A stretch of DNA of 64,000 nt. Source: Gonapodya prolifera JEL478. Its lineage: Eukaryota > Monoblepharomycota > Monoblepharidomycetes > Monoblepharidales > Gonapodyaceae. Where the stretch lies: positions 66,654 through 130,653 of the forward strand of contig KQ965844.1 of the NCBI GenBank assembly GCA_001574975.1, read 5' to 3'. Every line of letters begins with the position of its first letter. Position 1 is the first letter of the stretch. A program made the position numbers and the translations under genes. Positions 1-64,000 of the stretch are shown here, piece by piece. The notes beneath the pieces are model-generated. The model saw only the letters and a list, made by a program, of their open reading frames with translations, did not search any database and was not told the origin of the DNA.

Positions 1-687
1 GAAGGACGGTATTTCGAAATCTCGCATTTGCACCTCGATCGGAATGTACGTGGTGGAGAGGAGCATTCATGGAGTCGGAGGGTCGGTCGGAGTGCAGCAA
101 AGACTGCTGTGCCTAATTTGCCGTCCGAAAAGTGCGAATGACGAAGGCACATATGTAGAGTAAAGTTCCATGAGAGAAGAATAGCTGAAAACGAGAATTC
201 GATTAGAGTAATAGTCAACGAATGACAGCACTGGGACCAGGCAAACCGGGAAACGACGCGGTCCTCTTGGCCGACCAAACCCACACCATTTCACACATTA
301 TCCGTCTCTATTTTTGAATAATAAACCGATATGCGTGGACCCCTGGGGCCCAATCGAAAATCCGCAGGGTTCAACTTTCGTTTTTCCTGTCGGCGGACGT
401 GGCACAAAGATTTTCTTTCCTTCCCTGAATAAACGCATCGCAGCGCGGATCGATTCCACCCCACCGCGGCCCAATCCATCCCTCTGTTTCCATCTCTTCC
501 AACCGCTTCCCTCCGTGCCGTTCTCCCGTCTCCGCCAATGAGCTCCAGCATTGCTCGCACCATTTTGGGGAACCCGCTCCGCCACTTGTGGCAGAGTCCT
601 GCCCTAAAACCCAGCCCGTTTTCTCCTTCTCTTTCCATCCGTCCCCTATCTTTCTCTCATCACCCCCTCGCTCAAGCTCCAACTGAT
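1..687. other. no gene recognised
   Basis: I see no convincing coding exon here. The last 150 bases run in the same frame as the RNA-binding protein gene that follows and are C/T-rich, as expected of a fungal promoter and 5-prime leader. An in-frame ATG at 538 could extend that protein. Confidence 0.5.
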
Positions 688-1754
688 ATGGGTACCAAGG
701 TCTTTGTCGGAAACCTCTGTGAGTACATTCTCTCGCGTCCCTCGCGGCATATGCCGTCCTCCCGTGGCGACAGACTGCTTTCTTGGCGAGGGGGAGACCC
801 ATCAAAGGGGACGAGGTCGATGGAAGGGTGGTTGTGATGGGTGATAACCGAGTGTCGAAGTGGTGTCTCCCTGGATGCTCTGCCGCGTTGTCATTGTCTC
901 CCTCCCCCTTGATTTATTGCGACACGTGCTGACCATGCTTCTTCCTCCATCACTCTCTGATTACTCGTACTATTGTCCAATCGACTCGTGCTCTTCTCTC
1001 GATTTCCAGCGTGGTCCACCACCGATGACTCGCTCCGCGACAAATTCGCCGAGTTCGGCAATGTCGAGGAGGCTTACGTGCGTATCCTCTTCTCTTCAGC
1101 GTTTTCTTCCATTTGCGTACCAACCGTATTGTCCTCTCCCCATCCCCCCTTCCTTGGTTTCTCGTAACCAACGTCTCCTTGCACCGACTCACCACAGGTC
1201 ATGAAAGAGCGCGAGACCGGCCGCTCCCGCGGATTCGGATTCGTTACTTTCTCCAACAACGACGAGGCCACCGCTGCCATTGACGGTGCCAACGAGAAGG
1301 ACCGTACGTACTCTTGCCCGTCTTCGTCCTCGCAAGAAAATCCTGATCCTAATCATGAACCGAATTCCTTCACATCACAGTCGACGGACGCAACATCCGC
1401 GTCAACCTCGCCAACGAGCGCCCTGCTGGTGGATCCGGTGGAGGTGGTGGCGGCTTCCGCGGAGGCCGCGGGTAAGTCTCGCACTTTCCCTCTTCTTCAC
1501 CGGTATTCTCTTTCTCATATGTCCTTTTCCTTTTCAATCCTTCTAGTGGCTACGGAGGTGGCCGTGGAGGATACGGCGGCGGTGGTGGCTACAACAACGG
1601 TGGCGACTACGGCAACGGTGGTGGCTACGGAGGTGGCGGCTACGGAGGGTGAGTTCTTCTTGCTTTCCTTCCGCCACTTCGAAAACTGACGGCTCCTCTT
1701 CTTTCGCAATCCAGAAGCGGTGGCTACCGTGGCCGTGGCCGTGGCGGATACTAA
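688..1754 (+). CDS. Glycine-rich RNA-binding protein, single RRM
   Basis: Six exons: 688-718, 1010-1077, 1198-1303, 1381-1471, 1547-1648 and 1715-1754. They join to 145 residues with GT-AG introns. Residues 1-80 form one RNA recognition motif: RNP2 reads KVFVGNLSW at the exon 1/2 junction and RNP1 reads RSRGFGFVTF in exon 3. After the RRM comes a tail of Gly, Tyr and Arg (GGYGGGGGYNNGG type, ending RGRGRGGY), typical of class IV glycine-rich proteins that act as RNA chaperones in splicing, stability and cold response. The start at 688 gives the usual family length. An in-frame ATG at 538 would add 50 residues rich in Ser, Pro, Arg and His with almost no acidic residues, so a mitochondrial form is possible but unproven. 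Introns are 64-291 nt. Confidence 0.9.
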
Positions 1755-3191
1755 ACCATCTGCTCTCGGTTGACAAGGATTTTCTCTTCCCCCTCTTTGG
1801 TTTCTTTCCCCCTCCCTGTGTGTGTGTTGTCCTGAACTTTGAAAACTTCCCCCCGGCCTCGAAAATCTGTCGATTGAACTGCACGTCTGCGAAACACGGT
1901 TGCCCCTTTCACGTCTCTTCTGGTCTCGCGAGTCGCCCCCTGGACTCGACTCTGGTCGCCCTGGTCTCTGGTGTCTGGTTGCCCCTCCCCGCCGGTGATT
2001 GTTTAGATTGGCGGAGATGTATGATGTAGCGTTGTGACTGCTGTACATAGCGATAAATGGTCGAGTACCGTTTTGTTTCTTTGATTCTCGGTGTGTGCAC
2101 TGTGCCGTTCCATCGAGTGAGGGGTGCAACCGAATTTTCAATCGCTGGTGCTTTCCGACCCACGGTACAGACCTGCACAGGGGCGGAAAGCCAAAAGCGA
2201 TCACAGGAAGTGCCCTGCCATCGGGCATCATTATGCTTCTAGTTTGGTCTTTGGTGTGAGCGTGGCTTTAACTATTGAGGGCACTCGGGGTGCCTTCTAT
2301 ATGGCTAAGGTACACAAGGGCAGAAAGTAAAGCGATGCGGTGCTGTCGGGCGCAACCGCCCACCAGCCACAGTTGCGCAAGAGACAGGACGCTAAACACA
2401 ATCAAAGGAAGAGCAACGACTTCAATTACCATTAAGGTTCTATAATCTTCAGGTCTTTTGTGCTGCTTGTTCTGGTGGCACCCTCAGCAATGTGCAAACC
2501 TAATTCAAGACGCGTTTGCTTCCCAACCCATAGTGCTATCTGCATGGGAGATAGTGATAACAGATAGTACCATGGCATTGAGTACTGACTACCACATATT
2601 GTCTCTTTAAGCAGCTCTTTGACCAGGGGAGCAGGGTTAGGTAGTCTGCAATGGCAGCCTCCACCATGATATCAACAGGAATATAGCCTTTTCAGAGAAT
2701 CCATGTCTCCAAAGCCAAACCTGTTGAACAAACAAAATAGACATTGCAGTGACAACAATACAGTTACAGCACAACCTCTCATGAATAGGTTGTGAAATGA
2801 TGACACATGCCAGGTGTCATGACTCATAACACAACATATCCTAGAAGTCTGCAGTTTCAACCATCAGCCAGCATTATGCAAAGACCTGCGCTACATATGA
2901 GGGGAGGACTTCAAATATTGGGGTCCTCATTCATGCAAAGGCACCCAAAGTGTAAAGTAATGACGTGTCACTTTGGTCGGTCCCTAACTATGCGTGAAAA
3001 CTTATGCTCTTTGCTCTTTCAGCACACGAGTGATGAGAAACACCAATGCGCGCGTTGATTGTGTTTCGCAGGGAAATGACCACCGGGTGATTTTGAATTT
3101 TATCCGAGTTTCTCGGCCGCAGCAACCACCCTCCCCTGTCGACCTTTGGCAATCCGCCCGCCACGCAGCCACCATCCACGCCACACCCGCC
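1755..3191. other. no gene recognised
   Basis: Holds the 3-prime end of the RNA-binding protein gene and the upstream region of the first p24 gene. Short open frames occur on both strands but none shows a known motif or a credible exon chain. Confidence 0.5.
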
Positions 3192-4252
3192 ATGCTCCGC
3201 TACCGCGATCTCCTCCCCTCTCTCCTCCCCGCACTCTTCTGTCTCCTCCTCGCATTCGTCTCTCGCAATGTGCTCGCATATTCGTCGTTCACCGTGACGC
3301 TGGGACCACGCGACCGGGCGTGTTTCTACGAGCAGATGGAGAGAGACGATAGAGTCGACATGTCCTTTCAGGTGGCCTCGGGTGGGGATGGTGTTGTGGA
3401 CTACTGGGTGAGTTGTCCAGTTGCAGCAGCTCTCTTTGGACGCAACTAACGCCGTTTTTCGACCGGATTTCTGTCGCTCCGCACGCCTCACTTTTTCGGA
3501 CACCTCCGTCACCACCCACGCGACAGGTCCAAGCCCCCGACTCCCGCATCATCTACACGGTCTTCCGCCAATCCACGACCACATTCGGCTTCAACGCCGA
3601 CCAGGCCGGCCGCTTCACGTACTGCTTCTCCAACCAATTCTCCGGTGTCGACAAGGTCCTCACGTTCACAATCCAGAGCCGTGAAGAGCGCGAGAGTCTC
3701 GAGAAGAAGTTCCGCGTGGAGGCCGGGCAGAAGCTTGACGAGGAGGCGCAGAAGGTGGATGAGGAGATTAGGTCGCTGGCGAATAATTTGAGGGTCATTA
3801 GGGACGAGCAGGCGTACATGTCGGCGAGGGAGGCCACACACCGAAAAAGTGAGTGAGGTGAGGTCTGCGAGGTCTGGAGTGCGAAGCACGGAAGACCGAG
3901 CCCCGCAAGCGCAGCGAGCTCGAGGCCTAAGCGCCGCTAGGCGCTGACCGAGGAGTCCGCCGGAGGCGAATGACCCCGCGAAGCGGAATGACCCCACGCG
4001 GAGTGACATTGTAGTCGACTTGTCGCTGGCGAGAGGCCCACGTGCCACTCTCGACGTTCTCACACTCCATCCGCACTACCGTCACCGTCCCCTTCATTGC
4101 GATTACTTCCGTCGTCCTCCCGCAAAGCCGCCGAATCCACAAACGCCCGAGTGGTCATCTGGTCCCTCTCCGAAACGGCCCTCCTCATCGCCGTCTGCGC
4201 GTGGCAGGTCTGGTACCTCAAGAGCTTCTTTGAGGTCAAGAGGGTGGTTTGA
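3192..4252 (+). CDS. p24 cargo receptor, beta (Emp24/TMED2) type, copy 1
   Basis: Three exons, 3192-3407, 3527-3848 and 4128-4252, encode 220 residues, the normal p24 length. Order of parts: a signal peptide (hydrophobic LLPALFCLLLAF core, residues about 8-30); a GOLD domain with the two conserved cysteines (RACFYEQM and TYCFSNQF); a coiled coil of about 60 residues (EERESLEKKF to EEIRSLANNL); one transmembrane segment (VVIWSLSETALLIAVCAW); and a short cytosolic tail with the paired Phe and terminal Val-Val (FFEVKRVV) of the beta subfamily. p24 proteins cycle between ER and Golgi as hetero-oligomers in COPII and COPI vesicles and select GPI-anchored cargo. A second p24 gene with the same exon plan follows 424 bases downstream. 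Intron 2 carries the GC-rich repeat described separately. Confidence 0.93.
3849..4127 (+). repeat. GC-rich intron-resident repeat in p24 copy 1, intron 2
   Basis: This 279-nt intron holds, starting 30 nt after the 5-prime splice site, the blocks GTGCGAAGCACGGAAGACC (3879-3897), GAGGCCTAAGCGCC (3922-3935), a short hairpin AGCGCCGCTAGGCGCT, GGAGTCCGCCGGAGGCGA (3952-3969) and CCACGCGGAG (3994-4003). Near-identical blocks recur in introns of unrelated genes, always in the sense direction of the host. The matching intron of the neighbouring p24 paralogue is 64 nt and lacks them. Confidence 0.8.
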
Positions 4253-4675
4253 ATTCTCGGGGGCGTTTCTGGAGGGATTTACGCCAAGGTCGATTTTGGA
4301 CGTTTCGTTGGGCACGCGGTGCTCCGCTTCTGGATGACATTGTAGCGTGTATAGGACGCCATTCGATATTTCTTTTAAGAATTGTAGATTGGATATTCAC
4401 TCACCGTTTCACAGCGATTTAAAACATGTCGACTGTTTTCAAACGGATGCGAGTAAAAAGGAAAGAGAAGGAGAGAGTAGCAAAGAGAGTTTGCGAGCTT
4501 GGACGACTTCGCTTTTCGCTACAAAGCCTATTTCATCTCCCGTTTACCTGTGTTACCTTGCCATTTTACATGAAGATCGCCGTGCCAGCACACCACCAAC
4601 CCCACACCTTCCGCACACCTTCCCGCGCAAACCAACACCGACCCTTCCACCCATCTCCCGTCCACGATTCCACCC
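4253..4675. other. spacer between the p24 genes
   Basis: No gene seen. This is the short region between the two p24 genes, ending in a C-rich promoter-like stretch. Confidence 0.5.
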
Positions 4676-5796
4676 ATGCAAACCCCACCCAGCTTCCTCA
4701 CCTCTTTCCGCCTACCTCCTATCCTCCTCCTCCTCCTCCTCCTCCTCTCCTCCCCAACCTCGGCATTCGTATACACAACCAACCTCCCCGGCCACGACAA
4801 GCTGTGCCTCTACGAGGACTTGAAACAGGAGCAGCATTTGGATTTGACTTTCATGGTCGATTCGTCGGATGGGGAGTTTGAGATTGATTTTTGGGTGAGG
4901 AAGGGGGAGGGGGGAAGGGAGGGGCAGGGAGGGCGAGGGAAATGGGGTGGGGGGGAGACGGGTAGAGATGGAGAGGAGGGGCTTTTGCGTGGCGATGGGG
5001 CGGGTTATGCGTATTTGAGTGGTGTAACGAAATCAACGAGCGTCGGGATTCTCGACACGCCCAAAGGCCCCGGATGGGTAGGAGAGGAGGTAGTGAAAAG
5101 AGACGTTTTATGTGGCGATGGGACGGGTTTCGCGTGTTGGGGCGGTGAAAAAGGCAGAGGGGAAGCAACGCGCGTTGGGATTCTTCACACGCCCGGCGGC
5201 CCCGACTCGTAGCATTCGCTTATTAAGAAACATTGCATGTCTCCCTCACATGAGCGCTCACCACGCCCCGCCCCTACCGCACCAGGTCATGGCGCCCGGC
5301 AATCGCATCACATTCAACAACCTCCGTCAAGCCACGGGCAGCCACCAAGTCGTAGCCGAGCAGGATGGGCGGTACGCCTACTGCTTCAGCAACTACAACT
5401 ATCCCTCCGCCAAGAAACTGACGTTCTCGCACTACGGTCCCGACGAGCGCGATAATAATCAGAGAAAGTTTCGGGCGTCGGTCGGGGACGAGATTAGCGA
5501 GGAGGCTAAGAAAGTGGATCAGGAGATTATGAGCCTGGCGGAGAATTTGAGGATGGTGAGGGATGAGCAGACTTATATGATGGCGAGGGAGGCGAGGCAT
5601 CGAGAGAGTGAGTTGTGGTTTGGGTAGCGAGGCGGCGGGGCACGCTCACGATCTCTGACATCAAATGACAGCTGCCGAATCGACGAACGGACGAGTGGTT
5701 ATCTGGTCGCTTGCGGAGACGGCTCTCCTGATTACCGTGTGCGTGTGGCAAGTGTGGTACCTGCGGAGCTTTTTCGAAGTGAAGCGGGTCGTGTGA
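4676..5796 (+). CDS. p24 cargo receptor, beta (Emp24/TMED2) type, copy 2
   Basis: Three exons, 4676-4894, 5286-5607 and 5672-5796, encode 221 residues. The signal peptide has an unusually pure leucine core (eight Leu in a row near residue 20). The GOLD domain keeps both cysteines (KLCLYEDL, YAYCFSNY). A coiled coil (EEAKKVDQEIMSLAENLRMV), one transmembrane span and the FFEVKRVV tail follow. Exons 2 and 3 have exactly the same lengths as in copy 1 (322 and 125 nt) and the introns sit at the same codons, so this is a tandem duplicate. The luminal halves have diverged strongly, so the copies may bind different cargo or partners. Intron 1 is 391 nt against 119 nt in copy 1 and contains a tandem repeat. 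Confidence 0.93.
4983..5212 (+). repeat. imperfect tandem repeat of about 100 bp in p24 copy 2, intron 1
   Basis: Two units, about 4983-5077 and 5108-5212, share GGCGATGGG(G/A)CGGGTT near the start and GGGATTCT(C/T)(G/C)ACACGCCC near the end. Both lie inside intron 1. The unit differs from the common intron repeat, although both are GC-rich. Confidence 0.6.
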
Positions 5797-5960
5797 GGAT
5801 AGTGTCATCTCTTTGTATGCTACATAAGTGATACCGATTTCATACGCTCGGTGTTCGTACCAATTCCACACTTTGGTCAGATGCCAAGCGTTTTCATTAC
5901 ATAATTCCTCCACAAGAGATTCCGATCGAATCGAACGCCCGCCTCGGCCCCAGGCTGACC

Positions 5961-7624
5961 ATGTCCACCGAGATTACCTCGAAATCGGATGAGTCCATGG
6001 TCGCGCTGGACTTCACATCGACCGAAAAAGTATCAGAGTGCGAGATTGCAAATGCTCCAGAAATCGTTAACGTCGCTGCAGATAGGAGCGCCCCCGTAGA
6101 TTCAAATGAGGCAGACATTTTGTGGAAAGTCGTCATCCTCTTTGCTGTGTCCAACGCGGTGAGCTCGTGAGATGCCGAACTTATGTAATTGTTTCCAATG
6201 CGATCGCTCAGTCATGCATACCATCCCCTCGCAGATCATCATCTCGAACTTGTAATAGCCTCTCCCCTTCTCCTTTGCGTTCACCTCGTAACCTCCCATC
6301 TAATCCACGTTCAGGTACTTGACCCAACCACTCCTCGAAGTCCTCAAAGATGCCTTTGGAGTGTACACGGCCGAGATTGGAACGATACCGACGTTCATTC
6401 AGATTGGATACGTGCTCGGACTGGCGTTTAGTCTTCCGCTGGGGGACTTGCTGCCACTAAGACAATGGGTGAGTCATCATATGTTCTCTTGGACGACCTC
6501 CATATGCCCATCGACCATACATTCTCATCTACCCAACTCAGTGATCTCCTTCACGGCCGCATGCGCCGCCGTCAGCCTGGTCCTCCCCTTCTCCCACTCC
6601 TTCCCCGTCTTCCAAACCCTAAACTTCCTCCTCGGCCCCATCCTCGCCCCCATCCACATATTCCTCCCTGCCGTCGCCGACCTCTCAAAACCATCCCACA
6701 TCGGCCGAAATCTCAGCTGGGTCATCATGGGCATGATGGCCGAGATGCTCCTCTCGCGCGCAGTCAGTGGATCGCGTCCGCGTCGGGGAAGTGGGAGGCG
6801 GCGTATTGGGCCGTCAGTGGTGCGCAGGCGCTCTTGATGGTGGCGCTGTGAGTGTGGATGCCCAAGTTGGAGAGGAAGATCAAGAAGGACTCCGGGACGA
6901 CGTATTGGCAGTTGCGCAAGAGTTGTGTCGTGTTGTTCGCCATCCTGGTGGGTCCAGCTCTTTCCCCATGCATCGGCACAAGGACGCCATATGACCACCG
7001 TGTAAACCATCAGAACTGCGCCAGTCCTCCGCCATGGCGTTTCTGTGCTGGCTCAGCTTCTTCAACCTCTGGAGGAGCATCACCTACCATTTAGCGGGGG
7101 AGCCGCTCAACTACTCTCCGGGAATAGTGGGGACTGTATATTACTCCTCTACTGCTACTCGCTTCACTCTTTACCGTTTCAAGCGTGGTTCTGATCCACC
7201 CCGGGCCTCATGCAGGTCGACCTGGCAGGCGCTGCAGCAATCCCGTTTGCCATGGTATTGGGTACATCACGGACCGCATAGGAGCATACCAGACGATTGT
7301 TCTGGGAGAAATCTTGGAACGTGCCGTCCCGACCGACCTTCCACCTGGAACCTCTTTCATCGCACGCTGTCACCCCCTCCCCGTTCAAACCACCCATCAG
7401 ATCGCCCTGGCCTGGCTCATCTCCGCTATCTTCTCCACCTCCCTCCTGCCCTTCTTTATCTCAGGCTTCCTCATCGAACTCACCCTCCAAACCCAACAAG
7501 TCCCCAACCCAAAAGCGCGTCTTCCTCCTCGACCCCTCCGCCCGCGCACGGATCAACAGCGTGTACATGCTGTTTGCGGGCAGTGCGACTGGCAGTGGGC
7601 TCGGTGCGCGGGCGTTCGCGGCCT
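5961..7624 (+). pseudogene. MFS transporter, broken by frameshifts and a stop
   Basis: Clear major facilitator pieces run in order on the plus strand: a cytosolic N-terminus (5961-6166); then YLTQPLLEVLKDAFGVY and the first helices (6315-6468); helices with LLGPILAPIHIFLPAVADL (about 6542-6770); GKWEAAYWAVSGAQALLMVA; the middle loop MPKLERKIKKDSGTTYW; later helices with YITDRIGAYQTIVLGE; and an end reading ARINSVYMLFAGSATGSGLGA. The frame is lost at about 6541, 6770, 7260 and 7510, and a TGA interrupts at 6849-6851, so no set of normal introns restores it. The resemblance is to bacterial-type arabinose-efflux-like MFS proteins rather than the fungal MFS genes at 25 and 30 kb. Assembly errors could explain single breaks, but neighbouring genes are clean. 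Confidence 0.75.
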
Positions 7625-8300
7625 AGGGGTGGAGAGGCAGTTGGTCGGTTGGAGTAGCGGCCGCGGTGCCATGGGGAAGGATGGCTCCCCAGAAGCACGA
7701 GAGTGGCACATACCAAGCGGTCCACCGGATTCATCCACTCCCTCCTGCGACTCGTGTTGGGTCGCGTTCGTCGTCTGTGAAGTCGCCATTCTGCTTTGCG
7801 TGAAAACCTTCTACTATCTGTGGTCAGCTTCTCAAATGGTTGAAAGGAATTTTCGTTTAGAGATTATTATTCAAACCTATTAGTTTACAATGCATGTATA
7901 ATTGTGAAAGCTGGTGGAACCATGGCAAACTACCCCCTCCAAGACAACGTCCAAGTCAAGCTGCTCGCCCTCCTTCCCTCCCAGACCCAGACTCAGACTG
8001 AGGGGTCCCAATGGAGAGTATTGCCTAGTTGAGTTGCAGCAAAAAAGAAGCAATGGGTGGTTGGTACTCGTGGTGATAAGATGACTGAATGCTGGGGCTG
8101 CAAATATCAGATTTGGCTGATATCATGGATAATAATATAACATGTGCGGTGGGTACGCTGCACTTTCAGCCGCCGAAGGAACAATTTGAAGATTGGGTGG
8201 TAGAGTATTCGGTTCGAGCGTTGCAGTTGGTCCAGGAGCGTGATGACTGTTGCCTTCTGGTTTCCTGTCAAAGTTCCAATGTTTTCGAGTGAAGGTACGG
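7625..8300. other. no gene recognised
   Basis: Lies between the dead MFS gene and the 3-prime end of ADA2. Only short frames without known motifs. Confidence 0.5.
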
Positions 8301-10558
8301 TCATCGATCTCTCTTCCACACCCACCTAATCCACCCCCACTCCAAAAATGCATCATAGATTGGACCGGCTTTGTTCACATCGATCTTGATGAAGTCCCTC
8401 ATCTGCATCCGCCTTATGCCACCGAGTTTCACGCTCTCCTTTATGCACTTCTCTCTGATGATGAGGTAAGGTCCGGGGGGCAAGCGCAAAGTGGAGCACA
8501 AAAGCTGCTCTGGGGGGCTGAGGAGCTCCACCCCATCGGCCTTGGTAATATCAAGAGATGTAGTCGATGGTCGAGTGAAGCGAGGCTGCCTGAGGGTGCT
8601 CGCGGGTGCAGTCGGGGCGATGATACGAAGAATGGTCACAGAAATGTTGCTGACACTTGTGCTTGGTGGAGTGAGCTGCTGAAAACAATCCACACGACGC
8701 TTTGACAATCAAATAAATAATTGGAGGCGAAGAGACTCACTTTGTTGACAGGAATGTTGTCATCAGTAGTGGGAGGGGAAATAAGCTGAAAACAATCCAC
8801 GCGACACTTTATCAATTGAATCGACTATTGGAGGCCAAACACGATAGACACTCACGTTCACTCCACTTCCGATAAAGCGTGGAGTGCTTTCCTTTGCCAC
8901 TTTCACTCCAGTTCCCGGACCAAAATTACGTTCCAGCAGATCCATAGCCGCAGATGTAGCTATGCTATTCTTCAGAGGCCCCACGTTGAGTCTGAGACGC
9001 AGAGCATGAATGTTGTCAGCTCGCTCGACCTTGTGTGACTCGTACTGCTCGCCCTCCTCAGCTGTGCGTACTCCCATTCGGCGCCATTCTTGAAGTTGAG
9101 CAATTTGACGGCGGAGGTCGAGTTCCTCTACAGGATGATATTCGCATAGATTCATCAGCGATGACCGTTGCAGATGAAGAAAAAACATGACGGCAATAAA
9201 CAGGGACGCACCGTAGAATCCTTGCATCCACTCTTCAAAGTCCGTCTTTGATATGCACCTAGCAAATACTTTTGCCCTATTGTAAACGGCCCGTTCCTCT
9301 GCCTTCCTCTGCCTTTCCAGGTTAGTCAGCTTGCCGTACTCAAGAAGCCCCATCCCCTTCACGAGTCGCTTCTGATCCTCCCGGATGTTAAGCTTTTCAT
9401 TGTACACATCGAGAATCGCCAACTTGAGATCCTCGTCCGTTGGAAGACCCAAAACCGCACCAGGTCCATCTTCGACGTCAAATGTGATATCTTTGACTAT
9501 GTCCTCGGCACTGTTTTCGGGCTCGATGTCGTATTCACCACGTCCTGGCATGTAGCCGCGTATTTCGTGGACTTGACCTGGATTTGACTCGAGGGTTTTG
9601 ATGGACTGGGTAGCTTTCTTCTTGGAAGGGGTAGCTTTTTACATAGTAGAGCAAAAAAGCAATCATTTGAGGTTTGATTTGGAAAGCCTCCCTGGCAATG
9701 AAAACCAGCGTCTCGCCAACTCACACAAGGTAACCTCCATCGCCTTGCGTTTTATCCTCCTTCGATTCGCCTCCTTCCGAAATTCGATCAACATATCCGG
9801 AATGGGCCAAGATGAGCTGTTGATGTACACCTCCTCGTAATGTTTCAAGCATTCCTCCTTGGTCTTGGTACACATCTGTCTGGACACTTGCTCCCAATTG
9901 CCAAGGCCGCAGTGTTCCAGGTTTTCGATCAGCAGAAGCTCCTCATTGGCTGACCAGAGAGGGTCGAATACGGCTGCGGAAGGTGGAAGTCGGTGAGTTG
10001 GTTCCGAATATTACCGCCAAGCCACGACAAAGCGCCTCATCGAGACACTGTGAGTGCCAGTGGACTCTGCTAAATGTTTATATTCCTTTGTGGGCTACAG
10101 TATCCATGATTCCCCAGTGCTTCTGAATGCATATTGGCTCTGAGCACGTCTTTCACCCAAACTCCAAGAAACACATGCTGCCTTGACTGATTCCCCCTAA
10201 CCGCTTCCATCAACTCACGGAAATCAAGCACCTCAATCACTCTATACGGATGGTCATTTCTATGATCCGGCCTCGTCGCAGGCTCTGATCCTTTTGCGAA
10301 ACAAGAAACGCAAAGGTCCACATCGTCGCACGAAGCGCACGTTATGCGGACGACGTCTGTGATATCCTGGCTGCAATCATCACAGTTGTATCGACTGTCG
10401 GGATCTGTCGTGATGCGGATGGATCCGCCCCCACCGTCTCAGAACTCGAAGCCAATGCAACGAGCACCGAAGTTGCACACACCTTCCGGTCCATCCAACA
10501 CATCCGCTCTCACCTGCGACTTTCGTGGACTTGCTGTCAGGGCCTCCGGCCCTGTCAT
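8301..10558 (-). CDS. ADA2: Transcriptional adaptor Ada2 (SAGA/ADA complex)
   Basis: Seven exons on the minus strand: 10483-10558, 10219-10404, 9725-9973, 9212-9634, 8856-9127, 8741-8785 and 8301-8678, giving 542 residues. Domains in order: a ZZ zinc finger ([22 protein letters not shown], residues about 30-75); a SANT/Myb domain ([28 protein letters not shown], about 90-145); the conserved [20 protein letters not shown] block; the ADA middle helices ([12 protein letters not shown]); and a C-terminal SWIRM domain ending [19 protein letters not shown]. Ada2 links the Gcn5 acetyltransferase and Ada3 to SAGA and stimulates nucleosomal histone H3 acetylation. The start at 10558 is inferred from a short first exon whose donor restores the zinc-finger frame. 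Introns 5 and 6 are near-duplicates of each other (see repeat). Confidence 0.92.
8679..8855 (-). repeat. duplicated intron flanking ADA2 exon 6
   Basis: In the sense direction, intron 5 (8786-8855) and intron 6 (8679-8740) share CGCCTCCAAT or GGCCTCCAAT early and GTCG(C/T)GTGGATTGTTTTCAG at the 3-prime end. Between them lies a 45-nt exon that lengthens a linker before the SWIRM domain. The pattern suggests a recent tandem duplication that created one extra intron and one extra exon. Confidence 0.7.
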
Positions 10559-10820
10559 TCTGCTTTGATCCTACAGAAGGTTGAAAGCTGTGGCCACGCT
10601 TACAGTTCGTTCGGTTCCCGCGAGTTGTTCCAATTACCAGAAGAAGAAGAATGCAAACGTAGATCAGTATAATGATAGAAGTACCCCCAAGGAAAACTTC
10701 CCAAATGGTTTGGCAACAGGGGAGCATCCCTCTCAAGCCAGGCATGTCCACGATCTCGCCGATACTCACAACACAGGTATCTCAATTGACGTTAAATCCT
10801 GTGAAAAGAAGTTATAATCG

Positions 10821-12717
10821 TTGTGTAGTCTTCTTGATATGCTCAGGCTTCTTTGTGATATTCATTTTGGCGCCCCGAGCTCTAATGCAGTTCTAGTCCC
10901 CACAGACCCAACAGCTGCCACGTTCGTCAAAGTCGTTGACGTGAAAGCTCCAGCTGTCGCACCAACCTACATCGGACCACCAATTAATCTAGTCGTCCTT
11001 GGAACGGGCCGACGAGCGACATTTCTCATCAATCTCTTGATCCGGACCACGCGAGCCCCGATTGCAAGACTGGTTCTCGGGGATTCGACCGAGGAAGGGT
11101 TGAACAGCGGCGAACAGGAAGTCCGCTACACCCTGGAACGCTATCCTCGTGAAGGTGGAACAATCACAGAAACAGTTTTGTTGCGAGATGGAGTTGAGGG
11201 TGTGGAGGATCGCGTGAGAGCGATGGAGCTTCCCAAAAGCGTCACACCAATAAATGGAAAGTGGAACAAGTGGTGTCTCGTAGCGTCCATAAACGCACAT
11301 CATCGGCGGGATGTTCTACCGGTGCTCAGCGCGGGCTACATATCTTCTGCGAGAAACCTCTCGCCACAACCATCGATGACTGCCTCGCAAATTACGAGGC
11401 GGTCCTCACCGCGCAGACACTGACACCCGCGCCTTGTTTTCTGACTGGGTTTGTCTTACGGTATGCTCGGAACACCACCGCGCATTCGGTCCCATCTCCG
11501 AGAGGAAAAGATCACAGGAAGGCTAATCACCTGCGAATTCTGTGGAGGGAGCCGGGCGAGGGTGGTTGAGCGGGTGCAAGGGCGCGTGGAGGGCGAGCGA
11601 GATATAGGCGGAGCAAGGGCAGAGCAGAGCAAGAGAGCCGAGAGGTCAAACCAAATGACCTGGGAAGCAAGCGAGGCGAGCGGAGCGAGAGCAGAGCAGA
11701 GCGAGAGACGAGTGTACGAAGACTAGCTTGTTGATGAAGAACTACAGCGTTTATAAATCGGTTAAATCTAGTTTTACGCTAGGCCACAAATGGATTCAGA
11801 GTGTGGCCTGTTCGTCGATGGCCACGCCCACAGGTCACGTGACCAGTCCCTGCCCGAGCCCCCTCACAATTCAACGAGCTCTTGGGCCGGGAGCACGTCG
11901 CATAGAAGCTTTCGCAATTGGAGACGTTTCAAAGACCTTGCCGGACCAAACATACTGGAGAAGTCGTGGATATTGAATCGATGTGCTGGCTGCTTTATGA
12001 CATCCCGTCCAAGGTGGCGGCGTTCGGCGGGAAGAATATTTTTACCGAGGAAAATGTGGAGGCGGCAGAGCGGATAAAGGATGAGGTCCAGGCGAAGGGA
12101 GGACCGAGACAAACCGTGTTTCGGCATTGCCCTGTCTATCCATCCGTCGAGGATCCCTTTACTTCGGGAGGAGATGTCGAGGATAATGCCATTGCTCTGA
12201 TACAGTTTCGGTGAGTGCCAGTTCGTGCAAATGTGGTAGGATGCGGGTGCGATAACTGTGACGAAACAACAATTTTCTTATTCTCCCACTATCGCTCCAG
12301 CTCAGGAGTCCGGGCAACTTTCCACCTCTCGTCTATGTGCGTGCTCGAGCAACGCCGTGTTCTCCTCTCCGGTCTCGAGGGGCCGACCTCCAGACTGGCG
12401 TTCTGCGTTCGAAAAAGGTCTCAACCACCGAGAACCACAAATCCACAGTCGCTGGCGACAGTCACGGCAGTGGTGACGAGTGGCAGATCAGGCAGTGGTG
12501 GGGTGAAATCGTCACGGTTGGGAGTGAAATGGAGGCGTCGACGTCAGCAGTTGGCGATGGTGGAGCAACTGCAGGGGAAGTGGGCCGGAAATCGCATGTG
12601 GCGACGGTGAGAGACATGCTCGTAAGCTCTGTCATGGCTTTGGCGATTGAGTCACCGTGGTTGGAAGAAAGGACGGTTGACTTAAACAACGAAATTTGGA
12701 AACGTATTGGAATATGA
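10821..12717 (+). pseudogene. Gfo/Idh/MocA-family oxidoreductase, broken
   Basis: The N-terminal Rossmann strand and glycine turn (PINLVVLGTGRRATFLINLL, about 10980-11040), the active-site region GLHIFCEKPLATTIDD (about 11335-11390), RSHLREEKITGRLITCEFC (about 11490-11545), the CWLLYDIPSKVAAFGGKN segment (about 11980-12045) and a C-terminal beta-sheet part (SGVRATFHLS, then EWQIRQWWGEIV to 12717) appear in the right order. They lie in different frames. Shifts occur near 11330, 11465, 11960 and 12400. The family reduces or oxidises sugars and related compounds with NAD(P). A GA-rich segment at about 11550-11726 looks like one of the intron repeats. The 5-prime boundary is uncertain. A working gene would need four or more corrections, so I call it dead. 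Confidence 0.7.
11550..11726 (+). repeat. GAGCG-rich segment in the oxidoreductase remnant
   Basis: Repeats of AGAGCAGAGC, GAGCGAG and GGCGAGCGGAGCG fill this stretch between two coding pieces, at a place where an intron is expected. Its texture matches the first intron of the ABC1 gene at 55.9 kb more than the GGCCTAAG-type copies. Assignment to the same repeat family is tentative. Confidence 0.4.
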
Positions 12718-13974
12718 AAGGTGATATTGTAATTGGTATTAAATAGGAGAACAATGAATGTTTTGGGGATCGCACTACACCGTCAATCCTTCCTTCATTC
12801 CGCAATGACCAGACAGTCGTCGACACGGGGCGCGACAATGGAGCGGCCGCATCTATGTGAGGGTGAATAAAGATACTCCAGCATTCTCGAGCGTGGGGAT
12901 CCGAGGGATATCAGGGCGGGTGTGGTCACCAAAAGAAGGAGGAGTCGAACGTATTGATGGTGAATCGTCCGTGTCCGGTGACTCTGAGAGTCACAAACAC
13001 GCTGCCTTCACGCGCAACCTGTGACACAAGTAGCACCTCTTCCCTCCTTCGGTGTCGACCTTGTCGACTGCGGCATCCGAGCTCAGGTATACTGTTGGGT
13101 CTGTGGGTGCATTGCTGCGCCCTCAGATTGAGCAGGCATAAGCAGCTGCTCCGATAGCAACCTTTTCATCCATTAAGCGCTGAACCCGCCGAGTGTGCCA
13201 TCGAAACAAGAGTATGGGGCAGAGTCTTAGGTTGAATGTATAAGGACGTATGGGGAGTCGAGGCGGCGAGGAGAGCACGTCCAGATCCAGCTCGCCATAC
13301 GTATAGATAAATATTTGCTTCTAGATGTTGTCCACCCAGTGAGGCAGCGGAGTGAGATACGAGGCGTCGCCGACAGTTCTCCACTCGAATCCAACGTTGC
13401 TTGGGCGGTCCTGGACCCATCAGCCTGACATTCTTCTTCACAGATATGGAAAGTCACATTTGCATCTCCCCTGTCTGCTCGAACTTGAAGTGCTATTGAC
13501 ACTAATGCCTTCGTTAAGAGACGAGGACGAGAGCTTCCTCTCTCGCGGTTATGCGCGCGATCTCAATCTCATGTAAAGGAATATGTTGCCTTGACAGTAA
13601 GCCTCCACAATCCGCGAGAGATCCGGGTTGGGTGACCTTGGGGAGTATAAGTGCGCGAAACCCAAAAGGGGACATGAGCATTCACTCTCCATGCCACGAG
13701 CTACACTTGGCCTGACGTAAAGGATACAGTTTCGTCCGGACGCGCAGTTGCAGTTCGTGGAGAGGTTGGAGCAGTTACCTAAGCAACTTTTTTTTTGTTT
13801 CCATCTTCGAGAAAGCAGGAAAGAACCCATCCATCCATCCCCCCGTGAGTGTTCCCGATGCAGCTGCTGCGCTCGTGCCGCCTTTCTTACTTGAAACTCC
13901 GTGTGGACGCTTTTTCGGCTTGTTTGGCGGTGTGATTGCTTTCCAAACCCGTTCTATCAGCACAGCAACCGACG
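12718..13974. other. no secure gene; possible Cys-rich remnant on the minus strand
   Basis: On the minus strand between about 13830 and 13230, frames read CLGNCSNLSTNCNCASG, then VTFHICEEECQADGSRTAQA. This could be a decayed small secreted Cys-rich protein, but no start, signal peptide or consistent exon chain was found. The rest shows nothing. Confidence 0.3.
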
Positions 13975-14980
13975 ATGGTGAGCAGATGAGAGCCGACATC
14001 AGTTGGGAACAAAAGTTCAATGAAGGATACTCTCTGGAACGGAGTACTCGGTGGAGTTTTTAGTGGGATACTTTGTTGAGGGCGGAGTGAAGCCGGACAT
14101 GGATCACTGGGGCGATTGGACGAGCTCCGGAGCCTGGCTGGCTGGCGATGTTTGCAAAATGAATTCCGGATTCGTCTTCCGTGGCGCGTTTCCCTTGTCC
14201 GCGTCGTCTCACAAAACTTCCGGATGTCCCGTCGCGCAGACCAAGAAGAGAAGAAACAATGGCCGGTCCAAGCACGGCCGTGGTGCCACCCCCATCGTCC
14301 GCTGCTCCAACTGCGCCCGCTGCGTCCCCAAGGACAAGGCCATCAAGCGCTTCCTTGTCCGCAACATGGTTGAGCAGGCTGCCGTGAGGGATTTGCAGGA
14401 GGCTTCCGTGTACAATGGTGAGTCTTCATCTCTTTGGTCGAGCCGAAGTTCTGAGACGCGAAGCGACGTCTAGAGTGCGGAGCACGGAAGACCGAGCACT
14501 GAGGCCTAAGCGCCGCGAGGCTGTCGGGCAGGGGGGAGGAGGTTGCACTAGTTCATTCTGGATGCCTCAGAGTATTCGCGGACAGAAAGCGGACGAAGAC
14601 GATCATTTTTCGTCGTGATTGCATTTCTAACAACGTCATATTTCTCTATCTTCAGAGTACGCTCTGCCCAAACTGTACATCAAGACCCTGTACTGCATCT
14701 CGTGCGGCATCCACTCCAAGCAGGTCCGCGTACGATCCAACGAAGGTGCGTTGTATTTCCCGTTCTGCGTCTCGTACCTTCCTGTGACATCTCCCCCATC
14801 GCCGCATGTCGCCGCACTCCAACTCCCTCTCCCTCCTCATACACCCCACCAGGCCGTCGCGACCGCACTCCCCCCGTCCGCCCCCGGTTCAACAAGGACG
14901 GAAAGCGGATCAACCCCGTTGGCGCCGGAGGTGCCCCCGTTGCCGGTACCGGCGCTGCTGCGGCTCCCGCGAGGGCGTGA
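13975..14980 (+). CDS. RPS26: 40S ribosomal protein S26 (eS26)
   Basis: Four exons: 13975-13977 (the ATG alone), 14240-14417, 14656-14745 and 14853-14980, for 132 residues. The sequence starts [16 protein letters not shown] and keeps the zinc-binding cysteines (VRCSNCARC and [11 protein letters not shown]), the KDKAIKRF motif and the [18 protein letters not shown] core. It ends in the Ala/Gly/Pro-rich tail usual for fungal eS26. eS26 sits at the mRNA exit channel of the small subunit. The lone-ATG first exon was chosen because the sequence ATG-GTGAGC at 13975 gives a perfect donor, and the acceptor at 14239 leads straight into ACC-AAG-AAG, the second codon of the family. Intron 2 contains the GC-rich repeat. 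Confidence 0.93.
14418..14655 (+). repeat. GC-rich intron-resident repeat in RPS26, intron 2
   Basis: Contains GTGCGGAGCACGGAAGACC (14475-14493) followed by GAGGCCTAAGCGCC (14501-14514), in the same order and orientation as in the p24 copy 1 intron. The CCGCCGGAGG block is missing, so this is a partial copy. Confidence 0.75.
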
Positions 14981-15205
14981 GTCGGAGACGAGGGTGTGTT
15001 GTTGTGTAGAATGATGGCGTGTATCGGGGATTCAATGCACATATTGTTCGCGAAGTTGCTCACTGTCTCGGTCCAGTCAAAGACATGCCAATCAGCGTCC
15101 CCACACTTCAAAGATTGTGAGATGAGAGTCAATTGTTACAATCCAAGCACAATCACTCCATCAAGAGGTCATCAATCGGTGCCCTTCCAGCAAGGTCAAG
15201 ACCGG

Positions 15206-16880
15206 CTACCAGTCATCTCCCTGCACAAATCGTATTTCGCAGCCCAATTCGGTCAACCTCCTCGCCACAATCGATTCTGCATTCAAATTCAACTCCGGCT
15301 CTGCAGGGAGTGTTCGCTTCCCATGCTCAATGTCTTCATCAGTTGAGAGGTCGTCGCGATCGGGCATTTCTTCTTCTAGCGGTTTGCCAGACTTTGAGAC
15401 TACCATCCAACCATCATCCAACCGTTCCAATCGTCTCAGTCTGCGATAAAGTGTGTCAATACTTTTGTCACGATCTTGCAATCCCTGGGAACCACGACCC
15501 GCAGGCTCCGGACGATATCCACTGCCATACCTTCTACTGTCGATAAACATACTGCTTTTGATCTGAGGTGACTCCGCTTCACAGTCAAATGTAGTAGCAC
15601 ATGCAGACTAATCAGGTTCGAAAGCACCTGTGCCATCCAGCGGAGGAATTGGGATGTATTCGCGGTTTCCACATACCCGGCTGCACCTTCACTGAAGGCG
15701 GCACTATCCAAATGCAATACCTTGATACTGGGGTAAACCATGCCCAGCAAACCAGGGAAGGCGCGCATGGGATCAAAGTTGCTCGTTCGTGCTCCCACAG
15801 ACAAGTTCATTCCCAAGTCAATGACACCAAGCTCCCGCAGATTTGGAAAGAGTGGAAGTGACCAAAAGAGTGCGTTCGGTCATTGTTCATAATGGATGTA
15901 GTCGTGGAAATTGAAATGCTCGATGTATAGGGATCTCACACCCATAAAGAGTTGTTTTGATTCTAGAATCCCAACAAGCAATGACCGCACTGCTTCCAAA
16001 TCCGGCAAGCACAATCCGCAAAGATGGGTTGTGTTTGGAAAGGTGAGAAAGAATTCAATTAAGACATTCCAGTAATTGCTCAGTGGGAATGGTGTGGTCC
16101 GAGCCTTCGACCAAATGAAACAAACACGCTGCAAATGTATCGCCAGTAGCAGCGACTCCCCGGTTATGCGACTTCCTGAAAATACGTGGGGGCGAAATCG
16201 TTAGCGAGCTCAACGCTGGTCAGATTCGGCTTGTCATTCGCAAACTCCCCGAGGATGGTGAGACCTTGTCGGAGTTCATCGAAGTTCCGGACGAATTCGG
16301 GCACGCCATCCCTACCCAGTCGTAAACGACAAAATATCGGAGACTGTTTGTACAGCTTCATCTTCTCAATGTATAATTGCAGGTTCCAGGCACGAGGTTG
16401 CCGATATTCATTCAAGCGTACAATCGCGCCCGTGATGACCTGCCCAATGTTCCTATTCGGGGCTGCATCTCTAAAGCTCATATGTACGTTAAGTGTACAC
16501 GATGCCCACACCGTTTGAAGAGCATTTCCGATTCTGTGGTTCACCATTTCAAATCGCTGGAGTTGGATGATGTTCTTCCTTCGCTCCGGTTGCTCGCCAT
16601 CCCATGAAACGACTATAGTACAGCGTGCTACGCCACGTCCGTTTCTACAGCCGGGAATTGCCGAGAGCGATGCGTCGCGAATACGGTGCAAGAGGCAGGA
16701 AAAGCTGAGGTAGAACGTTTTGGGGTCGAGGAGACGAGCGATCCGGTGAAGCATTTCAAGCGGGAGAGCGTCCATGTAGCATATCTGTGGAGTTGGAAGG
16801 CGACGGTCGTCTGATGGAAGCAGCAGCGGTGTTGGCGCCTCGGCTGTGTCGATGGCGGAATCTGCGCCAGGATTCGACAT
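15206..16880 (-). pseudogene. F-box/LRR-like protein, probably dead
   Basis: The minus-strand frame starting at 16880 encodes an F-box-like block (MDALPLEMLHRIARLLDP, then FSCLLHRIRD) and about 180 further residues. A possible 44-nt intron at about 16165 leads into a segment at 15880-16134 with leucine-rich-repeat character (GLCLPDLEAVRSLLVGIL, SLYIEHFNFHDY). That frame then hits a TGA and continues in frame with NLRELGVIDLGMNL and KVLHLDSAAF (to 15436). The last part (15206-15550) is in another frame. F-box proteins recruit substrates to SCF ubiquitin ligases. The in-frame stop and the frame change argue for a pseudogene, but an unrecognised exon structure is not excluded. Confidence 0.5.
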
Positions 16881-17150
16881 GGTCGATCGGGGTGCGTTGG
16901 TTCTTGAGGACTGAGACGGTCAAGTTCAAAGTTGAATGCGCCGAGGAGCGTCTGCGTGGGGAATGGGTCTGGTGAGATAGAGAGTTTATGACTCCAAGGC
17001 AGTCGTTCTCTTGTATGTGTACGTTAGAACGTAATTCGCCACGACCTCAATTTTAGGCGTTCCCATGTCAATTTACACTCTGTCAGTACGATATTACAAA
17101 TGGATGATTTTGGGATCATCGTTTCCACGATTAAAAGCCGCAAAACTGGC

Positions 17151-18275
17151 CTACAAGAAGGCATACGTTATGAATGACATGAATGAGAGACTGAGGGCGG
17201 AGAAAGTCAGTGTATTATATGAGCGTGTGCTCGCGCCCGCCTTTGGAGTAGCAGTAACCGCCGGGGAGCTCGTCGCTGATGGCGAACTTGACGTAGCCGA
17301 CGTGAGCACCGGAGATGCGGTAGAAGACCTATCAGCTGCCGAGCTCGGTGTAGCGAGGCTCGATGTCGAAGCTGGCGAGTCGGTACCGCCGGCTATACAG
17401 CTTGCCTTCACAAAGGCGCCATTAATCCCCGTCGAGTTTTCTCCCAGGCATTGACCGACTGGAAGCGTCTGACAGTTGGTGCAGGCCGCATCCTTCACAT
17501 CGACATTTAATAAGCTCAACGGTTATCAAAGCTTCATGTGCGATCGACTTACTGTACATTGCGACACCACGTCGCAAGAAGCCCGCACGTACGTAATCGG
17601 ACCACCGACGTGGAACTGGGTAAAGTTACTGCCAGTTCCGCTTTGAACTTCTTGAATTGCTTTGCACGTTCCGTCGGCGACATATCCCCTGCTGTAGAGG
17701 GCAGGCTGGTCTGTCGCGTTGCAGTTGCTTGTCATGAACACGTCGACTTGAAGGACTTGAACTAAATGATTAAGGGTCGCCACGACCATTAGCAAGCTGT
17801 GAGACCAGTCAATCTTTGCAATCCATCTTACAATCTCCAGTGCCCGAAGTCAATTTCCGAACATCAATCGACCGTGCGCTCGTAACCGACGGAAAGCATC
17901 CCGACTTGACGCTCAGCGGAACCGCTTTACCGGTTGCGTCCTGCACGGGGAAGCATGTCAACTGTTCGGGACTCGCCACGACGGGGCCGGGCCACGTCGT
18001 GCAGCTCTGAATGACGGGTCCATCGTAGAGAGCCCATGCTTGGGGGAGACCTGGCATGAGTTAGCGAAGGTGATTGATGAGCGTTTGTGGACGGGGCGCA
18101 GTGATGCCCAGTTGGTTGCAGTGTGAGACGAACCGGAGCAGTCGACCGATCCCCATTGAACGATTACGCGGACCTGGGCTTGCGCGGGGAGCGCAATAAG
18201 AATCGCTGCGAGGAAGAGAGCTGCGGGTCTAGTTATCGACGTGATGGCCATTCGAGGGTTGAAGGCCGCGGCCAT
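17151..18275 (-). CDS. Secreted Cys-rich protein with GPI-anchor signal
   Basis: Four exons: 18134-18275, 17832-18050, 17553-17761 and 17151-17492, giving 303 residues (295 if the Met at 18251 is used, which gives a neater signal peptide ending ALPAQAQ). The mature part has regularly spaced cysteines (VDCSG, SCTTW, LTCF, SGCF, SNCNA, GTCKA, ASCDV, QCTDAACTNCQ, GQCLG, ASCIAGG). A Ser/Thr/Ala-rich stretch of about 60 residues (SPASTSSLATPSSAADRSS and onward) then leads to a hydrophobic C-terminus (LTFSALSLSFMSFITYAFL). This plan is typical of fungal GPI-anchored cell-wall proteins. I do not recognise a named family. Confidence 0.82.
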
Positions 18276-18647
18276 TTCATGTTGGCTGCGGAGGCATCAT
18301 TCACCGGTATCGATGCTGCCTGAAGAACCCTGGCGTGTACGTACATATACTTGTATGAATGGCGGCTACATGATGTAGATGTAGTTGGTGTACTTGACCT
18401 CCAAAGGTTCAGACAAAAATGTACTCGCGGAGTAGGATACGTTCAAGCGGTGTGGCGATGATACTGCACTTCGGGTTTCAGCAGACACTTGTTTCTAGGG
18501 AGCCAAAGTACGCTATTTACAATAGTGGAACATTGCTGATAACAACAAGACGGGTATTTTATCGTGACGTTGCTTCAATTATCGACGTCAGATTCTCCTC
18601 GTTCACTCTCTTCAGATCCAAGTTCAAATAGTGAAAGAAATAGAGCA
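18276..18647. other. no gene recognised
   Basis: Lies between the 5-prime end of the GPI-protein gene and the 3-prime end of DOM34, which point away from and toward it on the same strand. Nothing coding seen. Confidence 0.5.
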
Positions 18648-20593
18648 TCAATTCACGTCTGGAATCAGCACACACTCACGCCACCCCCACCCCCAAACAC
18701 ACCCACCATCCTCATCAATCTCCACCGAAAACGCCAAAATCGCCGCAACCCCACCCAACTGTCCCAGCTGCTCGCCCGATCCGTGCGCGGTGGAGAGGAT
18801 CAAACAGTCCCCGCCCCGGCATTTGACGCCTTCGACGAGCTCGACGTATGAGCGGCGGGTTGGGATGTCGGCCGAGCTGACGAATGCGGGGGGAGAGGGG
18901 AGAGAGGGTTACCGGTATAAGGGGAAGCCCACGTCGACGCGCGGCGAGCCGACTCACCGAAACAACGCGTCCGTGACCATGAGCACCTCGACCTGCCCCC
19001 CCGCCTCTATCGCCTTCTTCACATGTCCGAACCCATACCACGCCCTCCCCGGATCCTCATCCAGCATCTTCCAGAACCGGCGCACCTCCTTGGTCTCGCG
19101 GGAGTATCTCGTGTCCTGCACCCGCGCCGCAACGGAAGGGTCCAAAAGGGCTTCCGAGAGGGACGCGAGGTGCGCGGATGAGCAGTGCGCGAGGACGATT
19201 TTGGATTTGTTGTGCAGGAGGGGGGTGAGGTGGAGGCGGAGGGATGTGGTTTGGATGTAGGTGGAAAGTTGGTCCTTTGGTTGGTTGGGTGCGAGGGGAT
19301 TAAATTGTTGCATCATTAGTCGTCACTACGATGAGAATGTCACACGCGTCAACGTTGGCAGTCAGTCACTCACTTTTACGAACCCCGGACTCGCAAGCAC
19401 GAGCACTTTCACGACCTCAAAATCCACATACTTGAGAATCGCCTGCACGACCTGCTCGAAAAACTTATCCGTTGCCTTATCCCTCACGCCCTGCATACCC
19501 TTCCGTTTCCTCGGCACGGCGACCTCGATCCGCGCCCTGACAATCGTCATGCTCTGTGTCACAAGGCACACCTGCGCAAGTCCTTCCTGCAACACCACAG
19601 CGGCGATGTCGGCTCGCTTGGAAGGGTCACACGCATCCATGACCTGTTGGAGCGCGATCGAGTCCCAAAAAGGTTTGGTGAGGGTGAAGTTGCGGTTCAG
19701 TTCGAGGTCCAGGGTGTGGTATTGGCCCATCTGGAGGAGAAAGCACGCTCAGATGGTATCATCTGCTGCTGCTTTGACGGGAACATGGCTCCGCTCTGCC
19801 TTCTTGTCTCTTGCGGTAAGAGATTGACCCTCTGCGAGTACTCGGCCTCCACTTTCAACCCCTTGTTGCCGTTTCAATCGACCATTGCGCTTAGGCCACA
19901 GAGTTCGCTCCGCGAGATTCTTCCTCTTCGCGCATCACTCGCTTCCAGCGGACTCCTCGGTCCAATACTCACTCCGCGCTATAACATTCGCGCTCCACGC
20001 TGTGTCCGCTGTGTCATTCGCGCTTCGGCTTCGCGCAGGTCAGGAACCTCGCCTCCGGCGGACTCCTCGGTCCAATACTCGCTTCGCACAGGATCACTCG
20101 CCTCCGGCGGACAGCCTCGCTCCGCTCGGGGTGCTCTCTCCGGTCGGACCGACTCGCCTCCACTTCACTCGGCGACTCGCTCCTTCGTCGCTCGCGCCTC
20201 GTTCGTTCCCTCTCACCCCCCGCCCCTCACCTTGACAAACTTATTCTCCTCCACATTCCTGCCCTTAACGCTCAAAACCCCGCCCTGAGTATCAAAATCC
20301 ACGCTCTCGACCTGAATCGTCAGCTGCATCCTCACGCTCGTCTTGTCCGTGGTCCCTGTTGAGGACTCGGACACGACCTTGCGGATCGCCGTCGCGCGGA
20401 GGATGTCGAGGTGTTGGATTAGGTTGTAGGTGTGCCACATGTCCTGGCGGGGTGCGGAGGTGGAGGGGAAGGGAGGTGGGGACGTGGTGGACGGCAGCAC
20501 GGGAGGAAAGGGGAGACACACCTCGGTTTCTTCGGGGCACAACGTGATGCTTCCCGAGGAGTCTTTTTCCAGATATTTACGGATGAGCTTCAT
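18648..20593 (-). CDS. DOM34: Dom34/Pelota, ribosome-rescue factor
   Basis: Five exons on the minus strand: 20522-20593, 20231-20443, 19374-19730, 18958-19274 and 18648-18876, for 395 residues, close to the family norm. It starts MKLIRKYLEKDSSGSITLCP, as Pelota proteins do. It continues with the Sm-like N-domain (EDMWHTYNLIQHLD, LTIQVESVDFDTQGGVL), the central eRF1-like domain (ADIAAVVLQEGLAQVCLVTQ, VPRKRKG) without a GGQ loop, and the C-terminal domain (YGFGHVKKAIEAGGQVEVLM, LSTAHGSGEQLGQLGGVAAI). With Hbs1 it splits stalled ribosomes in no-go and non-stop decay. Intron 2 is 500 nt, far longer than the others, because it holds several copies of the GC-rich repeat. The C-terminal 20 residues are poorly conserved, and a further small exon is possible. 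Confidence 0.92.
19731..20230 (-). repeat. multi-copy GC-rich intron-resident repeat in DOM34, intron 2
   Basis: In the sense direction this intron carries three copies of the CCGCCGGAGG block (20099-20113, 20049-20066 and a variant at 19939-19956). Two are preceded by the same GAGTATTGGACCGAGGAG string. The GCGAAGCGCGAAT texture and a GTGGCCTAAGCGC block near the 3-prime part are also present. This makes it the largest and most internally repeated member seen. Confidence 0.75.
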
Positions 20594-21087
20594 CGTTCCG
20601 CGCGAGAAAAATGTCTCGTGTGGTTGGTTGCTTTGGTCACCTTCATAGGCGAGGGAGTCGAAGTCATGTTGATAGTCCGTTGGCATCTTTAAAACCGGAC
20701 AGAATCGAGGGCGTCTTGAGAGATTAATTGAAATCAAGTGTGCTGCAATGACTCTTGCTGACGATTGTTCCCACTAAGACAAATACTGTTCATGTATCTC
20801 TTCTGATACCATCGATTTAGGTGTGGAATTTTATTTTATTAAAGTAAGTTCTTTGTAATCACAATGGGAGTGTTTGAACGCTGGATAGGCAAGAACGGAC
20901 AAGAAGACCCCGATTGCACCCCGTAAAGCAAAATGCGTTGATTTCTTTCCATTTGCATCACTACCAAAAGGGGTCACAATTTGTTCACCGCTGCGTCATC
21001 AGGGTCAACCGCACCGCCTCAGGTGCGGCTTGAAAAACGGGGGCCCACCCTTCCATCCACCACTCCGCAACACACGCTCTCCCCACA
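20594..21087. other. divergent promoter region
   Basis: Separates DOM34 (minus) from a secreted-protein gene (plus), so it should hold both promoters. No further feature recognised. Confidence 0.4.
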
Positions 21088-22102
21088 ATGTCGCGCTCCG
21101 CTCTCCTCGTCGCCGTCGTCGCCGCGCTCGCTCTCTCGCTTGTCGTTTCTCCCTCGCAGGTGCGTGCCCCCTTGGAATGAGACCAGGGTCGATTCGGCGG
21201 TTAATCCTTCGATTCTTCTCCCCTCGCCCCACCCCACACACGCATCGATCCGTCAACAGGCCGCATGCTCGTTCAACACAGACTGTCCCGCGAACCAGAC
21301 ATGTTTCGTCTGCGCGGCAGGAAACGCTTCGTGAGCTTGTGTTCCTGTTCTTGGCAGTGGGCTGTCCCGGATTGGAAACTGACGAATCGCACTTGGGGAC
21401 CCGCAGGGCCAACGCGTGTGGAGCGTTTTATGACGGAGCGTGTTTGGGAGCGACGGCGTGAGTGATTTGTCTCTGGCGCCAAGGGTTTTCGGTGGACAAG
21501 ATGTTGAGTTCTTCTTTCGTCCCCATGTTCAGCACGAGGGCTTACACCGTCCCGACAATGTGAGTCGAGTCCATCGGATGCTGCCGTTTTTGCTTTCTCT
21601 GACTCTACCATTCTGTCTTTGTGAATCGATCCTACTTCGTCCCACCCTATCCATCTCCAGCACCGGCTCCTCCTCGCAACCCACCTGCTCCATCTCAACC
21701 GACTGCGCCAACAACGCCACATGCTACGCGTGCGGGTTCGGTAACTACTGCGGTGCCACCTGGCAGATTGCCTGTAATTACCAAGGAAGCGAGACGATTA
21801 CGGCAACGCCTGTCGCCGGCGCTACGGGTGCTCCGGCGGGGAACGCGTCAGTGACGGCGACGGCGACGTCAGCTGTGGCGGTGGCTACGTCGGGAGGGTC
21901 TGCAGCTGCGACTGCGTCTGCCACTTCGACCACCGCTTCTGGTACCACCACTGCCCCCGCGACGGGCACGGCATCCGTTACAGCAGCAGCAGTTGCGACC
22001 GCCACGACCACGAAATCAGGTGGCGCGGGCGCACGTCTTGCAGGACCGTGGGCCGTGCCGATGTTGGTGGTTGTCGCTGGGTTCTTTGCGGCGTGTGTAT
22101 GA
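21088..22102 (+). CDS. Secreted Cys-rich protein with GPI-anchor signal
   Basis: Five exons: 21088-21159, 21260-21330, 21407-21457, 21533-21559 and 21661-22102, for 220 residues. The signal peptide reads MSRSALLVAVVAALALSLVV. Two related Cys modules follow: CSFNTDCPANQTCFVCAAGN with NACGAFYDGACLG, and CSISTDCANNATCYACGFGN with YCGATWQIACNY. Each has the plan C-x5-C-x5-C-x2-C followed by a Cys pair around an aromatic stretch. A Thr/Ala/Ser-rich stalk of about 75 residues and a hydrophobic C-terminus (WAVPMLVVVAGFFAACV) complete a GPI-anchored surface protein. The module boundary coincides with introns, so it may have grown by exon duplication. Function unknown. Confidence 0.85.
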
Positions 22103-23862
22103 GTGCAGAAGACGGATCTTTATTGGGTGAAGGCAATTGGTATAGTAGCTATGTATGGGTGAACAATTATGTTATCGTTGGTTTGGTTTACGCGATGATG
22201 TAAGGGCTCCCACGGGCGACGCCTGATTGAAAATGAAAGAAAGTCCCATTTGAAGAGTGCTTCGTGTCGTGTGATGATAAGATACTCTTTAAGCGGGTAA
22301 AATACAACATTTGAACGTGCCAAGTCGCAGGAGATGTCTCTGGTAGGTGGTGGTGATGACTCTCATCGTTCAATGGTGGAGAAAAAGTATTGGGATCTGC
22401 ATATAATCCTCTGATCCTTCTCAACCTCGCACAATACGCGCTTCCCAGTTATATTCACTGCATCAAGATAGGAAAGCGTGAGCCACATGGCAAATTGAGA
22501 TGAATTGCGTATGCTATACTGGAAGAGCACATCAGTGGGTTGGTGTTTAGTAATCTGGCAACCATGTGGAATATAACACACGTTGGCCTGCGACCAGGAT
22601 ATTCAGATACCAACCCCCAGAGTGACAGCCTTAAAAGAAGAGGAAGCACAAATCAAAACCGGATGACCGCAATTGCTCTGGGTGAGATGTTGTCATCACA
22701 TAAATGTAGAATAGCACTAGTACGGCTGAACCACGATCCCAGTTGAGTTGAGACTCAAGTGGGCAAATATAAAAGTCGATAGTTGGAACATATCTTCAGC
22801 TTACATTTCTTGGTTGACATTGGGATGTGTGGCAACGTGACAGCTGGTGGCAGTGGTCACTGACGTGAACTGATGGAGTGGGAAATTCAATTCAGGATGC
22901 GTCCAAATGTCTTCTGATTCATTCGGATTTACTCAGGAATTTCCAAGGTTTCCGAGACCGAAATCAGAAGTTTCTGGTGCCTCCGTCGGAATCACAGGAA
23001 CGTTCAGCAACGTTCAGCAACGCTCAGCAACGCTCAGCAACGCTCAGCAACGCTCAGCAACGCTCAGCAACGCTCAGCAACGCTCAGGATTTCCAGATGT
23101 GATTCGTTCAGAAACATTCAGATTCAGCCCTTCAGAATCGTTCTGATTCCCTCGGGAAACGTCTTAAAATTCACGGCCGTGTAGTGTTCGATTACTCCCG
23201 AAATACAGACGATCTTCTTCTGTAAAGTGGAACGAGACCACCCGCTTCGAATGCACCCGAGGAGAAAAAGGTGCGAGCATTTGAATAAAAGTGAAGACGA
23301 ACTGATAATCTAGCCATCATCCGACGTAACGCAAATGATCTTCTTATTCCAAGCGACACAACAGCATCGATCCGTCGAGAAGCAAACGTTTTTCATTGGT
23401 TTTCAGATAGAGAATGCAAAGTATCGGGGCATGGTGCGCCATCCTTACCAATATTTATTCGAAGCAGAGAAGCCGCGTTCCTCAGGCAGACAACCGAACG
23501 AGAGTGCAAAGCCAATCGTCCGCCAACCAGTACGGGCCTTCCTGATCACCCGAATGCGTCCACCAGGTAAATACGCAGAGTGTGGAAATGGGTGGCTCTT
23601 GTAGAAGGGCACGCTTCGAGATAGCGTGCAAGTTTAGTAATGTCGGTCGGTCGCAGTCACTTTGCCCCACTTGGCTTTGCTGAGTCAGTGGAGTTTTGTG
23701 TCGGGGCGAGGACGAGGGCTTGCGGGACGCTGCTGGAGGTCGAAAGAAGACGTCGTTGTCGCTTGGACGGGATTCGGGAATCGTTCGCGTCCCGCAACGC
23801 AACGTGGCAACTCCGATCACCACCTCAACTAGCGATTGCCCACACCCAGTCACCAAAATGCA
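22103..23862. other. no gene recognised
   Basis: A 1.7-kb AT-richer stretch. It contains the 10-bp tandem repeat listed separately, flanked by looser CGTTCAG and ATTCAG variants up to about 23,140. No coding exon was supported. Confidence 0.5.
23001..23087 (+). repeat. 10-bp tandem repeat, unit CGCTCAGCAA, 8.7 copies
   Basis: Eight full units and a partial one. The first two units read CGTTCAGCAA. Degenerate TTCAG-containing variants surround the array on both sides. It is open in two frames but no gene is apparent. Confidence 0.9.
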
Positions 23863-24623
23863 ATGAAACCACACTGCGACCGACCTCTGAGCCACACCTC
23901 CACCTCCTGCACGTGCGCATCGACCCGAACTCCGTTCACCCAATCACTCGACGAACTTGAGTTCGACCGGTCCATCCATGCAGCTGCCGACAGCGGAGAC
24001 GTCAAGCCCGTTAGGAGGTTGCTTGAGAGGGAACATGTGATGGCGAGGGGCTCGGCGGGGTACACTGGTCCGTCTTCGCTTTTATTCTTGTGCAGTGGTC
24101 GAGGTGGACTTCGAAACTTACCGGGCTGCTCGTGATGGGAATGTTCTTGCTTTACGGTAGCGCTACACTATGCTGCGAGGACGGGCAACGTGGAGATATG
24201 CCGAATGCTGCTGGCGAGCGGTGCGGACGTCAACGCCACAACAACCGAACTTACGGTCACTGTGGGTCATCCACTTGCCGTGCTGTCGTGAAAAGCGAAC
24301 TGAAAGAATCCCCCCCCCCCCCCTTTCTGTCTTGTTCGCTGCCATGCCCTCCGTTCGCTTTTTGCTTCCTTTTCCGTGCCGAATCCTTCCGTTCTCAGCC
24401 CCTCCACAGGGCAGCAACCAAGGGCCACCTCGCCATCGTCCAACTCCTCCTCGCAAGTGGCGCCGACGCGAGCCTCGTAGACGCGGACGGAAAGGACGCC
24501 CTGCAGCGTGCGCGGGACGCGGGTAAGGACGCCGTCGTGACCGCATTGGAACGGTGCTCGAAGATTCTGGGACGAGAAGAGCGTGAAGGCGACGGAAGGG
24601 CGACGAGGAGTCTTTTTTCGTGA
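23863..24623 (+). CDS. Small ankyrin-repeat protein
   Basis: Three exons, 23863-24067, 24161-24261 and 24399-24623, encode 176 residues. Three ankyrin repeats are readable: FDRSIHAAADSGDVKPVRRL; SAGYTALHYAARTGNVEICR followed by MLLASGADVN; and TPLHRAATKGHLAIVQLLLA followed by SGADASLVDADGK. The TALH and TPLH turns fall exactly at the exon joins, which supports the splice sites. Donor 1 is GTCCGT and donor 2 is GTGGGT. Ankyrin repeats bind proteins, and the partner is unknown. Pieces of this gene's 5-prime end recur at about 27.1, 27.55 and 32.0 kb. Intron 2 contains a run of 14 C. Confidence 0.8.
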
Positions 24624-24862
24624 CGTGGCCCCGACGCTCATACTGCCCCGGCGGACTTTTTGCTGGTGAAAGTGTAGTTGATTGAACCTTTGTCCGTATC
24701 TCAGCGGCCTGAATTTGTCTTCAACCATGCATTCCACAACCGGAACCACACGAGCGTCCAGGTCGGAAATTGCTATGGGGAGACGCTGCGAATGGTGTAC
24801 TTCGCAGTATATAATCAAAATGTATAAATCTACAGTTCATGACTCCAGTTACGATCAATCTA

Positions 24863-26821
24863 TCACACAGTCACCAATAACTTGAATCCCGTAATCTTCA
24901 AGCGCATTGCGATAAAGATGGCAGCAGAGATTAGCCAGATAACACCGGTGTAAATTTGTACGGTGGTGTAGTCTTGGCTGAATCCAAGTGGGGAGTACGG
25001 GTTGGGGTAAGTGTTTGCGTCCAAGATACGGCCACCAATGAAGTTTCCAAAGATGGAACCTATGAGCGAGAAGACGTATTTGCGTTAAGATTGAAGCTGG
25101 TCTTGTTCAAAGTCAGATGACACCAACCGAAGGTGAGCGACGCCAACATGACTCCAAGCTTGCTTGCGGAATCTTCAGCTCCCCAAATAGAAGGCACGAC
25201 AATTGGAAGCTGTGAAGTGAACTGCGCACCAGAAGCACCGTACTGAACAGCGAAAGATCGATTCGGTCAAACCGCATTTACAAACTTAGAGCCGCGCACT
25301 CGAGAACTCACCAACAGCGCAAACGCCAAAAGTGTTCCATACGTGGTAGCGTTGCGCCACAGTGCAAGTGAGATAACGCCCGCGACGATGTTACAAAAGA
25401 TGAGGATGTTCAGAGGTCCGACGATATTGTTCAGACTACCGTATATAAAACGGGAGACGACGGTTGCCAAGTTCAAGAAACTGAGAATCCAAGTTACAGT
25501 CGTAGTATCGATACCGAGCTGGGCGCCGTAGGCTAGGCGAGACGGTATCTCAGACTCCGTAAATGTAAACAGCAAAGTTGGCGAAGTCCATGCTCACAAG
25601 TCATGTAGAAGAGCGGGAGGGTGGCGCTGAAGTTAGACACGATACTTCCAATGAAGCAAAGGATGAAAACGGGCTCTTTGAATGTTTTGGGATCGAAGGT
25701 TTGCTTCTTGGGCTAGTCGGGATGAAACAGCAGTCAGCAACCCTTGATGTTAACAACATATTCGTTCGAGAGGTATCTGGAACATACCTGGGGAGGAATT
25801 CTGGAAGAGACTCCCAAAGCAGCTACGCCGATTACTGAAAAACATTGCACACCCAACGAATGTATAAGACCCATAGTGGAGCACTAGTAAGCAACAGAGT
25901 TGTGCTCACCGCCGATGCAGATGAAACCAAGTGTTCTCAAAGTCCAGGCGAGACCAACGCGGTCCAAGAGGTATTGCGTCAAGTTTGCTGATTGACAACG
26001 AAATGCGATTGGTAAACCGGATTTGAGAAAGAGAAAATATTTCACTCACAGAAAGCAAAACCTCCGATGGGACTTCCCAAAGACGCAACACTCTGCACAA
26101 AGGGTGATCGCAAGTTTCAATGCAAGAAATTGATCTTAGAGGATATTCGTGCTTTACCATCGCGAGACCAGTCTTCGTGGTGAACCAAGTAGGAATGGCG
26201 GCAAGTGCGACCATCCACGATGCCTGCGCTCCGATTCCGTTCGTAATTCCCTGGAAGAGAACGATCATCCACACTTGACCCGGACCTACAGATGGAACAA
26301 AAGTCAAACTCTGGGCATTTCGACAAATGCACCGAGTGTAGTAAACATACCAGCAAAAGATGCAATAATGTATGAGATACCGCTGAGAAATGCCCCACCA
26401 ATCACAACCGGGCGATATCCAAAACGGTCAGCCAGAGCACCCAGGAATGGAGCTGCGACTGTACCGGCGGCGAGTGTGAACCCTCCGGTAAGTGTGTAGA
26501 GAGTGAGCGAGGTTCCCGGGAAGACGTTGGCACCATAGTAGTAGCCCTGCAAAACGGATGAACGAAATCGAAAATGGAATGAGCGAACCTCCTGTCAGGA
26601 CATGCCCTCACCAAGAATACACTCCAACTAAACAGCGATGTCCCCCAGCTGACGACGGCGAGCACGAAATAGCAGGCAACCACACTCCAGGCTTTGAGTC
26701 CACCATCCGGTGCTTCACCGTACTCCGGAGCCTCGACTTTCTCGATGTCCCCCGCCAACTCCTTTTCGGCAGCGAGGGGCGATGTAGCAGTGCTTTCCGA
26801 GCTTTGATGGTCTGACGCCAT
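24863..26821 (-). CDS. MFS transporter, fungal monocarboxylate-type, copy A
   Basis: Ten exons on the minus strand: 26612-26821, 26351-26546, 26158-26285, 26050-26092, 25910-25987, 25788-25834, 25598-25706, 25312-25532, 25128-25242 and 24863-25059, for 447 residues. An acidic cytosolic N-terminus precedes DGGLKAWSVVACYFVLAVVS, the entry motif of the fungal MCT-like family. The loop 2/3 MFS signature GALADRFGYRPVVIGG is intact, as are WMIVLFQGITNGIGAQASWM and a second-half counterpart (RFIYGSLNNIVGPLNIL). Twelve helices can be counted. Relatives carry monocarboxylates, nicotinate or riboflavin, and the substrate here is unknown. Every exon has exactly the same length in copy B at 30-31.7 kb. 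Confidence 0.9.
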
Positions 26822-27078
26822 TGGTTCCACTGAAAAGGTATTTTTTGCTGACCTTCAGGCTCGGTCGGAGCAGTTCTTCTGGTTCTTCTAAAGGTGAGCG
26901 TAAGGGCGTGCGGAAACATTTCGTGCCCGGTGGATTGGGTCCCTGGCGGTTCCGGTCTTAAAATTGCCCCATGCCTCCCAAGCACGAATCCGATATTTGT
27001 CTCCCTCTCTCAATGCAGATTGTGTTAAGAAGTGAAGGCGAAGAGTCAATATTCTTGGTTGGCTCTATCGACTCGTGA

Positions 27079-27235
27079 TTCCCCAACACCACTCAACAAA
27101 ACCCCGGAATGAAACCAAACCGCGATCGAACCCTCGACACGACCTTGGCCTCAAGTCCGTGCACATCGACCTGAACCCCCGTACACCTGGGCTGGTTCGG
27201 CAGGGCGATCCTTCGTTGGCAGGTTCAAGGTCTGG
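27079..27235 (+). pseudogene. short fragment of ankyrin-gene 5-prime end
   Basis: ATGAAACCAAACCGCGATCG at about 27109 and the following 60 bases match the start region of the ankyrin gene (23863 onward) but soon hit stops. This is a non-coding relic in the segmental duplication. Confidence 0.5.
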
Positions 27236-27249
27236 TCCTTTGTGAGGAC

Positions 27250-27370
27250 CACAGTTGCTCCCCATTCCCATTTCTGTTCAAGGAACGAAGGCCGATCGGA
27301 CGCAACGCTGGGTAGGTCATTCTTCAAGCATTCTCGCAACGAATTTCACCAGCCTTTCCCCACGTCCTTC
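27250..27370 (+). other. copy of the SF3A2 5-prime leader
   Basis: CACAGTTGCTC, CCGATCGGACGCAACG and the following TAGGTCATTC region match the leader and first donor of the intact SF3A2 gene (34,260-34,360). The initiating ATG of the intact gene corresponds to CTG here. This separates the SF3A2 relic's leader from its body at about 27.96 kb. Confidence 0.6.
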
Positions 27371-27539
27371 CTTGCCGCCCGCGGCCGCCCGGTTCATTGC
27401 ATACCCGTTGCTTCCGGGTTTGAAATCGGCCCTTCTGCCTCCCGACCTCGAATCCGATATTTGCCTCCCTCCTTGAATTCCGATTGTGCTGGCGAAGTGT
27501 CAATCTTCTTGGGTTGGGCTTTACCTCAACTCGGGATTC

Positions 27540-27780
27540 CCAAACCCCACTCAACCCCCCCCTTGAAACCAGACTCCGACCAAACCCTCGATGACACCTC
27601 CGCCTCTTGCATGTGCGCATCTACTCGAACCCCCTTCACCCAATTGCTGGACGTACTCGAGTTCGACTGGTCATTCCTCGCGCCGGCATTAGCAGTGACT
27701 TCAAGACTGCCAGGAGGATACTTGATCGAGAATTTCCGATTGCGAGGGATTCGGTGGGGTATACCGGTCCGTCTTGGGTT
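27540..27780 (+). pseudogene. ankyrin-gene exon 1 fragment
   Basis: Bases 27600-27780 read CASTRTPFTQLLDVLEFDW and, in another frame, TARRILDREFPIARDSVGYTG. These match ASTRTPFTQSLDELEFDR and VRRLLEREHVMARGSAGYTG of the intact gene. A frameshift lies between, and no later ankyrin exon follows. Confidence 0.7.
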
Positions 27781-27959
27781 TTGCGCGATGGCGGCCGACT
27801 TTCAATTTGATCACTCGACTCGCAAATGTTGCTTTCCAACCTTTCCCTACACTTCCATCCCGTTTCTTTAAAAGTACAACTTCTGCAACCCTAAAACTCT
27901 ACACCCCTGTCCTTCCGATCCTTCCCGTCCCTTCCCTCCACCTACAAATTCCGTACTTC

Positions 27960-29421
27960 CAAAATTGTCCGGAAGGAAGCCCGGGTCCGGCGTTATGGCA
28001 GGGTACAGCGAGAGTAATGTGGAACGGAGGGAATGGCTGCGCAAGCTCGCGCTGGAGACCATCAACCTGGCGAAGGATCCTCTGTGAGTGCAGTGTGGAA
28101 GGGTCGTGCTATATACCTTGCTGTTTCAGTGTCACTGACTCCCGTGGGCTCTTTCACGTCCAACCAATAAGAATCGGGACCCAGCTCTCACGCAGTTCAT
28201 GAAAAAGCGCACCGGGACGTACAAATGCAAGCTCTGTCTCACACTGCACACTAGCAAAGTGTCCTTCCTTGCACACACGCACGGCAAGAGGCGCCAGACA
28301 GACTTTGTCCGCGGACGCGAAGGACCAGTAGACGCAGATACCGAAGATGATCGAGGCGGTGAAACGGAAAACAGAAGGTGGTTGAACGGAACTCTTGATG
28401 CGTATTCAGGGGAGCGGAGTGCACCACGAGAATGGACTCGTCTTGTGGAACACAGGAATCACTTAATGTGCGGTGAGGAGAATAACTGCAACTGGAACTG
28501 CAACTGGCGAAATCGACCATTCACCAGATTTTGGGCGTCAAGGACAATGGAGACCAGCCGTCTAATGATGGGTTCGGCCACGAATTGGTGTGAACTGCGT
28601 GCCACCAGAACTACTTGATCGGTTTAGCCACGTCGCATGGTTGAGAAGGGCAAATGCGATGGTTTCATCCCATTGGTATGTCACTGAACGATGCAGACTT
28701 GTCCGACGCGGGTTGCTGGTAGCGTTTTACATATTTCGGATGAGAAAGGACGCACTTTGGATCCCTGCGATGCTTTTATCCATTTGAACGAGTCTCGTGA
28801 CGGGAAACGGAAAATGGGATCGCTTGGTACCGTTTATTAAGTGACCGTGCATGGCTTTGGACTAGAGGTGAAGTGCCTTACGTATTATAGTAATGCATTA
28901 TCAATCTGGAGAAGCTACAGGATGGAGGGAGGCAAATAACCCCTTCATCTGATTTGGCAATATCGAAGAGTATTTTCATCGATACCCGATCATTAACTCA
29001 CCATTTCTCCAAGCCAAACAGGTCCGCGACCCCACAACCCGCCAAGTCGACTCCTCGTCCAAGTCTTAACAGTATCGGCGCGGGAATCAAACCGCGACAC
29101 CTCGAGCTGCACCAGGAATTCCCCAACCGGGCGATCCAGTACCTCATCTTAGCCACCGAGTCGTAGGAAAACGTCTACTTCCGCGTTGAGGCGCGCGGGA
29201 TCTATCCAGCCGAGGGACGGTTTTGGATCGGACAATATTGGGACCCGGACGACAAGACGTATTCGCTCCAATTCTTGTTCAAGAATCCGGGACCCGTGGG
29301 GTACTTTGGTGGCAGTGGAGGAGGTGGGCAATGGGGTGGGCTGATGGCGGGAAATGTGACGCCAACAGTCAGGGAACCCGCTCACCCATATGGGCCGCGC
29401 CCTGTGAGGTACATGCGTTAT
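27960..29421 (+). pseudogene. SF3A2 (Prp11) copy, decayed
   Basis: Compared with the intact gene at 34.3-35.9 kb, exon 2 survives at about 27964-28085 (GYSESNVERREWLRKLALE in translation, but shifted at its start). Exon 3 starts at about 28200 (MKKRTGTYKCKLCLTLHTSK) and loses the frame after the zinc finger. Exon 4 is recognisable at about 29017-29421 with in-frame stops (after DSSSKS and at the position of AAEP) and small deletions. The order and spacing of all exons are kept, so it arose by DNA duplication, not retroposition. Confidence 0.88.
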
Positions 29422-29776
29422 AGGCACTTTTGTACGGTGTTGAATTCAGATATCATTTGCTCGGGGTCGTGCACTGTCGTCCTGCACCATAACACAGGTC
29501 GAAGACTTCATGTTATCGATTTTTTTTGTGAAGTTCCACCTCACGATCCACCATTCTCGTGAAAGGGCAATTGCTACGCCGATGTCATATTATGTGTAGA
29601 TGAAGGGGACCTCGCCCAATGTTTCCGTGCGTACATGTACTGCAGTGTACTCATGAATTGAACAGACGTTCCCCAGCCTTTTAAGTATTGGCCCCTTGCC
29701 CCTTCTTTCCCCTTTTCTTCATCAAAACTAGTAAATTAGCTACAATGATACATGAATTAACAAGCTCTCAAATCAA
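29422..29776. other. no gene recognised
   Basis: Lies between the dead SF3A2 copy and the 3-prime end of MFS copy B. Nothing coding seen. Confidence 0.5.
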
Positions 29777-31729
29777 TTATACAGGCACAAACAACTTGAA
29801 TCCCGTAATTTTGATCCGCATCGCAATGAAAATCGCAGCACCGATAAACCAGATAATGCCGGTGTAATTTTGCACCGCGGTGTAGTCTTGACTGTATCCA
29901 ACTGGAGAGTACGGGTTGGGAAAAGTATTCGCGTCCAAAATTCGGCCACCGATGAAGTTTCCAAAGATGGAGCCTATAAGCGAGAAGACACATTTGTGAT
30001 AAGATTGGAGTTGATCTGACGCATAGCCAAGCGATGACACCGACCAAAGGTGAACGACGCCATCATCACACCGAGCTTGCTTGCAGAATCTTCAGAGCCC
30101 CAAATCGAAGGAACAACAATAGGAAGCTGTGCGGTAAACTGTGCACCAGTAGCTCCGTACTTAAAAAGAAGGATCAATGAGTCGAAAATTATGGCGGAGT
30201 AGTGTGGAACTCACCAACAACGAAAAGGCCAACAAGGTTCCATACGTTGTAGCGTAGCGCCACATAACAAGACCCACAAGGCCGCCGGTTAAATTGCAGA
30301 AGATGAGGATGTTGAGTGGTCCGATGATATTGTTGAGGCCACCGAAAATCACACGTGCGACAACGGTTGACAAGTTCAAGAAACTGAGAATCCAGGTAAC
30401 GCTCGTGCTATCAATGCCGAGCTGAGCGCCGTAAGCTGGAGAGAAGGCGATAAGTATCATTCCGAAAATAAATAGTCACAAGAACATAGATCTCACATGT
30501 CATATAGAACAGCGGGAGGGTGGCGCTAAAGTTGGATACGATACTTCCGAGGAAGCAAAGAATGAAAACGGGCTCTTTGAATGTTGCGGGATCGAATGTT
30601 TGCTTCTTGGGCTGGTCAGGATGAGACGGTTAATTCTTACTACACCGAGTCCGATAGAAAGTTGTATTAAACATACCTGAGGAGGAATTCTGGAAGTGAT
30701 TCCCAAGGAAAACACCCCGATTACTGAAAAATCCCATTGCGAACGCAGCGAGATGTTTGAATCCAATAGTGTACCGCGAAAGGTTTCCACCTGCATCATT
30801 TTGCTCACCGCCAATTGTTAGGAAACCGAGAGTTCTCAAAGTCCAGGCGAGGCCAACGCGGTCCAAGAGGGCTTGTGTTAAGTTAGCTGATAGATAGAAA
30901 AAGGATTGTAAAGAAATGTGTGAAAAAGATGATTTCTTTCACCCACTGAAAGCAAATCCTCCAATGGGACTTCCCAGGAACGCAACGCTCTGTACAAAGT
31001 TGCCCGCGAGGTACAATTAAGATTCGTTCCAGAGAGGATATTCGCGTCCTTACCATGGCGAGTCCGGTCTTTTTGCTGAACCAAGACGGAATGGCAGCAA
31101 GAGCAACCATCCATGATGCCTGTGCTCCGACACCGTTCGTAATTCCCTGGAAGAGCACGATCATCCATACTTGGCCCGGTCCTACAGTCGATCCGATGGT
31201 CAAACTCTGCGGATTTCGACATGTTGGCAAAATGTCGCGAACGTACCCGCAAACGATGCAATAATGTATGAGATACCACTGAGAAGCGCTCCACCAATCA
31301 CGACCGGGCGGTATCCGAAACGGTCTGCAAGATTACCCAGGAATGGGGCTGCGAGAGTACCGGCCGCGAGTGTGAACCCTCCAGTTAGTGTGTAGAGAGT
31401 AAGCGACGCTCCCGGGAAGACGTTGGCGCCATAGTAGTAACCCTGCAAAACAAATGTGCGAAGTAGAATCGAATGGAATGAGTGAACTTGCTTGCATCCG
31501 CTGTCAAGACGTAGCTCACCAAGAAAACGCCCCAGCTAAACAACGATGTCCCCCAGCTGACGAAGGCGATCAGGAAATAGCAGGCAACCACACTCCAAGC
31601 CTTGAATCCACCATCCGGTGGTGGGCCGTACACCAGCGCCTGATCCTTCTCCAAGTCCGTTTTCGATTCCTTTTCGGCGGCGAGGGGTGATGTGGCGAGG
31701 TTTTCCGAGCTTTGAAGGTCTGATGCCAT
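29777..31729 (-). CDS. MFS transporter, fungal monocarboxylate-type, copy B
   Basis: Ten exons on the minus strand: 31520-31729, 31247-31442, 31054-31181, 30947-30989, 30809-30886, 30677-30723, 30497-30605, 30215-30435, 30045-30159 and 29777-29973, again 447 residues. All exon lengths equal those of copy A, and both lie on the same strand 4.9 kb apart. Motifs: DGGFKAWSVVACYFLIAFVS, LADRFGYRPVVIGGALLSG, WMIVLFQGITNGVGAQASWM and IFGGLNNIIGPLNIL. Differences cluster in the N-terminal tail and in helices 9-12, while the helix 2/3 loop is nearly identical. All frames and splice sites are intact, so both copies are probably expressed. Confidence 0.9.
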
Positions 31730-34317
31730 TGGTCTCCACTGACAAGATATTTTTTACCGGACTTTCGGACTCGATCGGAGCAGTGCTCGCCGTTCTTCTA
31801 AAGGATGGCGGCGTGTGGGGGAGACAGGTTGGACCGCCGGTTCATTACTCACCCGTGCATGTATGAGATCCTTGACTGTGGCCTCCGGGTATGAGAATTG
31901 GCCCCCATGCCCCCCAACCACGAGGTCCTGTCTCCCTCCTTCAATGCCGATTGCGCTTTGTCAAGGTGAAGATTTACTCCTCTTCGGCCGGGCTCCCGCA
32001 ACTCGTGATTCCCCAACACCCACTTACCTAAACCCAATGAAACCACACTGCGCCCGGTACTTCGACCACAGATTGGTCGAAATAGGATATACTATGGTGA
32101 GGGACTAGGCAGGGTGTACCTGTCTCCTTGGGGGCTGTGCGGATTAGGGCATATAGATGAAATTTCACAACGATTGCGCTGCACTATGTATACGACACGA
32201 AAGGTTCGAGGTGTGCCGAAAGCGATGGGCTGACAAGCGCAGTAGCGAATGGAAGGTCGACCAAACTTCGTCAAGCTACCGTAAGTCTTTTTCATTCCGT
32301 GAAGACAAGTTACAGTCGTACTCAAAGAAACAGTAATACATGCCCGTCTTGGAAAATAATACTTATCGAATTGCGTTATCAATGAAAAAGAACCTCTGTC
32401 ATAAAATGAAGCCTTGTAGCCAAAACTTGGCGATGCATAACCCATCGTTACAGCTAAACCCGTTGTTGCCCACGTCATCGACGTCGCCCCAAACATTTTC
32501 ACCAATTCCCTGTCATCATGCCCCAGCCCTTTATCACCCACCCACCCCTCGTTGCCTACTCCGTTGTCACCCATTATCGCCCGCCCCATCGCGGCACAAT
32601 CCGTCATCAGCCAACCCACTGTGCTCGTCAACCATCTCGACCGTAGTTTGATGTCCCCGATAGAATTGGGAACGGAATTCTGGATCTGCGGGGACCACTC
32701 ACCTCTCCGTTGCTGTCCCTCCATTGCTTCTTCCGAAGTCCCCCCATTTGCAGATTGCATCAACAGAGTCAGCGCGAGCATGTTCTGTGAGTGCAGCATC
32801 GTCGGTGAGTTTTGCAATCAGGCAGGGGATAGTGAAGTGGGCGGTGAAACTCACTGGTTTTTTGAGATTCCTTCGTGACTCAGCCTCATGCTCCACCTCA
32901 CTAATGCCGCCATCGTGTGCCAGCATTCCATCTTGAAAGACCACCCGGTGGATGAGAAGTGGAGTTGGTGGGCAGTTGATTGCCGCAAATCTGAGAGTGA
33001 ATTGAGACGCTGTGGGTAGATGAAGGAGAAGTGTGCGCGGTGTCGTATCACGCGCATTGTGTGTCGTGCGTGGAAGGAGTTCGACACTCAAACTTCGCAT
33101 GCCTATGCCACCCACAACACTCTCTGTAGTAGCAGTGATGTAAAATACCCTTCTTTCTTATACATGCAATGCTGTTCTATTCTGTAAACCAAACCCGAGC
33201 ATGGTCTCGACTGCGGTCGCCTGTCCGACGACGACGACGACGGCAACTTTCCAACCATCTTTTCCACTTGATGGGTGTGATCGTGCCTTCTCTACATCTT
33301 TTTAAGCTGCGATGTGCCTCGCTTCAGCTTGAATCGTCTCAAATCAAAGACTTTTCCCGACTTGAACGCCCACTCCGGAACGCGAGCTCGGATGGAAAAT
33401 CGGCTCTGTTGCGTTGTCGCGACGGGTCGTGGCTTGAAGTCGATCGTCCTGTCGGACCGAACAGTGGTCTCGTCGAGGAGGAGATACGTTTTGAAAGAAT
33501 CGACCGGCGACGACGAAAGTCGCAATCGGAACCGGGGACTCTGGGGCCTGGGGCAATCCGAACCGGCAAATACGCCCGTCATTTCTATTTCACTCTATCT
33601 ACAGCCGTTGGATTATGAAAACTCGTTGTGCCATCAACTTGTATACGGAACAGGACGACCGCTGCCGACGACGTTACAGAGGAGGTAGCAACTTCGGACC
33701 ACTTTCATTCGACGCTACTCGTGACTCAACTCTAACGCACTACCACAGAGGTCTTATCTCCGAATGGTTCGTCACAGGAGCGATTCCAAAAAGTTATCTT
33801 ACTTGCTGGATTAAGAGGAAGTTCAATCCACAACCCTTCCACCACGCGAGCGGGGGAGAATGCCGCGGTGGTGGAATTTGAAAGGTGGACGGCATCAGCT
33901 GAGACGAGGAGAAGACCGTGAATGCGACCAAAAGGCGAGGAGTCAACTATATTAATTATTCATAAAGTTACCCTAAGGCACACACCGCGACAAACTGTTC
34001 GCTGACTGTCGAGCGTGACGTAACAATTGGCGGTCCCGAAAGTGCGTAGGACCAGACTGAATGGCGTCTGTGTCTGGTGGTGGCTCTATTGCTAGCTCAA
34101 CTCGTTTCAACACCACAGACTCCCGCCCATCTCTCCCGTCGCTCTCTTCTGCGGGATGAAACGTTTTTAAATTCACGGGACTCTGGAGGGGCTAAGGTGG
34201 TACCAGCTAATCACGCTCTGGATCGAAAATAATGGTATTGTAGTCCAATCTTATTGCGACCACAGTTGCTCTGTATTCCTCTCTCTGCCTCCAGAGGAAC
34301 GCCAATCGGACGCAACG
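31730..34317. other. no secure gene; contains another ankyrin-leader fragment
   Basis: At 32008-32080 a string including ATGAAACCACACTGCGCC repeats the ankyrin-gene leader, marking the second duplication unit. A 241-codon open frame on the minus strand (32092-32817) and a 149-codon frame on the plus strand (33169-33618) show no known motif, no signal peptide and odd composition, so I do not call them genes. The last 60 bases match the SF3A2 leader copy at 27.25 kb. Confidence 0.4.
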
Positions 34318-35861
34318 ATGGGTAAGCGATTCCTTCTCGCTCTTTCGGCAAAGAATTTTCTCAACCTTTGCTACCCTTCCACGCTTTCCACGTCCCGACT
34401 GGACTGCGCACCTTCTTTTCGTCCCCAACCGCGCCCAACCCGACCACCCACCAACCTCCTCCGCTCATCAGACTTCCAAAACCGCGCGGGAAGTAAGCCA
34501 GGGTCGGGTGGTGTCGCTGGGTACAGCGAGAGCAATGTCGACAGAAGGGAGAGGCTGCGGAAGCTCGCGCTGGAGACAATCGACCTGGCAAAGGATCCTT
34601 ACGTGAGTGCGGTGTGGATGGGCACGTTTTGGAGCTGCTGGCTCGGTGTCTCTGACTCCCGTCAACTCTCGCACACCCGACCACGAATGAAAACCCCAAC
34701 CCACCCACCCCCTCCCTTTCCGCCCACCGATAGTTCATGAAAAACCACCTCGGTACCTACGAATGCAAGCTCTGTCTCACACTGCACACCAACGAAGGAT
34801 CGTACCTCGCACACACGCAGGGCAAGAAGCACCAGACCAACTTGGCCCGCCGTGCTGCAAAGGACGCCAAGGACCAGGAGACGCAGATGCCCAAGTTAAT
34901 TGAGGCGGCGAAACCAAAAGTGGAGATCAAGAGAGTCGCGGTGAAAATTGGACGGCCGGGGTATAATGTCACAAAGGTGGGTAAAATGATAAACATTTGG
35001 AACAAAGAGAGGAGTTCGGCACGAAAATGTGCGCGTCCTGTGAACCACTGGAGTAGGTCAACACATTGGAAGGAGTCGTGCTATAGAATGGGGACATCCA
35101 ACCTTTCTATTAGACGAAGGGGACACCGAACGATACAGGGCTCCTCCAGCATGAGTTGGGTGGGCGGGTTTAAGCTCGAAGAAATAGGGATTAGGATGTT
35201 TTGAACTATTCTGAGGCGTTGCACAATAGCAAAGGGTGGATGCGACCGCTTCGTGGACTGCGTGGACAGACTTCGGCGACTTCCCCGGGTGAAGAGGTTG
35301 GCTCGATCTCTGGCACGATTGGTTCTCCACTGGGAATTCTGAATATGTTTCGAGGGAGTCACATGACGGGGAAGGGCCTATAAGAGCAACATCCGTTTGA
35401 CTATCATGGAGACTGTTTTTCGCTCACCACTTCTCCACGCCAAACAGGTCCGCGACCCCACAACCCGCCAAGTCGGGCTTCTCTTCCAAGTCTTCTACCC
35501 CGAAATCGGCGAGGGGATCAAACCGCGTCACCGTTTCATGAACGCCTTCGAGCAGCATCAGGAACTCCCCAACCGCGCGATCCAGTACCTCATTTTTGCA
35601 GCCGAGCCGTACGAAAACGTCTCTTTCCGCGTGCAGGCGCGAGAGATCGATCGAGCTGAGGGACGGTTTTGGACGTATTGGGATCCAGACGGCAAGACAT
35701 ACTCGCTCCAGTTCTTGTTTAAGAATGAGAGACCGGTTGGTTACCTTGGTGGTGGTGGAAGTGGGGGGCCAGGAGGTGGGCCAATGGCGGGGAATGTGAT
35801 GCCCACGGTGGGCAACCCGCTCAACCCGTACGCGCCGCCGCCTGCGGGGTACATGCGTTAG
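34318..35861 (+). CDS. PRP11: Splicing factor 3A subunit 2 (Prp11/SF3a66)
   Basis: Four exons: 34318-34321 (ATGG only), 34472-34602, 34734-34976 and 35448-35861, for 263 residues. It starts M-DFQNRAGSKPGSGGVAGYS, exactly the family N-terminus, which fixes the 4-base first coding exon. A U1-type C2H2 zinc finger follows (TYECKLCLTLHTNEGSYLAH, then GKKHQTNLARRAAK), then VKIGRPGYNVTK and the conserved C-terminal core (YPEIGEGIKPRHRFM, AAEPYENVSFRVQAREID, FWTYWDPDGKTY). A Gly-rich tail ends the protein. The SF3a complex joins U2 snRNP and holds it at the branch site. Intron 3 is 471 nt without the GC repeat. A full-length but dead copy lies at 27.96-29.42 kb. Confidence 0.94.
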
Positions 35862-35944
35862 GGAAACACTTTTCCATAGCGTTGAATGTAAATATCAACA
35901 CGTTGCTTCAGCTTATCTTCGCTCGGGTCCTCCAGCACATCCCC

Positions 35945-36397
35945 ATCGCATCGTGGTGCTTTGCTATAGGGGATGGGCGGAGGCGGAGGAGAGCGAGGTG
36001 ATTATGATGGTGATGGATGCGTTGAGGGAGACGATTGGGCGGGGTGTGGAGAGGGTGACGGAGCCGGAGGACGTGGAGGGGTTAGGTGCATGCCCGTCGT
36101 CGCTTTCTCACAGCTTACAGCCCTCGACCGACGCCTCTCCTTGCTCTCGCACTCCCACCGCACAGCTCACACGCTAGTACACCAACCTCAGCTCCTACTC
36201 ATACCTCCCGCACGGTTTCGGCTCCTTCTCTGCCGTGCAGGAGACGCTGTTCCGGGCCTTCCATGATCCCGTCAAGGGCTGTGTCGGGTTCGCGGGGGAA
36301 CATACGAGTGAGACGGATTGGAGCAGCGTGCATGGTGCGTGGATGAGTGGTGTGAAGGAGGGGAAGAGGGTGGCCGATGCGGTAAGGGGGGCTTGAA
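35945..36397 (+). pseudogene. flavin amine oxidase, C-terminal piece
   Basis: The plus-strand frame reads YRGWAEAEESEVIMMVMDAL, then after a TAG at 36175 continues in frame with YTNLSSYSYLPHGFGSFSAV, CVGFAGEHTSETDWSSVHGA and WMSGVKEGKRVADAV, ending at a TGA. The FAGEHT and VHGA(W)SG blocks are the C-terminal FAD-binding signature of polyamine/monoamine oxidases and LSD1-type proteins. The rest of the enzyme is found just downstream on the opposite strand. Confidence 0.75.
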
Positions 36398-36474
36398 CTA
36401 TGTAGGAACAGAGATGGAGGCGAGCGTGGACGCACGTAAACGGGATATAATATAGTGATATGTATCAGATATAC

Positions 36475-37255
36475 CTAAGGTATTGTGAGCTCGACTGTAT
36501 GAAGTCTTCGAGCATTACGAAGGCGTTGACAACGTAGAGGGGGTATGGGCGGAAGGCGCCACGTGGGGGAGCTGATGTCGTGGGAGTTTCGGCGACGAGG
36601 ATGGAGGAGAAGCCGGTGTCGGACGGCCCTGGCCGGGAACAAAGTGGAGGTCAGATCAATCAACACAGGACAGAAGGTGCGTCAAGCAGGAGAGTCCACT
36701 CACACCACACCTTCTCAAACTTGAGGACCACTTTATCCAGCAGCCCCGCTCCCAGTCCGTCTATCGTCCCCACAATACGCTTCGGCAGAGGAGGGTTGAA
36801 CATGGTCTCGTGCCGCGCTTCGAGCACACCGATCTCGGCAGCGTGTCAATGACGTGGTCTCATGAGTATTGTGAGTCGTCTGCGCATGCGACGGTCACTC
36901 GTGGTTGGTGCGCACTAGTCCTCAAGCGCAACGTCGGAAGGAGTGCTTGATTCCTTCTGGATGGGAGCTCTGCCGATAGCGGGAGAAACACCTCAATGTA
37001 CGGTTGGAGAGTTTCACCAGACAGCCGCTTGTGGGTATAGTGCGTTCTTGTCGGATGTGTAAAGTCCGCCGGTGTACTAGTTTGGAGCGACGGCGGGGGG
37101 TGTTGTTGGTGAAATGTACTGAGTTCACTTCACAAAGGATGGATAGAATGTTCACGTCGATTCCAGCCTTGCGGATGTAGTGTGCTGCTTCCAGTCCCCC
37201 CATTCCAGGCAGATGACGAGGACGGTGGAGTGCTGTGGAGCAGCTTCTGATCGCT
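36475..37255 (-). pseudogene. flavin amine oxidase, N-terminal and middle pieces
   Basis: On the minus strand, 37255 to about 37140 encodes the dinucleotide-binding start (MGGLEAAHYIRKAGIDVNIL). Bases 36840-36697 read ETMFNPPLPKRIVGTIDGLG and LLDKVVLKFEKVW, and an intron leads to 36637-36478 (GPSDTGFSSILVAE, FRPYPLYVVNAFVML). These are the N-terminal and central parts of an FAD amine oxidase, but most of the substrate domain is missing. The C-terminal part lies next to it in inverted orientation. Confidence 0.7.
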
Positions 37256-37861
37256 GGTGGGAGCTTACTGTAGTGGGAGGATCAGCCATCGGCCGCTATG
37301 GGTCGAAGAGCTGTGCGATGTGGTTCTTTTCCCCTCATATGACTTGATTTAAGCTTCAAGGTGACACTTAAAGATCCACAAATGCGGGAAGGCTGATGTC
37401 CGCATCGCGTCCACGGGATTCCGCTCTAGAAAGAAGCATTGTTCCTTCAGTCAACCCCACATGGAGTTCACGGCGTTCTCCTGGGTTCGTGTAACTACAC
37501 AAAGTAAAGTCGTAACAGCAATTACTTTTACTTCAGAAGTATTTCATTCCCTCCCAAGCAAACGCCACGCAAACATTGCGGCAGGACTGGACTCGCCACC
37601 GAACTGGGGCCAGCTTTTGGCCACGGTCACGTTCAGCCCCCAGCCAGGGACATCCGCACACAGCCTCCCTGCGGCCACGACACTTAAAAGGAATCTCCGC
37701 CCGTGAATTTATCGCTGCACTTTGCGTCTTTTGCGCCTCGGGAAACACAACTCGCAATGGTGGGAATCGCAATCGGAATGTCGCTGCTCTCGATACTCCG
37801 GCCCTAATTCTACTCTCTCTTCGATGCTGCACCTTCCTCACCGCCAGGCTCAGGCTCGCTC
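37256..37861. other. upstream region of the PLAC8 gene
   Basis: No gene seen. It ends in the promoter and leader of the PLAC8-family gene. Confidence 0.4.
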
Positions 37862-38377
37862 ATGGGACAAGCCACTCGTGAGTTTCATCCCGAGCTTCGT
37901 TTCCCCTTCCTGAAGGGCGATTCCACCATTCCTTTCCGCCACATTTCGCAGTTCGACGTCGTTGACGATCTCGAAACATTCATCATCTCCTGGTTCGTGC
38001 CATGCATTCCCCACGGAAAGATATCGGAGGCGGAGGGATTGGGTGACTGTGTTACTCAGGGAGCGATTTACGGGTGAGTTACTTGTTCCCTTTCGTTGGG
38101 TTGGTCTTGTCGCAATACTCAGCACTCTGAACATTCTACCCGCACAGAGCACTCTCTGTCTGCTGCGGTCTATCCTGCATTGTCGGGATGCAAAGACGCG
38201 AGGCGGTCCGTAGGGCGAGAAACATTCCGGTGAGCTCTCATTTATTGCACTTAGCAACTCGGTGCGATAGTGTACTGAGTTGGCCAATAGGGCGACCAAG
38301 TCGAGGATCTCGTCTCTGTCTGCTGCTGCCCGTGCTTTGCCCTCACGCAGGAAACGAACGAGAGTGAGGTCACCTGA
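37862..38377 (+). CDS. PLAC8-family Cys-rich protein
   Basis: Three exons, 37862-38073, 38148-38229 and 38291-38377, give 126 residues. The family pattern is present: ISWFVPCIPHGKISEAEG, then GDCVTQGAIYGALSVCCGLSC (split by intron 1), an RREAVRRARNIPG loop, and the closing SVCCCPCFALTQETNE. The last block corresponds to the usual C-C-x-P-C-A-L-x-Q-E signature. PLAC8 proteins are small membrane-associated proteins, and relatives control cell number in plants and cadmium resistance. The role here is unknown. A 219-codon frame on the opposite strand overlaps it but lacks motifs and introns. Confidence 0.82.
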
Positions 38378-38641
38378 TGTATCAGCCACATCAACGCTCA
38401 TGCTGACTCCATAATTCCGCTCACAGTCAAGAAGTACCCGGCCGTAAAGGCATATGCACCGCAACCTGCGCCAATCCAAATGGCACCACCAACTTCTCAC
38501 TAATGCCAAGACATTAATCGTTCAACTTGATTTGTTTTCATAAGGTGTATTGGGATGACGTCGTCATCAGATCCGAATATATGTTCATTATTTCATGAAA
38601 CATCACCCGGCTCAACTCTGCAAATCTGCTTTTTCGGGAAG

Positions 38642-38677
38642 CCCCCCCCCCNCCCCCCACACACACACACACACACC
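38642..38677. repeat. poly-C and (CA)n simple repeat with one undetermined base
   Basis: About 16 C with an n at 38652, followed by ten CA units. It lies directly after the stop codon of the phosphoserine aminotransferase gene, in its 3-prime UTR. Confidence 0.9.
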
Positions 38678-38696
38678 AAGGTGTACTGCCTCCTTC

Positions 38697-40364
38697 TTAG
38701 GCCCTAGACTTCTTTGCAAACTCCTCCACCCACGCCACCAACGCATCCACGCCCTCCTCCGGCACCGCATTGTAAATACTCGCCCTGATCCCCCCGGCAC
38801 TCCTATGCCCCTTGAGCTGCACCATCCGCCTCGCCTCGGCGCCTTTCAAAAACTCCTTCTCCAGCTCGTCCGAGGGCTGCCCGTCCTCGCCAAGAACGCG
38901 CCACACCACGTTCATCCGGGACCGTACCGGGCCCGCCACGGGGGCTTGGAAGAGTTTGGGATACGCGTCGAGGGCGGCGTACAGTTTCGAGGCCTTGCGC
39001 GTGTTGATCGCCTCCATACCCTCAAGCCCGCCCAGTCCCAGCAGCCACTTGAACACCAACCCCGACACGTATATCCCCCACGTCGGCGGGGTGTTGTACA
39101 GCGAGTTGGCGTCGGCGTAGGTCTTGAAGTTAAGCATCAGTGGCACGGGGTGCAAGAACGGCCGGGCGCCCAGAAGGTCTTTGCGCACGATGACCACGGT
39201 GACGCCGGAGGGGCCGATGTTCTTTTGAGCACCGGCGTAGATGAGAGCGTGACGACGGATGGGGATGGGGCGCGAGAGGATGGTGGAGGAGGCGTCGCAG
39301 ACGAGCGGGACCGAGGGGTCGACCTGAGGTGGTGGGCGGAGTGGTGGTCGGTGGGGGTAGGGGGTTGTGGGGATGGGGTAAGAAAGATGTTCATCAGTAA
39401 AACGGTCCCTCCTCGCACCCGGGCCCCCGTTTCTTTCCACCACCCACCTCAGGTGTTTCAAACCACTCCACACCATGCACCGTCTCGTTCATGCAGTAGT
39501 AAGCGTACGCAGTCTTTTCCGGCGCCGACAGCGTCCATTCGGATTTGGAAGTGATGGACCGGAATTTTCCCGATTTGGTGTTGATGACCGTGTTGACCTG
39601 GGCGCCGAGGAGTTTGGCCTAGGGGGTGTGGGAGTCGGGAGTTGGGGGAGTTGGTGGTGAGGGGGGGAAAGGGGAACGGGGATGGTGGGAGAAGACGAAC
39701 CTCTTGAGCGGCTTTTTCGGACCAGGCGCCGGTTACTGGAGTGGGAGGATGGAAAAGTGAGAAGGTAGAATGGGGTTGTTCAGAGATGAGTTTTCATCCA
39801 TAGGACGAAGGTCAGATGATGAAAAGCCGTCGCACGTGGGAGAACTTTCCGAAGAATCCGGTGCCATCGCGAAATCGTCTCCGCTCCAACGAGCGCAGTT
39901 CCCCACCACGTTGCTCCCTGAACCACCTTCCCACCTTCCCACTCACCAAAGTAATCCACAACCTTGTCCCCACTTCCTAGCAAATTATACACAACGCTCG
40001 CAAACATCGTACTCCCCCCACCCTGAACAAACAGCACGGCGTATTCCTCGGGAACGTCCAACAACCGCCTCAAATCCTCGATGGCTGCGTTGTGAATCGT
40101 CTCGTATTCCTTGGAGCGGTGGGACAGCTCCATGACGGACATCCCGCTGCCGGCGTAGTCGAGCATGGACGCCTGTGCTTCCCGCAGGACAGAGACGGGG
40201 ATGGCGGCGGGGCCTTGTGGGTGGGGAAGTCAGGAGTGTCGGGAGATTATAAATCCGGAGTTGGATATTGTTACACGTGCCATCGGGGCGCGAAAATGGG
40301 TGAGAGACACACCAGCGCCAAAGTTCCAAGCGCGATTGAGGCTTTCGTCGTTCGGTTGTGCCAT
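38697..40364 (-). CDS. SER1: Phosphoserine aminotransferase
   Basis: Five exons on the minus strand: 40313-40364, 39947-40213, 39701-39735, 39448-39618 and 38697-39323, for 383 residues. It starts MAQPNDESLNRAWNFGAGPA. It continues with GMSVMELSHRSKEYETIHNA, the cofactor-phosphate region FVQGGGSTMFASVVYNLL, a WTLSAPEKTAYAYYC segment, VCDASSTILSRPI with the PLP-binding Asp, and AGAQKNIGPSGVTVV containing the PLP lysine. It ends with the AGGIRASIYNAVPEEGVDAL helix typical of SerC. It converts 3-phosphohydroxypyruvate and glutamate to phosphoserine in serine synthesis. The 35-nt third exon is supported because VTGAWSEKAAQE restores the conserved loop. Confidence 0.95.
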
Positions 40365-40848
40365 TTCTGATGGGTTGATGGTGAGTCGACAGAAAAGGTT
40401 GTCGCGGGATGGAACAGGGAGGTCGTGGTGGGTCTGAGGTGCGAGGAAGAGGGCGATGAATACGCAGTTGTGTACTGCGATTTGAAGCGTGGGCTACTGA
40501 CCGGTGGATTGAGTCGGGAAGGTTTGCAAGTGGAGCGGGAGGCACGACAAAAAGTGGGAGGCACAGTCACCATCAGGTGTACTCTCGAATCCGTAAACGA
40601 ATGATGTTCAGACAAATATACAGAAAATTAAAGGGTATGTTACGTGTCCTATCAGAATAACCTCGACGGAGGCGAGACCAGAACAAGTGGCGAATGCCAC
40701 CGACACTATCCTGCCTTCTCGTTTAGACTGCCACCAATCCGTAATAGGTCCAAATTATCGGGCGAGTTGCCCACATTCCACCGCCTCATCAGAAACGGCG
40801 AGTATGTTCCTGAACTCTCGCGGTCACCTCGAAGTGCAGAAACATTGT
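40365..40848. other. no gene recognised
   Basis: Lies upstream of SER1 and downstream of the DUF2462 gene. No exon supported. Confidence 0.45.
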
Positions 40849-41227
40849 TCACTTCCCCTTTTTCTTCCCATCCTTCCCTCCCTTCCCTCCCTTGCCATCC
40901 TTCGCTATCGCCTTATTTGCAATACTCTTCAGTATCGTGAGCTTGCCCGTTCCAGCAGCCTGTTTTGCGGCGCTTTCCTCCATGGCCTGCGTGATGGCAG
41001 CCTGGGCCTTCTTGTTCTGGGCAACAGCCGCGGCAACCGATGGGCGCTTTGGCGGGATGCGGAGGTGGGCTGGAGTTGGTCGGGTGGTGCGATGGGTTGA
41101 TTATGCCGTTTCTCTTTTCAAACGTGAAGAGAAAGAAGGACTCACCGCCTTTCTTTGCCACCCTCCCAGACTGCGTCACGGGTTTGGACTTGGCTGGCTT
41201 CGATTTCTTCAGCGCTCCTTGGACCAT
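40849..41227 (-). CDS. Small basic protein, DUF2462/UPF0390 family
   Basis: Two exons on the minus strand, 41146-41227 and 40849-41069, encode 100 residues. It starts MVQGALKKSKPAKSKPVTQS, with IPPKRPSVAAAVAQNKKAQA, then KQAAGTGKLTILKSIANKA and a Lys/Gly tail. The M-x-Q-G start, Lys-rich body and GKLTI/L motif match the DUF2462 family (related to human LYDG10/C19orf53), small nuclear or nucleolar proteins without known activity. The gene is compact, and the 76-nt intron has good borders. Confidence 0.75.
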
Positions 41228-42690
41228 CGCAAAAGTTGGAGAAGTGTTGCTCACGGGTGAAGCGGCTGCATTGTAGTTATTTTGCCGCCTTTCACCCAAA
41301 CTACGCATTCTCGAGACGCGGCGAAACCGCGAGGCGAGAGATTTCTTACAATCTGCGCGATACACGGAAGGTTCCAGGACGCGGTATCACCTCGGTCGGT
41401 GACTCTTCAATCGAAACTGTCATGATGGCTGAACTGCATATTACCTGAAATCCGCTACCTTTCCACACGAACAACGTTCAGCAAACACAGTCTTTGATTC
41501 ATCGCTGTCGTGTATCGGAAGCAGCGATGGAGCTCGCTGACAACCACTTCGATCGCACCCGATATGAGGTTCTCCGTGACATCTTCCACCTCACGCAGCC
41601 CAAAACGTCGAATGGCCATCTATGTTCACGTTTGCTTCATGAAAACTGAAAAGACTCAAGTTGCGTCACTCCACCCTGCACGGTGCCCACGTCAGAGTTG
41701 GCCACCAGTAGAGAACGAGGAAATGGAGATTGTGGCGCGCGCAGATGCCATCGTTTCGTGGCGTGATTTCATCCCAGTTACTTCTGCTTCGCGGCAAAAT
41801 ATTGGAAACCGATAACAGGACTTGTGAGAAGAATACTGGACAAACGTGCAGATGTCAACCGGATTGAAGCCGTTGATATTGTCTTGGGACCTCACCGGCG
41901 GGACAAATTGGTGGCGGGATTCAATTCAAAGTTGGTATCAGGAATGGAACCTCTTCCGATCACTTACGGCTGTGCGCATTGATGTATACGAAAGTTTATA
42001 CGTGCATCTTTTTTCTGCGAGGGGCGGTGTCGTCTGGGAGGATATCAAAATGATAGGAGTGTGGGGATACGGCATGCCGCCGTCTTTTAAAACAAAACCG
42101 GAAACTCCTCCTACCGCTGCCCCGAACGCAGTATTCATTACAGGAATTCGAGCAACGTGCCCTCTTATCGACTTTCGGAGTGCTCAGTCATGTCAGGAAT
42201 GGGTAAATGCCATTTGGCAAGAACAGAATTTGGATGGCACTCGAGGAAAACCTCCTTAAAGGGCCAAAAAACTATTCAAAGTTAAGAAAATTTGTGGTGA
42301 ATGAACGAATACATCGCAAATCAATACTGCAAAATTTCGGTTTTCATGACGTTGCTAAGGATGTCAGATATTGTCGATTCCAAAACGCTGGAACACTCGA
42401 GGTTGATTTTGATCAAAGCCTCTTGCACATCTACACTACTTGAGATACTTCTAGTATTTACTTAAGAAAACCACATACTTGGCTCCAGTTTTCTTTCGTC
42501 CCGCTTCAATTCAATGCAGACTCCATAGTGAATCATGCAAGGACGCCCTTTCTCGATTCCTTTCCTCTAAGATGTGACATCATATGCACTCAATTTTACA
42601 CATTCCACGTCCTTGCACCGGTCTCATTCGAGCATATCCATCACGTTTCGTTCCGTTTTCAACCCCTTCTTGCCAAGCTTCCTCCACCAT
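41228..42690. other. no secure gene; F-box-associated debris
   Basis: Plus-strand frames at about 41520-42430 include FDRTRYEVLRDIFHLTQP, YVHVCFMKTEK and DFRSAQSCQEWVNAIWQEQN. The last resembles DFSSARSCQNWLAGVPFDSD in the F-box relic just downstream, so this may be a more decayed relative. No continuous gene can be built. Confidence 0.35.
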
Positions 42691-43009
42691 GATGCCGCCG
42701 CCCTGTTCCATCGAGCCCTTCCCCGACGAAATCCTCCAAGAAGTCTTCTGACAGAGACAACCACCCACATTCTTCTCATACATACCTCTTGTGTGTTGCC
42801 GCTGGTATAACGTCGCCCAGGATGTGATGCGAGCTCGCGGAGTTGGACTTTACGTTCATATTCGTGTTTCCAAGGACGCCATAATCCCTTTCGTACAAGC
42901 ATGCAAACTTCTGAAACGCACGCGAGACAACCGCTCGCCGGATTTCTCGAGCGCACGATCATGTCAGAACTGGCTCGCTGGTGTTCCCTTTGACTCTGAC
43001 ATTGGCTAG
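42690..43009 (+). pseudogene. F-box protein fragment
   Basis: Translates as PPCSIEPFPDEILQEVF, then a TGA, then PLVCCRWYNVAQDVMRARGV: an F-box split by a stop or one-base shift. A further 55 residues lead to a stop at 43007. Too short and broken for a working gene. Confidence 0.55.
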
Positions 43010-43319
43010 GGAGTGAACTATTGAATGTATGGACTGGTATCCGAGAGACGCCGTTACACAAGAACTGAAAAGTTTTAGAGACTGAATGTATTCACGTATC
43101 CCACATTTTGACGCGCCATCTAAGCCGGCGATGGTATCACATTTGAAAAAATACAATCTCGACCAAATCATGCATCACAACGTCACCGCACCACAAACAA
43201 GTCGAAGTCCGACGTCACACCAGAACCCATCCACCCAGCCGCGCCGGCACAGCCAGTCAGATCACCACCCCACCCGTCGCCACCCTCCCAAGTCCCACAT
43301 GCTGGTCCCTCCGCCCATC

Positions 43320-44998
43320 CTAATACCGCCTCGACCCACCACCCCCACCACCGACCCTTCCCCCTCCCGCCCCCCTCCCACCAATCGAATAATCCGCATC
43401 CTGCTCATCCTCCACCCTCCGATCATATAACCTCCTACTATTGCCATAGTCCCTATCCCTCGGATCCCGATCGCGACTGCGACTCCGCTCCCTGCTCCCC
43501 CCGGGCCCGCGGACCGAGACCATGGGCGTCATGTCGTCGTCCGGGTCGCGCACGTCATAGTCGTCGGGGATGAATTCCTCATCGCGGTCGCGGAGGCGGG
43601 ACGGGCCGGGGCGGTCGGCGGCGCTCCGGAGCCCCCCGCCCCCGCGGGAGAACGGGGATCGGGGGAAGTTCTCCATGCTGGGCGACATGAACCCCCCCGG
43701 TGCACCGCGGCGGGAGGAGCCCATGCGTGGGTCGGACGAGAGGGTGTCTTGTCGGCGGAGGTTGCCGTTGTTTGAGCGGGTCGAGTCGCGCCGGTCGAGG
43801 TCGCCTCCTCGGTCGGAGTCACGGGGAGGACGGTCGCCGCGGGGAGGGCCGTCCGGTTTTCCCTCGCCTCCGGCTTTCTTCTCGCCACCCTTGTCTCCAC
43901 CACCACCACCACCGGGTTTCTTGTCCCCAGCGCCCTTCTTCGCACCGCCACTCTCGCCTCCGCCCTTCTTGTTCTTGAGTTGACGACCCCAAAGCGACAT
44001 CCCGCCAATGTAGAGCAACCCGAGTCCACCAGCGATCAAAAACACTTCATTCTCCTTGATCCAACTCGCGGGCGGATCGTCCGGCGCTCCACCCCATGGC
44101 AACTGCGGCGTGAGCAAGTTGATCAACTTGGGGTCCGCGTACGTCGGTATCGGATTCGTCTTATTAAAGAGCACGTTCCCAATCATGGCCGTCGGAAGCA
44201 CGGCGTCCGTGCCGTTGTTGTTGTCGCAGTCCATGGACGCCCACCATTTGATCAGTTTTGCAGGCATCGAACCGGGTTGGGCAAGAGAGGTGGCGTTGAA
44301 GGATTTGCGGAGCGCGTTGCATGAGAAGGCGATGTAGTCGCAGCCTTGCACGATCCACCTGGTGGGCAATGGGAGGAGGAAAAAACGTCAGTATGGTGCA
44401 TGGTCATTCGCCTCCGGCAGGTAGAGTACGCTCCGCGTGGAATATTCGCGCTTCGCGCAGGATCAATTGCCTCCGGCGGACGGCCTCGGTCAGTACCTCA
44501 CGGTGCTTAGGCCTCGGAGTCCGACCTCCACTCGCTCTGCTCACTCCGGTCGGGCAGCTTGGTCTTCCGTGCTTTGCACTCCAGACTTCGCAAAGACTCA
44601 CCAAGCCTTGATAGAATTATCCCTATTCTTCCCCCACGTATAATCATTCCAGGAAATATTGGACGGCATGAACCCGAAATACGCCCCGACCTCTGTACAA
44701 AGTGTGACCATGTCGGGCCCATTCTTGGGGATATTTGCGGCTGCACGTTTGGCGATGTGTGCGGGGCGGGGGCTTCACGGGNNNNNNNNNNNNNNNNNNN
44801 GGGAGGGAGAGCCAGACGTTTGCACAGGGAAAAGACGACGGTAAGGGCAGAGTCGACTCACTTGTGTCGCGGCCACGTCCGTCGCTCGACTGCGACTGGC
44901 GACCCTGCGACTCCAAGCACCGCAAGCGCCAGCAGCACGGCACCGGCCAGCGCACGTCCACGTCCACGTCCACCCCGTCGCAGCCCACTATCTCGCAT
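43320..44998 (-). CDS. Type I membrane protein with Cys ectodomain and RGG-like tail
   Basis: Three exons on the minus strand, 44862-44998, 44602-44772 and 43320-44358, for 448 residues. A basic N-terminus leads to a signal sequence (LAGAVLLALAVLGVAG). The ectodomain (about residues 40-205) has cysteines in DMVTLCTEVG, VQGCDYIAFSCNALR and WWASMDCDNNNG, and several N-glycosylation sites (NIS, NAT, NKT). A transmembrane segment (VFLIAGGLGLLYIGGMSLW) precedes a 210-residue cytosolic tail rich in Gly, Lys, Asp and Arg (GGGGGGDKGGEKKAGGEGK; SRERSRSRDRDPRDRD). The plan resembles uncharacterised fungal proteins, and I know no function. The N run falls inside intron 1. Intron 2 carries the GC repeat. 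A CCGCCGGAGGCG string also lies upstream near 45,090 in the same sense. Confidence 0.8.
44359..44601 (-). repeat. GC-rich intron-resident repeat in the type I membrane protein gene, intron 2
   Basis: In the host sense: GTGCAAAGCACGGAAGACC (44579-44561) begins 23 nt after the donor, then GAGGCCTAAGCACCG (44515-44501), CCGCCGGAGGC (44479-44469) and CCACGCGGAG (44440-44431). This is the same order as in the p24 copy 1 intron, and it is the most complete second copy. An insertion containing AGCAGAGCGAGTGGAGG separates the first two blocks. Confidence 0.82.
44782..44800. other. assembly gap of 19 N
   Basis: Lies within intron 1 of the type I membrane protein gene. The flanks are C/G-rich. Confidence 0.95.
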
Positions 44999-45524
44999 CG
45001 TGTCGCACGCTCCGCGCTGCAGGATGAAGGGGAAGAGCGCGCAGTCGAGTGGAAGGGCAATCTGGGGCGTGCTGCGGTCCAATCCGCCTGACGCCTCCGG
45101 CGGATCTGCGGCGCACCAGATCCACCAATCTCGGGACGCGAGTGAGTAACCACTCGGTGTGAGTCAACGGAGTCGCCTGGAAAGAGTCGTTTGGTAAGAT
45201 GGCGCAACGGGTGGGAGCAGTCGAGCCCGGCGCCGGGAGGAAGCGGGGAGAGGGGGAAGTGCTGACGAACTTTAACCTGTTTGCAAGAGTCAAAGCTCTA
45301 CAAAAGCGACGCCAGTCGTGTGACCTCGACAAGATCGAGGAAGAGGCGGTGGAGGTGGACGACGATGGGTGGGATGTCTGGTCGAGATCCCAAGCACCGT
45401 GGCCTCGCGTCGCCTCCTCTGGCCTCCCGTCGCCTCTTCTGGCCTCCCTCCATGTAACCATAAAAGCGAATTGCAATCGCCAGCTGGCGCCCACACGCAG
45501 CATCAATCCACCCGAGACACCACG
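44999..45524. other. divergent promoter region
   Basis: Separates the minus-strand membrane protein gene from a plus-strand gene starting at 45525. It contains a tandem GCCTC(C/G)CGTCGCCTC(C/T)TCTG motif at about 45410-45450. A CCGCCGGAGGCG string (reverse strand) near 45,090 may mark a 5-prime UTR intron of the membrane protein gene. Confidence 0.35.
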
Positions 45525-47108
45525 ATGGTCACTCTTCCGCAAGAAATCCTGTCCAAGCTCGGCCTCATCACGTCACCAGAGAATGCAGCACAGCTCTCAC
45601 AAGCGAGCCATACCGTCCGGAGCAAAGTCGAGACTGAAATCCCGCTCATTTTCGACCAACTCTTTGACCTGCGTGCGGAAGGGATCGTGCCGACGGGAGC
45701 AGCGCCGAAGGATGGTAATGCAGACGCTGCCAAATGGCGAGAGACCTGCCCGGCGTTCGCGGACTTGCAGGACCGCTACATCGCCCGAAAAGCGCTCAAA
45801 ACGGGCGCAGGTCTTACCGTGATCCAGATGGTGACCGTGGCGGAGATGCTTGGCGAGAATGCTGGCAAGAATTTGGCGTTTCTGGTGCGTCCAACGACGA
45901 AGCTGGAGTCCAGCGAGGGAGGAGGAGATGGAGCCTCGGACAGGGCGCCGACGACTAGGCAGCTTTTGGAGGCGTTGTGGGAGTATTGTGCGTGGAGGCT
46001 CCACGGGGGCGCGACGGTGTCGTTGAGTACGCCCCAACAACAAGTAAAGGATACGCTTGCTGCAATCTATGCGGAAATCACACTCCTCAGTATTGTCGGT
46101 GAGTGTCTACCGGGTGACCATGCTATTAATCATCTGAACTTACCACGCACTCCGTTTTCTTGTGTGCTCGGGTAGAGAACTACCAAACCGTCGACATCAA
46201 CGCCATTTCACTCCCTCCACAATTCCAAACCCTCGACTTTCTGAACCCACTCAAACCCAACAACACCAGCCTTGGCTCCCTCCGAGTCGTCCTCGGATGC
46301 CTTGCCGCCGTCCACGTCCTCACTTGCCGGAGGGAAGTCTGGTTCAAAGTGCCGTTCTGGGAGCTCGCCAAGTGCAGGTGGACCACTGGGACGATGCGCG
46401 TCATTGATGTACTGAGGAAGAGTACAATTAAGCAGGGAGATTACCCGACCATGACGGGGGAGGAGATGGGTGATTTGGTCACGCTTGATCATGCCAGTAG
46501 TACAGCCAACATTGTGAGTTGTCGAGACGCAGCCTCTTGCAGTATCTGGGTCCCAAAATCCCCCGACTGTTTCCCCCCTCCTCTACCAGAGCGCACCCAA
46601 AACCCTCTTCTACATTGGTGAAGCCCTGCACCAACATGTCGCCGAAATCAACAACGACCTGCCCGACCTCTTTCTCGGCAGCTGGTCCGGCTACGAGCAG
46701 CAGGGGCTTGCGCCTTCCAACAAGGACACATACGTATACTTTCAGATGGACAAGCATAAGGAGGACTGGATGACGGCGGGGTACACGTTCCAGGGTCGCG
46801 GACGAAACAGTGTCAGCAGCGTCGCGTTCGCCATCCAGATCAAGTTTGAGTGCACGGGCGTGGTCTCGGCTCAGAAAGTCAACGAGGATGGTTCAAGATA
46901 CACCTTCGACGGCGTCGTGTTGCCCAGGGGTGTCGCGGGTGTCTGGAGCGACCCGAGTGGGAGGACCCAGGGCACGTTTCTGTGGTGGAAGAGACCCACA
47001 CATGACACATCAGGAGCAGGGTCCCAGGTGGTGTGGGATGCGAAGTGGAAGAATGGAGTGTCACCCGACGCGATGATTTTCAACATGGTCGCGGCGGATA
47101 TGCTGTGA
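45525..47108 (+). CDS. Conserved-looking protein of unknown function
   Basis: Three exons, 45525-46098, 46176-46513 and 46590-47108, encode 476 residues with clean GT-AG junctions. The N-terminal third is helical (EILSKLGLITSPENAAQLSQ, LTVIQMVTVAEMLGENAGK), with no signal peptide or membrane span. The C-terminal third is rich in aromatic and Gly residues (YTFQGRGRNSVSSVAFAIQI, GVWSDPSGRTQGTFLWWKRP, VVWDAKWKNGVSP) and looks like a beta-sandwich or lectin-like fold. I do not recognise the family. The unbroken 1.4-kb coding chain and codon use support a real cytosolic protein. Confidence 0.75.
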
Positions 47109-47597
47109 GGGGGAACTTAAACTTTGTAGGATATCAAAATATCTGGGAATCATATGTTCTCGAGGTAGATGTTTAAGTTGTTATGGGATAAAGAAACTCC
47201 TTTTCTGTTACTATAGGAAAAGAAAAAATGGTCTCCTGGCGGCTCCTTTCTTCGCAAACATTCGCATCTTCACCGATCGTCGCCAAGGCCCAAGACGATT
47301 GATCAATTCGAACAACTCAAGCTACAAGCTCGTTGAATAAACAAATCAATATCACGCAAGGCCTAAGTATCTTAAGAGAAGTCATTCGAACTCATCAATC
47401 GCTTTGATCCATCGGCTGACCCTGATCACGCATTGATTCTCTTCACAGGCATCCATCTCGCCTTTCGAATAGCGCATCCAAGCTTCTGCAAACTCAAGTG
47501 GCCGCTAGATACTATCAGTGCGTCGGGATCCCTTGAACGATATGCGTACCCCTGGGCTGATCGACGTCCGCCTTCATCTCCAATTCTCAAAGGCGAA
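47109..47597. other. no gene recognised
   Basis: AT-rich spacer after the unknown gene. Nothing coding seen. Confidence 0.5.
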
Positions 47598-48404
47598 ATG
47601 GAATCCTCAATGTTTCTTTCCGTGCTGGAATCGGTCTCATCTCTCGATGCTCTCATTTACTTGGCCGTCTGCTCGATCCTCGTCCTCTTCGGCCTGCAAA
47701 ACATCCTCGCCAAGCACCCGATCATCGGTGCCGGCTCTCGACTTGCTTCCAGAACCTATCATCGAACCAGTCTCAAAGTAGATCACCACCACCTGCTCCT
47801 CCAAATCTTCTCTCACCGTCGATCCCACTCGCCCCGCCTCATGCTTGCCCCACCCCCTCTTCGTCGAACTGCAATCCGAAACATCCCGAATCCGCACCTC
47901 GTCAATGTACTCCGAGACGACGAGCAGGGCCGAGAGAGTCAGGATTGCGACGTCGCCGGTGGAGGAAAGCGAGTGCGAGGAGCCGGCAGCACCGATCACG
48001 GGGAAGTCTGCGTTGGACATCATCCCCGCCCCCCCGCCCCCGCCGGTCCCAGCATTCGCGCTCTCTATGCCTTTTGATGACGCGACGCTCAAGAAATCCG
48101 CCGTGATCACCAACACCAATCACTCACTCGACGGCCTCCGCGACCGGCTCCGGGCTGACTTGGAGGTCGCCTTCGACATTCGGAAAAACCGCCAGGCGTA
48201 CGTCTTGAACAAGATCAACGAGTGGGAAGTGGAAGCGGACGACGCCGGGTTGGACGTCGACTCTCGACTCGTCCGCCGTTCTTGGTAGCTCTGAGACCAA
48301 GTCGGAAGTCGCAATGACCATGGAGGGATGGCTGAGCAGCACCAACCGGGCAGCAGGAGTGTTGGTTGTCGCTGCCGTCGGGGGTTTATGGGCGAGAAGA
48401 TGAA
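47598..48404 (+). CDS. Possible two-span membrane protein; structure uncertain
   Basis: An N-terminal frame from 47598 gives MESSMFLSVLESVSSLDALI and a transmembrane helix (YLAVCSILVLFGLQNIL). Another frame from about 47782 encodes 165 residues including DATLKKSAVITNTNHSLDGL and an Asp/Glu/Arg helix (RDRLRADLEVAFDIRKNRQA). A third frame ends EVAMTMEGWLSSTNRAAGVL, VVAAVGGLWARR and a TGA at 48402, a likely second membrane helix. Joining them needs an unclear event near 47715-47782 and a one-base shift near 48260-48290, so the gene is either mis-assembled, decayed or spliced in a way I cannot see. Confidence 0.4.
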
Positions 48405-48705
48405 GAGTATGTGCGAGGGGGTTGAGGGTCTAAGATGATGTAATGTAATAAAGAGGGAGAAGTAAACAAAAGTAAAAGTAAAGATTTCGGGAAAAGCTGT
48501 GAATTTTAAGTCGTTCGACAATCTAAATATCGCACGGATCTCAGAGGTCATCCGATTTCAAGACTCAAAACATAATTTTTCGATTTTTCCAGAAACCGCG
48601 ATCGGCGCGGAGTTATATATGTAAATAACTACAACATCGACATTCACCCCTTCCATTTTTAACGTCGTTTTGCTGGGACATGGTGACACCATTCCTGGCG
48701 AAAGT
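48405..48705. other. no gene recognised
   Basis: AT-rich spacer between converging genes. Likely 3-prime UTRs. Confidence 0.4.
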
Positions 48706-49943
48706 TTAACTGGAACAACCGGTGATTCCTGTGGATTCGTCGATGAGAAGCACGGTGTTTAGTTGATGTGAGTGGGACCGAACAAGAGCTTAGCAGAAAC
48801 CACGCACCGAAGTAGTTGGTGTGTCCCGGAGAGACACTGAGCTCAAACGGTGTCACGGTATTCATGCAGTACTGGTTCTCCTTTCCCACGCCGGGCGAGG
48901 GGCACTTGTAAATCGGCGACGTCACGCCAGCCTCACCGTCCACAAAGTACTCCGTCCCTAGATGGGTGTAGAACGTCGGCGCCCACGGTGTGATGATCCG
49001 TGGCACGATGTCCTTGCGCCCGATCACGCGGTAGAAGGTCCCCTCGGCGTAGGCAGGGGAGGCCGAGAGGTACTCGGCGAAGACGTCGTTGATAGTGCGC
49101 GCGGGGGCGACGATGTAGGACTTGACGGTGTACCGGGACGAGAGCTTGGGGTAGAAGTACCCAGCGTTGAGATTTTGCAGGATTCCGCCAAGGGAGTAAC
49201 CTGCAAAGACAACGGTTTTGACGTTCGGGTATTGTGGGAGGACGTTGTCAATGTAGGACTGATGTAACGTAGATAGAATGTTGTTTGGATAGGATCGCAG
49301 GGAGTGAGCTGCGTAAAACTGCGCCCCCTCTGCAATGGAAACACACCTGAATGGACGGCACACCAGCCTTGAACAGGGCCCAGAAACCGGAATGTGCTGA
49401 GGACGTAGTTGGTGCATCAGGGAAGTAGTCCTGCACGCCAAACGTGGGCGTCAACGACGCGTCGAAGAGGAAGTCCACCGCGGATCTGGTGCCCTCGATG
49501 GCAAACACGACCGTGGCGCCATCGGGCTCGATTGCAACGTAGCCAGAGTACCCCTGCTCACGAAGAGGGTTGGACAGCTCGCCGAGGACTTTGGTGCCGA
49601 CCGAGTTTCCAGAACAGACGGCGGATGCGCACGCCCAGGTATTGTTGCTCAAACCGACCTGCGGTGAGTCGAAAGGAAAAAAAATGCACGTGGATGAGCC
49701 AAGAACGTGCAGATCGAATCCCGGTGAGGGTGGTGACGTGACGTCGAAACTCACCGAACAGCTCGACGCTTTTGCATACGAAAAGTACTTGAGAATAGTG
49801 TTGGTCAGCGCAGCGTCAATTTGCACTGCATTCGCCTTGGATGACGGAGCGGCGGAGACCGATCTCTCGAATCCCAGGGCCAAGAACGCCGCGATGATTA
49901 GGATGAGACCCCGAGCAGGTGGAGAGACACGAAAGAGTGCCAT
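48706..49943 (-). CDS. Secreted fungal lipase (class 3)
   Basis: Four exons on the minus strand: 49755-49943, 49347-49658, 48808-49258 and 48706-48728, for 324 residues. The signal peptide is LILIIAAFLALGF followed by cleavage near SVSAAP. Lipase 3 features in order: KYFSYAKASSC; YVAIEPDGATVVFAIEGTRS (strand with the EGT oxyanion motif); the nucleophile elbow FAGYSLGG with its Ser; GRKDIVPRI with the catalytic Asp; and a C-terminal GHTNYFGITGCSS with the catalytic His. Extra cysteines (ACASAVCSG, CPSPGVGKENQYC) suggest disulfides. It should hydrolyse acylglycerols outside the cell. The 8-residue last exon is supported by the conserved His-Thr-Asn-Tyr-Phe-Gly end. It resembles Rhizomucor miehei-type lipases. 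Confidence 0.92.
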
Positions 49944-50688
49944 CTATGGTGAGAGAAAGGCATCATCAAAATGAATCTGGTAGATTCCATCGATTCCGCG
50001 CCTTTCGAGTGCAGAAGAGGGTACTTACCACAGTGACGGTTTGTTAGGATTGAATGTGAAACTCCGGGAGTGGTTCCTCTTGATTGCCCGTAGCGTTCTG
50101 GGATCCGGAGCTGCAGTCTTAGAACCACGAAAGTGCGAGGTGAGAGCGAAGGTCTTTCACGTTCTCTTGCCTCAAATTTTGTGGGATGACCTTGCAGCTT
50201 GGATAAAGGGCGCTGAAATCCAGGGACACATCGGGTCCTCTCTTCCCCCGAGGTAGCGTTGTATTTATACAAAGACACGCTGCGCGAAAAGATCAACTGC
50301 ATTCTCCGTCAAGTCTAGAAAACGGAGCGATCCCGATGGTCTGCGATGTCACCCCGCAACCCGGTGTCTCAAACACAACGTTCTCAAAGTGTGCAAAACA
50401 GCTCACCGAGATACGGAAAACCGTTGAGAAATCGCAGAGTGTACTCATGTGCCAGCGTCTGTCTCCGTCTGAATCTCCACTGTCTCCCGATGTGAAACCT
50501 GATGCGAGATCTCGAGATCACACGTGTGCCTTTTTAGCCGTGCATCACTGACGGGGGTGACTAAAAGAGAATTCGCGGTATTCGCTTTCGGATTTTCATT
50601 TACAGAAGCATGGCATTTATCGCTGCTCTAGGTATCGGTTTGAGCTCCCCNCCTCTCATCAGTTCCCGTTTACAGTCGACTAGCCTCC
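49944..50688. other. lipase upstream region
   Basis: No gene recognised. One undetermined base lies at 50651. Confidence 0.45.
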
Positions 50689-51105
50689 TTATCCGCACGC
50701 TTCACAGTGCCACTCTCCCCCATTGGTGTATCCCCAGGACCCGCTTCGGCAATGCTGGCATAGTTTGATCTTACGGCGACACAAAGCGGCATCATGGCAC
50801 ATCGCCCACCCCAGAGACCGCCTGCACTTTTCGCACGCCTGCGTGCTTTGCTGGGTGCATGTACTACATCCCTTGAAGAACGAAAGTTCACCAACGTTCT
50901 CCGCTGCCCTTTTGTCACAACCAAAGCAGACATCCCTCTCACTGCAGTACAAGCAGAGCTGATCAGCTAAGGACATCCACGAGTGCACTGGAAAACGCTG
51001 GCATTTGGTGACACCAGAGGATACGTCACAATCGTGGTGCCTTTGAAAAGACTTCGATCGGTTTGCAAGTTGGAACGGACAACTGAACCAGTTAAGATTT
51101 CCCAA
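50689..51105 (-). CDS. Cys-rich putative zinc-binding small protein
   Basis: A single unbroken minus-strand frame of 138 residues with about 18 cysteines, most in C-x2-C pairs: LCLYC, VCFGC, GCSTC, ACEKC, LCQHC and HCEAC, plus MCHDAALC. The pairs occur every 10-20 residues, as in tandem zinc ribbons or a RING/FYVE-like array, but the spacing fits no family I know. No signal peptide is seen, so an intracellular zinc protein is more likely than a secreted one. An upstream exon with the true start is possible. The regular Cys pattern is unlikely by chance. Confidence 0.45.
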   Translation of the reverse strand: MGNLNWFSCPFQLANRSKSFQRHHDCDVSSGVTKCQRFPVHSWMSLADQLCLYCSERDVCFGCDKRAAENVGELSFFKGCSTCTQQSTQACEKCRRSLGWAMCHDAALCRRKIKLCQHCRSGSWGYTNGGEWHCEACG

Positions 51106-51523
51106 ACAGGGCGGTCCTGACGCCCACGACTGACCGGAGGCGCTGGCATGTCTGGCTCAGAGTTACGAGGGAATCAGTCGCCAGGAAAACGAAAACGGTA
51201 TGGAGGACTTTCTTTGGGGACTGTGCGAAGGTGGCTCCAAACGATGGAGGCTGTAGCGGTGATTGGTATGGACGACTGGTGTTTGTCGTCCGACGATGCT
51301 TTAAGTGATCTGACAGGTAATAAAGACATGTATGAGAGTTTCAGTTGCAAGGAAGGAACAAGTGGAGTAGAGAAGCTCTAGGGAAGGTCCCAGAGGTCAA
51401 TGAATGGGCGATACGTGAAGTGACAAATTGTAGAAGAAGGAGCGACAAGAGAGACAATACAAAGGCTTGTCCAAAACCAAAATCAAGCCTTTCATGTAGC
51501 AATACACGCTTAGACACACAATA
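51106..51523. other. no gene recognised
   Basis: Spacer beside the 3-prime end of TSR1. Nothing coding seen. Confidence 0.45.
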
Positions 51524-54500
51524 TTAGTCCCATCGCGCCATCACTCTCTGCTCGCCTTCACCCTTCTCGCCTGTCACTTTCACAGGCTCTGTTGGCTTGT
51601 ACACCTCAGTACCCCACCGCGGGTGCACCCGCTTATACAGCGGCATGATCACAGTATCTTGTGCATTCATCGGGCCGTCGAAGAGACATTTCATCCGTCC
51701 GTGCGTACCTTGGGAGGCGATGAAGATATCGACATTTGACGAAATCAAACCGAGTGGGCTCGAGTCAAAGTCACAACCCACCGACAGACTCCCGGATGGT
51801 ACCACTGCGACCGTACTTGGTGCGGAGCTGGACAGGCTTGAAGTAGTCCACGTCTTCAGGGTTGAAGAACATGTATCGAACGACGACCTTGAAGCGAGCG
51901 AGAACAGAACTTATCAGCACATAAATACGGTCGCGAGCCTTATAATACAGCGACAACGTACCGTCTTCTTGTTGATCTTGTACGGGTGTCCCGACAAAAC
52001 AACCCTCTTGGCAATGATACGTGTCACGTCCGATGGCATCGACGTTCCGGTCGCAACCAAAAAGGGTGTATCTTCGAGTTAGGGGGTGAGGAGACACACA
52101 GTGAGTGTTGGCACGGAACCCAATCGAGTATGTCCACACACCTGTCCCCATTTCGACCTTCCACGCCAACACGCCGGTCTTATCCCAACACACTGGCCCA
52201 AACCACGTCGCCACCACGCCCTCCTTGCCCCTCCGACCACCCTTTTTCGTATCCTCCTCCCCTTCGCCGCCATGGTACATGAATCGCCTCAACAGCGCGA
52301 CCCCGTTGCTTCCCTGCCCAGGGTCCGAGTACACGGGCGCGGCGGTGAAGCGCCGGAACCCGACTTGGAGGATCAGCGGGTCCTTGGACTTGATGGGGTC
52401 GGAAGAGGCGTGATCCGCGTGGTGGACGAGGTGGGCGTGCGAGAGGGAGTACTTGTGTTCGTGCGGGAGGAGGGAGACGAGGAAGATTGGGTGGGATGGT
52501 TTGCGGGTAGCTGAGGTCGTGAATGCATATGAAGCCAGGTCAGTTGGGCACCGCGTTGCGAATCTCTAAACAAAAACAGAGGACTCACCAACCCAGGACT
52601 TGGGCACGCCCTCCAGCACAACCGTCACTCGCGTACCCCTCTGCACCCAGTTCTTCACTGCATCCTGCTCATCCACATCCATCCCATCCCCTTCCCCTTC
52701 GTTCTTCTTCACTTCCACCTTGGCTCCCTTCCCATCCCCACCTTCCCTTCCCGCCCGCGCCATCGCCGTTCCCCGCGCCCTCTTCCAGTCTTCAAACGCA
52801 AACACACGCCCGTACTCCTCGGGCAAATTTTCGTAAGGGTCCCACCCGCTCGTCCTCGAGTCAGCCAACCCTCTGTACTTTGCGAACCGCACACGGGCCG
52901 GACTCTCCCGCGGCGTGTCGAGCTCGTCAGGGTGGGACAGGTCAAGCGCGGCTTGCTCTTCGCGTGTCGGGGGAGCCTCCCGGGAGGCGGGCCCGACGTC
53001 GGCGGGGTCGGAGGCGTCCGAGGGGATGGACCCGGACGACATGGACTCCCATCCGTCGGCGTCAGGGTCGTCGTCCTCGTTCGCGTTCTCTGCGTCCCCG
53101 TCGGCTTCGGGTCCGGCTTCAACACAGCTCATCCCCACATCTCCATTCTCTTCCTCCTCCTCCTCCACATCATCACCCTCGCCCTCACCCTCCTCGTCAA
53201 CAAGCCACGCCGCCTGGTACGTCGACGTTCCCTTTGGCATCTTCTTCACCTTACCCCCAGCGTGGCTCTGCGTCCCGTCTCCCATGCGACTGGCACCGTT
53301 CATACCCTCAGCTCCCGCCATTTCCTCGTCGGTTGGCCAGGTTTGTTCTTGTGCGAGTGGGTCGACGGGGTTGGATGATACTAGGTCGTCTCGCAGGGAG
53401 GGGTCGGGAAGTGCGAGGATGGTCGGTGTTGTGGAAGAGGGGGCCGTGTGCCGGGGGAGGTAGGAAGGGTGGTCGGCGGGAGTCTCGATCTGGTGTTGGT
53501 GAGCGAAAGTTATAAGTAAAGTGCGAGCGGAGGAGGGCAAGAAAACAGGAACATTAAAGGCGAACTCACCCGCCGCACCGCAAAGTCCCCTCCGTCCACG
53601 AGATACGCCAACCTATTCGCGCACAAATTCCGGCCCCTGATCCACCCCGTAACCTTCAACAACCCCGTTTCCTCGCCTTCCCCTTCCCCGCCCTTACCCG
53701 CCCCGCCCTCCTCCTCATCCTTCACCCACTGCACCCCCTCACCCACAAGATAACTCCTCCCCGCTCTCCACCCAACCTGCAAAATCCTCTGCGTGGCCAG
53801 CGTCCGTACGAGCGCGTCCACGTCGGCCGGGACGTCGAGAGAGAAGGGGCGAGAGGAGGTGGAAGTGTAGGAGGGGAAGTGGTCTTGAAGGTACATGTGG
53901 AGAGAGCGCCGGATGCCGGTGTGGTGTCTGGGTGGTGTGGTGGAGAGGTGCTGGGGGTGGGTGGGTTAGTATAGGGTTTTGTGGTGTGCAGGCATGTTGG
54001 TGGTTTAACGTCAAGGATTCCCGCCCTACCGGTCGAGCATAATGATTTTGACGGTCATCCAACATGTGACCACGTGTGACCTGCTTCCATCTCTCCATTG
54101 GCCGGCCCGTATCCACCACCGTATCATCCATTCCACGTCCCCCCCCCCCCCCCCCCCCCCATGCTCCAACCACCAAAAAACAAAACACACCTGAACAACG
54201 CCAACAACCGTCCCAACACCTTGCGCCTTGATCGCCGCCAATAGCTTATCACCCCACGCATCCACCTCCTCCACCGCCGAAAGGACGAATATGACGTAGT
54301 CAGCGACTTTGCACGCGTCCAGGACGGCGAGTGTTGAGCGGGGGAGAGCGAGTAATTGGAAGCGGGAGTGGTGGGTGGGGACACTGTAAACACGTACACG
54401 GGTCAGAAAAGAGTTGGGTCAGTCAATCATCGTGCCGCAGTTGTGCTGTGAGTACACGGATTATTCTTTGCCATTGGCGGAGTCCTCGGTCAGTGCTTCG

Positions 54501-55082
54501 CATTTGGGCCTCGGATTAACTCACTTGAGCGTGACTGGCCCTGTAATCCCGTTTTTGAACATCAACAACTCCTCGACATCCATGGCAGACGTCCCATCCA
54601 CCCCACTTCCCAAACATCTCTTCCACACGGTCTCAACAACGTGCGTCGCATTGACATCCGGGCAGAGTGGCACGACTGCGACAATTTTGGGTGCACCGGA
54701 CTTCTTGTCCCACTCTGGCGCAAAGACCCTGTTCTGCGCAACGAGTGACTGCCGTTTCGACCGTTGGTGGACCTTTGCGGCGTTTCGGCGGTCTGCCTTT
54801 GCGGATGATTGGGCAGACGAGACGGATGCTTTTGAGGAGACTGAGGAGATATGGGAGCGGTGGTGGAGTGGACGTTCGATCTTTCCTGATGGCGTGGGGG
54901 ATAAAGAGTAGGAGTGGGTGTGAGATAGGCGCCTAGTAAGCGGGGTAGACAACTAGAAAGAACTGAGACCCACCCTTGCTCTTCTCCCTCAGAGACCCTT
55001 TGCTCGCATGTTTCGACTTGAACTTCTTGTTCTGCTGTCTGAGTCCGCTCGCACGGTGCTGATGGCCGCCGTCGCTCGTCAT
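51524..55082 (-). CDS. TSR1: Ribosome biogenesis factor Tsr1
   Basis: Nine exons on the minus strand: about 54970-55082, 54525-54932, 54191-54383, 53570-53950, 52589-53489, 52142-52510, 51962-52071, 51782-51887 and 51524-51708, for about 921 residues. It starts [20 protein letters not shown] (family form HRPGPLKQQNK). It continues with a GTPase-like domain without catalytic motifs ([20 protein letters not shown]), [20 protein letters not shown], a long acidic insert, [35 protein letters not shown] and [20 protein letters not shown]. Tsr1 acts in late 40S maturation. The first junction is uncertain: the strong donor at 54973 is one base out of frame, and a weaker GTCTCAG donor giving a 37-nt intron fits. 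A lost base in the G-run is an alternative. Confidence 0.92.
54139..54160. repeat. run of 22 C
   Basis: Lies in TSR1 intron 3 (a G run in the sense direction). Length is prone to sequencing error. Confidence 0.9.
54384..54524 (-). repeat. short GC-rich intron-resident repeat in TSR1, intron 2
   Basis: In the sense direction, 8 nt after the donor, CCGAGGCCCAAATGCGAAGC is followed by ACTGACCGAGGACTCCGCC (forward 54474-54515). These correspond to the GAGGCC and ACCGAGGAGTCCGCC blocks of the longer copies. The CGGAGGCGA end is changed to AATGGCAAAG, so this is a diverged or truncated copy. Confidence 0.65.
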
Positions 55083-55594
55083 CGGTGATGCTCCTGCGGG
55101 TGTGCGTGCTGCGGTTGGAGTTGAGAGAAAACGCACGGGTTACGATCGAGGCTGTGAATCCCGTTAAGTGAGCGAAAGTAATGAAGAAAAGTCATAAAGC
55201 GGGTTGATTTCATTTGTATATCGTCTCTTACGAATACAAGATGACCGTTGTGTTGGTGCTCAATCAAACACAACACACACACCTTGCAGTTCCTTTGCTA
55301 AACACTTTCTGTGAAAATTTCAACCATTGTAGTATGTGGAGGCCTCTGCCTCAATGGCGATTACGTTGTTCGTGCAACGTGTCCGAAGTCCGCATCTCCG
55401 ACCTCGCATCGAGCACTCACATCTCCCTCCTACCACCCACGTCCCCATCCGTCCCATCCCGTCCTTCTCTATTCCACTGTAACCCGGGAATACCCCTCGA
55501 AACGCCTCAATCGTCGTGACCCAACGTCAAACCCACCGCTTCTTCACCACCCATCTCGCATCACCGACGCCCCACCCCCACGCACCACACTACG
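55083..55594. other. divergent promoter region between TSR1 and the ABC1 gene
   Basis: Holds the promoters of TSR1 (minus) and the ABC1-family gene (plus). No other feature recognised. Confidence 0.4.
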
Positions 55595-58429
55595 ATGCCG
55601 CCTCTCTCCCGCCCACTGCGCCGCCTAGCCTACTTCTCTCTCGCCACGGGCTCGCTCTATGCTGTCGACCACTTCGCCTTCTCAGACTCCATCCAGCGCT
55701 CATTCCGCACGTTGAAGGCCGGTGCGCTCATTACGCTCGATTACAAGATCAATTTTAGAGAGGGTGCTGGGCTGGAGGACTTGCAAAGGATTCATGAACG
55801 CACGGCGCAAAGGATTCTCGACACGTGTAAGAAGAATGCGGGGTTGTATATCAAGGTGAGCGCGAGCGCGAGGCGAGAAGCAATACGGAACGGAGCGAGC
55901 CGAAAACCGCGCGAAGAGGGATGTGCTGGTGGAAATTGAGTGACGGAGTCGTGAGGCGCGAGCGAAGTGAGACCTAGGTCTCCACTGGGCAAGACGAATA
56001 ACCATACACGAACAGTGGAAAGACGAGGCGTCTGGTGAGGTGAACACTTTACCGAAGCGAATAGTGAGAGTCCGAGGCGAGTGGTCCCACGCGGAGCGTA
56101 TAATTCGAATACTTCGTGTACGATGGATGGATAGATGGAGAGTGTATTCACGACTGGAGGATGATAGGGTCAGCTCACTACTTAGTGGACGTGAGGTCGT
56201 GGTCGTGTCATTTGGTGACAACATTCTCACAAGTTGTTTTACCGTGTCTGGACAGTTTGGTCAAGCCATTGCCAGTCAGAACCACGTCCTCCCTCCGCAG
56301 TACAATGACACCTTCAAGGTAAGTCAGCATCTCTCTCTTCGCACTTGATCTATCCTGAAACTTCTTTCCTCATATTTTATTTTGCACTGCCCAACTACCC
56401 ACCGTTTCCAGGTCCTCTACGACTCCGCCCCCGTCGTCCCCTCCACCGACGTCCGCACCCTCTTCATCGAAGAATTCGGTCACCCTCCGGAGGCCGTCTT
56501 TGACGAGTTCGACTGGACGCCCATCGGGTCGGCGTCCATTGCGCAGGTTCATAAGGCCAGACTCAAGGATGGCACGCCCGTGGCGGTCAAGGTGCAGAAG
56601 CCGTATATTAAGACCCAGATGAATTGGGATGTGAGTGTCTGTTGGTTGTGGGGTGACTTGAGTGGAAGGGATCAATGTGTGGATCGGATTCGCTCCGGGT
56701 GGTCTGGTGGGGTGTGCAAAGAGTTGTGAGAGATCGGGGGCAGATTGAAGCATCAGGAGCCTGCCTGTGCCTTTAACCTACGTTCTCACCCACACTCACC
56801 GTCCCACCACAGCTCGCATGCCAATCCATCGTAACCCACGCGCTCGAATACCTCTTCGATATCCCCATGACCTGGACGCTCGACTACACGCACCGGCACT
56901 TACGTCTCGAGACCGATTTCAGGAACGAGGCCAGGAATGCAGAGAGGGCCGCCAGGGATTTTAAAGGGGAAAAGGAGTTTAGGGACGATGTGTATGTGCC
57001 CAAGGTGTTTTGGGAGCATACAAGTGGGAGGGTTATGACGGCCGAGTGGATTGATGGTGCGTTTGTGGTGGTTGTGAGGGTGGGGTTTGAGTGAAGGTTC
57101 TCGCACCAACCGGGCGGAAGGAAGTTTGCGTCGAGGTTGGCTGCATGTTGACTGACATTTCCCGACAATCTCCACCCGGCACGTAGGAGTACCCCTGTCC
57201 GCCACTGAAGAGGTCACCAAGCGATTCGACGCGACGGCCGTGGTGGGGAAGATTGTCGACATGTTCGGCTTCCAGATTTTTAAGAGCGGGTGAGCCGTTG
57301 TTACTCATTTTGACGAAAAAGTGACAATGTTCGCTGATGATTTGATGTGATTGCGTGGTACCTCGAACCCGTGGATCCGCCTTGCCTGCGACGTCGCAAG
57401 GTTCATACATGCCGACCCTCACCCCGGCAACTTCCTCATCCGACCCAACCCTTCCAACCCTCGCAAACCGCAAGTTGTGCTCCTTGATCACGGGCTGTGA
57501 GTGATGCGTATGATTTCTGTTGTGCGCGTGCGGAGAACACCTCGATGGATTGATGAACTTTCTCGTTGCACGGGTTGATTCAGGTATGTCGAAGAGTCTC
57601 AGAGCATGCGATTGACGTACGCACAGTTCTGGAAAGCCTTGATGGTCAGTCTTTCCCCCGTCCACTTGTCCCACGTGACACATGAGTGATCGTCTCCCTC
57701 ACCTCCATTGAACGAACTACCAACCAACCAACGTGATCAGCTCATGGACCTCCCCACCCTCACCCGCATCACCGCCGACTGGGGCATGGGCGACGTCTCC
57801 ATGGCCGCGACGTCGGCACTCATGCGTCCCTTCGACCCCACGAAGGCCGCTCAGTCTGGTACATCGGCGCTGTCAAAACCGACGGCGAAAGATGTGTTCG
57901 AGGCCCAGATGAAGGCCAAGGAAAGGGCGAGGAAGATGCTTGTGGATCAGAATAAGTTCCCAAAGGAGTTGTTGTTTGTGGGGAGGAATATGACGATTGT
58001 GAGGGGCGTGAATAAGGGCTTCGGGAGTCCGGCGGATCGGGTGTCCATGACGGTGAGTACACGTCCCCATGAAAAGACACCGGATATCGTGTCAACTCTT
58101 GACAAACAAAACGATTGTAGGCACGCTGGGCAATGCGGGGCACATCCTCTTCCGAATCCATCGCTTTCGCTACATCTATTCTGTCCACCCCACCGACGAC
58201 ATTCTCGTGGCTCCGTCTGTACATCTCAGAGAACATCTCCCTCTTCCGATTCGAGCTGCACCTGTTTACCCTCGCGCTGTCGTTCTGGGCGACAAAGGTG
58301 TACGGGTGGCTGGCGCGAGAAATATTTGGTAGGAAGGTGCTGGGGTATGAGGAGATCCTCTCGGAGGGTGCCAAGTTGGCGATGGGGCGGGAGTTTGGAG
58401 TCGTGTTGGATGAGAGGGCATTCGAGTGA
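55595..58429 (+). CDS. ABC1/ADCK-family atypical protein kinase-like protein
   Basis: Nine exons: 55595-55855, 56256-56318, 56412-56630, 56813-57056, 57187-57289, 57401-57496, 57584-57644, 57741-58052 and 58121-58429, for 555 residues. Family landmarks: GLYIKFGQAIASQN (the KxGQ motif, across exons 1/2); DWTPIGSASIAQVHKARLKD (Ala-rich loop); VAVKVQKPYI (VAIK-like lysine); FRNEARNAERAARDF; VMTAEWIDG; and FIHADPHPGNFLIRPNPSNP with VLLDHGLYVEES, the catalytic-loop and metal-binding equivalents. A basic, poorly acidic N-terminus suits mitochondrial import. It most resembles the ADCK1/Mcp2 branch, implicated in mitochondrial lipid homeostasis, rather than Coq8. Intron 1 is 400 nt and holds a GC-rich repeat. 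A decayed tandem copy lies downstream. Confidence 0.93.
55856..56255 (+). repeat. GC-rich intron-resident repeat in the ABC1 gene, intron 1
   Basis: Starts at the donor itself (GTGAGCGCGAGCGCGAGGCG), contains GGAACGGAGCGAGCC and GGCGCGAGCGAAGTGAGACC, and near 56086-56100 has CCCACGCGGAGCGTA, shared with the membrane protein and p24 copy 1 introns. The corresponding intron of the ABC1 pseudogene (60797-61026) lacks these strings. Confidence 0.6.
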
Positions 58430-58695
58430 GTGTGCCAACTGCCGACTTGATATCGAACTAGTGCGATGTGACACACCCGTTTCTACAGCGCATGAGACTC
58501 GTCGTCATTCCCGACGGCCGACTCTACCGTGATTCGGTAGCGGACATAAGATTTCGGTGCACCTCTTGTTATACCCGTAGAACATTCATGTCGCACTAAA
58601 CCATTTTCCTTGTATTCGCAAATGCTGAATCGTCCCGACCAGGGTCAAATAATCCCACATTTCAATATCAAGTCTGTCTATTTCGGCGGTATCTG

Positions 58696-59567
58696 CTACA
58701 AATAGTGTCTATAACACTTTTCTGAACTGTTTACGTTCGCCCGCACATTGAGTATGTGATATCTGGTTAGGTCGAGTTCTCTGAGTCCAAAGTGCGTCAA
58801 TTGGAGGTGTGGGAGGTAGGGTGAAGTCAGGGGATTGTGAAGGCCGCATATTTCGAATTTGGTCAAAGATGGGTTGTTTCTCAAAATGGCGTCCAGGCCT
58901 TTGATGTACACCTCTTGCACATCCTGATCCCTGATGGTGAAATAAAGTGCCACTACTCATAGTATTCCAGAGCACAATGTCGCAGCTATTGTCGGCATCC
59001 ACACAAGCGGTGTGGAGGTATAAGAGAGAGAGAGTATTCTTCCGGCACCCCGTTCAAACAGGTGTTTCGTACTGGGGTGCGATGGCTCTGTGAAGAATTG
59101 ACACATGACGAGGTCAAATAAGCGCCCTGGTTTGCTCGCTCATTGTCTCGAAGCACTGAAAGAGCTCGGCGTTATATCCGCGCTCTGATCATCTTGCCTC
59201 CCGGTCCGCAGCGGAGGCGAGTACCATAAGTGCTTTTCCCAATAAACAACAGCTTGCGACAATCGCAGGCGCGTGCCATGCTTTGTAGAGAAGCGAGTAG
59301 AGTACGATCACAGTTTGGTTACCGCGTGCTCAGTCGGCGCTTATCTTCGGACGTGGGCGGGGAAGTCGACAAAAGAACTTACCATCCGACAAATGGTAGA
59401 AAACTTTCCGGTCTCCACCACACCATCCCGTCCACATAGCTGAACATGTGATGCATGATCTCCGGCACGGACGTGCATCGTTCTGCCGCGGATGGGGTGC
59501 TCCGAATCCGAGGGTGAGGGGGTTTGGAAGTACTCGGATCCCATGTGCTTTCCCCCTGAGACATCAT
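58696..59567 (-). pseudogene. F-box/LRR-like fragment
   Basis: Minus-strand frames read TSVPEIMHHMFSYVDGMVWW (59379-59567), an F-box start. Further along, GLDAILRNNPSLTKFEICGL and PHLQLTHFGLRELDLTRYHI (58696-58953) have leucine-rich-repeat texture. The pieces are in different frames with stops, so this is a relic. Confidence 0.5.
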
Positions 59568-60009
59568 GGAGGATTGGTGATGCGAGCAAGGGGTGGTCCA
59601 CGATGGAGGTACCGGGAGTTGGTCCGGCAGAGTCCGTCAGGCGCTTTATGGGGTTCGGAGTGAACGTGCAGTCGATAAATAATAATACATAATGAAAAGG
59701 TAGAAGAGAAAGCACTCTAAGTGGTTTCGCTGATATTTTTCCCGGAAAAGACAGATCCCTGTGAAGACTTTTAGTGTAGCTCAAGTACATTGCAGACTGC
59801 GGAAACCAGCTGAATCATTTCACTTTCGCCTTCAAGACATTTGCTACGGATTTTGCTTTGTACCGCCCACCAAAGATCCGGGATTGAAATAAACGCTTTA
59901 CTCCTCCAAATCAAAGCTCACATGCTTCTCCCCCCGGGAGCACTCACGCAGGCCACAGTTTCTTTGTGCCACCAGCATATCAGTGAGGTGATGATTGGCT
60001 GGAGGCGGC
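59568..60009. other. no gene recognised
   Basis: Spacer between the F-box relic and the ABC1 3-prime fragment. Nothing coding seen. Confidence 0.45.
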
Positions 60010-60290
60010 TATTGCAGTGGCCAGTTGGCGAATGGGAAGGGATCAGTTGCTCGTCGGGTCAGACGAGCGGGCGTTCAAGTGAGTGTGCCAACTGCCAACT
60101 TGGTTTCCGGTATATCGAAGGAGTGTGAAGTCTGACATTCCCGTGACCCGGTTCTCCAGCGCACGCGACTTTCCTTCATTTCCGACTGTACCGTGGTCCG
60201 TGAATCAGCATACCCATAGAATATTCATATCACACTCAACCAGTTTACTTGTACTTGCGCAAGAGTTGAATTGGCCCCACCAGGGTCCAC
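60010..60290 (+). pseudogene. third ABC1 3-prime end fragment
   Basis: The string GAGCGGGCGTTCAAGTGAGT (60067 onward) and the next 200 bases, including GTGAGTGTGCCAACTGCC, match the last codons and 3-prime flank of the intact ABC1 gene (58405-58650). The rest of that gene copy is absent. It marks the left edge of the second ABC1 unit. Confidence 0.65.
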
Positions 60291-60535
60291 ATGGTGTATC
60301 AATTGCGCTGACATATGATTGGCTTGGAGGCTGCTGCCGGATAAACCTCGGGTCCAGGTACGGGTTCATCTTCAGTCCACCGTCGCAAGGAGGGCACAAC
60401 GGGATTATACCAACACGGGCGACGTGTACTTGGCTCGCCCCGAGATGCCGCGCTCCAATCGTCTCCGATCGCCAACTCCCCGCCATCGCACCTCAAAAAC
60501 ACTCCCATCCGCAATCCCAAAGCACGCACCACTTA

Positions 60536-63048
60536 ATGCCCCAGCTCGCCACCCCCCTCCGCCGACTCGCATACTTTTCTCTCGCAACGGGTTCGCTCTA
60601 CGGACGCGACCACTTCTACCACGCAGACTCGGCGCAGCGGTCGTTGCGGTTATTCAAAGCAGGCGCACTCATTGCACTGGACTACAAGCTCAACTTCAAC
60701 GAGGGTGCAGGGTTGGAAGAATTGAACAAGATTCATGAGAGAACTGCCAAGAGGATTCTCGACACATGTTTGAAGAATGGCGGGTTGTACATCAAGGTAT
60801 GTCGAGCGAATGAAGAGTCGTCGAATGGATGGCGTGGAGTCGAGTGGATAGAGCTGCAATCACAACTGCTGAAGGAGGCGTCGCCGACGGGCGAGCTTCC
60901 TTTCAAAAGCGATGTCCCATACTACTGCGGGGGAAGAATGACTCACGTGGAATAGCGGATTTACACAAAGTATTGCTTATTCATCACTTCTAACCTGTCG
61001 ATTCACTAACAATATCTCAACTCCAGTTTGGACAAGCGATCGCAAGTCAGAACGAAATTCTGCCGCCGCAGGCCAACGAAACCTTCAAAGTAAGCCAAAT
61101 TTCTTTACCGAAGCCCCATCCTCCCGGAAGCTCATCGTCAATCGAACATTTATCCACTCCCTGGCTTTCAGGTTCTGTACGACTCCGACCCCGTCGTCTC
61201 CTCCTCCGAAGTGCGCAAACTCTTCATTGACGACCTTGGTCAATCGCCCGAAGTCATGTTCGACGAGTTCGATTGGACGCCCGTCGGCTCCGCCTCGATC
61301 GCACAGGTGCACAAGGCAAGACTCAAAGACCGCACCCCTGTCGCGGTCAAGGTGCAGAAACCATACATCAAGAAACAAATTAACATCGACGTGCGTTTGT
61401 TGTTTATCTTCTATGGAGCTCTCCACTGTACATGCGACTCATTATTTGTCATACGGACCGTCCCCCTCCGTCCTGCATGTCTCAGCTCACCTGCCAATCC
61501 GCCATGACTCGGGAAGTGAAATTCATGTTCGACATTCCCATGTCCTGGTCCCTCGAGTACACCCAAAACCACTTGTGCCTTGAGACTGATTTCTTGAACG
61601 AGGTTCGCAATGCAGCGCGCGCAGCGAGGGATTTCGAACAGGTCAAGGAGTTCAAGGACGATGTGCATGTGCCCCAGGTGTTTTGGGAGCACAGCTCCAA
61701 GAGAGTCATGACGGCTGAGTGGATTGACTGCGTCATTGGCCTGACTTATCTCTGCACAGTGATTGGACACACAAATCTGACTCACCATCATAAACCACCA
61801 CCCCTCATCTGGAACGGTACTGTACGGTACGGCAAGCAGGTGTTCTTCTTTCGGCACCCGAGAAGATCAAGAAAAGTTCGACTCGGCCGCGGTGGCCAAG
61901 ATTGTTGATATGTTCGGGTTCCAGTTCTTCAAGAGCGGGTGCGGACTGTTGGTTCAGTGTTTCGACGTTACTGTCGTGCCAACACTTTACGCTTGTACAT
62001 GCAAATGTATGAAACCCCGGCCGGTTTGTGCTCACCCCTCGACGTCATCATCGGTCAACACCATCCAAGGTTCATCCACACGGACCGGCAACCGGGCAAC
62101 TTCCTCATCAGACCCAACCCTTCCAATCCACGAAAGGCGCAGGTTGTGCTCCTCGATCACGGGCTGTAAGTTTTGTGTGTGTGGACATTGTGCGCATGTG
62201 AACGACTTTATTGGTGATCTTCGATGCAGGGGAAATAGGTACGTGGAGGAGTCTCAGAGCATGCGGTTGAAGTACGCGCAGTTCTGGAAAATTTTTTGAT
62301 GGTGAGTTCATTTTTGCCTTAATTCTTCACTGCCCCAGAATAACCCATGAACTTACCCTCTGGTGCAGGTCGGCGATGTCCCCACGCTCACCCGAATCAG
62401 TACCCACTGGGGTTTCGGTGACGTCTCAATGGCAGCCACGTCCGCGCTCATGCGACCATACGATCCCGCCGAAGCCACAAAAAATGGACTCTCAGCACTG
62501 GCAAAAGCCCTCAGCGAAGGAAACGTACGACGCCCAAAAGCGAAGGCCAAGAAAATGCTCGCGGATCAGCACAAGTTCCCCAGGGAGCTGATTTTCGTGA
62601 TGCGGAACATATCAACTGTGAGGGGAGTCAATAAGGACTTCGGGTCGCCAGTGGATCGGATATCCATGACCGTGAGTCTTTGTCGTCCGTGCCAAGCGGG
62701 CTCAGAATCAAGCAGCACAACCGAACCAGGCGCGCTGGGCAATGCGGGGCACCGCTTCCTTGGAATCTCTCGCACTTGTCGGCTCATCCTCTTCCACCTC
62801 ACGCGCGACGTTCTCCTGGCTCCGTCTTTACATTTCCGAGAACACCTCACTCCTCCGTTTCGAACTGCACCTCTCCGCGCTCTCGCTTTTTGTCTCGGCC
62901 ACAAAGCTGAAGGCTCTATGGGTGGCTTGCGCGAGATGTGCTCGGCGTGACGGGTGTCAAGTGGTACGAGGACATGTTTTCGGATGGGGTAAAGTCATCC
63001 ACGGGGACGGAGCTCGGGGTCGTTTTGGATGAAAAGGCGTTGGAGTGA
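60536..63048 (+). pseudogene. ABC1/ADCK-family gene copy B, decayed
   Basis: Exons 1-3 (60536-60796, 61027-61089, 61172-61390) are intact and equal in length to copy A: GGLYIKFGQAIASQNEILPP, VAVKVQKPYIKKQ. Exon 4 starts at 61486, but its donor (GATG-GTGCGT in copy A) is lost. Exon 5 (about 61840-61940) has a one-base shift before FDSAAVAKIVDMFGF. The catalytic-loop block reads HTDRQPGN instead of HADPHPGN. Exon 7 ends in a run of six T that shifts the frame into TGA. Exon 8 has a pair of compensating shifts (LSEGNVRRP in place of PSAKETYDAQ). Exon 9 shifts again before GVKWYEDMFSDGVKS and the final stop at 63046-63048. Together these make an active product very unlikely. Confidence 0.85.
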
Positions 63049-63377
63049 ACGTATAAATGTTGGGTTAGTACCTCACCGAAGAAACCGTCGGCATTGATTT
63101 GCGGGAACAAAACAGAATATGTCGAACACTTTGTACATGCACGTATATTTATAGAACACTCCCTCATCGAATCACCATTCGTTTCGACGCTTGGTTTGGA
63201 ATTAAACGCGGGGACAAGATTGACTCCGTAATGGCGTGTCGATTTTCTATTTTACAGCAGGAAATCGCGTTATGAAATCGGGGTATCCTTAGAGTCAATT
63301 GACAACACCCAATGAAATCGCAAGATTCGGTTACATCGAGTCGAGTCCGCGAAGGTACGATTTTCGCAAAGTCGTAA
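63049..63377. other. no gene recognised
   Basis: Spacer before the 3-prime end of the last gene. Nothing coding seen. Confidence 0.45.
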
Positions 63378-63986
63378 CTATTTATAGTGCTCACATATGG
63401 ATCGAGTGACCAACACTACATCCACGATGCTGACCGTCACAAACAGGCCAAGAACGGCAAGAGGGGACGAGGTCGAAGCACGCTCATTCCGCGGTGGAGC
63501 TCGGTCGTACATGTCCGTGCTTTCGAGTGTCTGGTCACGTTTTCGAGGCATCGGTGCAATGAGGGGTTCGGCATCGGGGTCCTCGCCGTAACTTCGCCTC
63601 ATCCGTATACCCTCTCCCTCGACATGATCATCATCGTGCCTCCGCTCCGGCGGGTATTTATCGCTGTCCGTGACGTGCGCTGGATCTGTACTAGGGCCAC
63701 CCTTGGCAATGTACCCCGTGTTAGGATCCTCAAATGACTGCTTCTGATGCGCTTCTGCTTGAGTCTTCTCATATATTCGGCGAAGTCGATGGCCCTTGTG
63801 GTTGTGAACATGTGCTTTATGCCTTCGTCTTCGAAGATACTCCAGATAGAGGAAAGAGACGATATAAGTTGTACACCACGTCGCGTGCGATATCCAAGGG
63901 AGCGGGTCTTTCGAGGGTGGAGGAAGAGTGATGGCGATCGTGGGATGAGCAACAAAGAGGCAAACGTGGCCCATAATTTTGTGCAC
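63378..63986 (-). CDS. Membrane protein of unknown function
   Basis: An unbroken minus-strand frame of 202 residues that reaches almost to the window end, so the true start may lie outside. It has an N-terminal hydrophobic part (HATWCTTYIVSFLYLEYL) followed at once by RRRRHKAH, a long polar region with charged stretches (KYPPERRHDDDHVEGEG, MRRSYGEDPDAEPLI), and a C-terminal transmembrane helix (PLAVLGLFVTVSIVDVVLVT) with only about eight residues after it. It may be a two-span or tail-anchored protein. No family recognised. Confidence 0.5.
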   Translation of the reverse strand: MHKIMGHVCLFVAHPTIAITLPPPSKDPLPWISHATWCTTYIVSFLYLEYLRRRRHKAHVHNHKGHRLRRIYEKTQAEAHQKQSFEDPNTGYIAKGGPSTDPAHVTDSDKYPPERRHDDDHVEGEGIRMRRSYGEDPDAEPLIAPMPRKRDQTLESTDMYDRAPPRNERASTSSPLAVLGLFVTVSIVDVVLVTRSICEHYK

Positions 63987-64000
63987 CTTAAAAGCATGAA

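Follow-up and report, generated by a model that had tools for sequence, protein, structure and literature searches.

An abundant family of GC-rich hairpin arrays lying mostly in sense near the 5' splice sites of introns in Gonapodya prolifera

The window (the whole 64,000-nt stretch of Gonapodya prolifera DNA analysed here, positions 66654-130653 of contig C114 in an assembly of 47.56 Mb and 207 contigs) contains six predicted introns that carry members of one repeat family, together with an array-free intron at the homologous position of a tandem p24 paralogue (Table 1). Two of the host genes, DOM34 and eS26, were identified by protein match, and the remaining gene names are readings of translated exons or come from an earlier sequence-only reading. 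The eS26 protein matches solved ribosome structures in a structure-database search, the best-scoring entries being, we presume, those of fission yeast, Chaetomium and Neurospora. A small self-trained gene finder recovered the p24, RPS26 and DOM34 introns, with a GTGAGT donor and a C-rich acceptor; for the p24 intron it returned the boundaries proposed in the sequence-only reading without having been given them, and for the 44 kb gene it placed the donor too far upstream (44861), which was corrected from the sequence and the homeolog.

Table 1. Array introns and related features of the window.
Feature	Position in window	Strand	Basis
p24 copy 1, intron 2, with array	3849..4127	+	gene-finder boundaries; sequence
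150-nt segment starting GCGAGGTCTGGA, missing from the homeologous intron on C148	3867..4016	+	filled/empty alignment; sharp 5' edge in 65 copies
Array-free 64-nt intron at the homologous position in the neighbouring tandem p24 paralogue	5608..5671	+	tblastn with flanking exons; sequence
RPS26 (eS26) intron with array; block 1 at 14475-14493	14418..14655	+	block match, gene finder, protein identity
DOM34/pelota intron with long array 19887-20161	19731..20230	-	gene finder, protein identity
Membrane-protein gene (44 kb gene), intron with array 44402-44592, conserved on C148	44359..44601	-	sequence and homeolog
Putative TSR1, predicted intron with degenerate array 54478-54513	54384..54524	-	array match
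Putative ABC1, degenerate array fragment in predicted intron 55856-56300	56075..56099	+	array match

The sequence-only reading had proposed that these six introns share ordered sequence blocks, and all six do carry the repeat; the DOM34 array lacks a close copy of block 1. Within the window block 1 has three matches against 0.03 expected, block 3 five against the same chance expectation of 0.03, and block 2 four against 0.20 (highest shuffle 3). The weaker copies suspected in the putative TSR1 and ABC1 introns are real, if only as degenerate pieces (minus strand 54480-54513, E 3e-7; plus strand 56075-56099, E 1.6e-5). Three hosts lie on the plus strand and three on the minus strand, and the array reads in the host's sense direction in all six.

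Each array is a string of short GC-rich hairpins with GNA (GAA, GGA) or GNNA loops, often joined by CCGAG; DNA hairpins of the GCGAAGC type are extra stable. GNA triloops with a stem of at least 4 were counted 70 times in introns in sense against 25 in antisense; the exon counts were 14 and 18 and the intergenic count 26. With the bait regions left out, the signal is weak (28 sense against 17 antisense in introns). A stem of at least 5, a setting too strict for 4-bp stems, gave no triloop signal. GNNA tetraloops with a stem of 4 were not enriched in introns (21 sense against 17 antisense). In module M3 the outer pair was A-T in 56 copies and G-C in 7, giving 63 Watson-Crick pairs among 75 copies against a shuffle mean of 52 and maximum of 62, these 75 being related copies chosen by length and end letters from 185 pattern matches; a second M3 pair showed no excess of paired changes (p 0.37). 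Whole array introns did not fold clearly more stably than dinucleotide shuffles in three folds of two introns (z of -1.26 as DNA, +0.78 and -0.93 as RNA), and conserved structure derived from whole-intron folding was rejected, the folds of these two introns being ordinary for their composition. As for the marks of a SINE (a Pol III/tRNA-like head and a poly-A or simple tail), neither an Rfam match at gathering scores nor a tRNA was found in the window, and no tail was noticed by eye in the inspected copies. COX1, sought as a sign of organelle sequence, was not found in the assembly.

The family is real and abundant. Block 1 (19 bases, at most one mismatch) has 93 matches in the genome, 49 forward and 44 reverse, with none for the reversed control; a 24-base block (at most two mismatches) has 256, with a control of 0; and the exact 12-mer of the M3 tail occurs 494 times, with a control of 9. 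Five M3 12-mers across 12 non-bait arrays extrapolate to about 1,200 arrays, and six arrays in a 64 kb window to about 4,500, so that one to a few thousand arrays is a rough figure for the size of the family. It was not noticed in a literature search, which reached few subscription papers.

We then considered where these copies lie. Sixty-five of the 93 block-1 matches were examined; the match at L054, the C148 homeolog of the 44 kb gene, was fetched and stands outside the counts, and 27 others are not included. Among 81 arrays detected, 79 were tallied (L054 and L063, which contains N, being omitted), and these include homeologous pairs (L032/L037, and the C148 DOM34 array L053) and so are not all independent. 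Using labels from the gene finder, which mispredicts some contexts, 66 of the 79 lie in predicted introns in sense, four in introns in antisense, eight in intergenic DNA and one in an exon; among non-bait arrays 12 of 15 are intronic and in sense. The claim that unrelated genes carry the repeat in introns and in the host's direction is supported in the loci fetched across the genome, where the arrays are not equally common in intergenic DNA or in antisense. Of the stricter claims, that every copy is in sense has the four antisense arrays as exceptions, and that no full copy lies outside introns holds nearly, if not strictly, L044 being the one block-1 copy of the 65 around which we saw no convincing intron or donor. 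Intergenic DNA accounts for 29% of the long loci but for only 8 of the 79 arrays by label, and four of those eight have a sense donor scoring at least 4.5 upstream.

A sense donor of at least 4.5 lies within 100 nt upstream of 59 of the 65 block-1 copies (the lower quartile for predicted introns is 4.4), a count that alone is of moderate weight since random 130-nt stretches reach 4.7 in one of four; the median score is 6.3 at block-1 copies against 3.0 at random, and 57% of the copies score above the 90th percentile of the random set. A few other block-1 copies have weak donors only. Of the 13 arrays not labelled as intronic and in sense, seven have a donor of at least 4.5 (L009, L015, L026, L028, L046, L072 and L077), suggesting that the labels understate the sense share; two more, L042 and L079, have weaker donors, and L013, L024 and L076 fall outside the donor scoring. 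L009 and L072 show pairs of oppositely oriented arrays with about 1 kb between them; upstream of each array, in its own reading direction, is a donor-like site, the arrangement that divergent genes would give.

The copies lie close to the 5' splice site, as had been proposed: the median distance from the donor to the start of the array is 21.5 nt (62 arrays), 52 of 65 copies have their best-scoring donor 19-45 nt ahead of block 1, and 62% of 61 arrays occupy the quarter of the available intron space nearest the donor (KS p 5e-9). Across the 65 copies conservation ends sharply between -13 and -12 of block 1, at a 5' end reading GCGAGGTCTGGA (also given as GCGAGGTCTGGAGTGCGAAGCACGGAAGACC), with extra modules upstream of it in some copies; the 3' end is variable, and no common 3' end was seen among the arrays. 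Where a clear donor was present at 45 nt or less, as in 49 of the 65 copies, the bases between it and the element are variable and rich in G (46.5%, against 28.6 +/- 2.9% in matched array-free introns, with a maximum of 39% in 2,000 resamples), an excess that may partly reflect the additional 5' modules. Long G runs gained no support as a feature of sense introns (10 sense against 19 antisense in introns). Such runs, some broken by N, lie near or inside arrays L012, L020, L024, L041 and L063, where they may mark assembly trouble or polymorphic tracts. A twintron arrangement, in which the element would be an intron of its own, was rejected, as no consistent acceptor was seen at the 3' ends by inspection.

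One account of this distribution is that an ordinary short non-autonomous transposon inserts anywhere and that selection alone leaves the intronic copies that are in sense and near the donor. Trained splice matrices place strong acceptor-like sites in 66 of 79 arrays read in antisense and in 10 of 79 read in sense (9.5 per kb antisense and 0.75 sense, against a background of 5.4), so that an antisense array behind a donor would act as a splice trap and selection can explain the orientation; loss of exonic copies would likewise be expected. The sense strand is not itself free of splice signals, with donor-like sites in 29 of 79 arrays, about the background, against 6 of 79 in antisense. The sequence-only reading had offered selection against antisense insertion as one explanation, and the acceptor-like counts lend this support. 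However, intergenic copies should survive such selection, and just eight of the 79 arrays are labelled intergenic, half of them with a sense donor; nor does free insertion predict the strong 5' skew inside introns. Selection cannot by itself give the intergenic scarcity, the restriction to introns or the G-rich landing close to the donor, and we consider insertion anywhere followed by selection alone unlikely.

The sequence-only reading had also likened the repeats to introner-like elements, in which case every copy would have created its own host intron. Many similar sequences in introns of unrelated genes, in sense and close to the donor, are what introners show. Yet in each of the three gene families compared, which are not a survey, the intron is found at the same position in relatives that lack the array: for p24 the homeolog on C148 and the tandem paralogue, and two paralogues each of an MFS-like and a GALE-like gene. 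The p24 homeolog on C148 retains the same, diverged intron and lacks the 150-nt segment (window 3867-4016); here deletion in place of insertion is not strictly excluded, though the tandem paralogue also lacks the array. These comparisons imply that in each of the three families the element inserted into an intron that was already present, and no creation of a new intron is seen in them. Introns with a sense array have a median length of 287.5 nt (n=32) against 122 nt without (n=297) in the long loci, and the median array span is 157 nt, so array introns are longer by about one array. The intron remainder 3' of the array has a median of 116 nt (62 arrays), and these acceptor halves appear unrelated by inspection, while the stretch between the donor and the 5' end of the element is variable. 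Published introner surveys require similarity to near both splice boundaries (PMC9860276), whereas here the element is close to the donor side only. In the defining sense, then, the introner-like reading fails in the tested families, and as an account of the whole family it is very unlikely. Of the terminal inverted repeats and target-site duplications typical of a MITE or other cut-and-paste DNA transposon, neither was recognisable at the one clean filled/empty site, whose flanks have diverged, and exon-flank searches at L022, L013 and L036 found no second gene copy and so no empty site.

A similarly improbable alternative is that recombination or template switching, with the common 5' splice site as its anchor, carried array sequence from one intron to another, which would account, without an enzyme, for the sense orientation, the closeness to the donor, the intron-only location and the variable 3' ends. 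The conservation nevertheless stops at the 5' end of the element, and the copies have little in common in the stretch that separates it from the donor (CGAC after the donor is common to 3 of 49 copies); this sharp edge argues that the donor anchor was not generally copied.

Further information comes from homeologous contig parts, which are about 90% identical and rearranged in order (C114/C148, C102/C154 and C81/C116). The duplication is partial, three single-gene searches having given one copy each, and a hybrid, haplotigs and segmental duplication are candidate origins. Eight homeologous array sites were compared. The p24 site is present/absent; the DOM34 array is shorter on C148 and has different modules; the array of the 44 kb gene is conserved on C148; and the array shared by L032 and L037 (C102/C154) is conserved with one hairpin, GTCC...GGAC, inverted. 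Two array introns of a NOG2-like gene are restructured between homeologs, one of them with a 36-nt module adjoining CGAG repeats present or absent, as are both compared array introns of an ABC-transporter-like gene. The modules thus behave as units that differ, are missing or are inverted between homeologs. That selection maintains the arrays as functional RNA structures within introns, whether as splicing aids or as small RNAs, as the GNA hairpins enriched in sense introns and the paired changes in M3 might suggest, is hard to credit given modules that differ between homeologs about 90% identical, folds no better than shuffles, the lack of an Rfam match at gathering scores in the window and the absence of arrays in relatives of the same gene.

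The reading we prefer, with a probability of roughly 0.6, is that the arrays belong to a large nuclear family of non-autonomous mobile repeats which settle in spliceosomal introns that are already there, probably through transcription-linked insertion together with selection. The family is probably mobile, judging from its copy number and the one filled/empty site. A new array would tend to land directly downstream of the 5' splice site, on the G-rich non-template strand, which transcription probably leaves single-stranded, in an R-loop-like state; the G-rich landing flank suggests such a link to transcription. Landing of this kind would fix the orientation and favour transcribed introns, and selection would then remove exonic copies and those antisense copies that bring acceptor-like sites. 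More tentatively, the arrays may represent a class of intron-dwelling mobile elements that inserts at the 5' end of existing introns while they are being transcribed, choosing the G-rich non-template strand and so arriving in the acceptor-poor sense orientation, its modules amplifying and shuffling in place; this is a possibility that we would not yet favour.

Intron gain is often inferred when similar sequences turn up in many introns. The family described here mimics many signatures of introners (intronic, in sense, close to the donor, with no recognised terminal inverted repeat or target-site duplication) while inserting into old introns, so that surveys of introners should include a comparison with array-free relatives. 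If the proposed targeting is correct, the family would offer a case of a mobile element whose insertion is directed by transcription state or splice-site context, and if the intron-dwelling class is real, it would be a counterpart of introners that invades introns without making them.

Two reports (PMC9860276, PMC4457414) describe introners in Micromonas, Dothideomycetes, Symbiodinium and others, including ascomycete families without terminal inverted repeats and target-site duplications, and the likeness to the arrays lies in many related sequences in introns of unrelated genes and in genic enrichment. Introners give rise to new introns, bringing or recruiting the two splice sites, whereas the arrays occupy only the 5' part of an intron that pre-exists where tested. 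The palindromic repeats of Volvox carteri organelles (PMC2670323) resemble the arrays in being short small-loop hairpins with nested insertion, present in introns and spacers, and are thought to be selfish; they pervade organelle DNA, intergenic regions as well, and in mitochondria they are AT-rich. The arrays, unlike these, are nuclear, GC-rich, mostly intronic and mostly in one orientation. Fungal mitochondrial double-hairpin elements and GC clusters are likewise mobile hairpin or GC-rich modules, as cited in PMC7218506. Both differ from the nuclear arrays in being mitochondrial. We know of no splice-site or strand rule for either. The repeated stwintrons of Hypoxylaceae also involve similar intron material spreading in fungal genes, and are described as complete introns nested in introns, with an internal intron that splits the donor; the arrays, by inspection, have no consistent 3' acceptor.

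The window also contains tandem diverged gene copies at about 24,857-31,733, 27,971-35,860 and 55,595-62,181, in blocks about 74-89% identical and spaced about 4.9, 6.5 and 4.7-4.9 kb, and a 10-bp tandem repeat array of CAGCAACGCT units at 22985-23097.
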